A DNA stretch of 64,000 nucleotides. It comes from Tricholoma matsutake (taxonomy: Eukaryota > Basidiomycota > Agaricomycetes > Agaricales > Tricholomataceae). The stretch is from the NCBI GenBank assembly GCA_026075535.2, contig AP026548.1:8432001-8496000 (forward strand), in the 5' to 3' direction. The translations under genes were made by a program, and so were the position numbers. The notes beneath the pieces are model-generated. The model had not been told where the DNA came from, searched no databases, and saw only the letters and a program-made list of their open reading frames with translations. Below are positions 1 to 64,000 of this stretch, piece after piece; position 1 is the first letter of the stretch, and the number at the start of each line of letters is the position of its first letter.

Positions 1-56
1 GGGATACTTCGAGGGGTGAATTGTCCATTTGGAAGTACAATCTTTCCTTCCGCATT

Positions 57-1232
57 TCACTTACACTTCCCTTTGTTCAAGTACGACTGACAAACCATAC
101 AGTCAGGAATAAAATGTCCCCATAAACCACAAAATATGCAAAGGAGTGCATCGATGTGTGCCTGTCTGTCTGCCGAATTAGTGCGAGGATTTTTAGTACC
201 TGCAATATGCGTAGCAATGGTGCTAGCAAATTGTTCGAACATTGCATTTAGATCTTCGGTTTTAATTGTAATAGTTCTGGGTGACGAGGTGACCGTATTT
301 CCAACATTCGATGTCAAGTGCGATGAGGAAGTCGATTGGTGGATTACTGAGTTCTATGTGTTGGAACCTGCTAGTACAAATTTTGCTGCATCGTGAATGT
401 TGTTGAGTGGATATGGATCATCAGGATAATGGTCAGGGAATTTGAGTTCGAGTCGTCGAGCAATTCGAGTCCATAAGCCGGGTTGGAATCCTCAAACATA
501 AGCTCTGCTTTGCTCGGCTTCCAAGATCCTATTCTTTGCTCGCAAAAAGTGAGTAATGTTGTAGAACGCGCGATAATACATTCCTAGATTGCTCGTGTCG
601 AATATCCCAATGTGTAGCTGTTCTCCCACTAATTTGTCCATGTCCGATATGCTCCACTTGCGATTGTCTTCCGAGCTGGGATAGAGTTTATGTACTGCTG
701 TTCGAAATTTGTTGAATGATGTGCCGGGCTGATACTCTGGAAGCGATTCCCAGAGTTTGGAAGAGTCGATGTTGAGGTAGCAACAAGCGTGTTTCTTCAT
801 TAGATTTGATTCAGTAATGCTGCAGGTCAGGAATAATAGTTCAAGCTCTTTGAAGTATCATCAGAGCTCTTGAGGCTGAGTAGGGTTGAACTTCGGAGCA
901 GTTGAGTGCCCACGAGCTGGCATTGCGGTTTGGGTAGTCATGAATGCGATGAGTCTAGGGGTAGGGGTTAAGACTTGTATAATAGATGGTAGAGGTGTCG
1001 AAGTTATTGGAAGGATGAACAAAGAGGTCGATGATGATGATGAAGAAGTAGATGAGGATGTGGAAGGCGATGATATAGGTGAAGGAAATAGTCTACGATG
1101 AGTAGATTCTGCTTCAGAAACTGGAATTAGAATGTCTCCTGATTGTTCAGGAGATTCAAAGGCATGGCGAGTATCAATACAAAGGGTTCTTGCTTGTGTT
1201 GGCCTAAGCTGAAGAAGTTGAGGTTGGTCCAA
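57..1232 (-). pseudogene. Gag of long-LTR Gypsy element A (broken)
   Basis: Three open pieces (1232-861, 800-492, 317-57) read in order on the minus strand and match the pieces in element 3. The first is Ser/Thr/Pro-rich. The second has the gag core pattern, with the motif DMDKLVGEQL and a Tyr-rich segment before LRAKNRI. The third contains a CCHC zinc knuckle, CIFCGLWGHFIPDC (C-x2-C-x4-H-x4-C). Gag forms the particle and packages RNA. Stops and shifts between pieces make it a pseudogene. No clear ATG was found for the N-terminus. Confidence 0.75.
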
Positions 1233-1251
1233 TGATGAAATGATTCAGAGA

Positions 1252-1269
1252 CCCTTGCGGTGGGCTCCA
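1252..1269 (-). other. Primer-binding site of element A (tRNA type)
   Basis: Four bases inside the 5' LTR the minus strand reads TGGAGCCCACCGCAAGGG. It begins with TGG, the complement of a tRNA CCA end. The same site stands beside the element 3 LTR (47968-47985) with CGAGGG at its end. The primer tRNA was not identified. No complement of it is present in the LTR, unlike elements 1 and 2. Confidence 0.6.
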
Positions 1270-1273
1270 AAAA

Positions 1274-2457
1274 TGATGATACTCAACCCGGGAAAACCAC
1301 CTAAACTGCTGATGAGGCAATCAATGATATTTGCGACGAGTCAGAGGAAGGTTGCGAGTCGTTCCGAATGTTCATGGCCCAACCGATGGGAAGATAACTA
1401 GTTGGTACTAGCTGTGAAGGTAGTGCTATGAGAGTCAAAGGTGTTTGGCACTGTCCGATTGAGTATCGATTGATATCAAGGGTGATCGATGAGATCGATG
1501 GCAAACGAGTTTATTGTCGATGGTCGATGTGTGAATTCTGTGGACCTTTTGATAGGTCGATAGTATACGAAGGGTATGGCAAATGGCTATGAAGTGTTGG
1601 AAGGGTTGCTAGTGCTAATGACAAGAGGATTGAGGGAGGATCAAGGACGCAACAATCGCAGAGGTTTCTCATCGATCGAGAAAACCTGTAGAGACTTAGA
1701 TTGTTTTAGAACGTTGATTGGATGCTTAGAACTGTATATGAGACGATAGGTGAAGATGATTTCTTCTATTTCCAAGTAGATACTACAGAGTTTTATATGT
1801 TTCAAAGAAACTTCCTAAAATGGAATGAGAAACATGTGTAGAACATGAGGCAAAAGTTATGAGTTAAGGCACAAGGCCAAAAAGGAGACTGGAATCCGAA
1901 CTCGAAAGATATATATCATATGATGAAAGAGTAATAAAGGGAAAGAACTAAAAAGAGACTGTCCTTTGTGTATAAACTGCGCTAAGTCTCACAATAATCT
2001 GTCCAGCGGGTTCTGTACATGATAGGGACTTGGAACAAGGCTGAACTACTATCAGCAGGTTTGGGCACAAGTTGGAATCCTTCCTGGTGCATGGTATTCC
2101 ACCATATAGATAACAAATGTGGCACCCGATGTCGCTCATAGTCTCTCAATATCAATTGATGACACTCGACAATGGTCGACAATGTTCGATCGCGGTCACA
2201 GTTTGTTTGAAGATGATCGGGGATGTTCGATGGTCATTTAGAAGGGGTTATAGGGGCTTTTGGGGTAGTCCTAAGGTTGTGTGATGTGGGCTCTTGATAC
2301 GATCGATGTCACTGGTGATGTTTTGATGCGGTCGATCTGATATCATGATCGATAGACTGGGTCGTGCTGCATCTGGGATGTTGTAGGAGTTAGCTGATGT
2401 GATTAGAATGATGTTAAAGTGGTGAATCGGTCCTTGAGCCGAGGAGACGACCTATCA
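1274..2457 (-). repeat. 5' LTR of element A (1184 bp)
   Basis: In coding (minus) orientation the LTR starts TGATAGGTCG and ends GTTGAGTATCATCA. The same ends are found at 16777-18944, 19550-20712, 39766-40948 and 47990-49162. Short ORFs inside it are not coding. Copies differ mainly by C/T and G/A changes at former CpG sites. Confidence 0.9.
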
Positions 2458-3118
2458 ATGGCAATGGGTTAACATACATTCGCTTCATTTTCTCTGGATA
2501 ACCTTCCCCCTCCATTTTCTCCTGCTCAGCCTCAAGCACTGCCTTTTCCTCTGCAGTCATGCTTTCAAAAACCCTCTTGATGGCTGGCAGTCAGATCTGG
2601 AACCATCCAGGCGTACTTGTGGACGCATCCTGAACACCTAACATATCTCTGATCTCTTTCCAAACTCGGTCCTGGTGTAAGCTCCAGATCACTTCTGATC
2701 CCTTCACTTTGAAGTTGTTTGACTTCCTTGAGGAGCCTTTTGTCATTCGCCAGTTGTTCAAAAGCCAGTTTGTTAGTTCCTGGCAATGTGATCAATAATA
2801 CAACATTGAATGGGATGATACCCCACCTTGGCATGCATGCAACTCTCTTCTGGATCTATTGGGGTCATCTCAATTGATGCCCAGTAATTAAATATGGTGG
2901 GGAGAATGTCAGTCTTGAGTATTTGCAATCGGGCAGCTTTTGATTCCTGAGATCAGAATCCATCTTTATAAGGCTCGATGATCTTCCGCTCTTTGACCGT
3001 ATATCAGCTCCCCTTCCGGTACCGTCTGTGTCCTGGGGTTCTCTGATGGCTCAGGTGGCATTGGAGGGGATTGATGTGGAGGAAGGAATTGTCCTTGCCA
3101 TTGGGTTTCACTTGTCAT
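2458..3118 (-). pseudogene. Uncharacterised minus-strand gene interrupted by element A
   Basis: A possible ATG is at 3116-3118, followed by a Pro/Gln-rich N-terminus. After a frame change near 3000 the reading continues through a segment ending IFNYWASIEMTPIDPEE, then 2834-2565, then a Glu/Lys-rich helix-like tail containing MTAEEKAVLEAEQEKMEGEG, where the element A LTR cuts it at 2458. One in-frame TGA lies where Arg would fit. I do not recognise a named domain. The style resembles uncharacterised multi-copy agaricomycete proteins found near DNA transposons. It is divergent from the KDZ gene that starts at 3203. Confidence 0.45.
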
Positions 3119-3202
3119 TTGGCATGAGGATCACATGAGGATAACACAAGGTCAATAGTACAATAAATAGCCCATCAATGCAATTGATTCCCCCCAATCA
3201 TC

Positions 3203-3455
3203 ATGAGCCTGACAAGAGCTCCTTACAAGCAAAAGAGATGATCAAAGAACAATGCCACCCTGTGTGAGGACGATGATGGTGTGGTGGATACTGTCACACA
3301 TAAGGAAGTTGAGGTCAACACGAGACATGGACCAAAAATGAAGTGTATCAAGGTTCCCTTGCCTCTGGTTACAGAAGAACGTGGTGAATTGAGTTCAGCT
3401 GGTATCCATGACAATCCAGGTCTTGCTCCAGAATGAGATATGCAAGAACCTCAGG
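3203..3455 (+). pseudogene. KDZ transposase gene, exon 1 (5' part), split by Gypsy element 1
   Basis: ATG at 3203 opens an 84-codon stretch in one frame with two TGA codons (after QKR, and before DMQEPQ at 3434). It is cut at 3455 by element 1. If element 1 and one TCAGG duplication are removed, the codon split at 3455/11088 reads Val and continues in frame to ATG 11120-11122. A 50-bp intron (11123-11172, GT...AACAG) then leads in phase into the cysteine-cluster exon. This agreement supports the gene model. The segment is hydrophilic with no recognised domain. Confidence 0.7.
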
Positions 3456-4182
3456 TGTTAAGACTATAGGTCTTTAACTCAGCCTCGGCTTTGTGTGTTA
3501 CAGTTGGAGGCTTTCCAACTGTCTCGTATTGCACTAGGAGACTTTCCTAGTGTATCGGGCTTCCTGCCTTCACTTGGGTACTTCCTCAAGTTGTCACGGC
3601 TTTCTGTACTCAGAGGCTTTCTGAGTTAGACCATCAGTTCGTGTATCACAGTTGGAGGCTTTCCAACTGTCGAGTTCAGGTTATCACAGCTAGGGGCTTC
3701 CTAAGCTGTCGAGTTCAAGTGTATCACAACTAAGGGACTTCCTTAGTTGTCGAGTGTTCTGGTTGAGTCTAAGACTGTTGGTTGAATTAGGTCAAGCTGG
3801 AGAATACACAGAGTGTAGCTACAGCTTATATACTGTTCCAGGACTATCTATTGTCCAATCGAAAAGTGAGATGCTTATCAGGTAAATATAGACAAGAACA
3901 ATAGAGACAATAGGCCTCATGCCTCACATGAGGCGTCCGATGTCACAGATCCGATGTCAAGGATCCGGTGTCAAGGACATGTTGCAGTGCAGCATGTCGA
4001 TCATGAGGGTCCGATGTCATGGACCTTGTGTAGAGGGGGTGTCGTACCATGGTGCGTGTAAGAGTGGGTTCAGGTGCATGGAGTCACCATGCGTCAAGGT
4101 GTCTTCCGTCGGAAGAGAGTCCAGTCGAATAAGTAAAAATGAACTGCCCATACTTGTGGGTTCCTGTAGACAAATCATAACA
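3456..4182 (-). repeat. 3' LTR of element 1 (727 bp)
   Basis: Terminal inverted bases TGTTA/TAACA. It matches 10281-11082 almost throughout but has one copy of the U3 block that is doubled in the 5' LTR. Its TATA box and the 11-nt self-primer (3789-3799) are conserved. Confidence 0.93.
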
Positions 4183-4195
4183 TTGCCTCCTGTCT
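4183..4195 (-). other. Polypurine tract of element 1
   Basis: The minus strand reads AGACAGGAGGCAA immediately before the 3' LTR. This is the expected plus-strand primer site. Confidence 0.6.
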
Positions 4196-4242
4196 ATCTT
4201 TGAAGTCACTGACTTTGACTTCGAACTATTCTCCCCGCCCTC

Positions 4243-4968
4243 CTACACTTCCCCATAGGGTTCCCCGGTCATATTCGCTATTGCTTTGTTGTTGAAGTCA
4301 TTGTATCCTGCCTCAAGGAAGTCCAGTCATCTTTGTGCCTCCTCCTGTTCTTTCTGCTGCTGTGTCAGGCAGTTGGGGCTGTAGTGCCTGGGGCCTCGTC
4401 ATTTGCAGTACCTGCAGATGTGTTTCTGGCAGATGAGGCCGAAATGTCCGATCTGGTGGCAAATGAAGCATCTGGTGCTTCTCATATGGGGAGGGGACCA
4501 CAGTGGTTGGGTTGATCGAGGTTCGGGTTCTGGCATTGTGAGGTCGATGATCGCTAGGGAGGTGTTCGTCTGGTTGCTCATAGAAGGGGAGGCATTTCCA
4601 GAGGTGGTGCGTGTTGTCTTTTTGTTTTTCTGCCTGCTGTAGGGCGAGAGAGAGTTTCGTTGGCATCTGGGGTGATCTGTGGAGTTATGAGGGTCTCTTT
4701 CAACTGCTCTCATTCTGTCTGACCATGCGTTGGTCATGTCTTGGATAGCCTGTTCGATACCGAGGTTGTCAGCATCGTTCATGGCTTCTTCTAGGTTTCT
4801 CTTCATTCAGTCAATAGTGCTCTGATAGTAGAAGCATATTCTTGCGAGGTGATATCTGGCTGGGTCGTGGGTGAGGTGGGTGCAGAGGGTGTTGATGTTT
4901 GATGGGTCTTGTAGGAATTGTTTGTTGAAACGTCGTTTGGGGGGTATGATGGGTGTCTGCTCTGCCAT
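4243..4968 (-). pseudogene. Downstream ORF of element 1 with two zinc-knuckle-like motifs
   Basis: A third reading frame starts at ATG 4966-4968, about 31 nt past the pol stop, and runs to TAG at 4243-4245, interrupted by three TGA codons (4807-4809, 4399-4401 and near 4336). The N-terminal half is helical and charged. Its C-terminal part holds CFICHQIGHFGLIC (CCHC) followed by a second Cys/His cluster CRYC...HYSPNC. This double knuckle is common in anonymous agaricomycete proteins. Its place, where other Gypsy elements may carry env, suggests an accessory nucleic-acid-binding protein. That role is inference; the motif and position are seen. Confidence 0.6.
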
Positions 4969-4999
4969 GTCGGGGTGTGGGTTCTTGGTTCTGGGGGTT

Positions 5000-7900
5000 C
5001 TACAGTTGTCGTTGCTGTTTATATGCTCCAAGGATTTTCTTGGCGTGTTTCAGGTTTCCCTCGGGCTCCCAGGAGTTCTCCGAGGTCGGGTATCCGACCC
5101 ACTTCACTAAGAAGTGCATGGTCCTTCCTTTCTTTTTATGTCCGATGATCGCTTCCACTTCATACTCCGATTCACCTTCTATTAGGTCCAGCAGAGGTTC
5201 TGGGAAGTTTGGACCATGTGTCTTGGTTTCTTTATACGGGGTGAGGAGTGCCGCATGGAATACCGGGTGTATTTTCCATTGGTTTGGTAGCTTCAGTTGG
5301 TAGGAGAGGGGGCTTAGAACCTTCTCGATGGAGAATGGTCCTTTTCTTTTGGGTGCGAGTTTCTTTGTCGCATGCGTTGTTTTGAGGTTCTTTGCTTCTA
5401 GCCACACCCTGTCTCCTTCTTTGAATGGCGTGAAGTGCCATGTAGTTCTTTCTGCAATCAGCTGTCTGGCCAACTCATGAGTTGCCTTTGCTTCATCTTG
5501 GGCTCATTGCAACGCGACTATTCATTTCTCTATAGCTGGTATGTTTGTTTTCAGGTATGGGAGTGGGATCGCCTTTGGTTCATAGCCCATCATCAGGTAG
5601 AACGGGGAGCTTTTCTGGGTGGAGTGCGTCCTTTGGTTGTGCATGAACTCTGCTGTTGGAAGGAAGTGCTTCCATTTCTCTTGGTTGTTCGAGCAGAAGA
5701 TCTGCAGGTAGACTTCTACTTCCTGATTCACCTGTTCTGTTTCTTTGTCGGTCTGGGGTGGTATGCCATACTCATTGCCAGCTTGATTCCGAGCAATCTT
5801 CCTAATTCTTGGAATAGCTGCGAGGCAAATCTGGGGTCCCTGTCTGATATTATCTTGTCTGGAAGGCCGAACCGTTTGTAGACGTAATCCAGATAGAGGG
5901 TCACTGCTCCCAGTGCATCGATTGTTTTCTTGCAAGGGATGAAAATTACCCCCTTTGTAAGCCCATGGTCTACCATGACCATGAGCGCATCATAACCGTC
6001 AGACTCCGGTAGGTCAGTTATGAAATCGGTCGTCACCATTGCAAATGGCCTTGTCGCTTTGGATTTGATTGGTTGTAGGGGCGGTGTCATCGGGTGGGTG
6101 TTGACTTTCATCTGCTGGCATGTAGCACATCCGGCGATGTAGTTCTTGATGTACATCATCATTCCTGGCCACCAGTAGTCCCTTCTAACCATTTTGGTTG
6201 TCTGCCATTGTCCTGGGTGTCCGCTGGTTACCCCTTCGTGGTATTTCTGTACCAGCTTCTTTCATATGTCCCCATTGTCAGGGACGTAGCATCAATTTCA
6301 GAAGAATAGGAGGCCATCCTCAATCTTCCAGTCTTCTAATGCCGACTTTATTGGTGGTGCTCCTTTGGTCTTTAGCGCTTCAATCGCGCTCTTCACCAGG
6401 TTGTCTTTCATGATGCTCCCTGCAAGGAGGTCATGTAGTTTGGTGTCAATGAATTTCACAAATACCATCTCTGGTAACATCATGATATCTTCATTGTCGT
6501 TGTCTTCTTCCAGTACGTGGTCGGCCCTTCATGATAAAGCATCACTTTGCACCATTTGAGATCCAGGCACGTGAACAAGCTGTAATTCGAATTCTGACAA
6601 GAATAAGCTCCATCTTGCCTGTCTCCTGTTTAGTTTCTGTGCCGTTTGGAAATATGTCAGGTTCTTGTGATCCGAGAGAATTACTACCAGGTGATCTGAA
6701 CCCATCAGGTAGTGCCTCCAGGTTTCTAGCGATCATACTATCGCAAGTAGTTCCCTGTCATAGATTTCATAGTTTCGTTCCATTGGTGTCAGTGCATGCG
6801 ATATATATCCGCATGGGTGCCAATCTCCATTCATGTCTCTTTGTCTCAGCACTCCTCCTGTTGCGTGTTTTGAGGCGTCTGATTCAATTGTGAATGGTCT
6901 TGTTGGATCTGGCATCAGCAGTACTGGTGCTTCTGCAAATTTCTTTTTCAGTGTCTGAAAGGCTTTTTCGCATTCAGTTGTCCAGTCAAACGTCTTGTTT
7001 TTCTTTGTTAGTTCATTAAGCGGTCTGCTTGTCTCCACGAAATGTCTGATGAATTTCCTGTAGAAATTCCCAAACCCTAGGAAGGATCTGACTGCCTTCA
7101 CATTAGTCAGGGTAGACCAATCCTGTATACCTGCCAGTTTCATGTCGTCCATGGCAATTTCATTGGGTCGGATGACTAGACCCAAGAATTCCACTTCGTG
7201 GACATCGAACTTGCACTTCTCCGGCTTCAGGTATAAGTCGTTTTCTGCCAGTCTTTGCAGTACTCTTTTTGTCCTTTCCTGGTGTTCGTTCTGATCCTTA
7301 GAGAATATCAGGATGTCATCCATGTAGATGACGAGCCATCCTTCTCCGATCATGTTGTGGAATGTCTCGTTCATCATTGCCTGGAAGGTCGCCGGTGAGT
7401 TGCATAATCCAAAGAACATCACCGTTGGTTCGAACAGCCCCCGATTTGTCTTGAAGGCTGCCTTCCATTGATCTCTGTCTTTGATTCTGACGTTGTGATA
7501 TCCCCATCGGATGTCCAATTTTGTAAACCATTTCGCCCCTCTTAGTTTGTCCAACAGGTCCCCTACCAGCGGCAGCAGGTAGGTGTTCTTGATCATTCTG
7601 TTATTCAAGTACCTGTAATCTTGGCAGGGTCGTAGCGCATCCGAGTCCTTCTTTGCAACGAAGAAGAATGGTGATGCCATGGGTGATTTTGATGGTCGGA
7701 TGTATCCTTTCTGCAGGCTTTTGTCAAGAAACTCGTTGAGTTTCTTTTGTTCTGCTGGTGACAGTGGGTATACCTTGCAATCTTTTGCCATAAAGTCCGA
7801 TTTGAGGTCTATCGCGTGATCCCAGGATCTTGGTTCTGGGAATCTTTCTGATGCTTCCTTCTCAAATATCCGTCGGTACTCTTTGTATTGCTCTGTGAGT

Positions 7901-9138
7901 AGTTTGTCCAGGGTCTTCTGTTCCGGGTCTCCTTCCTTTTGATGCGCCAGGTGCTGTGAGACCGATGTCTTTGCCCTAATCCAGACGTTCTGCCCATAGA
8001 CGTATCACGGTGTTCCTTTTGCCTTTACGAGTCGGGAGATCTTCTTCGTTGATTGGGAGTACGAGTATCTTGGCTCGTCATACTCTTCTGTCAGTGGGGT
8101 TTTCCTTGGTTCGAAAATGCCAATGACGGGTTCCCCTCAGATGTAGGCAATTAGTAGTTCGTCATTCGTGATCCCTTGCATGGGTGTCTCCTCTGGTTGT
8201 CCTGTTGTCTGTTCCATTGCCTGTTTGTGGTTTGCCGATGCTGGGTTTTCCTTCCCAGTGCTTTCTTTGTCCTGTGGCCCAATGGGCTCCGCATCCTGAA
8301 GAGTTGTAACTGCAATCTCTTTGTTGTTCACTTCTTCTATCGTCACCCTTCTGGTCTCGGTGGGCATTCTGTTTCTTTTTGGTTCGGTGTGGAGGGCTCC
8401 TCCCATCACCTTTGCTTTGGCGACGATTCTTCGGCATTGCTCAAGCCGTTCTTCTTTCGTCGGTGTCTTTGTCTTGGAAAGGAGTCTTTCTCTTTCCCTG
8501 GCAGCTAGCCTCTTGAATTGCACCCGTTGCTCTTCTCTCGCCTTTATTTTGAGATCGATCTTTTCTTTTTCTCTGGCGACTATTCTTCGGCACCATGCCT
8601 GTCATTCTTCTTTTGTCATGTTGAAGGGGTTTCTCGGTTCGCACCCTCCTGATGAGGGTTCTTCCTTTCCCATGTGAGAGTTGTGTGTGACCCTCGTTCT
8701 TCGCCCTGAACTGGAAGGTTCCGGTCCTCCAGTTGATCACAGGGTTAATCTTCCTGAGCCATGGCAGGCCCAAGATGATTGCTTCTCCTCCTAATCCCAC
8801 AATCAGGAAGGTCATCAGGAATGTTTGCCCGTTGATCATTAGCGGTCCCCTGGCGTATTGGGAGATTTCCCCTTTCTTGTTTGGGGTTCCATCCACATTC
8901 TTTACTTTGATGATTCTTTCCAGGGGGCACAGTCTGAGTCTGTTTTCCTCTGCAAATTCATGGCTCATGAATACTCCTCCCGCTCCTGAGTCGAGTAGGG
9001 CTTTGGTTTCAATGACTTTCCTCCCGTCTGCTCCTAGCACTTTGACATCTAGATGCATAGATTGATTCTTCAAAGTGGCTAGTAGTACAGAGCTAACAGA
9101 AAGTTCGGTGGTACCTGGCATCAAGGCAGGCCACCTCT
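5000..9138 (-). pseudogene. Pol polyprotein of element 1: protease, RT, RNase H, integrase, chromodomain
   Basis: Read on the minus strand in the -1 frame relative to gag. The protease motif LLDSGAG is near 9010. Reverse transcriptase is open from 7791 to 6733 with the active site YMDD. RNase H follows ([14 protein letters not shown]). The integrase zinc region is near 6260-6080, with core motifs TTDFITDLP and IISDRDPRF. The chromodomain is at about 5210-5060 (HFLVKWVGYPTSENSWEPE). Breaks are a one-base shift near 5756 in the integrase after AYHP and TGA codons at 8137-8139, 6733-6735 and several other sites, each where related elements have Arg. The chromodomain tethers integration to methylated-histone chromatin in known chromoviruses. 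Confidence 0.9.
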
Positions 9139-9145
9139 TTAAAAA
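9139..9145 (-). other. Candidate -1 frameshift site between gag and pol (element 1)
   Basis: Gag ends GGT TTT TAA on the minus strand, with the TAA at 9139-9141. The protease frame is open across the same bases one step back (TTT TTA AAG). A Phe tRNA on TTT could slip back one base onto TTT. Element 2 also has pol in the -1 frame relative to gag. This is a structural inference. Confidence 0.4.
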
Positions 9146-10263
9146 CCCTCATCCTCTATTGCGGTGAGAGCCCTTGTCCTGTCTTCTTCATTGAGGTCCT
9201 TTATGATTGCTCAGATCTTTGAGTAGGCTTCTTCACCTTTCTTCTTTGGGAATGACCGGTTCTTGGTTCTCGTTTCCCCTTTCTTGTGTTTGGTTGCTCT
9301 GTGCCCGGGTTGGTGGCACACAAAGCATAGCCCCTTCTTCATGTGTTCAACCCTCTCCTGGTCAGAGAGTCGGTTGATTTCTAGTGGGGTTTCTTTTGGT
9401 TTAGAGTTTGTGGGCTTCTTTGCCCAGCTCTCCTGTAATTTCCCAGTTATCGCTTTTGCTCTCCTCCATTGTCCATCGTATTTGGAGGCAGTGTTGATCA
9501 TCCCCTCAAGGGTTGTGGGGATGGGTTCCATGTTCAATACTCTTTCAAGGAGCTTGGGATTTAACCCATCCATGAAGAGTTTGATCAGGGCGGTATCGTC
9601 ATTGATCCCCACCTTCTCTCGCAGGATTCGGAATTGCACAATGTAATCCTCCAGGTCCTGTCCCTGCTTTAGTGTTTTCATTTTGGTTCTGGCTCTGCCA
9701 GCTTCATTGATCGGGGTGAATGCTACTTTGAGCGCCGCTTCAAAGGTTGACCATGTCCCTAGGTCTTCCTTTTCTGCCCATGTCTGTGCCCAGGGTGTGG
9801 CAGTTCCTCCGTTCATAAATGACAATGCGAAGATGATTTTCTTTTCATCTGTGTCATAGATTCCGTGGTTTACTCTCAGATAGAGCTTCACTTCTTGTAA
9901 GAACTTTGCAGTTCTAGTTCGGTCCCCTGTGAAGTCAGAGGGGGTTCGGATTCTAATCTCCTTGTTCGATGCGGTGGGTTCGGTAGACATGTTATCGGGG
10001 ATGTCATCGTTGGATAAGGAGAATGGGTCTCATTCTGGGGTTTCTTCTTTGCTTGTCGATCTGAAGTCTTCTTCAGTGAGGTATCTTGGTTCCTCGTCTT
10101 CTGTTCGCTTTGAGAACCACCTTTGTGCCGGTTCTGAGTATCGTACTAGTCGACCTTGGTATCTATACCATGAGGTTCTTCCTGATGTCGATGCTCCTGT
10201 TGGAGGTCTGTCTGGGCTTTGTCTGAAAGACGTTGTGTCTGCACCTAGGTAGGTGGACTTCAT
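9139..10263 (-). pseudogene. Gag of element 1
   Basis: The ATG at 10261-10263 lies 17 nt inside the 5' LTR, just past the primer-binding site. The frame runs 374 codons to TAA at 9139, with TGA at 10030-10032 and 9211-9213 only. The gag core is at about residues 95-250 (motifs FLQEVKLYL and FMDGLNPKLLERV). A zinc knuckle at CFVCHQPGHRATKHKK has C-x2-C-x4-H but no final Cys, so the CCHC is incomplete. Gag builds the particle. Confidence 0.85.
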
Positions 10264-10267
10264 AGAT

Positions 10268-10278
10268 CAGCTTGACCT
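10268..10278 (-). other. Self-priming primer-binding site of element 1
   Basis: Two bases inside the 5' LTR the minus strand reads AGGTCAAGCTG. Its exact complement, CAGCTTGACCT, is in the LTR transcript at 10614-10624 (and at 3789-3799). This 11-nt match is the arrangement known for Tf1 of fission yeast, where the mRNA 5' end folds back as primer. There is no tRNA-type TGG start here. Confidence 0.8.
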
Positions 10279-10280
10279 TT

Positions 10281-11082
10281 TGTTAAGACTATAGGTCTTT
10301 AACTCAGCCTCAGCTTCATGTGTTACAGTTGGAGGCTTTCCAACTGTCTTGTATCGCACTAGGAGACTTTCCTAGTGTATCGGGCTTCCTGCCTTCACTT
10401 GGGTACTTCCTCAAGTTGTCATGGCTTTCTGTACTCAGAGGCTTTCTGAGTTAGACCGTCAGTTTGTGTAACACAGTTGGAGGCTTTCCAACTGTCAAGT
10501 TCAGGTTATCACAGCTAGAGGCTTCCTAAGCTGTCGAGTTCGAGTGTATCACAACTAAGGGACTTCCTTAGTTGTCGAGTGTTCTGGTTGAGTCTAAGAC
10601 TGTTGGTTGAATTAGGTCAAGCTGGAGAATACACAGAGTGTAGCTACAGCTTATATACTGTTCCAGGACTATCTATTGTCCAATCGAAAAGTGAGATGCT
10701 TATCAGGTAAATATAGACAAGAACAATAGAGACAATAGGCCTCATGCCTCACATGAGGCGTCCGATGTCAAGGAGTGCTGCAGCGCAGCATATCAGAGAA
10801 CAATAAGAGAATAGCCTCATGCCTGGCATGAGGCGTCCGATGTCACAGATCCGATGTCAAGGATCCGGTGTCAAGGACATGTTGCAGTGCAGCATGTCGA
10901 TCGTGAGGGTCCGATGTCACGGACCTTGTGTAGAGGGGGTGTCGTACCACGGTGCATGTAAGAGTGGGTTCGGGTGCATGGAGTCACCATGTGTCAAGGT
11001 GTCTTCCATCAGAAGAGAGTCCAGTCGAATAAGAAAAAATGAACTGCCCATACTTGCAGGTTCCTGTAGACAAATCATAACA
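10281..11082 (-). repeat. 5' LTR of element 1 (802 bp)
   Basis: It is the same as the 3' LTR except for an extra ~75 bp around 10765-10840, a partial repeat of the U3 block. That block contains the palindrome CCTCATG...CATGAGG and the motif CGTCCGATGTCA. U3 blocks of this kind usually bind transcription factors; that is inference here. Confidence 0.92.
10614..10657 (-). promoter_or_regulatory. Core promoter and predicted mRNA start of element 1
   Basis: On the minus strand the TATA box TATATAA occupies 10657-10651. The self-primer CAGCTTGACCT begins at 10624, 33 nt from the first T, a normal TATA-to-start distance. The transcript would therefore start with, or within a base of, the sequence that pairs with the PBS. 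Confidence 0.65.
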
Positions 11083-11087
11083 TCAGG

Positions 11088-14000
11088 TGGCCGATGAGCT
11101 GATTCGGCCACAGATTGGCATGGTCAATTTCTGACATTGATTGACTTACTGAGGCTCATGTACAAATAACAGAGGCAGCGAGACTATGTCTTGGAGTTTG
11201 TCGGACGAATAGATGAACTGCTGCAAGCATCCCTGTCTCGGCAGGCATGGTCAATTGACAAACAAGTTTGCAACCACTGTTCATTCAATAAACGGGCAAT
11301 TTGGAGATGTGTCGATTGTTCACTAGGAAGAACGCTTTGCCGAACATGTATGTGGGTAACACACAGGCAAAATCCCTTCCATCGCATTGAATCTTGGACT
11401 GGCATGCACTTTTGCAGGGCCGAGTTATGGGAGGTTGGCACATACCTCTTAGTTCAGCACCAGACAGATCAGCCGATTTGCAATGCTCTTCAGTTCCAAA
11501 TGGAATATCTGGAAACATTTGAGGACATGAAGGATAAAGCAGAACCAGAGTCAGCCAATTGGGGAGGTGAGGATCAGCATTGGCCTTCATCACATCAATC
11601 AGCATTGGCCCCATGTGATGAGTTGGAAGCAGCAATGGCAGATGAAGCGGGGGACAATGAAGCATTTTTTGATTCCCATGATGAGCTTCAGATTCAAGTG
11701 CATGATACATATGTTGATGATAGCCTACAATACCTCTTTGATGGCGATGATGCACATGAAGTTGAACACACTGATGAAGACATCCATGGGTTTGATCCAT
11801 ATTTGCCTAATGCTACTGAAACAGCTGAACGCATGAGGACTGATGCTGCTCCCGCTCCTGATGGCGATGGCAATATTACATTCAGACCACCCACTGCTGA
11901 TGCCTTGAACAACAGTTACATCCGTGTGGTGCATACGAATGGAATACATCACTTGGCAATGGTTACCTGCCAGTGTCAAGGGGAGCACAGAATTCCCTTG
12001 GACCTGGTAAGCAGTAACTTGCTACCCACCAGCTTCAACAAAATATGCACTCTTTTCACCGTGCATGTCCTGGATCATTTTCAGCTCTGTAATCTGGAAT
12101 TGAAGGCATCAGCCTACCAGTTTTACTAATTGATTTGGTGCATCACATTGCCAATGAGGCCTGCAGAAGTGGTCAACCTCTACCATGAGCTTCAGGGCAT
12201 GTCCCACTTATGGTGTTGGATGAAAAGATTGAAGTGGGCTGAGTATGGTCACAATCAAAACAATCCATTGAAACCTGAACCAGGATCACTCACCAACTTC
12301 TGTCCAGCTTGTCCTCAAGTAGGCATAAATATACCGGAAAATTGGAAGGACGATGAGAACCGGTGGGTGATTAAACACCTGCTTTGTGCAGTGGTCTCTG
12401 AAATGATATTACACCTTAGATTTGTTTTTAAATGCATATTTGTGGCCAATGGCAATTTCAAAGCTGACCATGTTCAGCAGAAAAACTCTGATACTGATAT
12501 ATGGCTATGGGATGGAGCTGGGATGGCCCCAAATCAGACTGAATACAAGCAGTTTCTCCAAGATGTAGAATGATTAACAGTAAGTACACTTCCCTTGCCA
12601 CTGCCACTGCCGTTCCTGTGGCTGTGGCTGTGGCTGTGGCTGTGGCCATACCCGCCCCCGCTCCCATGCCCGCTCCCGATCTGATCTGATCTGATCTGTG
12701 CCCCTTTTGCAGAAGGCACCTTGTGAAAATAAATTCCTAGTCATTGTGAATGCTTTTCTGGCATCAAAGGCATGTGATAGGACTGGAGTAGCTGCCATTG
12801 CATGTGTGCGACATGGATGTTATGCACCCAATGCATTGGTAGACCTGTTCTGGGGAGAACAGCAAAAGAACATTGACTTTGCTTTCCTTCAAGCACCGAA
12901 GACTACCAGGGTTGACCCTCAACAGGGAGTAATGCTGATTTATGACATTGTCTGCCAGTACATCATCTACCTTCTGGAGCGCATTGGTCCACATCTTCCA
13001 ACTGACCTCACCATTGACCAGGCCATTGTGCTTATGCATGTACATGGTCACAAGGACGAATGCTTTTTTTGCTATGCTCCATCTTTCATTCCAGGCTCTG
13101 GCATCATAGCAGGAGAAATACTAGAGTCCCTGTGGTCATCGCTGAATTCCATTTCCCCAACAGTCAGGACAGTGACCTTGCCACATCGGGCAGAAATGCT
13201 CGACAATCATGCTATGGACTCAAATCACAAGAAAATGCTTGGCATGACCGCTATGCTGTGTGCAAAATCTCAAGAAGCCCTTGAGATCTCCATGCAACTT
13301 GGCAAGCACCATGCCGATCTTACAGCAGCATTTGGTCAACAGGTGGTCCAAAGATGGGAGGATGAAGTGACTGCAGCAGAATTGCTCAGGCTGACAGATG
13401 TTAAGGCCATGGATATCTATGCCACTCGGGGATTGGGAGTGGGAGTGGAAATGGCATCGGCATCGGCAACAGCAATGGGAGCAGCACCGGCACTGGTTCA
13501 ATCTGTGGTTGAGGAGTGGATTGATTTCACAATCATCGTTCAACAAATGCAGTAAGTACTGCCTAACATACTCATATATCACAACCCATTGTTGGCATAC
13601 ACCAGGATTGAATTACGAGACAAAGTCCACCGAATTGGTACATCACCAAATGTTTCTGACATGCAATCTGTTGAAAGGAAAAGGGAAGCTCTTGCATCCC
13701 ACATGGAAACCTTAACAGATTTACAAAATGCTGCCAATGTTGCCGACCATGACATTGCTCCATCACAAATCAGCCATTACAATGTTGACAACTCTGATGA
13801 CTTAGACCCTTCAGATGAAGACACACCTACAGCATTGGGGCCTTTACATCTTCCAGCTGACAGAAATGCTATTCCAGTTGAGGAGCAACATGTATACCTC
13901 CCATTTAATGGCCCTCTGGCAGAGGTGGAGATTCAGCTCAGGAAGAATTAGGCAAGCCAACTGCTGCATTGGCTGCAGGAGCTCATTGTGGACAAGTTGT

Positions 14001-14723
14001 TTCAATATTCACACATTATTCGAGCAGCCCCAAGAAAGGTAGTTCGCACATGAGCACAAGCCACTGTCCAGGAGTTGGTTAACAAAATTGCCCTGCATTC
14101 CCAAATGTATAACCATTGCTGAAGCAGATTGGTGGCACTGGATTGTGACACTGACACCTTAAATATGTTTCAGTGGTTAAAAAAGGATGACCTCAATGCT
14201 AGCACAGCTATTCTGAACTCGAATATGCCAGGCTCCACTAATATTCGTCTGTCCTGGATTTGGCATAATTCTCACATTCAGACTGGTGTTACTGCCTTCC
14301 CCAATGGTGCTGCCGCTGCCATACCCGGTCTCATTCCCGATCCCACTTCCTTTAACGGCCCCACTCCTGATCCCGCTGATCGATTCTGGGAATGTACATC
14401 TATTTTGTGGCTATTCGTTTGCATTGCACTGAACTTCTTGGATAGTCAGGTGAGTACATTGGCTTCACTTGTGGGCTCAGAGACATAGATGGAAGGAGGA
14501 ATTTCTGCTGGTCACATATGAAATGCAGTGGACTGTGCGGTATTTCATTTATCACAGTGAATGGTGGCAGTCAGCCTTGCACTCAGAGAATACCTTGCCT
14601 GGCCCCCTAGCCTATGCTAACCATCAGCAGGCTTTATGGCATGAATTAGCATTCAGGGCTGACACTGCATTTACATCAGCAAACATTGATTACATCTCCC
14701 CTCTACGACCCTCTATTACATAA
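11088..14723 (+). pseudogene. KDZ (Kyakuja-Dileera-Zisupton) transposase, exons 1b to 5
   Basis: Exons: 11088-11122, 11173-12579, 12713-13551, 13606-14449, 14481-14723. Splice phases agree at every junction. Exon 2 begins with a CxC2-like cysteine cluster (CNHC, RCVDC, LCRTC, with H and GMHF), then FCPACPQ and GNFKADH...WLWDGAG. Exon 3 has LIYDIVCQY and GEILESLWSSLN, which fit the second and third acidic catalytic positions. Exon 4 carries the helical C-terminal part with PGSTNIRLSWIW. The residue before GNFKADH is Asn where the family has Asp. In-frame stops: TAA 12127, TGA 12571, TAG 13949 and two TGA near 14053 and 14120. The protein would cut and paste its own element; no terminal repeats were identified. 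The intron at 14450-14480 is only 31 nt. Confidence 0.85.
12580..12712 (+). other. Intron 2 of the KDZ gene with low-complexity insert
   Basis: GTAAGT...TTTTGCAG, 133 bp, phase 0. It is longer than the other introns because it holds tandem GGCTGT hexamers and a run of ATCTG pentamers (12679-12698). Similar GTGGCTGT/CCCGCTCCC repeats recur at 15900-16080 and 19120-19170. Confidence 0.7.
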
Positions 14724-14995
14724 ACTCGATCATCTTGATCTCTAACCACAATCAACATGTCAAATAAATGTCTCTCAGTCTTCAACCCTTTTTCTTTACA
14801 ATCAGGGCCGAAAGGTCCACTCCAAATGTGTACACAGCAGATCATTTGGTATGCAGAGTCCCGTTTCCATCAAGTCCTGTTGCACATGCAAGGGGCAAAT
14901 GTCTTAAAGCAAAAATGGATGCAAAAGGTTCTGTATTGTGAGCTTGTAAGCAGGATCTTTTATGAATCAAGTAAGAGATTCATCACTCAAAAATA

Positions 14996-16648
14996 TTGCA
15001 GCTGTGCATCATGTCTCAAATCAGCTTCACCACATCAATCAGCCTGGTGTTCGAGGTGCCGATCCTGCTTTGTTCCTTGGCTGACAGTCTTGCTGAGGTA
15101 AACTTTGACCACCTACCACTTGGATTCCATCCATCCCTCTTGGCCGTGTTGGATGATGGTGTCCCTCCTGAACTTACAAGCAGTCTAGTGCCCTCATATG
15201 CCCTGGATTGGTGGAGACATCATAGTGAACCGGCAGTGGACAGCATTATGGGCATCGACACCCTGGATCAGTGCCTTGATCACCATAAGCAGTACTTCAC
15301 TGAGTCTGACTCACCCACTCCTGCTTCCCAGGCCATTGCCACTCCCGCTGCCGATGGCCAATCCTGCATCAACCTCCAGGGTCTCTTGAATGATATGCTG
15401 CATGAAATGCACAGTACGCTTCAGTTTATAGACAGCTGTGAATCATCAGCAGATGCTGTGTTGAATGCCAATGTCAGGAAAGCAGCAGTGTTACACCGAG
15501 TTCATGAGCTTGCCCTGCTGAAGGAGCTCCAGGCTGAACCACAGGCTTTGGCAATGGGATCAAAACCCCCTCAATGCACTGGGCAACCTTCAAGGCAAAC
15601 AGCGGTAAGAATAAAATTGGAACTGGTGGCAGCAAATGCACAGGCAGAACTTGAGTGCCTGAAGTCCCTTCCCCCCAGCTCCTACAAGTGGACCTGGGGT
15701 GTCGACATCACAGAAAGTGATGTTTTGGGTGCTAATGAGAAGACCAAGAGCAAGGGCAAACAACAGCATTCCGGGTATTGGTTGTCTCTGCCTGATGGTG
15801 CAAAGGGAAGAAAGGTGTGGTCGAGCACACCAACAGTCTCAACAGTTGCATCCAATGCCTATGGTCGACCACCCACAGTATCAGGTGATGGAGCAGACAA
15901 TTCATTGCCTCCCGGCCCTGCTCCCAGCCCCGCTCCTCCTCCCACTCCCACTCCTGCTCCCATTCCCAATGCTGCTCCCGTTCCCACTCCTGCTCCCATT
16001 CCCAATGCCGCTCCCGTTCCCAATGCCGCTCCAATTCCCAATGCTGCTCCCGTTCCCAATGCCGCTCCCATCCCCGATGCCTTGCCCGATGCAGAAGCCA
16101 GCCAGCCCACTGCCATGGTTTGGCAAGGCCAAGATGATGTGTCAAGTGCAGATCAGCCCACTGCCTTTCAGGCAGCCATGGCATGGCAAGGCGAAGACGA
16201 TGCATCAAGTGATGCTGATAAGCCCACCACCTTTCAGGCACTCATGGCATGGCAGGGCAACAATGATCAGTCATCGTCTTCCCCTACAGGTTCCCTGACT
16301 GGCTTTGATGCTGTGCCCTTTTATCTCTCCGATTCTACCTCCTCGTCTCCAGCCGCCAATCCAACTTCAACTGGTGCAGCTGCTTTCCCCACTGCATCTG
16401 ATGCTGCAGATGCTTTTCTGTCATCCTCAGAGACTGGATCTAATGGTGAATCCGATGCCGAGGCCGATTCTGAAGATTCCATTACCACATCACAGATAGA
16501 TAACCCCACTCCTTCTCATATCACTTTGCCGACCTACCCTCCTGTGGACTTCACTTTGCCGATCTACACTCCTGCAGACTTCAGTTATGTCAATGAGACT
16601 TGGTTGTCTAGCCCTGATGAGATGATGATGGACACTGACATTGAATGA
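14996..16648 (+). CDS. Long low-complexity ORF downstream of the KDZ exons
   Basis: An uninterrupted ORF of 550 codons in a neighbourhood where other genes are broken. The N-terminal third is ordinary sequence with DWWRHHSEP. The middle is Pro/Ala-rich with five or so PNAAP[VI] hexapeptide repeats (15955-16080). Three ~25-residue repeats with the core MAWQGEDD follow, then a Ser/Asp-rich acidic tail. It could be the C-terminal exon of the KDZ protein, a second gene of that transposon, or an unrelated gene. It has no domain I recognise. An upstream stretch (14757-14990) may contain another exon. Confidence 0.5.
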   Translation: MQLCIMSQISFTTSISLVFEVPILLCSLADSLAEVNFDHLPLGFHPSLLAVLDDGVPPELTSSLVPSYALDWWRHHSEPAVDSIMGIDTLDQCLDHHKQYFTESDSPTPASQAIATPAADGQSCINLQGLLNDMLHEMHSTLQFIDSCESSADAVLNANVRKAAVLHRVHELALLKELQAEPQALAMGSKPPQCTGQPSRQTAVRIKLELVAANAQAELECLKSLPPSSYKWTWGVDITESDVLGANEKTKSKGKQQHSGYWLSLPDGAKGRKVWSSTPTVSTVASNAYGRPPTVSGDGADNSLPPGPAPSPAPPPTPTPAPIPNAAPVPTPAPIPNAAPVPNAAPIPNAAPVPNAAPIPDALPDAEASQPTAMVWQGQDDVSSADQPTAFQAAMAWQGEDDASSDADKPTTFQALMAWQGNNDQSSSSPTGSLTGFDAVPFYLSDSTSSSPAANPTSTGAAAFPTASDAADAFLSSSETGSNGESDAEADSEDSITTSQIDNPTPSHITLPTYPPVDFTLPIYTPADFSYVNETWLSSPDEMMMDTDIE

Positions 16649-16776
16649 AGCATCATGTATATATAGTGTTGTGGGTAGTAGTACATTGTACATAGTAAAT
16701 ATCATTGCTTTTGTGGTCCTGTCAAGCTCTGATGTCAGTGCCGCTTCCCAGTCCCAGTCCCTGCCCCCAGTCCCAT

Positions 16777-18944
16777 TGATGATACTCAACCTGGGAAAAC
16801 CACCTAAACTGCCGATGAGGCAATCAATGATATTCGCGATGAGTCAGAGGAAGGGTGCGAGTCATTCCGAATGTTCATGGCCCAACCGATGGGAAGATAA
16901 CCAGTTGGTACTAGTCGTGAAGGTAGTGCTATGAGAGATGAAGGCATTGATAGGTCCACTATGGCAGCAGAGCTCTGAAATCAAGATATCACACTCGGAC
17001 ACCTCCTTCCCAAAGTTATATGATTTCGTGAATGCTTATGAACGCCTACGAATGCACAAAACAATGAAACGACACTTCGAAACGTTTCGAAAGACTTCAG
17101 CCGCCATATTCCTATCGTACTGAACCTCGAACACATGCTCCCACCATTACACACACTAACACATTGCGTTCCTGCCACCACAAACATGGAGAAACACAAC
17201 AGCTAGCAACTTAGCGTGCATCGAGGTGCTTTTCGACATATTCATGATTTATTGGAACCACAAGACAAGGAGATTTGATATATCATGTATATGGCATGTT
17301 TCTTTCTTATCACTTTCTCATTTACTTCGTGATTTCAACACCTTGTTCACTGCCTCACGTTCACCACATGTTTTGCCACATGGCCTTTTACCTTATTAGT
17401 ACTATCTCTCTAAAACATATATAGTTTGGTGTATTTACTGTCGATACAGCAGAAAAATTGTCTTCTCACATCGCCTATTGTCTGACTTAAGGGTTTAACT
17501 CTTGAGTTTTAGCTCAGTCTTTGCCCAAACTCACTCAAAGTATTCTGTGAAACTACATTGTTTCGCCACAGCAACTCTCGAAACTCTCATCACATCGCCT
17601 ATCTATCGTGTCATCATCTCTTACCTCACTTTCAACTATTGTCACCATCTCCCAAACTTGTGAAACCATTTCAGAGGTTCTCGAACTTCTCCACATTGCT
17701 GCTAAAATCTCTTGTATTGTTTCAAGACGCTTCGTAGTGTTTCGCGTTACTTCGGACGGCTTTGCAGAATTTCGCACAGGCTAATATGGCTTTGCAATGT
17801 CGTACAGTACATTTACCGGCCTTTGGATAATGCGGTGATATTCAGTACCACCTCGCAACCTTTCTCTGACTTGTGTTATATCTCCTAAGACCTGTTTAGT
17901 TGGTTTTGGTTGAGTTTCCGGGTTGAGCATTATCAGCATTTGGTGCAGTCTGATTGAGTATCAATCAATATCGAGGGCGATCAATGAGATCGAGGGCGAA
18001 CGAGTTTATTGTCAATGGTCGATGTGTGAATTCTGGAGACCTTTCGATAGGTTGATAGTATACGAAGGGTGCGGCAAATGGCTATGAAGTGTTGGAAGGG
18101 TTGCTAGTGTTAATGACGAGAGGATCAAGGGAGGATCGAGGATGCGATGATTGCAGAGGTTTCTCGTTGATTGAGAAAACCCATAGAGACTTAGATTGTT
18201 TTAGAAAGTTGATCAGATGCTTAGAACTGTATACGAGACAATAGGTGAAGACGATTTCTTGTATTTCCAAGTAGATACTACAGAGTTTTATATGTTTTAA
18301 GGAAACTTCCTAAAATGGAATGAGAAACATGTGTAGAACATGAGGCAAAAGATATGAGTTAAGGCACAAGGCCATAAAGGAGACTGGAATCTGAACAAGA
18401 AAGATCTATATCATATGATGAAAGAGTAATAAATGGAAAGAACTAAAAAGAGACTGTCCTTTGTGTATAAACTGCGCTAAGTCTCGCAATAATCCATCCA
18501 GCTGGTTCTGTATGCAATAGGGACTTGAAACGAGGCTGACCTTTGATCAGCAGGTTTGAGCACAAGTTGGAATATGTCCTAGTGCATGGTCTTCCACCAT
18601 TTAGATAACAAAGGCAGCACCCAATGTTGCTCGTAGTCTCTTGATATTGATCAATGATGCTCGACGATGGTTGACGATGGTCGATCGCAGCTGTTTGAAG
18701 TTGATCAGGGATGTTCGATGGTCATGTAGAGGGATCTTAGGGGCTTTCAGGGTAGTCCTAAGGTTGTGCGATGTGGGCTCTTGATATGATCGATGTTGCT
18801 GGTGATGTTTTGACGCGGTCGATCTGATATCGCGATCGATAGACTGGGTTGTGCTGCATCTGGGACATTGTAGGAGTTAGCCGATGTGATTAGAATGATG
18901 CTAAAGTGGTGAATCGGTCCTTGAGCCAAGGAGACGACCTATCA
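16777..18944 (-). repeat. Solo LTR of the long-LTR Gypsy family, interrupted by another solo LTR
   Basis: It has the same ends as the element A LTR (TGATGATACTC... on plus, ...CGACCTATCA). Its flanks are CCAT (16773-16776) and CCGT (18945-18948), a 4-bp duplication with one CpG-type change. A 988-bp insert at 16948-17935 splits it; without the insert the length matches a normal LTR. Confidence 0.85.
16948..17935 (+). repeat. Nested solo LTR of a related family, opposite orientation (988 bp)
   Basis: It begins TGATAGGTCC and ends GGGTTGAGCATTATCA, which is the terminal pattern of the surrounding LTR in reverse. It is flanked by perfect GCAT duplications (16944-16947 and 17936-17939). The interior has no long ORF and differs from the surrounding LTR, so it is a different subfamily. 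It contains many TTTCGA/CTTCG motifs. Confidence 0.75.
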
Positions 18945-19549
18945 CCGTCCCCATCCCCTTCCCTCCAATTGCATTTCAAACATTACTAATGTCTGTATGG
19001 TACAGCAAGTAAAGTAGTAATGTAGTCATTGGTTAATTAATAGAGTATGTACAAATATATAGTGAGTTCAACGGCATCCATCAAAAGTCAATAGTATTCA
19101 TAGGATAATATTGTGTCCGTGCCTGATGGCGATGCCATGCCTGTCCCCGTGGCTGTCCCCATGTCCATGGTCGCATCTGTGCCCATTGCATTTCAAACGT
19201 TACTAATGTCTGTATTACATTCCTAATGCATGTCTATTGTAAGGTATAATAATCAGTGCACAATGTAGTCATTGGTTAATATAGTATAGTGACTTTATAT
19301 AGTGAGTTCGACAGTGTCCATCGAACCCGTATCATTCAATACAATGTATGTGTTCAATAGGTCGTATCATTCGATACAATGTAGCTTACCTATGTGGACA
19401 AATAACTACTTGGTAGCTCAGTGGTTAAGCACGCTGTTATGTGTGCAGACCCAAGGTCGAGTGTTCAATTCTTGTTGTATGTTGAAATTTTATTTGGGAA
19501 AGCACATGCATTCTGGTTATTCCAGTTATGCTAGTTGCCGTGCATCCAG
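18945..19549. repeat. Two diverged tandem copies of a ~217-bp unit; no gene
   Basis: The unit starting ATTGCATTTCAAAC is at 18968 and again at 19185. Both copies also share GTAGTCATTGGTTAAT and TATAGTGAGTTC. Between them is C/T-rich low complexity like that in the KDZ intron. A tRNA-like module follows at 19404. Confidence 0.6.
19404..19485 (+). repeat. tRNA-derived (SINE-like) module
   Basis: It has a pol III A box TAGCTCAGTGG at 19414-19424 and a B box-like GTGTTCAATTC at 19461-19471, at normal tRNA spacing, followed by TTTTATTT. The acceptor ends do not pair, so it is not a functional tRNA. Two similar modules lie at 27813 and 29411. Confidence 0.55.
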
Positions 19550-20712
19550 TGATGATACTCAACCCGGAAACCCAAACAAAACCCACAAAATGGCTTCAGA
19601 TGGTATAACACGAGTCAGAGGAAGGTTGCGAGGCCCTCTAGATGTCACCTGTCAGACCAACCGTCAAATAGTCATAAAACAACTGCTTGTCGAAGCAGTT
19701 CGAGGTTAAAAGAATGTGTTTCGAGGACTTGCGATGATTTTCGAGGGGTTGCGATGATTTTCGAGATGTCACAATATTTTTCGAGGTTTTTTTGAAGAAA
19801 TTTTGAGGAATTCCGAGTGCGCAAATATGTTCAGATGCAAGATCAGGGGACTAGATGAGTAATAGATGCAAAGCAAAGGCAAATCAAGGGAAATGAGAGC
19901 AAAAATAGCATAATGTGAGGAATTTCAAGGAAGTTTAGCATAAAACACCAAACTTCAGACTGAATAAGACTAAACCAAACTCTCAAATCACTGTGATCTG
20001 GGAGGAAGATGATGACTTTCTTGTTTCTCTTTGTATCTAGTACATCTTTTTATATAAAATAAAGAAAGTACCTAAAAAGGCTAGAGAACATGTGTAGAAC
20101 ATGAGGCAAAAGATATGAGTTAAGGCACAAGGCCAAAAAGGAGACTGGAATCTGAACAAGAAAGATATATATCATATGATGAAAGAGTAATAAAGGGTAT
20201 AGAACTAAAAGGGGACTGTCCTTTGTGTATAAACTGTGCTAAGTCTCGCAATAATGTGTCCAGCGGGTTCTGTGCACGATAGGGACTTGCAATGAGGCTG
20301 ACCTACTATCAGCAGGTTTGAGCATGAGTTGGAATACTTCCTGGTGCATGGTATTCCACCATATAGATAACAAATGCAGTGCCCAATGTCACTCACAGTC
20401 TCTCAATATCGATCGATGATGCTTGACGATGTTTGATGATATTCAACCGCATTTTATATGATGTTCAACGATGTTCGATGATGCTCGATTGCATTCAACA
20501 ATGTTCAACAATGTTCAACAATGTTCGATCATGTTCGATATGATGCTCAATCGCGTTTGACGATGCTCAACTGCGTTCGATGCAATATCGTGCTTGGTAG
20601 ACTTGGTCAGGAGTGGGACCACTGCTTCTGGGACCTCGTGCAAGTTATCCAATATGATTAGAATGTGGTCAAAATGGTGAATTGGCCTTTGAGCCGAGGA
20701 GACAACCTATCA
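19550..20712 (-). repeat. Solo LTR, divergent member of the long-LTR family (1163 bp)
   Basis: It has the family ends TGATGATACTCAACCC and ACAACCTATCA on the plus strand. The middle (19600-20000) differs from the other copies, while 20085-20400 matches them. Flanks CCAG and CCGG fit a 4-bp duplication with one CpG change. At 20450-20590 there are degenerate tandem CAATGTTCAA/TCGATG units. Confidence 0.75.
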
Positions 20713-21499
20713 CCGGTTGATCTGACTATTCCAGGTAAAAATGAGTCCGGGTAGATTCTGGGGATTCCAGAAGTAAAATTGACCCTCCAGTCCGATCAGA
20801 ATTATGTATTGTGAGAAAAATATATGTAAATGGAATTCCCCAGAATTCTGGAAATTCTGACCAGAATCTGACCGGAATAGGTGGAGGAGTGTAATTACTC
20901 ATTGTTTGGGCCCAGTAAGTGTGTTTTTTTTTTTCATTTCTTGCATATTCAATTATACTAACTACTTGTTTTACAGGTTGATACTACCACCATAAGCCCG
21001 AAATGAGGGCCCCACAGCCAGGTATGCACCCCCCCCCCCCCTGGGGTTCTGCACCTGCCACATCACTGATGATGGCCCCAGCACTCTCCCCATGCCCATG
21101 AGCAACTGCTTGTGGGGTGGTGTTGTAGACTTGACAGCTGAATGTGTTATGTGTCTGGTTCATGATCAGCGCATGACTGTGCTTGTCACCAGCCCTAATG
21201 TAGGTACACATGTTGAACACCTGTTTGTTGATTTCTTTTATCTTTTGTTACTTGTGTACTTTCTTGATACTCTTCTTTGTCCTTAATCTCCCTGAGTCCT
21301 CTAGACTTTGACAGAATCCCCTACCTCCTTCGACATCCTCTTGAATACCTCCCAGTTCAAGAACGGATCGACTAGCCGAAGAAGAACTTTCTGATTGATG
21401 GTAGTCAGTGCTTCAGGCTTCAGGTGCTTCATGTTTAATCAGCTTCTTGACATTTACAGTTCTGCATTTACCATTGACCGGTCTTTTCTCTACCATATT
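20713..21499. other. Intergenic stretch without a supported gene
   Basis: Imperfect inverted segments rich in ATTCTGG/CCAGAAT (20740-20880) may be a decayed MITE. A poly-C run is at 21028 and a poly-T run near 20927. Short ORFs here look random. Confidence 0.4.
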
Positions 21500-22163
21500 T
21501 GTTACAATTTTCCTTGTAACTCATGGAACCCGACCAACCTGACCAACCCGACGATCCCCTCCAGACAGGAGGCACTCCATGATTCATGCCTAGGGCATGC
21601 CCTTGACACCAGACACACGCACAATGCATGCCGACTGCATGCATTCGATCCCCTTCCCGTGGAAGGCACCCTTTACGCATGGTGACTCCATGCACCCGAA
21701 CCCACTCCCACACATGCTGTGATACAACAGCCTCTTGACATGAGGTCCGTGACGTCGGACTCTCATGATCGACATGCTGCGCCGCAGCACTCCGTGACAT
21801 CGGATGCCTCATGCAAGGCATGAGGCCTATTGTTTCTATTCTTACCTGATACACATCTATCTTTCCAATTGGACAATAAGGACCTCCCTCATAGTATAAG
21901 TACTGCAACTCGTAGTAGGGATGTCCTTAGTTTAGATCTAGGCAATTAACAGCCTTAACTTGCAACTCATGAACTTACTCGAAACCACTAAGGAAGCCCC
22001 TTAGTGCATGAACCTGAACGACTCTACGCAGAAGCCCTGCTAGAGTGCACTACCCATCTTATGTTGGATGCTCTGAGTAAGACTAGTGCCGAACGACTCG
22101 TCGAGGAAGCACCTTGTTGAACGACATCGACTAGATTGAGTGGTTGAGGCTTCACCCTTAACA
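21500..22163 (+). repeat. Solo LTR of the element 1 type, plus orientation (664 bp)
   Basis: It starts TGTTACAATTT and ends CCCTTAACA, with U3 blocks (CCTCATG, GACATCGGATG, CTGCGCCGCAG) shared in reverse with the element 1 LTRs. Flanks ATATT and GTATT differ by one base, fitting a 5-bp duplication. A TATA-like AGTATAAGT lies after the U3 blocks. Confidence 0.75.
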
Positions 22164-23270
22164 GTATTTGTGCTTTGTTGGATTATGGGAACTGGAATGT
22201 AGGGTCAAGTGACATTGTCCGGAGGGTCCCGTGCTTGAACTGGGGCAGGCAACACAAGTCAATAGGACCCACAGGCAATGTTTGTCTCCCTGAGACATTG
22301 TCCAGTTCCTCATTTTTCAGCTTGTGCATGTACGTTTCCCTTTTGATGTCATCTTCTTGAGCTTTTCCTACTTTGATCTTTTCCAACCTAATTAGTCAAC
22401 ATTGTTGATCTTCAGTCAGACCGGTGCAAGAGCATGCATGCGGTGCCATTTTTCTCTTGAGTTTGTATTTAGGTGTCATCCCACCTTTCAAATGGATCAC
22501 CCTTCCTTTTGACGAAAATCACTCTCAGTTTCTAAGTTTTATCTCCTGCTAAGAGGAGATTAAGTTTTCTGCACAAAAAGGTGTAGTACTAAAGTTTTAA
22601 GTCTCTTTAGCTGATTCTCTGTCTTGCAGACCTTCTCTGGACTTAGTCTTCTTGAAGACTAGCCCTTATTACATACAATAACCCTCAAAAACTTGGTTCT
22701 GACCTTTTCCCCTTGCATTTCGGTCTTTGCAACCTTTCAACACCCACCCATGAATGTGTTTATCCCTGTTAATCTTGTTCTCACCTCCCATGGCCACTTC
22801 CTCTGATGCTTCATGTCGAACCCTGTTTCATCCCCTTTTCCTTTCCTACCATGGTCCTTCTGTACTCTATCTGTTGGAGCTCGATGACCCAAACAAGAAC
22901 CCCGCCAATGCTCCATTTTCCCTACCACAGTGGATGGGTGTTGATGATAACTACGATGACCACCTGCATGGCAGGGAAGCAAACAAGATGGCAGGAACAC
23001 ACCACCCGCCTCCAGCCTCATGAGCAATTGCTCATGGGCTGGACTGTGGGTGGAATGATGATGATGATGACCCAGGGGCCAGGACCACCAGCACCAGACA
23101 ACAATGACCACAGCACCAGACAATGATGACTACAGCACTGGCCAACAATGAGGGAGGCAGGCAAGATGGGGGGCAAGACAAAGGGGGGGGGGGGAGACCA
23201 GGGGGAGAGGGAGACCAGGGAGACCAGACAAGGGGGAGGGAGAGGGAGACCAGGGGGAGGGAGACCAAAC
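22164..23270. other. Intergenic stretch with low-complexity DNA
   Basis: No convincing gene. 22740-23130 is CA/GGT-rich and shares the motif GAGCA-TTGCTCA with 28600-28820 in reverse. A purine-rich tract of GGGGGAGGGAGACCA-type repeats fills 23175-23270. Element 2 was inserted at the end of that tract; the tract resumes at 32825. Confidence 0.5.
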
Positions 23271-23931
23271 TGTTAGGGCGACACCCACTATCTGCTAGCT
23301 AAGACCGTGTGGGTTCTCTCTACAAGAAGGGGGCTGGATCCACGTGTGTGATGGGGGGATTGATGGTTTTGATGCAAGGGGTTATTAATAGATGAGTTTG
23401 TTGACAAAGGCCTTTCACACCGAAAGCGTAGCACAAGGCCAGCCTCATAATTTCTCCTTTCTGAAATATAGTTAGAAATTCTTTGTGAAATATTATATTT
23501 GAGACTAAATTTCTACAAACAGAAATTCAAAAAATTACCCATTAGAAATACTGATTTTCATATTTCTAATGGGTAATTTTTTGAATTTCTGTTTGTAGAA
23601 ATTTAGTCTCAAATATAATATTTCACAAAGAATTTCTAACTATATTTCAGAAAGGAGAAATTATGAGGCTGGCCTTGTGTAGGTGGAATACCTAAGAGAA
23701 CACAACTGGGGTCCCCGAGGCATATTTGGGGTTTATATACTATGTTACATATATTGTACATTGTTGTTACCGATGCACTTGTACATGCGCATACATATTG
23801 ATGTGTGCGAAATAAAATTCTCACGCTATCAAAGTGTAGCATCATTTGGCGTCATTTGGCGTAATGTAGCGTAATTCGACATAATAAAATAAAAATAAAA
23901 ATTTATTAGGTAATGGGGTGGTTTCCTAACA
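23271..23931 (-). repeat. 3' LTR of element 2 (661 bp including a MITE)
   Basis: Without the 248-bp MITE and its 3-bp duplication it is 410 bp, against 412 bp for the 5' LTR. The 11-nt self-primer complement AGAACACAACT is intact at 23697-23707. Confidence 0.92.
23432..23679. mobile_element. 248-bp foldback MITE in the 3' LTR of element 2
   Basis: Two arms of about 119 bp are reverse complements around a ~10-nt centre (CTGATTTTCA), and I see no mismatch. Ends are CACAAGGCC and GGCCTTGTG. It is flanked by TAG on both sides (23429-23431, 23680-23682). A CAC...GTG end with a 3-bp duplication fits the CACTA or PIF/Harbinger groups. The 5' LTR lacks it, so it arrived after element 2 integrated. 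No coding capacity. Confidence 0.9.
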
Positions 23932-23944
23932 TTACCCCCCTTTT
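23932..23944 (-). other. Polypurine tract of element 2
   Basis: The minus strand reads AAAAGGGGGGTAA directly before the 3' LTR. Confidence 0.65.
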
Positions 23945-26900
23945 ATGCCTCGACTTCCAGGCGAGAAAATATTGTGTCTGTCCCCTTTGTGAAATTTTGG
24001 TAAGGCCGGAATCTCATCCCCTCATACACCATTCTTGCAATGCAACGCGGAGCATTTGGATTATGTTTAAATAATTGGGCGATCACGTTGCACGCTCGCT
24101 TACAATTCTCTTCAGGCTCCCACAAATCATTTTTGTTGGTATAGTTTTTCCACTTTATTAAGAACTCCAATTTATTCCATCGAAGATGTGAGTCTAGAAT
24201 TTCTTCAACTACATATTCTGGAGCACCTTCTACTATTATCGGAGGTTGTGGAGTAGTTTGTTGGCCAGGAATAGTGGGCGGGCGGTAAGGGTGTAGGCAG
24301 GATACATTAATCTCAGGATCAATCTTGAATGATCGGGGTAATTTTAGCACTACCGCATTAGGTGAGATTACTTTAGAGATCACATATGGGCCAACTTGTT
24401 TCTCCGTGAGTTTCCTCAAAGGTCATGGAATATTCAGGTCCTTGGTACTTAGCCACACCAAGTCACCAACTTTGTACTCTGGAGCGCGTGCTCGAGTATG
24501 ATCCGCGTGTCACATCATGTCATCACGTGCTTTCTTCAATGCCGCCTCTGCTTCCTCTTGTACCTTTTGCATCTTAGATACAAAGTCTTCTACCGACTGT
24601 ACTTTGACTGCCATTCTGGGTTCTACTCCCATGCAAGGATGATATCCATAATTCATGAAAAAGGGTGACATACGAGTAGCTGAATGGAATTTGTTATTGC
24701 AGGAAAATTTGGCAATTGCCAGCCATTCGGGCCAGTTGGTTTGTCAGTAGTTGACAAACATACATAGGTACTGCTCCAACTCCTGGTTCATTCTCTCTGT
24801 CTGCCCATCAGTCTCGGGTGATATGCCGTAGATAATTTAGTTTGAATTCCCAATATGTTGTTCAGTTCTCGCATAAACACAGAAGCAAATTGTGGTCTGC
24901 GATTGGAGATAATAGTATCGGGTAACCCATGTAACCGCCATACCTGATTTAGATAGAGGTGTGCCAAGCCCAATGATGAGGTTTCTGTAGTAGTAGGAAT
25001 AATATGAACCTCCTTTGTGAAGTGGTTGCATACTACAAATATTGCATCGTACCCTTGAGCTTTGGGTAATCCGGTAATAAAATCCACAGATATATCTCGC
25101 CACAGCACTTTAGGTATAGGGATCAGCATTAATTTTCCTGCAGGTTTCTCTGGAAATTTCTTCCCCCTCATGCATGTATCGCATCCATCCACATACCCCA
25201 ACACATACTTTGAAATTCCGGGCCACCAATAATTTCTCATTACTAATTCCATCGTCTTCCATCTTCCTGTGTGTCTGGCAGTCAGTGTATTATGATGTAA
25301 CCAGACAATCTCCCTTCGCAAATCCTGATCCTTCGGTACATACACTTTTCCTCGAAACAACACCAACCCTTGTTCCTCAGCCCATTCATCTCCTTTAATA
25401 TTACCTTTCTTCTCTCCCTTCAGAGCTTTCACAGCTTCCACTACTTCATTGTCCATTTCTGAACATTGTCTAATTTTAGACAACATTTCTGTTTCTGAGC
25501 TGTCTATTAATAGATGCCCTTGACGCATAGCGCAAATGCGAAAGTATTCAGGTTTGAGTAAGGTAACATTCTTATTGTCCTCCTCCACCCCCCTTTTATG
25601 ATCAATACGTCTGGATAATGCATCTGCTTTCCTCATTAAGCTTCCCACTTTGTGGACCAAGTGAAAATTGAAATGCGATAGGAATAGTGCCCAATGCACT
25701 TGCCGGCGATTAAGCTTTTTAGCGGACATGAAGTATTGCAGATGTTGATGATCCATCCAGATCTCAATCTGATGCGTACATCCCTCCAAATAATGCCTCC
25801 ATGCCTCCAACACTCGTATTATCCCCAACATCTCTTTGTCATGCACATCATAATTCCTCTCCACATCATTCAACCCTTGGGACAAATATGCACAAGGATG
25901 CCATTTGTCATCTTCACACAGCATTGATAATACCGCTCCAGTAGCAAAATCGGATGCATCTGATTCCACTCGCAAAGGGCATGTGAAATCTACTGGGGCT
26001 AATATTGGTCCCTCCACAAACTTCCTCTTCAACTCCTCAAACACTGTCTGCTGCTGCTCTCCCCACCTCCACACTACTCCTTTTCGCATAAGGTATGTAA
26101 GGGTGCAGCAATTTTGGAAAAATTGTGCACAAAGCGATGATAATAATTTGCGAGTCCCAAGAAGGCTTGAACCTCCTTGACACAGGTGGGTGCAGGCCAA
26201 TCTGTGATCACCTGTACCTTGATCGGATCCATTTTGATCCCGTCAGGGCTGATCAATAATCCTAGGAACTCAATCTCGCTTGCCCCAAACACACACTTCT
26301 CTGGTTTCAAAAATAGATCATTCTCTGCTAACCTCCATAGCACCTCCTGCACTATCGCCTCATGATTTTCTTCATCCTCTGTGAATATCAGAATGTTGTC
26401 AATAAATATTATTACCATGCCTTTGTCTATTACATCCTTGAAAATGTCGTTCATCATATTTTGAAAGGTCAGGGGACTATTAGTCATCCTAAAAAACATG
26501 ACAAGCAGCTTGAAGGATCCTCGACACGTGGCAAATGCGGCCTTCCACTCATCTCCTTTCTTTATTTGTACATTATTGTATCCCCATTGTAAATCCAATT
26601 TTGTAAAGACCTTGGCTTTTCCCACCTTGTCAATTATTTCTGAGATCAACAGCAGGGGGTACATGTTCTTCACTGTCCACTCATTCAGATACCTATAATC
26701 TGTACACATCCTCTTCCTTTGGTCTTTCTTTGGCACAAAGAATATTGGTGACATCTGCAGTGATTTCAAAGGTCATATGTATCCTTTGCGCAATTGCTCC
26801 TTCAGGAATGCATCCACTTCTTTTTGTTCCATTGGAGATATTGGATATGCCTTTGACTTCTTCAGCACAAACCCTGGCTTTATCTCAATCACAAGATCCC

Positions 26901-27634
26901 ATGGCTTCCACACTGGCATTCACTCAGACTCCTTCTTCTGGAACACTGACAGATATTCATGATACACCTTTGGTACCCACTCCTCCACTGGCTTCTCCAC
27001 CTTCATGATATTCTTGTCCCATGACTGTCCTCCACAAATTGCTCTAAAGGTTTGCTTCTGCTCTTCTTTCTCAATCATGATTGGAACTTCCCCATCTGGC
27101 ATTTCCTCATCCTCCACTTCCTCCATTGTAACAGAATACTTCCTCGGATGTTCTTTCTCTCTCTTTTTCCTTTTTTCCTTCTTCATCTTCCTCTCATACA
27201 CATTACATTCCTTAGGACAACGAGTCATTTGTACTTTCCCAGTTTTCCAATCAATTTCAGGATTATGCTTCTGTAACCACAGACATCCTATTATCAGATT
27301 GGTTTTCCCAAGATGGCACACTTCGAATATGGCTCGCTCCTGATGCTCCTGATACTTTAGTACCATAGTCACCTCCTCCTTGATAGTTCCTCCACGATTG
27401 ACTGTTCCATCAATATTGTACACCATTATAGGTTTTGCCAGCTTGCATGTGCTAATACCGTTTCCAGTAATTAAGGACCAATTAATGAATAATCCTGTAG
27501 CACCACTATCAAGCAACACTTCCACATCAATCACTGCATGTGTGTCCACTGTCTTCAGTCCCACAGTCAAGGTGATTTCAGGTTCTATTTGCACAGAGCA
27601 AATAAAGAATTTAGGGGTTTTCAGCTGAACTTTA
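23943..27634 (-). pseudogene. Pol of element 2: protease, RT, RNase H, integrase, chromodomain
   Basis: Protease motif LLDSGAT is near 27510. RT is open from 26769 with FIDN where YMDD is expected, so the second catalytic Asp is Asn. RNase H follows (VESDASDFATGAVL). Integrase HHCC is near 25280-25180, with DFITGLP and IISNRRPQF; the second catalytic Asp is Asn. The chromodomain is at about 24220-24070 (FLIKWKNYTNKNDLWEPE), followed by an FRPYQNF tail. Frame changes lie near 26090 and 24790, and TGA codons near 26920, 26770, 24750, 24510 and 24420 stand at Arg positions. The enzyme set would copy and integrate the element; this copy cannot. Confidence 0.9.
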
Positions 27635-27812
27635 CACTGCCCCACATAGTCCTGGAGGAATCCTGGTAGTCCTACCAGGACTCACCAGGACTCACCAGGA
27701 ATCCAGTGAGACTCAGTACCCTAAAGTCATACCATAATGGAAAGTCAATTTACAAGTTTCAGGTGCTTCGGACTTCATGAATTTCACAAAGTACCTACAA
27801 AATAAACTTGTT

Positions 27813-27897
27813 CAGAGGAGGGATTGAACTCTAGAACTCATGATCAAGAATCATATGACAAACCAAACAAGTGCTTAACCAGTTGAGCCACAGGAGA
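27813..27897 (-). repeat. tRNA-derived (SINE-like) module, left side of the 2.24-kb element
   Basis: On the minus strand an A box TGGCTCAACTGG (27890-27879) fits the pol III consensus fully. A B box-like AGTTCAATCC lies at 27830-27821, and TTTATTTTG follows. No tRNA cloverleaf closes. Confidence 0.55.
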
Positions 27898-28029
27898 ATT
27901 ATTAGCTGCAATATAAAAGTGTATTTATACCCTCAAACTCTAACTTAGGTATTTCTCTCTTGAAGCTCACAATTAAGATCAAATAAATCCAACGCGAGGG
28001 ATACACCATTAATTACATAAAAAAAAAAC

Positions 28030-28231
28030 CTCCCCCACACAAGGTGTGAGGGGGAGTCCTACAAATATATACATATAAAACTAATCTCCCCTCGTGTCGA
28101 ATGCGAGGGGAGCACTACAATTATAAAGAAAAAGAACGAAAAACCCCTCACCCATGTAAAACATGGGCGAGGGGGAAGGTATTACCATAAATGAAAAATG
28201 AAAAACTGCCCCATGCAAAATGCGGGGGCAG
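28030..28231. repeat. Array of four short GC-rich hairpins
   Basis: Palindromes at 28030-28056, 28086-28112, 28144-28175 and 28206-28231 each pair a C-rich arm with a G-rich arm over a short loop. For example, the second is CTCCCCTCG/CGAGGGGAG with a 9-nt loop. They are separated by A/T-rich linkers of about 30 bp. Arms differ in sequence but keep the pattern CCCC...GGGG, so the structure rather than the sequence looks kept. Confidence 0.65.
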
Positions 28232-28890
28232 CCTGGTGAGTTGTGCCTGTCGTCCTGTCCCCATCATCCTGGGTGCCGGGCCTTCATTGTCGCTGTCCTT
28301 GTCATTGCTGTCCTGGGTGTCATTTCCATGCTGCTCCTGGTTGTGCCCTTCCTGGGGGCATCATTTCTGTGCTGCTCCTGGTTGTGCCCTTCCTGGTTGT
28401 CGTTGCCATCCTGGCCATCTCCCGCTGTTGCATTCCTTGTTGCTGGTGTCCTGTTGTCGTTGTGTGGTTGTCTCCATCCTTGCACCCATTTGTTGTCATG
28501 GCTTTGCTGTTGCTGTCCTGGCGGTGTTGTGTTCCCTGGTGCTGGTGTCCTGTTGTCGTTGCGTGGTCGTCTCCTTCCTTCCACCCCTCCTTCCACCCTG
28601 CGAGCAGTTGCTCACAGCAGCAGTGCTGGGTCATGCTTGTCGTCCGTTGTCCTCCCTGTCCCATTGTTTTCGTGGTCGTCTGTTGTCCTCCCGTCCTTGT
28701 CTTGCCACCCCGCTGCTCTCATCATTTTGGGCCTTGCCACCCTGCTGCTCTCGTCATTTGCGGCTCCTCATCTCTGTCTCTGTGGTCCTCATTGTCGCTC
28801 CCCATTTCCACCCCGCAAGCAGCTGCTCACAGTGGTGGAGGGTGCAGTGGCGGTGGTGGGTCACATCATACAATGAGAAACTATAAAAAT
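28200..28890. other. Low-complexity block inside the 2.24-kb element
   Basis: G/C/T-rich repeats of TGTCGTTGT, TGCTCCTGGTTGTGCCC and GAGCAGTTGCTCAC. Long ORFs exist in all three plus frames and on minus because stop codons are rare in this composition; none has a domain. Confidence 0.55.
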
Positions 28891-29410
28891 TCAAAAGAAA
28901 ACTAATATTAATCAAAAAAGAATGAAACGAACAAAAAAAAAACTTACCTGGGGCCAGCCTTCCCTCTCTGCATCGTCGTTCTTTGTTTGTTGTTTGTTGT
29001 TTGTTGTTTGTTGTCTGTCATCTGTCATCTGTTGCTTGCTCGTTGTTCTTCATTTGTCATTTGGTGTCTTGTTGTCATGATATAGTTAGAACCTAAAGAG
29101 GGAAAGAAAATATTAGTTAGTTCAATAAAAAAAAAGTAAAAAACATTACCTGGGCCCCAAATGACATCTGTTGTTGTTTTGGCCTGAGGTGGTTCAAATG
29201 CAGCCATTGGCGGCATTAGACGAAGTGGTGGTGGCCATAGGAGCAGTGGCGACAGGTGTTGATGGAGGGGAGGTGGTGGAAGGGAGGTGGCATCATCGTC
29301 GAGAGTGGTGATGATGGTGGATGATGAGCTGGCAATGTTGATATGCGGCTGTGTGCTTTGTCATGCACAGCCACCCCAATGGTACCTAGAACAGTAAGTG
29401 GACATACCTC

Positions 29411-29495
29411 ATAAGTCTATCTGGTGTAGTGGTTATATTGGCTGTGTCAAAATGTTGTTGTCTCATGCCTAGGGTTCAATTCCAGCTCATGTCAT
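29411..29495 (+). repeat. tRNA-derived (SINE-like) module, right side of the 2.24-kb element
   Basis: A box-like TGGTGTAGTGG (29422-29432) and B box GGGTTCAATTCC (29472-29483), then TTTATTTTATTATTT. It is inverted relative to the module at 27813, so both point outward. Confidence 0.55.
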
Positions 29496-29519
29496 TTATT
29501 TTATTATTTAGTAGTAGTG

Positions 29520-29690
29520 AGGACTCCTGGATTCCTGGTGAGTCCTGGTGAGTCCTGGTGAGTCCTAGTGAGTCCTGGTGAGTCCTAGTGAGTCCTGGTG
29601 AGTCCTAGTGAGTCCTGGTGAGTCCTGATGAGTCATACAGAGTCCTGGTTACTCTTATAGAGTCCTACAGGATTCCTGGTCAGTCCCCCC
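29520..29690 (+). repeat. Decanucleotide satellite GTGAGTCCTG
   Basis: At least ten near-perfect tandem copies with period 10, then a degraded tail toward the right terminal inverted repeat. Inverted copies (CAGGACTCAC) are at 27675-27705. Confidence 0.85.
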
Positions 29691-29879
29691 AGATTCCTGA
29701 GAGTCCAAGTCCTGGGGAATTCCTGGAATAGTACCAGGAAGAGCCTGATTTACCAGGAATATACCAGGACTGAACCAGGAATCCCACTGGAGGGAAAACA
29801 GCCAGGAATGCAACATTTGGTGACCAATGGCTGTGGCAGGGATAACCAGGATTCCTCCAGGAATACATGGGGCAGTGTA

Positions 29880-30033
29880 AAGAGCTCGTTTTCGGAAAAA
29901 GTGCTCGGCAATTTTCTTGGTCACATGATTTGCAACAGTTGTACTCCTCGATTTCCTTTTCTGATTTACTCTGGGTTTCCTCGGATACTAATACATTGTA
30001 ACGATTCTGGGTCACCAATGGGGAAACCTTCAC
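29880..30033 (-). pseudogene. N-terminal end of the protease/pol frame of element 2
   Basis: Opens in the -1 frame relative to gag just past the gag stop, with a Cys-containing stretch (EEYNCCKSCDQENC). It is cut at 29880 by the 2.24-kb element and continues at 27634. Confidence 0.55.
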
Positions 30034-31951
30034 TGGGACTCTTCCACAATATTCTTCTGCTTGCCTTCCTCTGGCTTCACTTCCTCGATTGTAGCTTCCC
30101 TAATCTTTCTTTTCTGCCTACAATTCCTAGCGATGTGTCCTAACTGCCCACAGTTAAAACATTTAAGTGGGGCTCGTCTCCCCGCTTGATCAACCTCCAT
30201 TGCCTCTGCTGGTGCTGCTGACTCCATAACTATAGGTGTCACTGCCATGGCCAGTGGCTGTGCCCTCGGAGCTTGTGCCTGAGGCGCCTTTCCTTTCTCG
30301 GACTTTCCTCCCGATGGCTTTCCAAATCTACTACTTCTGTACATCAACTTTGACTCTGCCTGTTCCTGCCAATATTGCTGGTCAAGGTGCATTGCCCAAT
30401 TATACCACTCATCCAACTTCTCTGGCATAGAAGGTAGTTGGTAGATAGACTTGAATAAAGAGGGATTTAATCCTGCTTTCAAAAACTCTACCAATGCAGC
30501 TTCTCCCATATCTGTTTGCAAAGCTTCTGCTTTGAACTGCAAAATAAATTCATCTGCCATTAGGGAACCTTGGTGCATGGTCTTTAATTTAGCATTGGCT
30601 GTCGCCTTTGGATTAGGGTCTCCAAACTGTGCCTCCAATCTCTCCAGAAATTTCTTGAAGGTTGCAAATGGTTTATTTCCTGCAGCAATTTGATTAATAG
30701 CCTCGTTTCTCCAGAACTGTGCTTTCCCCCCCTGAATGTATGAGAGAGCAAACATAATCCTAGACTCGGCTAGTGTTTTAAGGTCTGGTTAAGTCCGGTT
30801 TTTTACGTCTAAATGGGGCAACCGGAACTGCAACCGGTCCAGGACTGATCCATATATTGATGGACCGCAACCGGACCGCATAGGACCGGTCCAAACCGGT
30901 TTTTTGTTGTAAAATTTGTTGTGCCAATACAACCTATCTGTTTCTCAATAACTATTACGCGGACGGTTTAATCGTTATGTAGACACCTGGACATTGTAAT
31001 TCCCCGGCAATTGGTTCAAATTTTAAGAGATTTCATTAAGATCTGACTGAGATATGACCAGAACAAAAGTACATTGTATTACATCTTGTAGTTTGTAGTT
31101 TGTAGTTTGTAGTTTGTCATGTGTATTTACAACTTGTCAGGGGTGTTAAATGAATAAAATGCACATGGTACAAACATTTATGTATGTTATTCCTTTGCCC
31201 TGGATAATGTCCAATTGTGCCCAATATTTTTGTAGCACAAGGTATAAGCAGTACAATCACAACTCCTCAAATCATGACAAAATACTCACATCAAAATGTA
31301 TTTGGTCATATCTCTCTCAGTTCTTAACCGTTTTCGATGATCCAGGGAGCGAAATTGATGGGATTATGTGTGGAAATGTGGGAGTATAGCTCACGTAACA
31401 TATGCACCAGTTGCAACTGGTTTAAACCGGTTTTCATCGGTTCAATGATATTCTTTAAAGTGAAAGACTGGCAACTGGACTGCAAAAGACCAGTCCTATA
31501 AATAGACACCTGGTTAACCGGACTTCGGTTCAGTTTGGTTCAGTTTCGGTTTTTTCCGGTTCATAGGACCGGACCTTTAAACACTAGACTCAGCTGTACA
31601 AAATTCTGGCTTCCTCCCATGGATGTACAATACTATGGAGCTGATGAAGGATTTTGTATCCTCCATGGTACCGTCAAAGATTTGCAGGGACATGTACTTA
31701 GGTAAGCATGCTTTTCCATTTCTGGATTTCTCCACCGTCTCATCCTCCTGTGACATCCACTCCACCATCTCCTCCATCTCATCATCTCTTTCTACTGTTG
31801 TCTCTGGCTGTAATTCTGCTTGTCTGGGCTGTGATGCTGCCAACACTGACACTAATTGCAACATTTGCGCTGCAAGCACATCAATTTTTGCCTCTAGTGC
31901 TGGTGTGGGAACAGGATTAGGGCCAGGCTTAGAAGTTGAGGTTTTGGACAT
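30030..31951 (-). pseudogene. Gag of element 2, split by a hAT-like element
   Basis: ATG at 31949-31951. The N-terminal part (31951-31587) is Pro/Glu-rich and ends in a gag start motif. The rest (30770-30030) has the Gypsy gag core (FLERLEAQFGDP, FLKAGLNPSLF) and a complete CCHC knuckle CFNCGQLGHIARNC, followed by a basic/acidic tail. It stops with TGA at 30030-30032. The hAT-like insert and its duplication interrupt it between Glu-Ser and Arg-Ile-Met. Confidence 0.85.
30771..31586. mobile_element. 816-bp hAT-like non-autonomous element in gag of element 2
   Basis: Terminal inverted repeats TAGTGTTTTAAGG and CCTTTAAACACTA (the right end in plus orientation). Eight-bp duplications GACTCGGC (30763-30770) and GACTCAGC (31587-31594) differ by one CpG-type change. 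An 8-bp duplication and TAGTGTT ends fit hAT. The interior is rich in ACCGG/CCGGT inverted motifs and a TTTGTAG microsatellite (31083-31117). No transposase. Confidence 0.8.
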
Positions 31952-32399
31952 AATGGTAAAATCTGTGATGAATCACTTCAACAAATTCAGGATTTGTTCT
32001 TCGAAACCTCTCCAAATGTTTATGGGTCACGTGATCATTCATCATTTGTCGGGCACCTATTTTGACACTTCGGATCAATAACCCTTCCAACAGTGCCTGA
32101 TCTCGGAGATAACACTGAATTTGGCTTGTAACCAAAATAGTCATCTGAATAGAGTGATTTAAATTGTAACTAAACCAGATCCAATCAGTTGTCTGGTTGC
32201 AGCTGTCCTAATGACGAGTGCTGCCTCTCGATCACTGGTGGTCGCAATGTAAGACGAGGCCTGGCGTCAGCTTCTGAAAGAAAAGGTAGATTATGTATAT
32301 ACAAGTACTTCTGGCTTGTGCCAAAAGGATGAGTAATTGGATGTGGTGCAGTGAAACAATGATGTATGCACAAGTAAGAGAAGGTGCACTGATATGGGA

Positions 32400-32410
32400 A
32401 GTTGTGTTCT
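32400..32410 (-). other. Self-priming primer-binding site of element 2
   Basis: Two bases inside the 5' LTR the minus strand reads AGAACACAACT. The same 11 bases occur on the plus strand of the 3' LTR (23697-23707), so the transcript 5' end AGTTGTGTTCT is complementary. In the 5' LTR (32588-32598) one base has changed (C to T). Confidence 0.75.
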
Positions 32411-32412
32411 TC

Positions 32413-32824
32413 TGTTAGGGCGACACCCACTATCTGCTAGCTAAGACCATGCAGGTTCTCTCTACAAGAAGGGGGCTGGATCCATGCACATGATGGGGGG
32501 ATTGATAGATTTGATGTGAGGGGTTATTAATAGATGAGTTTGTTGACAAAGGCCTTTCACACCAAAAGTGTAGGTGGAATACCTAAGAGAATACAACTGG
32601 GGTCCCCTAGGCATATATTTAGGGTTTATATACTATGTTACATATATTGTACATTGTTGTTACTGATGCACTTGCACATGCGCGTACATATTGATGCATG
32701 CGAAATAAAATTCTCATGCTATCAAAGTGTAGCATCATTTGGCGTCATTTGGCATAATGTAGCATAATTCGATATAATAAAATAAAAATGAAATTTTATT
32801 AGGTAATGGGGTGGTTTCCTAACA
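32413..32824 (-). repeat. 5' LTR of element 2 (412 bp)
   Basis: Matches the 3' LTR apart from the MITE and scattered C/T and G/A changes. TATATAA (minus strand, 32632-32626) lies 34 nt upstream of the predicted self-primer start at 32598. Confidence 0.92.
32588..32632 (-). promoter_or_regulatory. Core promoter and predicted mRNA start of element 2
   Basis: TATATAA followed at 34 nt by the PBS-complementary 11-mer (one mismatch in this copy). The 3' LTR copy has 32 nt spacing and a full match. Confidence 0.6.
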
Positions 32825-34316
32825 CAAACAAGGGGGAAATGCCAGGAGATGAGATGACACAGGGGAGGGGAGACAACAAGGGGGAGTATATGTAGTGTAG
32901 TTACATATCAAATATATGTATTATATAGGAAATATAATAATTTTTTGGTATGTGAACAATATTTGGAGGATGAAAAAATCTTCTCAAGCATCAGAGGATA
33001 ATCAGGAAGCATATGAATCATACATTCCTGAGGTGCCCTGGAGCACTTTGGACCAAAACTCAGTACCCTGAAGACTGGCAAATAATGGCACTTTGCCTAC
33101 AGAGTGGCCAGGGTAGACAATTGCTTTGGATGCCTTGGCATGCCCCAAGACATCCTAGGGTAACCCAGGACACCCTGGGGACAAAAGCAATTTTCCTGAT
33201 GTGGGCTGTAGTAGACCATCTCTGTACATCATGTAGGGCCTGACAATGGATCTCTGGGGTGGTAGCAGTCATAGTGCCAGACATCGCCCAGGTTGTCGTT
33301 GTGGGGGTGGTTGCAGCCAAATTTGTTGCCATTGTTGAAAACGATGTGGTGGTGGCAATGGGCAGTTCTGGATGCAAGACGAGGGGCTGTAGAGGCTGAG
33401 GGGGGCTGTAGGTTGACTAGGCAGTAAGTGCTGTTGTTTGTGAGGTGCTGGTAGCTGTTTTGAGGCTGGAAACAAGGTGACTGTGGCCATTGTTGACAGC
33501 ATTGACAACGGTAATGTGGCAAGGGCAGGGGGAAGCTCAGAGTGTAAACAGTGGGGCTGGGGGCTCAGCTGGGGGGCCATAGGTCGAGTTGGGAGCAAGT
33601 GCCATCATTTGCAAGCAGTTGGTGGCAGTTCTGGAGCTGGGAATGAGGTCTTAGTGGTCATTGTCAATGACATTGGCTGTGGTGATGGAGGCTGTGCAGA
33701 TGTCATTCATACATTGTTGTTAGGTTGTGTAGTCGCTTGCAGGTGGTTGTGGGTAGCCGTTTGGGTGTCAGATGCAGCGGGGAGGGGACAGGAGTTGTAA
33801 AGGGATGAGAAGTTTAATATGGTATTAAACACATTGAGGCAGCTTCAAGATGGGGACTGCACAAATTGTGTATAGTCTACCATGGTCAGCAGGGCAGAAC
33901 AGGAGGGGAAGCAAGGAAAAGGTGGTTCACAATGAGGTAGATACAGTGTAAACAAGACTGGCAGGGTGGAAATGAGAATTCAATGGCGCTGTACAATGCC
34001 AAACCAATGAGGTAGGAACCTCAGAACAAGAGGCACAGGGGGTTGCGGGTCCAGGGATAGTTGAACCAACAGAGCCAGGGGGCTAGATGAGGGAGAGAGA
34101 ACAAGCTGGATGGAGAGAACAAGAGCTGGTGTTGTGTTGTCGTTAGGTAGAGATGTTGGTGTGAAAAAATTGATTGTTGCTGTGATTTCAGGGCCAGCAT
34201 GGCTCAGGGAATAGTACATGTGTCAGAGAGTAGAGTGGAGATAGTAAGTTCATCTTTCCAGGGTCTCCAATGTTTAGAACGTATGTTTCCAGAAAAGAAA
34301 AAAAAGTGTGAGAGAG
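32825..34316. other. Stretch without a gene; diverged relative of the short-LTR element
   Basis: 32825-32890 continues the purine tract cut by element 2. 33270-33640 (minus strand) resembles 37620-37740 inside the short-LTR element: both carry a Pro/Thr-rich reading with His-Pro-Glu and TTGCCAC...TCAACAATGGC. It is probably an old inverted relative. No intact ORF. Confidence 0.45.
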
Positions 34317-34871
34317 TGTAAGAGTGCCTCTTACATCATCATTACATTATCACATGCCACTCAGTTATCACATGTTATTCTGATAGTATATAGTCTATAC
34401 TTTGAGTCCTTGTACTGTATTCTAGATCCCCCCCTCAAAATATATTAGGTTCCTTATAGTTCTCAGTCCCTGAGTGTTGGAAGCTTTGGCTTCCTTCCAC
34501 TTTTTTTTTGCCACCTGCCCCCCCCCCCTGGTCATTTTTTTGGAGTATGAGAAAGTGTAAGAGTGCCTCTTACATCATTGCTACATTATCACATGCCACT
34601 CCATTATCACATGTCATTCCATTAATATATAGTCTATACTTGAATGCATGTACTGTATCTTAGTTTCCTCCCTTGAAATATACTAAGTTCCTTACAAAAA
34701 AAAAGTTGAAGGAAGCCAGAGCTTCCAACACTCAAGGAGAACCAGACATGTAAGGAACTTAGTATATTTTGAGGGAGGAAACTAAGATACAGTACATGCA
34801 TTTAAGTATAGACTATATATTAATGGAATGACATGTGATAATGTAGCATTGATGTAAGAGGCACTCTTACA
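34317..34871. repeat. Three copies of a ~140-bp LTR-like repeat
   Basis: Copies at 34317-34460 (+), 34556-34696 (+) and 34749-34871 (-). The best copy begins TGTAAGAG and ends CTTACA, so it has TG...CA ends, and opens with the palindrome TGTAAGAGTGCCTCTTACA. The DNA after copies 1 and 3 (GAGTGTTGGAAGC...TTCCTTC) is also shared in inverted order. This looks like remains of a second short-LTR retroelement that rearranged. Confidence 0.65.
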
Positions 34872-34931
34872 ACATGTTTAATTTACATGCAGCACTGTAT
34901 GAAGGTTAAAGGTTAAGTATGGTAAGACATC

Positions 34932-36386
34932 TTAGATTGTAGCAATCATACTAATCATCATCTTGCTTCTGGTGCTAGTGCAAGGTTTGGGAGGACTATT
35001 GGCTTTGAATTCCCCGTGTTCCCTTGTCTTTGATTTTTTGGGTGAAGGGAACTCATGTTGCCGCTGTGCTGCCTCCATTTCTCTTCTGACATGTTTGACT
35101 TCACTGATAAGATAATGTAGCTGCACACCTACTTCTTTGAACCCTGAAGTAGATGGTCCATTGGAGGGATATTGTGGGAAGATCCAGTGCCATTTTGAGG
35201 GGTTTGAGCTGAGGTAGGACAGTTGTGACCACTTGAACTTGATGAAGATCCATATGATGGCATCAAAGGCCCAGCAACAGACAAGGCCAAACATCTCAGG
35301 ATTTGGGGCAGGGGGATGTTGGGGGAAGTTGGCTGTATTTGGCCTTCCCCTTGAGCTCCTGGTCTGAGAGATCACATATGCAAATGTTCCGACAGTGTTG
35401 TGTCTGCACCAAAAGGTCTTTTGAATTGGAGCGGTGACCAGATTGTGTCTGTTGGGCTCTGGGTACTCATGAGAATTAGTCAAAGGTCTCCCAATCTTTA
35501 AGCAGTCACCACAACAGTGGAGTGTAGTTGGAGCTTTTGCTGGTGTAGTGGGGTTGCAGCCTGGCTAATGTGAGTACAGTGTGCCAAGAATTGATGGTCA
35601 ACTTACTGGCAATCTGGGAAGCCCAAGGTGCTCAGGTCATTTTCCAAGAGCTGTTCCCAATAAGGGGCTAACATCCAGGTCCATCAACTCATCCCCTGTG
35701 CTAGATCCAGTAGCCTGCCCTTCTGTATTGCGCCCCACCCATATATGGGAAAGTTTGTCCTCCAACCGCTTGATTCATACCATATCCATATCAGAATATG
35801 ACAGAAATTTAAAGATTGACCCACCCCTGTCTTCTTGTGTTCATGTTCCAGCTCTTGGTTGGCTGCCCTGACCTTTCATAGGATCTCTTGTTGGGCCTGC
35901 TGTGCTTCTTGGGTTACTTGACATGCTTGAGCTGCTATTGCGTGGTCGAGGTCCACTTTAGCCTTTGCTTTGAGTGCCCTGCATAAGCTGTCACAGCAGC
36001 TAGCAAGAGCATTATTAAAGCTGGCTTCCTTCGTGAGGCACCAGTTTTCCTACCCAACATAAGTAAAGAGACTTATATGCCAGCCAGGAAATGTGTTACC
36101 TGCTCCTTGTCTTTCTGTTTAGTAAGCCTTTCCTGTATACTCGCTTCACACTCCTCACAAAATGCCTGCATAGCCTGTTGATGCTCAGCTGATAGCTTTT
36201 CTACAGCTTGATTGATCCTGTCACTTAATTCTTGCTTCAGGGCTTGTTCCCATGCTTGCGTAGCTGTCTTGACAGCTGTATCCTACTTCTCATTCACTTC
36301 CTGAATGGATGTGACTTGTTTCATCCATTCATTTGCAGTGGCTACAGCTTCATCCTGCTGGGTCTCCACCATATTGGTCACTCTTG
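34932..36386 (-). pseudogene. Coiled-coil gene, C-terminal exons
   Basis: Continues the coiled-coil gene of 39004-39765 after the short-LTR element. 36386-36102 is a heptad-like Glu/Gln/Ala-rich helix. A 48-bp intron with GTAACA...GGGTAG lies at about 36101-36054. The next exon contains a long Ala/Gln helix with one TGA at an Arg-compatible site. The last open piece (35483-34932) ends in a basic Pro-Lys-Ser-rich tail and TAA/TGA near 34932. The product would be a long rod-like protein. No named domain was recognised. Confidence 0.55.
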
Positions 36387-36390
36387 CCAT

Positions 36391-36530
36391 TGGAGTAGGG
36401 TGTGTGGGCAACTACTCCAGTAGTCACATGACCACATAGTTAGTAGACAGTCACACATGTACATAGTCACATCAGGCTATCACTAGAGCATCCCACCACT
36501 CTGCTATAGGAGACAGATCTGCTGTCTCCA
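36391..36530 (+). repeat. Left LTR of the short-LTR element (140 bp)
   Basis: Differs from the right copy by a few substitutions (for example ACAGATCTGCTGT versus ATGGATCTGCCAT, a compensated change inside the terminal palindrome). Confidence 0.85.
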
Positions 36531-36714
36531 TCTTGGTGATGAGAGCATGATTTGACGCATGCACTGCTGCTTTGTCTATTTTAGCTAGCTCTTGTCTCTT
36601 TTCTCACATGCCTCATTACAACGCTGTCTTTGTGTCTCGCTCTGCTTCTCAGTTTATTGTCTTGAATCTCTTGTTTCAGCACCCAGAACCTAGTCCACGG
36701 AACCACAGAACCAG

Positions 36715-36717
36715 TCA

Positions 36718-36762
<45 letters not shown>

Positions 36763-36765
36763 CCT
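36715..36765 (+). repeat. Hexanucleotide microsatellite (CCAGAA)n
   Basis: About eight CCAGAA units upstream of the ORF in the short-LTR element. Confidence 0.9.
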
Positions 36766-36788
36766 ACTACCAGTTTCTACCACCGAGC

Positions 36789-37416
36789 ATGCCAGGTCCA
36801 GGACAAGGCAAACGAGCTCAGAAGAAGAAATGGTGTGAAAACACGAGCCTAAATGCAAATATTGCCGCCGTAAATGCCATACTGATGGCATCGAGCACAG
36901 ATGCTCCAAAGGCGAGAACCACAGCATCAAAATTGTCATCACCTAATGACGAGGTCATTGCAACATCACTTGCAAGTGAAACGACAGCTAAAACCACTTC
37001 ATACATGGCTCTACAAGCTACTACAACAACCACTACAACTACCACAGCGGATGTGGCCCCAAATGACCCAAACGACGCCAATGATGCGACACATGTCGAC
37101 ACAGCCACAGCTGCATCACCAACAAACAAACCGTCTAACTACAGTCACGACGAAGTACAGCAATGCAAAACTCAAGGGATACCAGGAAGAGTTCAAAGAA
37201 GGACACAAAATTGGTAGGAAAACAGGGAAGGAAGAAGGAAAAGCGGACAGTTATGAGGAGGGATATGAGGAAGGAAGTAGGAAGTGGATGGAAGGCTACA
37301 GGGAAGGGTACAATGCAAAGGGGAAACTAGACCAAGAAAAGGCAGAACAAGCACATGGGAAGGGACTACTGGAAGGCCACAAACTAGGAATGCAGAATGG
37401 AAAGGACGAGGAATGA
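36789..37416 (+). CDS. Putative ORF of the short-LTR element with Gly-Tyr repeat
   Basis: ATG at 36789 opens a Thr/Ala-rich N-terminus (with a run of nine Thr). Near 37150 the open frame changes by one base and continues to TGA at 37414-37416 with a repeated pattern G-Y-x-E-(E/G)-x-x-x-G (GYEEGSRKWMEGYREGY). It is very charged and helical. It may be a Gag substitute or a captured gene fragment. The pattern resembles anonymous Gly-Tyr repeat proteins in basidiomycetes. Function unknown. Confidence 0.45.
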
Positions 37417-37419
37417 AAA

Positions 37420-38863
37420 AAGTGGCTCACAGAAGGACATGGTGCTGGGCTCTGCCTATCAATGGCAGCCCATGTGCGTGCACTCTTCCATGGCGCAGTT
37501 CTCCTGGAGGAGGCCAAAACCCAAACCAACCCTGAAACGACCACCTGGAGCGATGCTAGCACCCAGTCAGCCCTCAGTACCAATGAGACAGCTACCCAAA
37601 CAAAGAACAAACCTCACCCAGCTCCCATTGTACCCATAACGACCCCCCAGCCCTTTGTCATGCACCCTGAGCCACCCATTGCCACTGCCACGTCATTATC
37701 AACAATGGCAATGACACCTGAACCAAACAGCCAAAAACGACAACTTGGGTGATGACTAGCACCCAAACAGCTGTCCCCACCCCAGAGATGGCTAACCAGG
37801 CCATAAACAATGCACAGAGGCCATCTACAGCCCAGACAATGGAGCTACACCAGGACGAGGAGACACGTTTACCAGAACATGTCAATTACTTGATGGAATG
37901 ATCCTGCTCCCCCTGGAACTCAAAACAACAGTCCAGGAGCCTCCCAACACCATCCAGCTTGCCCCAGCTCAATCCACAGCCCCTCGTTCTGCACCCTGAG
38001 CCCACTGCTGCTGCTACGTCACCCCCAATGCTGCCTACACCTCACATAGCCACCAAGTCACCAACAATGTTGTCTACACCCGGGGACATCCCCCATTCAT
38101 TGTCTATGGCTCATTCACTGCCTACACCCCCCAGAAAGCCCCAGAAAGCCCAGAAACGAGCTGTTTCGCTGCATACCACTTCCTACACCCCTGCCATGTC
38201 ACCAATGACACTGTCGACGCCTGACGACACCCCCCATTCACCGTCTATGCCCCCATCTCTGTGTGTACACCCCAGCTCACCCCAGCTTGACCCTAAATGA
38301 GCCGTTTTGCCACCTCCAGTACATTTTGATTGGGCTGATGATGCTGCATCATTACCTACTGCCACCAGCACCCTGCCATGAGACCTCTCTGGTCTGAAAA
38401 TGAGCTGTCCACAACCGTTTGAGACCCTGTGATGACAGACTCAATGACGGTGAGCCCCACCTCGAGTCTTCCCGCCCTCGCGACAATTTGTTTATGCAGA
38501 TCCATCATTCTATGTTCACCCATCTCAAGTTCAATCTTTCATTACTCAATGTCATCCTTCTGGTATTGGGCCAGGGAAACCCATTGTTGTTACCCCCTTC
38601 AGAGCACCTACACCTGCACCTGTACCTCCAGTTCCAGTACTTGACTGGGATCAAGACCCCCAGCTAGCTGACCTAAGTCATGCACTATGGGCATTAGGAT
38701 GGACACCCCCATTTTGAGTCTTTCATTGTTATATTTTTTATATCATGCATAGAATTTTCTTGGTCACATTGTTTATATTATTCTTATACCTATTGTTCTG
38801 CTTTCAGCTTTTTTTCTGTTTTCTTTCTGTGGCAATGAGGACATCACCTTTTTTGGAGGCAGA
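37420..38863 (+). other. Pro/Thr-rich degenerate region of the short-LTR element
   Basis: Repeated CCTGAGCC, CACCCCAGC and TGTCACCAAT motifs. Short ORFs only. Related to 33270-33640 in reverse. Confidence 0.45.
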
Positions 38864-39003
38864 TGGAGTAGGGTGTGTGGGCACCTACTCCAGTAGTCAC
38901 ATGACCACATAGTTAGTAGACAGTCACACATGTACATAGTCACGTCAGGCTATCACTAGAGCATCCCACCACTCTGCTATAGGAGATGGATCTGCCATCT
39001 CCA
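38864..39003 (+). repeat. Right LTR of the short-LTR element (140 bp)
   Basis: See left copy; ends CCATCTCCA and is followed by the CCAT duplication. Confidence 0.85.
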
Positions 39004-39765
39004 CCATTTCTGCCAGTTGCTGCTCCATGGCATGGATGCAGGCAGCAGCCTCTCCCTGTGCCACCTGGGCTTCTCACAGTTGAACAAAATCTGCCTCAAA
39101 TTTTTTGCATCTTTCTTTCCATCCAGCAAGCACACCAGTGGTTTCATCGACTCACTTGCTGGCTTCCACTAATTAATGTTCCAAGGCTTCCATGCGAATG
39201 GTGGCATCCACCTTTGCCCCTCACAACACTTCTTCATGGGCTCCTTTTGCTTTATCCAGCTCATCTATAGCCTTCTCACTTCTACTCTTCCATTCTAACA
39301 CAGTGTCATTGGCTCATTCATTCGTTGCCATCAGTTCTTGAGTAACTTCTGATGGTTTGTTGCATTTCAAGGCCTTGATTGAGGCAGCAGACTTGCCTTG
39401 TGCAGCTTCCAGTGCCTCAGCATGGGCCACCTTAGCTTTATCGAGCTCTGCTGCAGCTTGCTGGGTCTTGACTTCATGTATGGAGAAGATATGGGCATTG
39501 TGATTAGCTTGTTTCTTCATCTCAGCTATTTTCTTCTCCAATGACTCAGTGCAGGCAACCTCTTCCTGTACCACCTTCTCCCACTCACTCTCAAGTCTTT
39601 GGCACTGTTCTTTCCACACAGTGATGCAAGAGCTTGTGATATCCAATTTACTTGTTACTCCCTGCAACTCCCTCTGTAGGCCAGCCAGAGATACAGCTAA
39701 TTCTTGTTGAATGCATTTGATTTCCTTGACATGAGCAGCTTGTAGTTGTAGTGCTCTTTGTGCGG
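39004..39765 (-). pseudogene. Coiled-coil gene, central part between two retroelements
   Basis: Open from 39765 to 39314, then continuing with several stops (mostly TGA at Arg-compatible positions) to 39004. Sequence is Ala/Glu/Lys/Gln-rich with heptads (EKKIAEMKKQANHN, ELDKAKVAHAEALEAAQG). The phrase ELDKAK...AHxE recurs, so there are internal repeats of the rod. Frame joins exactly to 49163 when element 3 and one GCGG copy are removed, and to 36386 when the short-LTR element is removed. Confidence 0.65.
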
Positions 39766-40948
39766 TGATGATACTCAACCCGGGAAAACCACCTAAACTG
39801 CCGATGAGGCAATCAATGATATTTGCAACAAGTCAGAGGAAGGTTGTGAGTCGTTCCGAATGTTTGTGGCCCAACCAATGGAAAGATGACCACTTGGTAC
39901 TGGTCATGAAGGTAGTGTTATGAGAGATGAAGGTGTTCGGCGTGGTCCAATCGAGTATCGATTGATATCGAGGGCAATCGATGAGATCGATGGCAAACGA
40001 GTTTATCGTTGATGGTCGATATGTGAATTCTGGGGACCTTTCGATAGGTCAATAGTATACAAAGGGTGTGGCAAATAGCTATGAAGTGTTGGAAGGGTTG
40101 CTAGAGCTAATGACAAGAGGATCGAGGGAGGATCAAGGATGCAACAATTGCAGAGGTTTCTCGTTGATTGAGAAAACCCATAGAGACTTAGATCGTTTTA
40201 GAAAGTTGATCGGATGCTTAGAACTGTATACAAGATGATATGTGAAGACAATTTCTTGTATTTCCAAGTAGATACTACAGAGTTTTATATGTTTTTAAAG
40301 AAACTTCCTAAAATGGAATAAGAAACATGTGTAGAACATGAGGCAAAAGATATGAGTTAAGGCACAAGGTAAAAAGGAGACTGGAATCCAAACAAGAAAG
40401 ATATATATCATATGATGAAAGAGTAATATAGTGTATGGAACTGAAAGGGGACTGTCCTTTGTGTAGAAATCATGCTAAGTCTCACAGTAATTTGTCCAGT
40501 GGGTTCTGTGCGCAATTGGGACTTGGAACGAGGCTAACCTACTATCAGCAGGTTTGGGCACGAGTCGGAATCCTTCCTGGCGCATGGTACTCCACCATAT
40601 AGATAGCAAATGCGGCGCCCGATGTCGCTCGTAGTGTCTCGATATCGATTGATGATGCTCAACGATGGTCGATGATGCTCGATCGCGGTCACGGCTGTTC
40701 AAAGTTGATCAGGGATGTTTGATGGTCGTGTCGAGGGATCTTAAGGGCTTTCAGGGTAGTCCTAAGGTTGTGCGATGTGGGCTCTTGATACGATCAATGT
40801 TGCTGGTGATGTTTTGACGCGGTCTATATGATATCGCGATCAATAGACTGGGTTGCACTGCATCTGGGATGTCGTAGGAGTTAGCCGATGTGGTTAGAAT
40901 GATGCTAAAGTGGTGAATCGGTCCTTGAGCCAAGGAGACGACCTATCA
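39766..40948 (-). repeat. 3' LTR of element 3 (1183 bp)
   Basis: Family ends as in element A. Differs from the 5' LTR mainly by C/T and G/A transitions, for example in the TCGATCGCGG region near 40680 versus TTGATTGTGG near 48895. Confidence 0.92.
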
Positions 40949-40966
40949 TCCTCCCCCTTACTGAAA
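40949..40966 (-). other. 3' polypurine tract of element 3
   Basis: The minus strand reads TTTCAGTAAGGGGGAGGA, directly against the 3' LTR. An identical 18-nt copy is at 43282-43299. Confidence 0.75.
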
Positions 40967-41095
40967 CTCTGACCGTCCCAGTCAGTTGAGCCAAATAACT
41001 GGGTCATGTGACATTGTTGATCGTTGATTTAAGACGCATCGTGGTTTGAACTTTTCTCTTTCCATTCGATCTCTTCCATCCACCTCCTCGAGAAC

Positions 41096-42425
41096 ATGTC
41101 CATCCTCACCGAACTTGCCCTTCCCATCCTTGAACATGTGAAATTGATGCCCGAGGCTGGCAAAGCCAAAGAGTTGGACTTCGAAGTATGGGGTCAATGT
41201 TTTTGTGAGAAAATGGTATGTCTTTTTGTTTTCTTTGTTTATCTGCTTCCTAATCTCGTTTGATAGGCTGAATACAACAACCTGATCGGGTCATTCGACG
41301 AGGCACGCAATGTTGGATGAGGCCATTGGGCTGTTCGCGCCATTTGCTCGTGAGGGCTGGCTGTCTTGGGGGGGCAAGTATCTGTTTGAGGAGTATTCGA
41401 GGACAATCGAGGAAGAGAGGAAGAGAGAGGAGGAGAGGGAGGCTCGGCAGGCGGCCATCAAGGCCAAAGTCCAGAGGATCAAGGAACGACAAGACGTGCT
41501 GGTCGAGGCACGTCGATCATTCTTGGCCAAAGTCCAGGCCAAAATGGTTTCAAAGGACAACTTCCGCGATTGTACAGCTGCGCTTGAGCTGATGCGCCTC
41601 TCAATCGATTGGGACGAGGCCGCGGACGAAGCAGTGCCTCTGGTCAATGACCCACCAGTCATCGAACAGATCGTTGAGAAGAGAAAGGCCGATGAGTTGG
41701 ACGAGGAGGAGGAGGGTGAGGACGAGCTCAATGAGGAACCCATGGTCACAAAGCGGGTACGGCTAGAGGAAGGTGACTTGATCACCTTCCATGGGCCGGT
41801 AAGTGGTCATTCTACGTTGATATCATCAAGACTAATTACGCTTTCGATGTTGCTTTAGTGTGATCGTTGCACCGGGCTGAAAACGGCTCCGGAATGCGTC
41901 GTCGAGGAGGGCACCCCAAAGTGCAAGAAATGCACTCAGGGGCTGCAGGGGTGCTACTGGGAGGGAGTATCTAGGCGAGGATTCCATCGAGGCAAATTGA
42001 GGAAAATGGCAGGCTCTCAATGAGCTACAAAGGGTACTGAGGAGTCGACGGAGGTGTCGACTCCCAGACATAGTAAGTGATCTTTTTTGATGACAAGTAC
42101 GATTGCTAATCTGTATGATTCCTTAGCCATATGCATTTGGGCTATCCAGCCCATCCAAAACGTGGAGGCCGGGCCCTCAAAAGTTGACGAGTGCCCAAAA
42201 CGAACAGTGAAGGCAAAGCCGAAGATGGCTGAGAAGGAGAAGGGGAAGGGGAAGGGGAAAGGGAAAGGGAAAGCGCGAGAAGTCGAACCTGAGGTTGCGA
42301 GTATGGTCGAGGGGTTCTGTAGTGCGATAGCGCATTGGGCAATGAGATCGGTGGAGGAGAGTATTGAATTGGGTGGCGGTTGTAGGTATGTCACTTCTGA
42401 GATGTTGAGAGGGATGAGTGGATGA
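41096..42425 (+). pseudogene. Antisense four-exon gene in element 3: Zn2Cys6-like protein
   Basis: Exons 41096-41215, 41267-41798, 41859-42072 and 42127-42425. Introns of 51, 60 and 54 bp have GTATGT/GTAAGT donors, TAG acceptors and CTAAT-type branch sites. Phases agree (0, 0, 1). Exon 1 starts MSILTELALPILEHVK. Exon 2 is a long Glu/Arg-rich helix. Exon 3 opens with C-x2-C-x8-C-x8-C-x2-C-x6-C (CDRC, KCKKC), like a Gal4-type binuclear cluster. Exon 4 has a Lys-Gly run and ends at TGA 42423-42425, its last ~36 codons opposite integrase codons. Damage: a one-base shift near 41308 and a TGA near 42021. A DNA-binding or regulatory role is inference. Confidence 0.75.
42230..42275 (+). repeat. (AAGGGG/AAAGGG)n microsatellite in antisense exon 4
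   Basis: Codes a Lys-Gly alternation on the plus strand and a Phe-Pro run on minus. Confidence 0.85.
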
Positions 42426-42426
42426 G

Positions 42427-43150
42427 AACCTGTCATCGCAAAATAGGGCGAACAGCCCATTCATTTTTGAACTGTTACCCATTCTGCCCAAAAGACCAAG
42501 TAGGTCCCAACTGACCATCGAGTTTGATCACCATCGATGGCCTTGTAGAGTGATTGTCGTACATCGAAGTGGGCTCATTTGACGAGACCATTGGCATGAG
42601 AATTGTACCCACTTATCCAAATGTGATTGATATGATATCGCTTCGACAAATACTCGAGAGCAGAAAGAAATGCTGTGCCGTTGTCAGTAACGATCTCATA
42701 AAGCGAGCCCCAATGACAAATGATTTCTTCGAAGATCCAATCGCCAATGGTCTTCACTGTTTCATTGCGAAGCATCCTGAAATCCGGCCAGTACGATATC
42801 GAACATCGACCTTGTACTATATAGCGATATCCACCAGAAGGCGGCATGTGCATTGTGTCGATGTAGACTTTTCCAAATAGAGGAGCGGGTGTGGCAACGA
42901 TTGGTGGAATAAGAAGATTTCAAGTTTGCCGCAACTGACAGTAGTGGCATGTTTGGATGTACCATGCGATATCGGCTTTCAGGTTGGGCCACCAGAATCG
43001 TAGTGCAATGTGAGACTTCATGGCAAAGATCATTTTGTGGCTGATATGGTCATGCGACGACCAGATAATATTGATGCGACGCTCTGGAATCGCGATGATC
43101 TTTTCGCCATAGTTTGCTGGAATCTATGAAGAACTCGGTGCAATATCACA
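42427..43150 (-). pseudogene. Integrase of element 3
   Basis: Zinc-binding HHCC (HDHISH ... TCHYC) near 43050-42920; core motifs VYIDTMHMP, IVTDNGTAF and SGYNSHANGLVK. The expected catalytic Glu after GLV is Lys, from GTCGAA to GTCAAA, a CpG change, and the next codon is TGA at an Arg position. After PLIPLNISEVTYLQPPP the frame runs into the antisense gene region and stops at 42017, so the usual C-terminal segment is missing or replaced. Confidence 0.8.
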
Positions 43151-43281
43151 TGAAGGTAGCGTACTCTGTGTCTGATAGATGTGGGGGTCGCATCATATCG
43201 TCTAACCATTGATGAACGAGCAGTAATTGTTTGTCTTCTTTCTTTGATTTGTCCGATCTAGGTATGTCTTCGTATGAAACG

Positions 43282-43299
43282 TCCTCCCCCTTACTGAAA
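43282..43299 (-). other. Candidate central polypurine tract of element 3
   Basis: An exact 18-nt copy of the 3' PPT lies about 2.3 kb inside the element, between RNase H and integrase coding. On the minus strand it is read through in frame as FSKGED. Central PPTs are known in Ty1 and lentiviruses. Confidence 0.6.
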
Positions 43300-43658
43300 T
43301 CCGAAGCTTGGGCAAAAGTGGGATAAGTCATGTGAGAGGGGAAAGGTCAAATCGAGATTGGGTTGATTTGGTGAACAAAACCATGTAGTTTGTCGATCCA
43401 GTTGCCAAATTCTTCTTCTACTTTGACATCATCATCTTCGGTTTGTCAAGGATGTTGCGAAAGACTGTCCGGCCCATGGTGCATCCCTGCAACATGAACT
43501 AGCATGAAGTGGAACGTTAGAATGGAAACTATCCATTGGTTTATGCTAGCGCTAGGCGCGATATCAGGATTTCAGAGCATGCCTTTGATATACCTTGCAT
43601 CGACCTCAATGATAAGGTTTCATACCCCTATCAAGTATAAATGAAGGGCCCCAAGGGC

Positions 43659-44940
43659 TCAATATAGACCATAAAGTTCGAGTTTCAGTTGCGAAAACCA
43701 CGATTCATGGTCATTGAGTGTGATCAAGCCGAATCGACTATAGTATCGCTTTCGAGGGTTATCGTGGTCACATTGCGTTAGGAAATAGCCAATGGCAATG
43801 CTCGATGTGTCGACTGTGAGGATTACTGGGGCATTCAAGATATAGTGGATGGCTCGAATCGCTGGCAAGTTTAGGAGCGCATGCTTGAGATCTTCTTGCG
43901 CTGCTACCTGAGATGGGCTGAATTTGAAGGGCACATCTTTTTGAGTAAGATTCATTAGCGCAGCTGCTTGATGTGCAAAACTCTGGATGAAAATTCGACA
44001 AACTCCAATTGTTCCTAAGAATGCCTTAACTTCTGTGAGCATACGACACAGACCCCATTTCTGGATCTTATTGATACGTGTCGGGTCAGCCATTTGGCCT
44101 TGAATATTGCATCGATGACCTAAAATGATTATCTCGGGGACACAAGCAAATAATTTCGGTCCAGAGAACATCCCACCACAATACTTCATGTGCTGGATGA
44201 TGCAATTTAGGTTCTCGAAAAGCTCCCATATGAATTGTCAAATGCCTGAGTTGTCGACGATTGTTTCATAAGACCCACTGATCATTCGATATTCCGATTT
44301 CGGACCCTTCACCAGTGTGTCGTCAATATAAGGGATCGTGATGTGAGGGACCTCGGGTTGTAGGATGAAAGTTACATTGTTGTGTAGGATCGGAACCGAG
44401 TTTGTCCAACCCATTGGTAGGGTGACGATTCGAAGTGCGCCAAATGGGATCTGGAAAGTCATTAGATCTTGAGAGGATTCAGATATGAGCCTTTTGTCAA
44501 ATGCAACATATAAATGCAACATTCCACCACAAGCGCATCCTCCAAACTGTTCGGCTAAATGCTCGGGGATCGGGACGATGCCTGAGTGCTGAATCATAAC
44601 TTGGTTTAGCAGCTCGAGGCTGTGGACTATTTGGAGCGATTTTGCATCTTTCTTTGCAACGCAAAACCATTGTGATCGGTATGATGAGTTTGACGACTTG
44701 TAGACTCCTGCTTTGATCTTCTTTTTTCAGCATCTTGCAAATCTGTTCATACAAACTGGGTGGTATGGGGATATTGCATTCAACCCAAGGGGTATGAGGG
44801 ATGACTGGGAACTCGATAGGGGGGAAGAAATTGGGTCGAAACCTTCCTCGTTCATTTTCGGTCCATGCGAACCCTGCTTGCTGGTTTCGAATGAAGTCAT
44901 GCATGAGGTCTCATTCTTGAGGCCATAAGAAATTGCCTGG
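43659..44940 (-). pseudogene. Reverse transcriptase and RNase H of element 3
   Basis: Starts with FAWTENERGRFR and the motif VIPHTPWVECNIPIPP. RT palm motifs follow: LPMGWTNSVPILHNNVTF, then PYIDDTLVKGP with the active site YIDD kept. RNase H is marked by VILTVDTSSIAIGYFL. The frame is broken at about 44640, 44500 and 44220. Related elements of this basidiomycete lineage have the same motif order. Confidence 0.8.
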
Positions 44941-45446
44941 ATGATTTTGATCAATGATGTTTTTGCGTTCAAGGTTATATCAAGGAGTTGGTTTGAATAT
45001 CAGAGGATGGGGATTTAGTGGAGGCATGTCTTGGAGGGGATCGCCCTCGATGCGTCGAATAATTCTAAAATGATCGGGTAGTCCAGCCACAATTGGATGG
45101 ACCTTCTGTGCGACTGGTTTATACATTTTCTTTATCGATAAATAACTAGACTGTTGATTGTTGGAAATAACTGAGGAAGGGGAAACATACGATGAAGAAG
45201 TTTGCATAGGTATAAACACCATCGAGGCGTTTCGAGGAACATGGAACTTGTCGCATGCAGATAAATATAGGTCAGAAAGCATCGCAGATAATTTTTTGGA
45301 GGAGTCAACTTCGGGGATATTTGCAGTGTGCTCGATAAATATAGAGGAGTCAGAAGAGTCGAACGAGATGATGAAAGCGCACTGTTCCGAAATTTCATTC
45401 TCTAACACTGAAAATCCTCTCGAACTACTTTTCGACGACAGTGTGA

Positions 45447-45860
45447 TCAAGGTATCGAGGGAATTGTAGCAGTCCGAGTTGAGTTAGGATCACATATTGT
45501 GATGGTTTGGGCTTCGTTCTGATAGTTTCTAATGACGCTTTCCGTTAAGATGTCGAAAGGTCGTCCGAGTAGAATATTGTAAGCCAGGTCCCAAATAATA
45601 TGTATCTGCATGTATAGGGTGATTCCACCGAGATCGCAGGGCACATTGCATGCTAAGCCAAGTGTTTCGTCCACAGTCCCATTGGCAGACTGCATCAGAA
45701 GCCTAATCGAGGAGTCATATGCTAGACCGAGTTCGTGGCAAACATCTTCGGCCATCGATATGATCGAGGAACTGGGATTGACGATGCTTTCTACCTGGTT
45801 GTTACCATGGACATCCATAATAACTGATCTAATTGATGAAGTTTCTTTAGCGACGATGAA
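45447..45860 (-). pseudogene. Aspartic protease of element 3
   Basis: The flap and second-half motif AYNILLGRPFD is clear. The active-site segment reads SIVNPSSSIISM, with Asn where Asp is expected (GTCGAT to GTCAAT, a CpG change). The enzyme would cut the polyprotein; this copy should be inactive. Confidence 0.7.
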
Positions 45861-45869
45861 AGGCTGAGG

Positions 45870-47985
45870 GATTTCACCAGGTCAGAGACTGCTAATATAG
45901 GTCTCGTATGGGTCAGGCACAATGATTGCGTCAGGACTAAACATGTTCATCGCATTGTTTCCAGATTGTGGGACTTGTTTCGGTGTGACCTGTTCTCTCC
46001 ATTTTGTTCGAACCTCTGGTGAAAGCAAGAGTAGTTCTTTGGATGTCAGCGTGACGATTGGCATCTTCATTGAGCGCGCAAAAATATTGTGCACGATTTT
46101 CTCGTTCTGAACCGGTGCCTGTGTCGCATACGATGGTCCGTCTTTTTCCTTACCCTTTGATGCGCCAGCAAAGTTCCTTTCATGTGGTGGCAAATAGGCA
46201 TTCTCCCTAACCGATGCATATGGGTGTACCGAGGTTTGCGTTGGGGGTATGGTGGTCGATGGCAAAGTGGTCGATGAAGGAGACATTGATGTTGATGTTG
46301 AAGCTGTAGTCGAAGGGTTGACCATTGTTGATGAAGATGTCGAGGGTGGTGGGACTGGAGCAGTAGATGTTGACGATGCAGGGATGGGGGTTGTTGTGGC
46401 TGGAACCGAATTTCAAACTTCTTTGTTTGGATGCAAAAATGGTCGACCACTTCGAAGTGCAAATATTTCGCACTCGAGAGCCGCTATTCTATCTTCAGAG
46501 TCAGCTGTCAACGTTGAGTTATGATAAATGCCTTTTGTCTCCGATCCCAATGTAGAAACGGCATCGGATTCTGTTATCAAAGTGATCGCAGCCGAGGTTG
46601 AACTAGTCAAAGTCGAAGGTGCTGATGGTGCGATGCTGAATAAAAGTGTGGCTGCTGGGGTTGCATCTGGGTTGCGTTTCCACCATTCATCGATGTGTTC
46701 CTTAATAAACCTGCCGAGGATACTTTGAGGGGTGAATTGTCAATCTGGAAGTACGATCTTTCCTTCCGTGTTGAGCTTACACTTCCCTTCATTCAAGTAT
46801 GACTGACAAACCATACAGTCAGGAATAAAATGTCCCGATAAACTGCAAAATATGCAAAGGAGTGCATCGATGTGTGCCTGTCTGTCTGCCGAATTAGTGC
46901 GAGGATTTTTAGTACCTGCGATATGCATAGCGATGGTGCTAGTGAATCGTTCAAACATCACGTTTAGATCTTTGGTTTTAATCATAATCGTTCCAGGTGA
47001 CAAGGTGACCGTATTTCCGACGTTTGATGTCAAGTGTGATGAGGAAGTTGATTGGTGGATTACTGAGTTCGATGTGTTGGAGCCTGCTAGTACAAATTTT
47101 GCCACATCGTGAATGTCATTGAGTGGATATGGATCGTCGGGATAATGGTCGGGGAATTTGAGTTCGAGTCATCGAGCAATTTGAGTCCATACGCCAGGTT
47201 GGAATCCTCTAACATAAGCTCTGCTTGGCTTGGCTTCTGAGATCCTATTCTTTGCTCGCAAAAAGTGAGTAATGTTGTAGAACACGCAATAATACATTCC
47301 TAGATCGCTCACGTCGAATATCCCAATGCGTAGCTGTTCTCCCACTAATTTGTCCATGTCCAATATGCTCCACTTGCGATCGTCTTCTGAGCCAGGATAG
47401 AGTTTGTGTACTGCTGTTCTAAATTCGTTGAATGATGTGCCGGGTTGATACTCTGGAAGCGATTCCCAGAGTTTGGAAGAGTCAATGTCGAGGTAGTGAC
47501 AAGCGTGTTTCTTCATTAGATTTGATTCAGTAACGCCGCAGGTTGGGAATAATAGTTCAAGCTCTTCGAAGTATTGTCAAAGCTCTTGAGGCTGAGTAGG
47601 GTTGAACTTCGGAGCAGTCAAGTGCCCACAAGCTGGCATCGCAGTTTGGGTAGTCATGAATGCGATGATTCTAGGGGTAGGGGTTAAGACTTGGGTGATG
47701 GATGGTAGGGGTGTCGAAGTTATTGGAAGGATGAACGAAGAGGTCGATGATGATGATGAAGAAGTAGATGACAATGTGGAAGGTGATGATACAGGTGAAG
47801 GAAATATTCTACGATGAGTAGATTCTGCTTCGGAAACTGGAATTAGAATGTCTCCCGATTGTTCGAGAGTTTCGAAGGCATGGCGAGTATCAATACGAAG
47901 GGTTCTCGCTTGTGTTGGCCTAAGCCAAGGAAGTCAAGGTTGGTCCGACGATGAAATGATTCAGATACCCTCGCGGTGGGCTCCA
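45870..47985 (-). pseudogene. Gag region of element 3
   Basis: Pieces 47774-47577 (Ser/Thr/Pro-rich), 47516-47169 (gag core with DMDKLVGEQLRIGIFD), 47105-46740 (CCHC knuckle CIFCSLSGHFIPDC), 46610-46413 and 46325-45882 (Ser/Thr-rich linker with HPYASVRENAYLPPHERNF). The order and the long linker before protease match other members of this lineage. Interrupted by several stops. Confidence 0.75.
47968..47985 (-). other. Primer-binding site of element 3 (tRNA type)
   Basis: TGGAGCCCACCGCGAGGG on the minus strand, four bases inside the 5' LTR; same as element A except one CpG change. Confidence 0.6.
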
Positions 47986-47989
47986 AAAA

Positions 47990-49162
47990 TGATGATACTC
48001 AACCCGGGAAAACCACCTAAACTGCCGATGAGGCAATCGATGATATTTGCGACAAGTCAGAGGAAGGTTGCGAGTCGTTCCGAATGTTCATGGCCCAACC
48101 AATGGAAAGATGACCAGTTGGTACTGGTCATGAAGGTAGTGTTATGAGAGAGGAAGGTGTTCGGCATGGTCCGATCGAGTATCAATCAATATCGAGGGCA
48201 ATCAACGAGATCAACAGTGAACAAGTTTATCATCAATGGTCGATATGTGAATTCTGGGGACCTTTCGATAGGTTGATAGTATACGAAGGGTGCGGCAAAT
48301 GGCTATGAAGTGTTGGAAGGGTTGCTAGAGCTAATGACAAGAGGATCAAGGGAGGATCAAGGACGCGACAATCACAGAGGTTTCTCGTTGATTGAGAAAA
48401 CCCATAGAGACTTAGATCGTTTTAGAAAGTTGATCGGATGCTTAGAACTGTATACAAGATGATATGTGAAGACAATTTCTTGTATTTCCAAGTAGATACT
48501 ACAGAGTTTTATATGTTTTTAAAGAAACTTCCTAAAATGGAATAAGAAACATGTGTAGAACATGAGGCAAAAGATATGAGTTAAGGCACAAGGTAAAAAG
48601 GAGACTGGAATCCAAACAAGAAAGATATATATCATATGATTAAAGAGTAATATAGTGTATGGAACTGAAAGGGGACTGTCCTTTGTGTAGAAATTGCACT
48701 AAGTCTCGCAGTAATTTGTCCAGCAGGTTCTGTGTGTGATTGGGACTTGGAACAAGGCTAACCTACTATCAGCAGGTTTGGGCACGAGTTGGAATCCTTC
48801 CTGGCACATGGTACTCCACCATATAGATAACAAATGCGGCGCCTGATGTCGCTCGTAGTGTCTCGATATTGATCGATGATGCTCGATGATGCTTGATTGT
48901 GGTTGCAGCTGTTCAAAGTTAAACAGGGATGTTCGATGGTCATGTCGAGGGATCTTAAGGGCTTTCGGGGTAGTCTTAAGGTTGTGCGATGTGGGCTCTT
49001 GATATGATCAATGTTGCTGGTGATGTTTCGATGCAGTCAATATGATATTGCAATCAATAGACTGGGTCGCACTGCGTCTGGGACATCGTAGGAGTTAGCC
49101 AATGTGGTTAGAACGATGCTAAAGTGGTGAATTGGTCCTTGAGCCGAGGAGATGACCTATCA
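47990..49162 (-). repeat. 5' LTR of element 3 (1173 bp)
   Basis: Family ends; followed by the GCGG duplication and the coiled-coil host gene. Confidence 0.92.
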
Positions 49163-50068
49163 GCGGCATCTTCCTCAAACTTCTGATCTTCTTGCTTGAG
49201 GTGCTCAACAGTGGTTTTGAGTTGCTGTGCTAGAGTGATCAATTCTGCAGCTGACTGCTGGGCTGCAGATGACTTGTCAAACAAAAGATCAGCTTTGAGC
49301 CATATCAGGACACACAAGACAAACCAACTCCGTAAGATCTAAATTTTGTTTTTGAAGAGATTCATTTTTGAGAGCAGCCTTGCTAAAAAAAATGCAGGCT
49401 TCGGAAAGCTGAATCCTCAATGATTTTAACTAGAGTGCTATTAATAAGATGCAGTGATGAATAACAGAATCACACACCTTGCCATTTGCTTTCTCAAGAT
49501 CACTGGACTCCACAATTCTGACCTTTGTCTTCACTTTATACATCTAGTAAATTTCAATGAGAATCCAGGCTCTAGTAAGGCAGGTTGGGCTCACTGGGGC
49601 TTCCTCGTATTCTTCAAGTGATTGCACTCTGGAAGGTGGGTCCAGTTGTGGCTTACGGCCACACTTGCCCTGCCTATGAGCCCCACTGTGCTGCGCCACA
49701 TGTGGAGAGTTATCAGGGTTATTGCCAAGGGAAGGAATCACGGTGGGCTCAGCACCAGGGGCTGGTGTTGGAGTAGGCTGTAAGTTTCCTGCCCTGCCCC
49801 CACTGCCTACAGAGGCTGCTAGGGAAGGCATTGAAGGCATGGGTGCATCTGTCAGATGAATGGCAGGCATAGGACTACCAAAAGCTTGCAAGGTGTTTAT
49901 GTCTGTGATGGAATCTGTGCTTGAGCTGGGGGTAAATTGTGGGACCAAACAATTGTCACCCATTGCCACATCAAAGCTAATATTGGTGTGCTTGAGTGAG
50001 CATAACATTCACTGAGAAGTCAATACAAATACTGGTGTGATAGGTTCCATCTCCACATCAGCAGCCAT
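49163..50068 (-). pseudogene. Coiled-coil gene, N-terminal exons
   Basis: Candidate ATG at 50066-50068 (MAADVEMEPITPVF), a TGA at an Arg-compatible site 19 codons on, then a Ser/Pro/Thr-rich region with a Gly-Lys-Cys-Gly-Arg-Lys patch near 49660. Exon 1 ends near 49478 at GTGTGTGAT. An acceptor TTTTTTTTAG near 49390 leads to coiled-coil sequence (KAALKNESLQKQNLDL), a small frame change near 49325, then LLFDKSSAAQQSAAEL to the element 3 insertion. The protein looks like a rod with a disordered head. Function unknown. Confidence 0.55.
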
Positions 50069-52949
50069 GGTTTTATCTCTGTGGGGTGAGTTATTGATGG
50101 ACTGAGGAGGTGGAAGGAGATTGCTGCATTGGAGATGGTGCAGGAGCACACAAATGTGACCTTATGTGGCAGCCACTCAAAGGGGGAGGATCAGGTGTTG
50201 TCGATCCCTTTGTCAAAGGTGAGTCCCAAATGGGCACAGAAACAAAGCCACTTACAGTGAAAGGTGAATGAAACACTCTTTAACTCACTCCCCTCACCTC
50301 GACTCTCTCCCAACTTCTATATCATCTTTTTAATATTACCACCCAGAACTTGCTCACTTGCTCACAAAATGGTATTGGCACTCCACCACTATTTCACCAC
50401 CACAAGAGTACATCATGCATCTGATAGCAGTGCACATACACCACTGAAACTTGATATTATGATAGGGCAACCAAGTTGAATAGCTGCCTGTATGCTGCGG
50501 CCTCCACCAGAGCAGTTGTGAAAGGCATATGCATGTAAAGCAATGCAAATGGCCATGTCCCTCACCTAGATCTTATTCTTGAAGAGAATAGGCTCCAGCC
50601 ATAGATACACAATGGTGTCATGACAGTTATTTATTGGAAGAAGGAAAGCCGCTTCCATATCTTCATCAAGAACCACAAGCAGCTGAAATCCAACAAGATT
50701 GTTGAAGGATGGAACAATGGTGCAAGCTGGAAAGGGGACATTCTAGTCATGCGCAAAGGCCTGGTCCATGAGTTTGTCAGCCTTTGAGGAGGAGATCCAG
50801 CGCTGGCCAACTTTGCTGTGAAGTGGTTAGTACTCATCAAAGTTCAGCGTTCAGTTCACAGGGCAACTAACCAGACTTCCATTATGAGATTCATTCAAGA
50901 AGTGAAACAGAAACAACATTTTTATATCCCAAAAAGCCTTGTTTTCCATAAAAGGTGATATGCAAACACAATAAGGAGTCTGCCTGACTTGAATAGAGAC
51001 TTGTAGAGCATAGAGTTCAGAATCTGATTAGTAATCACTAGATCAGATACAATATTATACACCTTTACGATTGGCAGGGAAGGCGCCAATGATCACTTCA
51101 CATATGCTGTGCCATTTGTACAAAAAAGAATTGTTGCAGTAAGTAATAAAAGTAGTATACTACATAATTTCCCATAGGCTATTCATCAGGGACATTACAA
51201 AGGATGGAAATAAGGTAAGTATCAAGTTGATAAGATGATCACACCTGTACATAAATCAATAACCCCCCTATCACACACCAACTGAGTTCTACTGTGACTA
51301 GGACTTGCTCATGTTCCAAAGTGGTGTAGACATTGGAGATGTGCAGTCTCACCAGAACAGACCAGAAATGCAAGGAGAAAGCCCTATAGCATGGGTAATG
51401 CAGTCTATAGCAGTGATATTGATTACAAGCTGCATCAGGAAACCAAACTGAACATGATATTTACAGGTAGTTTCTATCTAATGTAAGCATTCTGAGTCGA
51501 GTGACACATTTATCTCTATATATGTATTTGCCATCATGCCTACAACCAGAAGAGTGAGTGTGTCCAATGATGCCAGTGTTGTGCCAGATCACCATCTACA
51601 TGGTGCTAGGCAGACCAACACTATGTCAACATGGATAAATATATAATACCATATAATTTCACTAGCAATGTTCCTGTATATAGCTGTGCCCGAGCTTCAT
51701 GCCATGTTGGGTCATTGCCTGCTCAATGTTTGTTTTGATAGCATCAAGCTATTATGGTGTGTTGTAGCTGGTCCATGAAATGATTTGAAATATGTACTTA
51801 TATAACCTCTCACAATATTGACTATGTTTATCTTGTATTTACCTACCATATCTAACACCTTGCTTCACAAAGAGATTGGAATCCTAAGGCAAGACATTAT
51901 GTGAAACTGCACAAAATTTTTTTTCTGCACATACATTGTATGTTTATCTAACATCTACTAAAGGTGAGAAGTTATGCTGGTCAAACTGCACAAAAAAAAT
52001 ATGCTAACTGGAATACTAAGGCAAGACGTTATGGTAGTCAAACTGCACAAAATGTACTGCAGTAACCTAGGAAAGCAAGCTATGATGAAAATTCACTAAG
52101 CATGCTGAAGCATGCTAGCCCCTCTGCCCAATGCCCAGCACACTCTACTTCATGTCTTGCCAGAACTTCATGATCAGCAGCCTCATTTACTGTCTTGTCA
52201 GAGCAAAATCCATTGTAAACCCAACGGAAAAGGCCACCAGCACTGTATAATGTCAATGAACATCTTTCTTCATCATCCATGATTTGGACATTGGAATGAA
52301 GAAGTAGAGCAGACAGAAGGAGGAGGATGGCCCCTGGAGGAAATCAAACCACTAGTCCTAGATCCTAAAAGATTAGGCATCCCCCCTTGTCAGGATTAAT
52401 CCCTTTTAATGCAGCAACAACACAGATGCCAGCCGCAAGGTTGGCCTGGTCTGTATGTGGAAAGGTAACAACCCATTCACCAACATTTGGGCAGGCAGCA
52501 CACCAGGGAATGTGACCCCCTCCTGGAGCAGCATGGGGAAATGCAGGCCGGAGATCAGGATGTGCTTTGAGGAGGTGTAGAGGGCCACTACCCAAATGTG
52601 TAGCTGAGCTTATGTAATATGGGAGACCCCGGATATACATAGCCAACTGGCTAGTACTGGGATCTCCCAAGTCTTACACAACCACTAAATTGAGAATACT
52701 ACACATTGTTATATTCTCATCGGGTGGCTAAGTAAGCAGCTACTACCACACCCTTACACTTTTTTGAATAGACTTTACTATTTTTGATATACTGGGGATA
52801 CCCAGTGTAATCTACTAGAGGAAATTCTAAAATATAATTTCCAGTTTAGCATATGGCGATGACATGCACCCAACAACAAAAATGCTGAAAAGGCAAAGGA
52901 AGCAAGGAGCCAGGGGCAACAGAGCTGATCTCCTGATAACCCCCAGCAA
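50069..52949. other. Mostly gene-free stretch
   Basis: 50629-50788 (+) has a short coherent reading (FHIFIKNHKQLKSNKIVEGW) that looks like a decayed fungal ORF. 52365-52670 (-) is open with a Cys-Ala-Ala-Cys and Gly-rich segment but no recognised domain. 51880-52060 holds three imperfect repeats of AAACTGCACAAAA / CTAAGGCAAGAC. The rest is A/T-rich and featureless to me. Confidence 0.4.
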
Positions 52950-54500
52950 GTGACAGAGGAAATGGAGAAGAAGATGCCTGACACTGCCACATCAGAGCTA
53001 CTGATAGAGCATGCAAGGGATGGAAAACACCCCATATTGCTGTTTCCCAAGGCAAATACCTTGACGCCAAACTTCTTGACCCTGGAATGGGTGGAATCTC
53101 TGGAAATAGGGGGGGAGGCTAAAAGTTCCATACTGTTGGATGATAATGTGCCATCGATTATGACTGAGGTACCACCAGATGGTGGACCACCTGGACTCAT
53201 GTCAATAAGAAACACAGCATGAGGGCTTGGGGACACGGTGGATCATGAGATGGGTGCATGGCATGATACCATGGCGCTCATTCAAGAAAAGGGCCCAGGT
53301 TCTAGATTTAGCCAGGATGAATGGAACAAGTGCATTCACTGGTTGCCAGGGGTATTACCAATGTGGGAAATGAAGGAACACTGCTTGACAAGGCTCAGAG
53401 GATGCTACCTCTGAAGGGTTTTGAGCCTCACAATTGGAAGGTTTTCCTCACAGTGGCAGAGGTGGACGTGGCTAGAGCAGGCAACACATTGTTCAGAACA
53501 ATGAAATGTTCTGAGATGAAAGTGGAATCATTACCTTCAATGCCAGATACATTGAAGAAGGTGGAAGCGAGCCTGGAATTGCCATGCCCACCAGGTGAAT
53601 CGATTGAATCAGAGGAACAATGACAGAATGTTGTCAAAAGATTAAGGAATCTGCCACAAGTAGCGAATGACACAGTGATGTCATTGTCGAGTGGGAATTC
53701 CTACTTCAGAAACAGAAAAGATGAAGTTGGGGAGTGAGTTGTCCACCAGAAGATCTGTATCTCGCAAATAAAGGGAGATGGGACAAACCTTGGTGCTGGA
53801 CCAAGGGATCATTTTTGACCATGATAACTGACCCAGGGATACTAGACCTGAGCAACAGCTCAAGAGGGAGAGTATACCACCAGTTAGTGGTAAGGACTGG
53901 AAGGATTAGGCAGGTAAGAGAGGCAAGACCGTTAAAAGAGAGGGATCCAGAGGAGAACCACCCAAGAGACCACCTGGGAATGGACCAGGAGGTTGAGGTA
54001 GAGGCAGGAGCGATGGGGATCCATTGGATAGCAGTGATGATGGAAGTGGACCACCCACTGACAAAGAAGAAGATGCAGAAGGGAGGCAACCACATCCATT
54101 TGGATATAGCACAGAACCAAGGGACACACCTCAGACATTGGCCTATAATACCCCATATATATGGGCATTGACCTTGGAACTAGATGCATATAAAGGTAGA
54201 GGAGGACCTCAACCTACAAAACATCTAAGGGCAATACATGACAAGTATTGAAACCTGATAGAAAGACAGGTTGGCCAAAGGGTTGACCATAATCAAACAA
54301 AACCACCAAAGGTACCAGAGCCTAAGGCATACAAAGGCAAAGAGGACACCAAGGTTTTTGAGAGGTGGCTAGTAAGCCTCCTCAGGTGGTTCACATAAAC
54401 CAGTTCTGCAGACCAGAAATGGACTCGGAACGCATAGTATGCATGGCCATATTCCTTCAAGGGACTGCCTTCACTGTGAGACTGGTAGGGTATGGATTTC
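52950..54500 (+). pseudogene. Gypsy-type gag remnant
   Basis: The clearest part is 54240-54400, reading PPKVPEPKAYKGKEDTKVFE then WLVSLLRWF, the start of the basidiomycete Gypsy gag core. Upstream pieces (52950-53222, 53321-53623, 53734-54251) are acidic and Pro/Arg-rich, as in the gag head of such elements. Many stops. No LTR was found nearby. Confidence 0.5.
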
Positions 54501-54560
54501 AGCCGTTCAAGTAAGAAAATGGGAAATATCTAATGAAAATGGATGGATATATGGTGGATG

Positions 54561-54932
54561 AACTTGGGATGAATTTTCATACTGTAGATTTCAAACCTCA
54601 AATGGATGGAATTCAGACATATTTTATTACAACTTTTTCATAAGTGAATAGGATGAAATTTCTTCTTGTAAATGAATGAATTATAGAAGTGGTTTTAATA
54701 CTGTAGATTTCAAACCTCAAATGGATGGAAGTCAGACATATTTTATTATGACCTTTTCATAAGTGAGTAGGACAAAATTTCTTCTTGTAAATGAATGAAT
54801 TATAGGGGTGCTTTTAATACTGTAGATTTCAAACATCAAATAGATGGAAGTCAGACATATATTATTACAGGTCTTTCATGAATAAACAGGATGTAATTTC
54901 TTTCCAGAAGTGATTGAATCCTGGGGATGAAT
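54561..54932 (+). repeat. 119-bp tandem repeat, about three copies
   Basis: The mark ACTGTAGATTTCAAAC occurs at 54581, 54700 and 54819, an exact 119-bp period. Copies also share GATGGAAGTCAGACATAT and AATGAATGAATTATA. A/T-rich, non-coding. Confidence 0.9.
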
Positions 54933-55064
54933 TTAATCTCAGTGCAAGGGGTGGACCTTGGGCAGGAGGTGGCAATTTCCATGGGTGTTTCTCAGATATT
55001 TAGGGGATGGATTAAAATATGTTGACCATTCTATTGCAGCATATGGTAGGGGTTATGTGACATG

Positions 55065-58000
55065 TACCTGTACTTGAGATCCACTTCGGTCAATGATTAC
55101 CCACTTATTACAGTCCTTAATGTGCCCAACTACACACTTCACCTGGGTAAGATTGACTAATACCGTTGGCCCCAAGTCTCAATAATAATTAATCCTGCAA
55201 CAATCTGTGGCTGGCTCGGAAATTCTGACTTGATGGATAGCTGCATAGATGAAGGATTCAGCCTCAATACTGTGTTCAGGTGAGGAGGGATGTTTACGAT
55301 GAGGAAGCAGAGGATTTGCCCAAAGAAATCTTTCAGTTCAAATTCTGGTGTCCAATTTTGTTGGCAAGCATATCGGTCAATAGCAAGTTAATACTGAAAC
55401 ATGAATAGTTATCTTGTGGTTCAAATAGTTTGATAGAATCTATACCCGGACAAATAACATGTCTCTATTGTCAGATTTGAGGGGATTTAGTTTGCGTGCA
55501 TGCATTGTATCTCCACCCCCAAGTTGTTGTGCTTGACCATACTGAACAAAATGGGTGTTCCATGGAATAAGCTTGTGAATGACTGCTGTAGACTTGTCAA
55601 AATGAGTGGCCAATGTTGCAGTAAGTGTCTTCCACAAGGATAAGGGAAGGGTCGCTGCAGATTGCTTTGGTGGAGTGAGGATAAATGACAAATCTGGTAC
55701 ATAACAATAAGCATGCATATTTGTCAACATATGAAGGGCTCACATGAAGGAAGGCAGACATCGGCATCATGAGATGTAGGTGGTTTGAGTTGCAGTTTTT
55801 CATGTAAGTTGTACAGAAGTGTTATGTGTGTCAGCTGTGCTCAGGAGGTAACGTACTTGTTGATGCTTGCATAGGGGAACCATTGGCTTCTGATGTTGTG
55901 CAGGATCTCACCACAGTGGTGTTCCATTGGAAATGCCCAATATGCCCAAACTGGGCCCATAGCTCTGATGGTTGGAGCAATATGTAGCAGAGCATGAACT
56001 GTGAGTGGGCAACACATGACACAGTTGGACATATGTTGATAGTAAATTCTGTTGACTTGTTAGATGGCATCTCACAGAGAAAGAAGCTCATACCATACAT
56101 ACTCCTTGACCCGCTCCTGGAAACCTCTCTCAAGGTCATCAATTTGATCTTGGGTAATTTCAAATTTGAGACAAAAGTGTAAGAAGTTGAACCAACTGAA
56201 CGAAGTGTTTGTAATATTGTTCATTGATAAACCAGCCATTAAGAAGAGTAGGGGTGGGATACAATGTCCAGATTGAATGGGTTTCAGCTGTCATCTGCAA
56301 TTTCTCTGCTGCAATATTTGAAACCCTAGATCCAAACGTGGCAGGGATAGTTTTCCCTGCATCAAGGGTGGCTGCCCCAATTGCTTGCCACACCTTTGGC
56401 CCCAGAATGTACCCTTCATCATCATGGTCAAGGTCCTTAAATTTCTGGTCCAAAGAAGAATGAGGTTGGGATAAGGTTGGTCCAAACAAGATGCATGAAG
56501 TCATAGGGGAATGAGACGGGAAAAGAGAGGGAGCTCAAGGCACTGAGCAGGGGCAGACCCTTGATGCCATACTCAGTTGCAAGTTCATCTGATCTTGCAT
56601 TGGTCAGGGCAGACTGAACTTCCTGAGCCTGCTCCATAAATGATGCATGGTTTCATAGAGGAAGTGCAGTTGCATCATATTGGTGTTGTGAGTCAGGAAA
56701 ATTTTTGCAGTGTAGTGGAACATAATGTGTTGTCACCTGTGATGACGGAATACAAATTCCTTGGATCTCACACATGTGGCATGGGGAACAACCATTATGA
56801 CCCTTCATGCACATGATCATCGATACTGCGGGGATGTCACCAAAGATGATGATTAGATATGCATGAAGAAGGAAAACAGTCATTGTGATGGCATCAAACA
56901 CAGAGACACCAAGCTCCAGCTGTAAAGGTTCCTGGACTAGCAGCCAAAAGAATGAATCTAAATCACCAGGTTTCTTTGGTCCAGGAATTACACCAACAAA
57001 AATGAGATTCTTCTTCAGAAATTGCTCTTTGGGAGGGAGATTGTAGTTGAATAGGATGATCGGCCATGCAGTTTTGGTATGGTGCTTGAAAGGACCAAAG
57101 CCATCAGTGGACAAACCAAGTGTGATATCACGAGGGTCAGAGAAGAACCAATCTGGAAGCTCCTCACCACCAATAGTGACAAATGACTCCCAAAGTAGGG
57201 AGTAATGAGTGCCTTCGAAGATATCTGTCACTTTTGTGGGGTTGTGTTGGTGACTAGCTCTGTATTGCATCTTTCTTGCATAGGGGGAATTTGAGACTAT
57301 TGCACAGAGGCACAGAATAATTGGTAAGTACTGAGAATATGCCTGAGGTGTTGTCCCATCAGCTTTATATCAATCGGTGTTGCACTTCAGGCATTTCAGC
57401 AAGGTTTCATATGGGCCAGTGTAGCAGATGCATGAGGATGGGCAACAATCATAATGCACAGGCTGGAAACCTGAGAGGGACTGGATACATTTCTTGGTGT
57501 TCTTCAATGTGTCTATTGAAGCTTGGGGGAAGGCAAGGCAAAGTTTGTTGAATGTCTTATCCATGAGGCCATCTCAAGCATGAAGGAGGTACAAGTCACT
57601 CTCGTCCAGAAGTTTATCATCTATGAAGGCATCAGCCAGCAGTACAGTAATAAATATAATGACAGACCCAATTTCAAGGCTTCTTTAAGAAACCTTCACC
57701 CAGAAGGTCCCATACTGAAACTCCTTGTCCTGGCTCTGCACCAAGCATCACATATTCATCATCCTGCTCAAAACTATCTGGAAACTCTTCTTCATCACTA
57801 AGTTCCTGCTCCTCCTGCTCCTCTTCCTCATCACTCTCCTCCTCATCAAGTATAAACTGCTGAACATGATTAGATCCCCACCGCTGTTGCCCAACCCGAT
57901 CAACATAATCTGCGATGTGATAAGACTGCTGTAACTTGGACAGGCCATAGTCATCATGGCTTCCAGCAGCATTGGCATGAGTTTGCATAGCAAGTTGGGT

Positions 58001-58298
58001 GGTATTGTGGTCAACCCCTGATGGTCCTGCCTCACCCATGGGGAAATCTCCATCATCTGGATAAATTGGCAGTGGGCTACCTTGAGCATATTGGTATGGG
58101 ACATTGTCAGGCACTGGGCTTGCCAATTCCCCAATGGGGGGAGGGCTGTTTGCAGATACAGGCCTTGAATGTTTTGCAGGTTGGTGAGAAGACTTCCATT
58201 GAGGCTGAGAACCCTGGCCATGACTGTGTACCAATGATTGGCTCTGTGAAAGGACACTTGAGGCAAGGAGTAGTGGACCTTATGAGATGTTTAACCAT
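55065..58298 (-). pseudogene. Plavaka (CACTA-like) transposase
   Basis: Read on minus from about 58298. A Cys-containing start (CLKCPF) and acidic region end VSVWDLLGEGFL (57680). Then AFPQASIDTL...FLSGFQPVHYDCCPSSCICYTG-type motifs (57564-57370), the core FFSDPRDITLGLSTDGFGPF, FNYNLPP, VGVIPGPKKP and MKGHNGCSPCHMC (57170-56740), then FPYDFMHLVWTNLIP, GPVWAYWAFPMEHHCGE (55950) and LGGGDTMHAR (55510), and the tail VVGHIKDCNKWVIIDRSGS (55110). This order is the known Plavaka order. Broken by TGA codons (for example 57370, where the family has Arg) and shifts near 57680 and 56440. Element ends not found. Confidence 0.88.
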
Positions 58299-59589
58299 GG
58301 TGGGTCAATAGACATAGTAGTAGAGAACACAGTTGACATTTATATATTGTAATGGTATCAATGGGTTGCAAGGGGAAGAACAGGTTTGCTATGATCTGGA
58401 AATTGAATTAAGGTCTGAGCAGTGAGGAAGGGTCTTTGCCTTCTGGATCCTTTGACAGAGGGAAACAACATCAGTATATCTTAAAAATTGATAATATATG
58501 GAAGGGACAAACAAGCAGAAGAAGTACTGCCAAGGCCATAGTCCACGAGTTGATTGTGGCAGGAGCAATAGAGCTATCTGGAACTGGTTGAAACTTGTTA
58601 GGGGAGTGTGATTGTTGGGAACCTGCAATGGGGGTCAATAATATGCAATAGAAGGCAGCATGATCTTACCAGGTTTCTGCCTATCAGTTGCATTAGTTTT
58701 CTTCACATATCTTTGGGATGGAGCTTCAGAGGTGCTATTTGATAGCAGCAAAACTACTTGAAACATTGTACATGAATTTGAGCTACGAAATCTATTGTAA
58801 GCACCTGTACAAATGTACAGGTAGCCATAGCTCCCTTACAATCTATTTAGCAAGCCCAGGATACCTGAAACTCAAACATCTCGTGCAACATCAACAAATG
58901 TCTGATGCTTTTGCATGCCTTCCCACTCTGTCTCCAACCACCACCTTCCACTCCACATAAGTCCCATTTCTTATGTTGTTGGTAGCATAGAATATAAATT
59001 AAGTTATGGTGTTCAACAAAAGCCCATAAGAGTGTCAAAAGACACAAAAGTATGAATAGAATGTTGTAAGGGCAGACACATTGGTGCTATGGATAGATAT
59101 TGAAGCCCTAGTCTCTTGCATACCATTTTTCTAAATGATAAGCTGATACTTTGTGATTCTATGCACAGACAAGAAGCTTTAATTGCCAGTATGAGCCAGG
59201 TATGAGAGGAAGTTATTCAGTTGTAGAACATGACGCTCATTCAATTCAGATCCCCAGATCCATTTGCTGCTTTATTGATATTGAAGCTGGGGTGGATGAT
59301 GGAAATAATTTGGAGAGTGAGAGCAGGGAATGGGATTGCAGTTTGTTACTATTCTCTGGGATGGGCTATTGCTTCTCATGGACATAAATCCAGACAACTT
59401 CATTGATGACAGGGTCCATAGCCTTGATCAGAGCAGCATGTCTCATGGAGGGATCTTCCCATCCAAGAGGAGGGACTGGGCAAACTTTTAACTGGGATTT
59501 TGAAATGCTCTTGTAGCACAGCATGGCAGTGTGTTCCCTCACCCAATAATAACAACACATCAATCAGTCATACCACTACCCTCTTAGAT
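58299..59589. other. Stretch between divergent Plavaka and NGN-KOW genes
   Basis: No convincing gene. An open minus piece at 59366-59563 (with VCPVPPLGWEDPSMRHAAL) may be a remnant of unknown origin. Could hold promoters for both flanking genes. Confidence 0.35.
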
Positions 59590-61803
59590 GAAGTTGTGAG
59601 ATCACCTGGGCCAGATGACTACCCATTGTGGAGGGTTTGCTGCAGGGTAAGTCAACTTTGTTGGCTCTGACAAAAACTTAAGCAATCAACCAGTTAGGCA
59701 TGGAACAAGAGATCGTTTTCTTTCTTCTGCAAACTGTGGTGCCCCATCACCAGTTGTGATCTGTGTTTATGTGTAATTCCATTCATGGCTGGGTCTACTT
59801 AGATATGACCATGAACAAAGACCTAGTTCAGCTTCTGCAACTTTCTCCTGGTGTAGTTTGCTGCAATGCGGGAATCATCCAGGAGCAGGTTGATTTTGTA
59901 GATTGGACAAAGGTTCTCAGTCAACATGATTCCACTACTAATAGCAATCTGGCTGTTGGGGACTGGGTGCAGGTGCTCAAAGGGACCTACAAAGGGGACA
60001 TAGGTTATGTGGCAGCAATAGAGAACTGGGGGGGCATCACTCTTCTCTTAGTTCCTCGCCTCCCTGGCCCCTGCCATCCTTCCTCCCCTCTCTGGAAGAG
60101 AAAGTGTTTGTGTTTGACCACCCCTCCAGGACCTAATTTATTTGAACCACTAGCTGCCAAGCGCAATTTTGGTATTGACCCCGTCTGGCAGACACCCTAC
60201 ATTTACCGCTTCAATGGATACACATTTGAATACAGGCTTATCCTCAAGGCTTTTGACCTCCAGTCAGTCTCATCTACTTCTGTCCACATTCCTACACAGC
60301 TGCTCTTTCTTTATTGGTCCACTGACCACCCTGCCCTCACCACTTCTACATTTCCCTGACCCTTGGAATAGCATTTTGCGGAAGGTGAGGTGGTTTGTGT
60401 CTGTCCCTCAAGTCAGAAATGCCTCATCAAAGCTGTTGGAGATAGTTTTGCAGAAGTAGATTTTCAGATGCAAGAGGGTATAGTGCGCATTCCTTTGTCC
60501 AATTTACTCAAGGAATTTCATCCCGGTGAATTTGTTGAAGTCATGGGTGGGCCATTTGTAGGACAGAGTGGATGGGTTGAAGGTGGCTGGGATAACCGCA
60601 TCCATGTAGCTGTGGAAAATAGATTGGATGATGCTACTGAGGTTCGCGATGTCAAGGTTGGCCTGTTTTTTAACAGTCAGCACTTGAACTAATGCTGGCT
60701 TTCAGAGCATTGAAGTTCACATCAATTGCTTGAAAGCCACTACTGTGCCTTTCTTACATGCACAGTCATCCTCTGGCTCAGAAAAATGACTCTGGAATGA
60801 CCCTGTTCCCTGGATCAGCACAACTGTATTTGTATCAAAACCAGGACATGCAATGAAGAGCTATCAAGGAATTGTCAAAACTGTCCTTTGCAAGCAACTG
60901 ACAAAAAGTGGTCTCCATCTTGTAGTGCAGCTTGCACATTTAGATCCCTCCTGCCCATATAAAATGGTGGTCCCCAATTATGACGATGTCATAGAAGCCC
61001 AGTATGTGTATTTGGGGTATCTCCCATGTGTCCCTTCTGAATATATGACTGTTATAGGTTCAGATGTAAGCTATTTGACTTCATGAAGCCGCAAAGCAAG
61101 CTCTTCATTCCTCTTGATCAAGATCATATGGAAACCCAAATACTTCAATGCTCTGCTCCCTCAAGCTCAGGCAATGTGACTCCCATGCCTGATTGGTCTC
61201 CTTCATCAATGCCTGCTTGGAATCCTTCATCCCGGACTCCCATGCCCACTCTGTCAACCCCTTCCTGGAATTCCCTGGCATCATTGAGGACTAGCCCCAA
61301 CCCAACTCCTGCAACAGCCATTTTGAGTTCTAGCATCCGTCCAGCCTTGCCACAACACCCACTTTTAGACTCGCAACTACTTGGTGTCCAGCTAAAAGTA
61401 ATAACTAACAGTGGGGACTTTGAGAACAAAGAGACTGCTGTAACTCTTGAATTGGTGGCTGGACGACTAATTATTCAACATACAAGCTACAAGACATCGT
61501 GATCAGTAGATCTAGCATGGGTTTCCCCATCCAGCCAGTGACAATGGATTACTTGTTGTCATCAAAGGCAAACATTGTGGCAAATATGTGTGGTGAATTC
61601 ACCACAGGTATGATCAAGGAACCACAATCATTATCTTGGGCATTGTGAAGAGGATGGGGAATGCTGCTGACAGCCTCACAGGAGAATGGCTGGAGCTTGG
61701 TGAGGATCATCTCTGCAAAGGTATTGAGATGAACGATGATAAAAAGTGCAACAAACATTTAATGACTGCCCTTTGTGAGCAGGCCCACAAAATCCATGCA
61801 AAA
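59590..61803 (+). pseudogene. SPT5-like NGN and KOW domain protein
   Basis: An exon ending at 59646 reads PDDYPLWRVCCR; a 47-bp intron (59647-59693) joins it in phase to LGMEQEIVFFLLQ and, past one TGA at an Arg site, to GWVYLDMTMNKDL. That is an NGN-like domain. A first KOW motif follows (GDWVQVLKGTYKGDIGYV, 59960-60050), a second at 60530-60620 (GEFVEVMGGPFVGQSGWV) and a third near 61550-61580 (GLLVVIKGKHCGKYV), ending with ALCEQAHKIHAK at 61803. SPT5 regulates RNA polymerase II elongation. Such SPT5-like genes are multi-copy in agaricomycetes. This copy has frame changes near 60360, 60700, 61080 and 61500, some possibly introns. Confidence 0.65.
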
Positions 61804-63146
61804 TAGATTTAATTTCATTTATAATGTATATAATTCCTATAAATATATTTGAATATCAGTGAACCAGCTCTCGAGCTGGAGTGGTTGGTAAGGTTTGGTT
61901 TTGACTTGTCACAAGCTGATGGCAGCTCCAGGTTGGAGCCAAAGCCACAGCAACACTATCTACCGTAAGGTATGTTGGTCTTTGTGTTTTCTTAATACTG
62001 CACACCTAATTTTTGGATGACAAGTTCACCGAAATGGCAAGGAGTCAGATCAAGCAAATTTATTCGGTATCTCTCACCACCAGTTTAGTATCTCATACTG
62101 TCTACATGCTTTGTCTTTGTCACTTCTCTTGCATGCAATCAGGCATCGGCCCCTCTCCTGCATCCTCTTGCTCTCTTCCCCATTTACTCGATTGGAAATT
62201 GAAGTTGAAGACTGGGCCACTGTGATGGCCGCCCTCTATGTGGATCCTAATAGAAATATTGCCCTCAAAGCCATTTCAAGCCTAAGAAAGTAAGCAAATA
62301 GAGCTTACTCACTGTTTCTTCTGATTTGGGAAAGAAATCAACAGCTATCTTGCTTCCGCTGCTGTTGGTGACTGGATCCACCTGTACAGTGGAGTTTGCA
62401 TACTTGATATCGCCTATGTTGAATTGTCAACCTGAACCATCTCTGCAGCTAAACAGAAACTCACCTTGTTTGTTAAATTCTTTGCTATCATCAGAATCTG
62501 AAAAGTGAACACCCCAATACTGATTTTCTGGAAGCCCAGGGTGATTCTCTGGCCCGCAATATGACTGTTTGTCGCCATGTGGTTCTGTGTCAGGTTCAGT
62601 CACACTTTCTCCACTATTAATGTCGCCTTCACTTATGTTGTCAATGTCATACACAATGTGGTTGCGAATGGTACCGGCAGTGAGATTATGAGAGGAAAGG
62701 AAGCTCAGAGTTTAAATTTCTCACTCACCATCCAATGGATTTATAACATTTCTGCTATTGGTTGTGCTTCATATGTTACCTGACATTTGATGCAAGATCC
62801 AGTCAATGCTAGGTGACAGTAGGTTGCCCTGTACCTCTATGTTAAGTTCCTTCTGCTGAATGTGTTAATTTACGATAGGGCAGGGTAAATTTATCAAGAC
62901 AATGTCTTACTTGAAGCTCTCAATTTTGCAACTCTTCCATTGTGAGCAACATCCCAAGATCTGGCTCTAGAACAGTATGCGGTTGCCATTCCTCTCCATC
63001 TTAAGCTAAACTCAACCCTGACAGTATTGATTTTGTGGACCTTTCCTTATGAACATCGGGCCTTTCCTGGCATCTTGGATGTGGAGCATCCTTTCCTTGG
63101 GTATATAAGGACAGGAAATATTGTATCTCTTCCTCAACCTACTGTC
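61804..63146. other. Stretch without a supported gene
   Basis: A short coherent plus reading at 62190-62290 (LEIEVEDWATVMAALYVDP) and an acidic minus ORF at 62427-62654 (SESD/EPDTEPHG type) are possible exon remnants; neither has a recognised domain. Confidence 0.35.
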
Positions 63147-64000
63147 ATGGCTAAAGCTTCAACAGCAAAATCCAAACAAATTGCGAAGGCAAAGTTAACG
63201 TTGACCACTAGCAGCCAGAAAACAAAAGAGAATTTGATCAGGAAGCCCAGTGCTGGAAGTTAGTATTGTATCTTGTTTCCATCAAGGCCCTTACTTATCA
63301 CTTCACTTGAATAGAGGCAAAGTCAAATAAGCGAGACAACACTGCCATTAGCTAGACAGTGAAGAAGGAGCTGCTTGAGAAGCAAAGTTCCCAAAGTGAG
63401 TATTTTATTTCCATTGAGACTTTTCCTTATTGCTTTGCTTCAATAGGTGCAAAATCAAATGAAGAAGTCTTTGCTGCCAAGATCAAACAACTTACAGGTG
63501 AGTCCCATTGCTCCCCTCCGTGATATACCATGTTGACCCTTTTAGCTGAGAATGTAGCCTTGCATAAGGCCAATGCCATGAAAGAAAATGTCAGTCCAAT
63601 GATACCATGGCCAGAGAAGGGCTCTGCTGGTGACAGATTCAACTTTCAGGCTAAAATGGGCCTTGCAGATGATGATGAGTTATATGGTGCCCTTTGAGTG
63701 AGTTACTTTCTTTTTTTATGCTCATTCTTATCTGAGGATTTGCAGCGCTGTGTTCAAGATGCAGTCAACAAGGCTGGGCTTGACTATAGGATTCAATGGC
63801 ACTGCCAACCCAAGCACCTTATTGCCCAGGTCATTGGGGTAATATGTTGTTGATTACCAATCTTGCGTAAATTCCCTTTCACCTAGATCCCCTAGGCTTG
63901 AGAATGCCACAAGTATTTCAAGTGATTCCCACATGGGTGGGCAATTGAAGAATTCATCAAGTCTAGTCTCAAGAACAAGCACGCTTATGCACATAAACAG
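63147..64000 (+). pseudogene. Uncharacterised multi-intron fungal gene, continues past window
   Basis: ATG 63147 opens a Lys-rich exon. Further exons are separated by introns of about 48-70 bp, each GT...TAG or GCAG with matching phase. Visible pieces: AKSNEEVFAAKIKQL, then PWPEKGSAGDRFNFQAKMGL, then RCVQDAVNKAGLDYRI, then GWAIEEFIKSSLKNKH at the window end. This order matches an unnamed but very common agaricomycete family (Pro-x-Pro-x-G-x-A-G ... AMGL ... DWA-x-E), which I recognise without a function. TAG near 63352 and TGA at 63695 and 63928 are in frame; the TGAs are at Arg positions. Confidence 0.55.

Follow-up and report, generated by a model that had tools for sequence, protein, structure and literature searches.

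An antisense accessory gene, broken in this copy, that accompanies nearly every scored member of a Gypsy-type retrotransposon family of Tricholoma matsutake and is likely to encode a cysteine-cluster coiled-coil regulator of the element

The window, meaning the whole 64,000-nucleotide stretch that was analysed (C11:8432001-8496000), contains a Ty3/Gypsy-type retrotransposon of ~9.4 kb that reads on the minus strand. Its 1.18-kb long terminal repeats (LTRs), the 3' LTR at 39766..40948 and the 5' LTR at 47990..49162 (both minus strand), pair with 92.5% identity over 1183 columns, and the target-site repeat GCGG is found at the LTR ends on the left (39762..39765) and on the right (49163..49166). 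A polypurine-tract-like stretch, C/T-rich on the plus strand and kept in 27 aligned copies, adjoins the 3' LTR at 40949..40962 (minus strand), and the primer-binding-site-like TGGAGCCCACCGCGAGGG follows the 5' LTR at 47968..47985 (minus strand). The LTR pair, the 4-bp target-site repeat and the primer-binding-site-like and polypurine-tract-like stretches all occupy the places expected of an LTR retrotransposon. The protease region (45447..45818; Pfam gag-asp_proteas, E 0.0021, below the cut-off), the RNase H region (43659..44189; Pfam RT_RNaseH_2, E 3e-7) and an integrase remnant (42315..42925, including an ORF at 42575-42853 that is integrase by sequence and alone is without a Pfam match) lie on the minus strand, and the pol order protease, RT/RNase H, integrase fits that strand. 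The copy is decayed, only RNase H standing above the Pfam cut-off and integrase and RT being recognized by their sequence only. Over 1173 sites the LTRs are separated by 5 transversions and 74 transitions, 44 of which fall on CG sites of one or the other copy, so most of the LTR change is of the CG-loss type; loss of CG sites has been reported in the T. matsutake genome (PMC6980582).

Two more LTR pairs surround minus-strand gag-pol ORFs at 3456-11083 and 23270-32824 and represent other Gypsy-like elements. An inverted repeat at 23432-23679, with 119-nt arms that are 100% complementary and 10 nt apart, adjoins an LTR copy. Long ORFs on the plus strand at 11191-16648 probably belong to a KDZ-type transposon; one is proline-rich, and another has a cysteine pattern reminiscent of the KDZ CxC domains. 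Repetitive ORFs are flanked by a 140-base direct repeat (96%) at 36391-36530 and 38864-39003, 2.5 kb apart, and the region 36391-39003 may be a small element bounded by short terminal repeats.

Between the integrase remnant and the 3' LTR of the ~9.4-kb element, on the plus strand and therefore opposite to gag-pol, lies an antisense gene (41096-42314). It is preceded by a leader at 40963..41095 (plus strand), between the polypurine tract and the gene start, in which GGTCATGTGACATTGTTG, a TATA-like GATTTAAGA and a C/T-rich tract are conserved among 27 copies, and which we predict to comprise the promoter and 5' UTR. Exon 1 (41096..41215, 120 nt) begins with the ATG at 41096 and is followed by predicted intron 1 (41216..41266, 51 nt), exon 2 (41267..41798, 532 nt; 549 nt in most relatives), predicted intron 2 (41799..41858, 60 nt), exon 3 (41859..42072, 214 nt), predicted intron 3 (42073..42126, 54 nt) and the remaining part of exon 4 (42127..42314), all on the plus strand. 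All three introns are of the GT-AG type and the junction phases are 0, 0 and 1, in agreement with a sequence-only reading of this DNA, which had also noticed a six-cysteine cluster; all six cysteines are present in exon 3. That reading had proposed a four-exon antisense gene between integrase and 3' LTR, of which the place, the strand and four exon-like pieces hold, but the frame of the window copy is broken. The breaks are a 17-nt deletion in exon 2, which shifts the frame, an in-frame TGA in exon 3, and a deletion of ~0.9 kb that cuts exon 4 at 42314.

The junction of the large deletion lies at 42314..42315. In 23 of 27 relatives 828-913 extra bases are present at this point, and the four exceptions are a copy with no match past the gene (L006), one with a deletion of its own (L013), one with an insertion (L019) and one with a smaller deletion (L025). 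With the ~0.9 kb went the final part of exon 4, the integrase C-terminus and, between them, a spacer of ~0.3 kb. L009, a relative, shows the two genes converging without overlap, its gene stop lying ~0.3 kb before the integrase stop. Because the deletion joined them, antisense integrase sequence at 42315-42425 had been taken for the final stretch of the last exon; the supposed overlap of exon 4 with the integrase C-terminus is an artefact of this scar and was rejected.

Next, we examined the gene model across relatives. All copy counts refer to the one T. matsutake genome that was scanned (161,040,721 bases in 13 contigs). A DNA search with window positions 41000-42500 gave 812 candidates, of which the best 40, the window copy and 39 other places matching its gene DNA at 80-90% identity, were used as the copy set. 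Alignment of these 40 copies yielded a consensus gene with exons of 120, 549, 214 and ~338 nt and, in nearly all copies, introns of 50-52, 60 and 54-55 nt. GT-AG borders were present at 116 of 120 introns, a branch-point motif CTRAY lay 15-27 nt before the acceptor in 110 of 120, and each of the six cysteines was conserved in 38-40 of the 40 copies. In 10 more diverged copies, picked from 25 fetched because they span the gene, 29 of 30 introns were GT-AG and 58 of 60 cysteines were kept. By sequence, three of the 40 copies (L020, L027 and L035) are intact, with no stop, frameshift or splice-site change; L010 and L014 have an open frame with one donor lost in each, and the remaining 35, the window copy included, are broken in frame or truncated. 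The 17-nt deletion of exon 2 (window 41306 region) also occurs in L007, L008, L032 and L036, giving five of the 40 copies, not all of them closest relatives; it is either a recurrent deletion at a short repeat or one spread by recombination.

At least one breaking change is thus present in 37 of the 40 copies (the window copy and 36 of 39 relatives), which counts against the explanation that we propose below and would suit a gene that one element took from the host and that is decaying without a role in the element. Many of the in-frame stops are TGA, which would also suit such decay in a genome for which loss of CG sites is reported (PMC6980582). The sequence-only reading had suggested looking for the same antisense gene in full-length relatives of the element, and the distribution that we found makes a decaying captured gene highly improbable. 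Exon 2 matched at least 150 places (the best 150 of 666 candidates) and exon 3 at least 150 places (the best 150 of 575). Allowing up to 3 mismatches, a 28-base pattern across the exon 2/intron 2 boundary occurred at 206 places and its reversed control at 0, and the element family as a whole occupies more than 200 places in the genome. Working in reverse from the integrase, we took the best 150 of 577 candidate C-termini. For 125 of them a listed gene match lay on the opposite strand, as far off as expected. In the 1.6 kb alongside each of the other 25, antisense gene pieces were present in 23, some of just 58 residues; one further C-terminus had exon 3 at 2.9 kb, and one, L058, had no gene within the 1.6 kb fetched. 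The gene or a piece of it therefore accompanies 149 of these best 150 integrase C-termini. All 148 gene/integrase pairs (148/148) are antisense, and no same-strand pair was found within 2.6 kb. With protein identity in the listed family dropping to 63%, and with shared changes under selection as described next, these data argue for an old gene retained through the spread of the element; on the 149 of 150 count, we rejected a one-off capture from the host. A further copy of the antisense gene, with exon 2 and exon 3 matches, lies ~5.8 kb to the left of the window (G000:C11:8425698-8426519) and probably belongs to an element cut by the left window edge, the LTR of which is at window 1274-2457.

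Selection on the reading frame was assessed from changes common to at least three of the 40 copies. Shared transversions in the gene frame gave 47/432 synonymous and 66/1853 nonsynonymous changes (N/S 0.33, p 9e-9), against 1.30, 1.68, 2.32, 0.79 and 1.49 in the other five frames, so the gene has been selected as a protein. The purifying selection that the sequence-only reading had asked about is thus seen. In the same 18 copies N/S was 0.25 for the gene and 0.10 for pol (the pol mirror frame also gave 0.10, with 13 stop columns), so constraint on the gene is weaker than that on pol. Besides this weaker constraint and the lack of a gene match at L058, two observations count against the proposed explanation: shared transitions gave 0.55 in the gene frame and a similarly low 0.57 in its mirror frame (minus frame 1), and codons 321-360 show a nonsynonymous excess (N 10/194, S 1/46). 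Singleton changes were nearer neutral (transversions 0.51, transitions 0.88), as expected when copies decay after insertion. Chance open frames joined by chance splice sites would find a point in their favour only in the broken frame of the window copy; the N/S of 0.33 against 0.79-2.32 elsewhere, the GT-AG borders at 116 of 120 introns and the absence of shared transversion stops from exons 1-2 and 4 speak against them. We consider this explanation hardly credible, and it was rejected on the N/S ratios and splice-site conservation.

The sequence-only reading had also held that introns antisense to an element survive retrotransposition, and the genome bears this out. In a genome-wide search with up to 3 mismatches, each of the spliced junctions 1/2, 2/3 and 3/4 was found at 0 places, compared with the 206 places of the unspliced exon 2/intron 2 boundary. 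Absence of intron-less copies means that no cycle has removed the introns, which would follow if the element RNA is complementary to the gene and reverse transcription passes over the antisense messenger. Intron-less copies would also have given evidence of splicing; as none was found at the three junctions, splicing of the three introns in the antisense messenger remains a prediction from their sequence.

We then compared diversity along the element. In 300-base steps, transversion diversity was 0.027-0.031 over the gene versus 0.0018-0.0167 elsewhere from the 3' LTR to pol, and 0.0015-0.0162 in six profile windows on the gag side; the profile leaves out ~45.4-45.9 kb and the 5' LTR. Choosing the copies by likeness to the window gene, if anything, lowers the diversity of the gene. 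Among the 17 copies with both pol and gene, transversions per 4-fold site were 0.073 in the gene and 0.024 in pol, and transversion diversity was 0.057 in the gene introns, 0.014 in the LTR, 0.0073 in the leader and 0.0038 in the noncoding spacer. High values at 4-fold sites and in introns indicate that the peak is not a matter of constraint.

The gene also carries signs of recombination. Inside it, the fraction of site pairs showing every one of the four combinations climbs from 0.37 to 0.78 with distance, a correlation that exceeded 2000 of 2000 permutations (counted without the truncated L006, L036 and L040). Distances between copies in the LTR and in the integrase end, on opposite sides of the gene, correlate at 0.67. 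Those in exons 3-4 correlate weakly with these flanks (0.21 with the integrase end, 0.27 with the LTR), with a difference against the pooled right flank of 0.40 (16 copies; bootstrap interval 0.06-0.76), and exons 1-2 follow the flanks with a correlation of 0.66 (16 copies). An illustration is given by three groups of 4 copies (group 1), 6 copies (group 2) and 2 copies (L019 and L024), which were chosen after clustering of exons 3-4 and are no independent test; L009, L014, L017 and L025 were left out. Over the first part of the gene, group 2 is 0.009 transversions per site from group 1 and 0.048 from L019/L024; over the last part, which begins where exon 2 ends and runs to the stop, it is 0.007 from L019/L024 and 0.046 from group 1. 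LTR and spacer are similar across all three (0.006-0.015), and in pol L019/L024 are slightly more distant, at 0.014-0.015 versus 0.007 between groups 1 and 2. The mosaic of group 2 implies that a block encoding both the cysteine cluster and leucine-rich tail of the product moved between elements. The gene halves assort independently on similar element backgrounds, and the route of exchange could be template switching between co-packaged RNAs or gene conversion.

Because the peak takes in introns and 4-fold sites and coincides with the antisense gene, the transcript and not the protein might be what matters: convergent RNAs would form double-stranded RNA and small RNAs, and diversity would be escape from homology-dependent silencing. 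Genes of the quelling and meiotic-silencing types are reported in T. matsutake (PMC6980582). Frame-specific purifying selection and the conserved splice sites and cysteines show that the protein has mattered, though the RNA may matter too, and we regard an explanation by the transcript as unlikely.

The product of the intact copy L027 has 406 residues. By eye its conserved N-terminal part looks helical and its C-terminal tail is leucine-rich and heptad-like; charged repeats, an acidic stretch and basic stretches are further features, and its cysteine cluster is spaced CX2CX8CX8CX2CX6C. A Pfam search with the product returned DUF7096 only, at E 0.01 and below the cut-off; the cysteine part alone gave no Pfam match, and no DNA-binding domain was called. 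Searches for homologues were negative in a protein collection whose fungal share is uncertain (none of 7991 candidates reached E 0.1, and in a second search none of 17 reached E 1), in IMG/VR viral contigs with exon 2 as query, and in PDB sequences with exon 3 as query (best E 0.84), which ties the protein to no known function. These negative searches, and the missing Pfam call for the cysteine cluster, weigh against the regulator proposed next.

Collectively, these observations suggest that the antisense accessory gene of the window is a broken copy of one present in nearly every scored member of the family, and that this gene probably encodes a cysteine-cluster coiled-coil regulator of the element. 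From the features of the product and the antisense proteins of plant and retroviral elements, the regulator may be a nuclear, nucleic-acid-binding one. Transcription of an antisense RNA would start from a promoter in the conserved leader next to the 3' LTR; the three introns would then be spliced out, and the protein would enter the nucleus, bind element nucleic acid and set element activity. The genomic RNA would contain only the complement of the gene, leaving the introns unspliced and kept in each new copy.

An accessory replication factor that aids the integration complex, for example in nuclear import or in RNA or integrase binding, would use the same protein differently. The integrase neighbourhood, the basic stretches and the predicted coiled coil would fit such a factor, a similar role has been suggested for plant antisense ORFs (PMC7264820), and the present data do not separate it from a regulator of transcription. 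On the other side, it would be strange for an element to make a particle component from a separate antisense transcript, and the protein matches no known factor; we take a replication factor to be possible but not probable.

More tentatively, the regulator could bear on the diversity peak. We put forward, as a speculation that we ourselves think rather unlikely, that the antisense gene is the specificity locus of the element: a self-encoded regulator whose alleles are swapped as cassettes among elements that are alike in other respects, a copy with a new allele escaping repression aimed at the old one. The repression would come, on the same speculative footing, from sister elements or from the host. 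Such a locus would resemble the immunity regions swapped by temperate phages and, if real, would account for gene halves that, unlike the LTR and pol, are old, diverse and shuffled, in a protein frame still under purifying selection.

Antisense accessory genes of LTR elements are without known function, and the matsutake family offers, in one finished genome, more than 200 copies, dated by divergence and traceable per allele. It is a natural test of how intron-bearing genes pass through an RNA stage and of whether fungal LTR elements encode regulators that evolve by cassette exchange, and the diversity peak yields predictions for RNA and small-RNA data of one cultured mushroom.

Comparison with known systems places the gene as follows. 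Zn2Cys6 proteins (PF00172) have the spacing CX2CX6CX5-12CX2CX6-8C. With them the matsutake product shares six conserved cysteines in two CxxC-anchored groups, but its spacing is x2-x8-x8-x2-x6, it has no Zn_clus (PF00172) Pfam match, and none of the 21 PF00172 places in the genome coincides, by eye, with the listed gene copies. The Zn2Cys6-like label given by the sequence-only reading was therefore dropped, and membership in that class was rejected. HBZ of HTLV-1 is a spliced gene of the bZIP type, and its likeness to the matsutake gene is one of place and proposed function, the type of element being different. Among retroviral antisense genes, HBZ adjoins the 3' LTR and is a nuclear regulator (PMC11963269, PMC7264820).

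Closer counterparts are the antisense ORFs of plant Ty3/Gypsy elements, including Grande gene23, RIRE2, Silene Retand with its TRP28 proteins and PvRetro13, for which the function is unknown and a nuclear or DNA-binding role is suspected (PMC7264820, PMC11963269). Like these ORFs as described there, the matsutake gene is antisense to gag-pol, lies between pol and the 3' LTR, occurs in most family copies and is conserved, with purifying selection that is clear but weaker than on pol; it fits the class of antisense additional ORFs called aORF-3R in place (pol to 3' LTR), strand and presence in most copies. Unlike them, as far as they are known by description, it has three predicted introns, a six-cysteine cluster and a basidiomycete host. 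The Retand TRP28 domain PF04195 was not among the Pfam matches of the L027 product up to E 10, and in a term count over the text of the review-type papers PMC7264820 and PMC11963269 the word intron had 0 occurrences.

For fungi, the sequence-only reading knew of no described case with a zinc-cluster product. One antisense gene of a fungal LTR element is in fact reported: brtn of Boty in Botrytis cinerea, listed between pol and the 3' LTR (PMC7264820, PMC8365987), which by its description shares strand and place with the matsutake gene and differs in having an ascomycete host. A fungal antisense LTR gene with introns or a zinc-cluster-like cysteine cluster was not found in the literature searched, which is weak evidence of absence as subscription papers lay outside the search; by a term search, antisense, zinc and additional ORF are not used in a survey of fungal LTR elements (PMC3248453). 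From T. matsutake itself, marY1 is a Gypsy-type element of 6047 bp with 426-bp LTRs (PMC10211490); the window element shares its species and type and differs in size, with ~9.4 kb and 1.18-kb LTRs. Antisense accessory genes are already known from plant elements and from Boty, and what is new here is the combination of a basidiomycete host, three predicted introns, a cysteine cluster and a recombining diversity peak.
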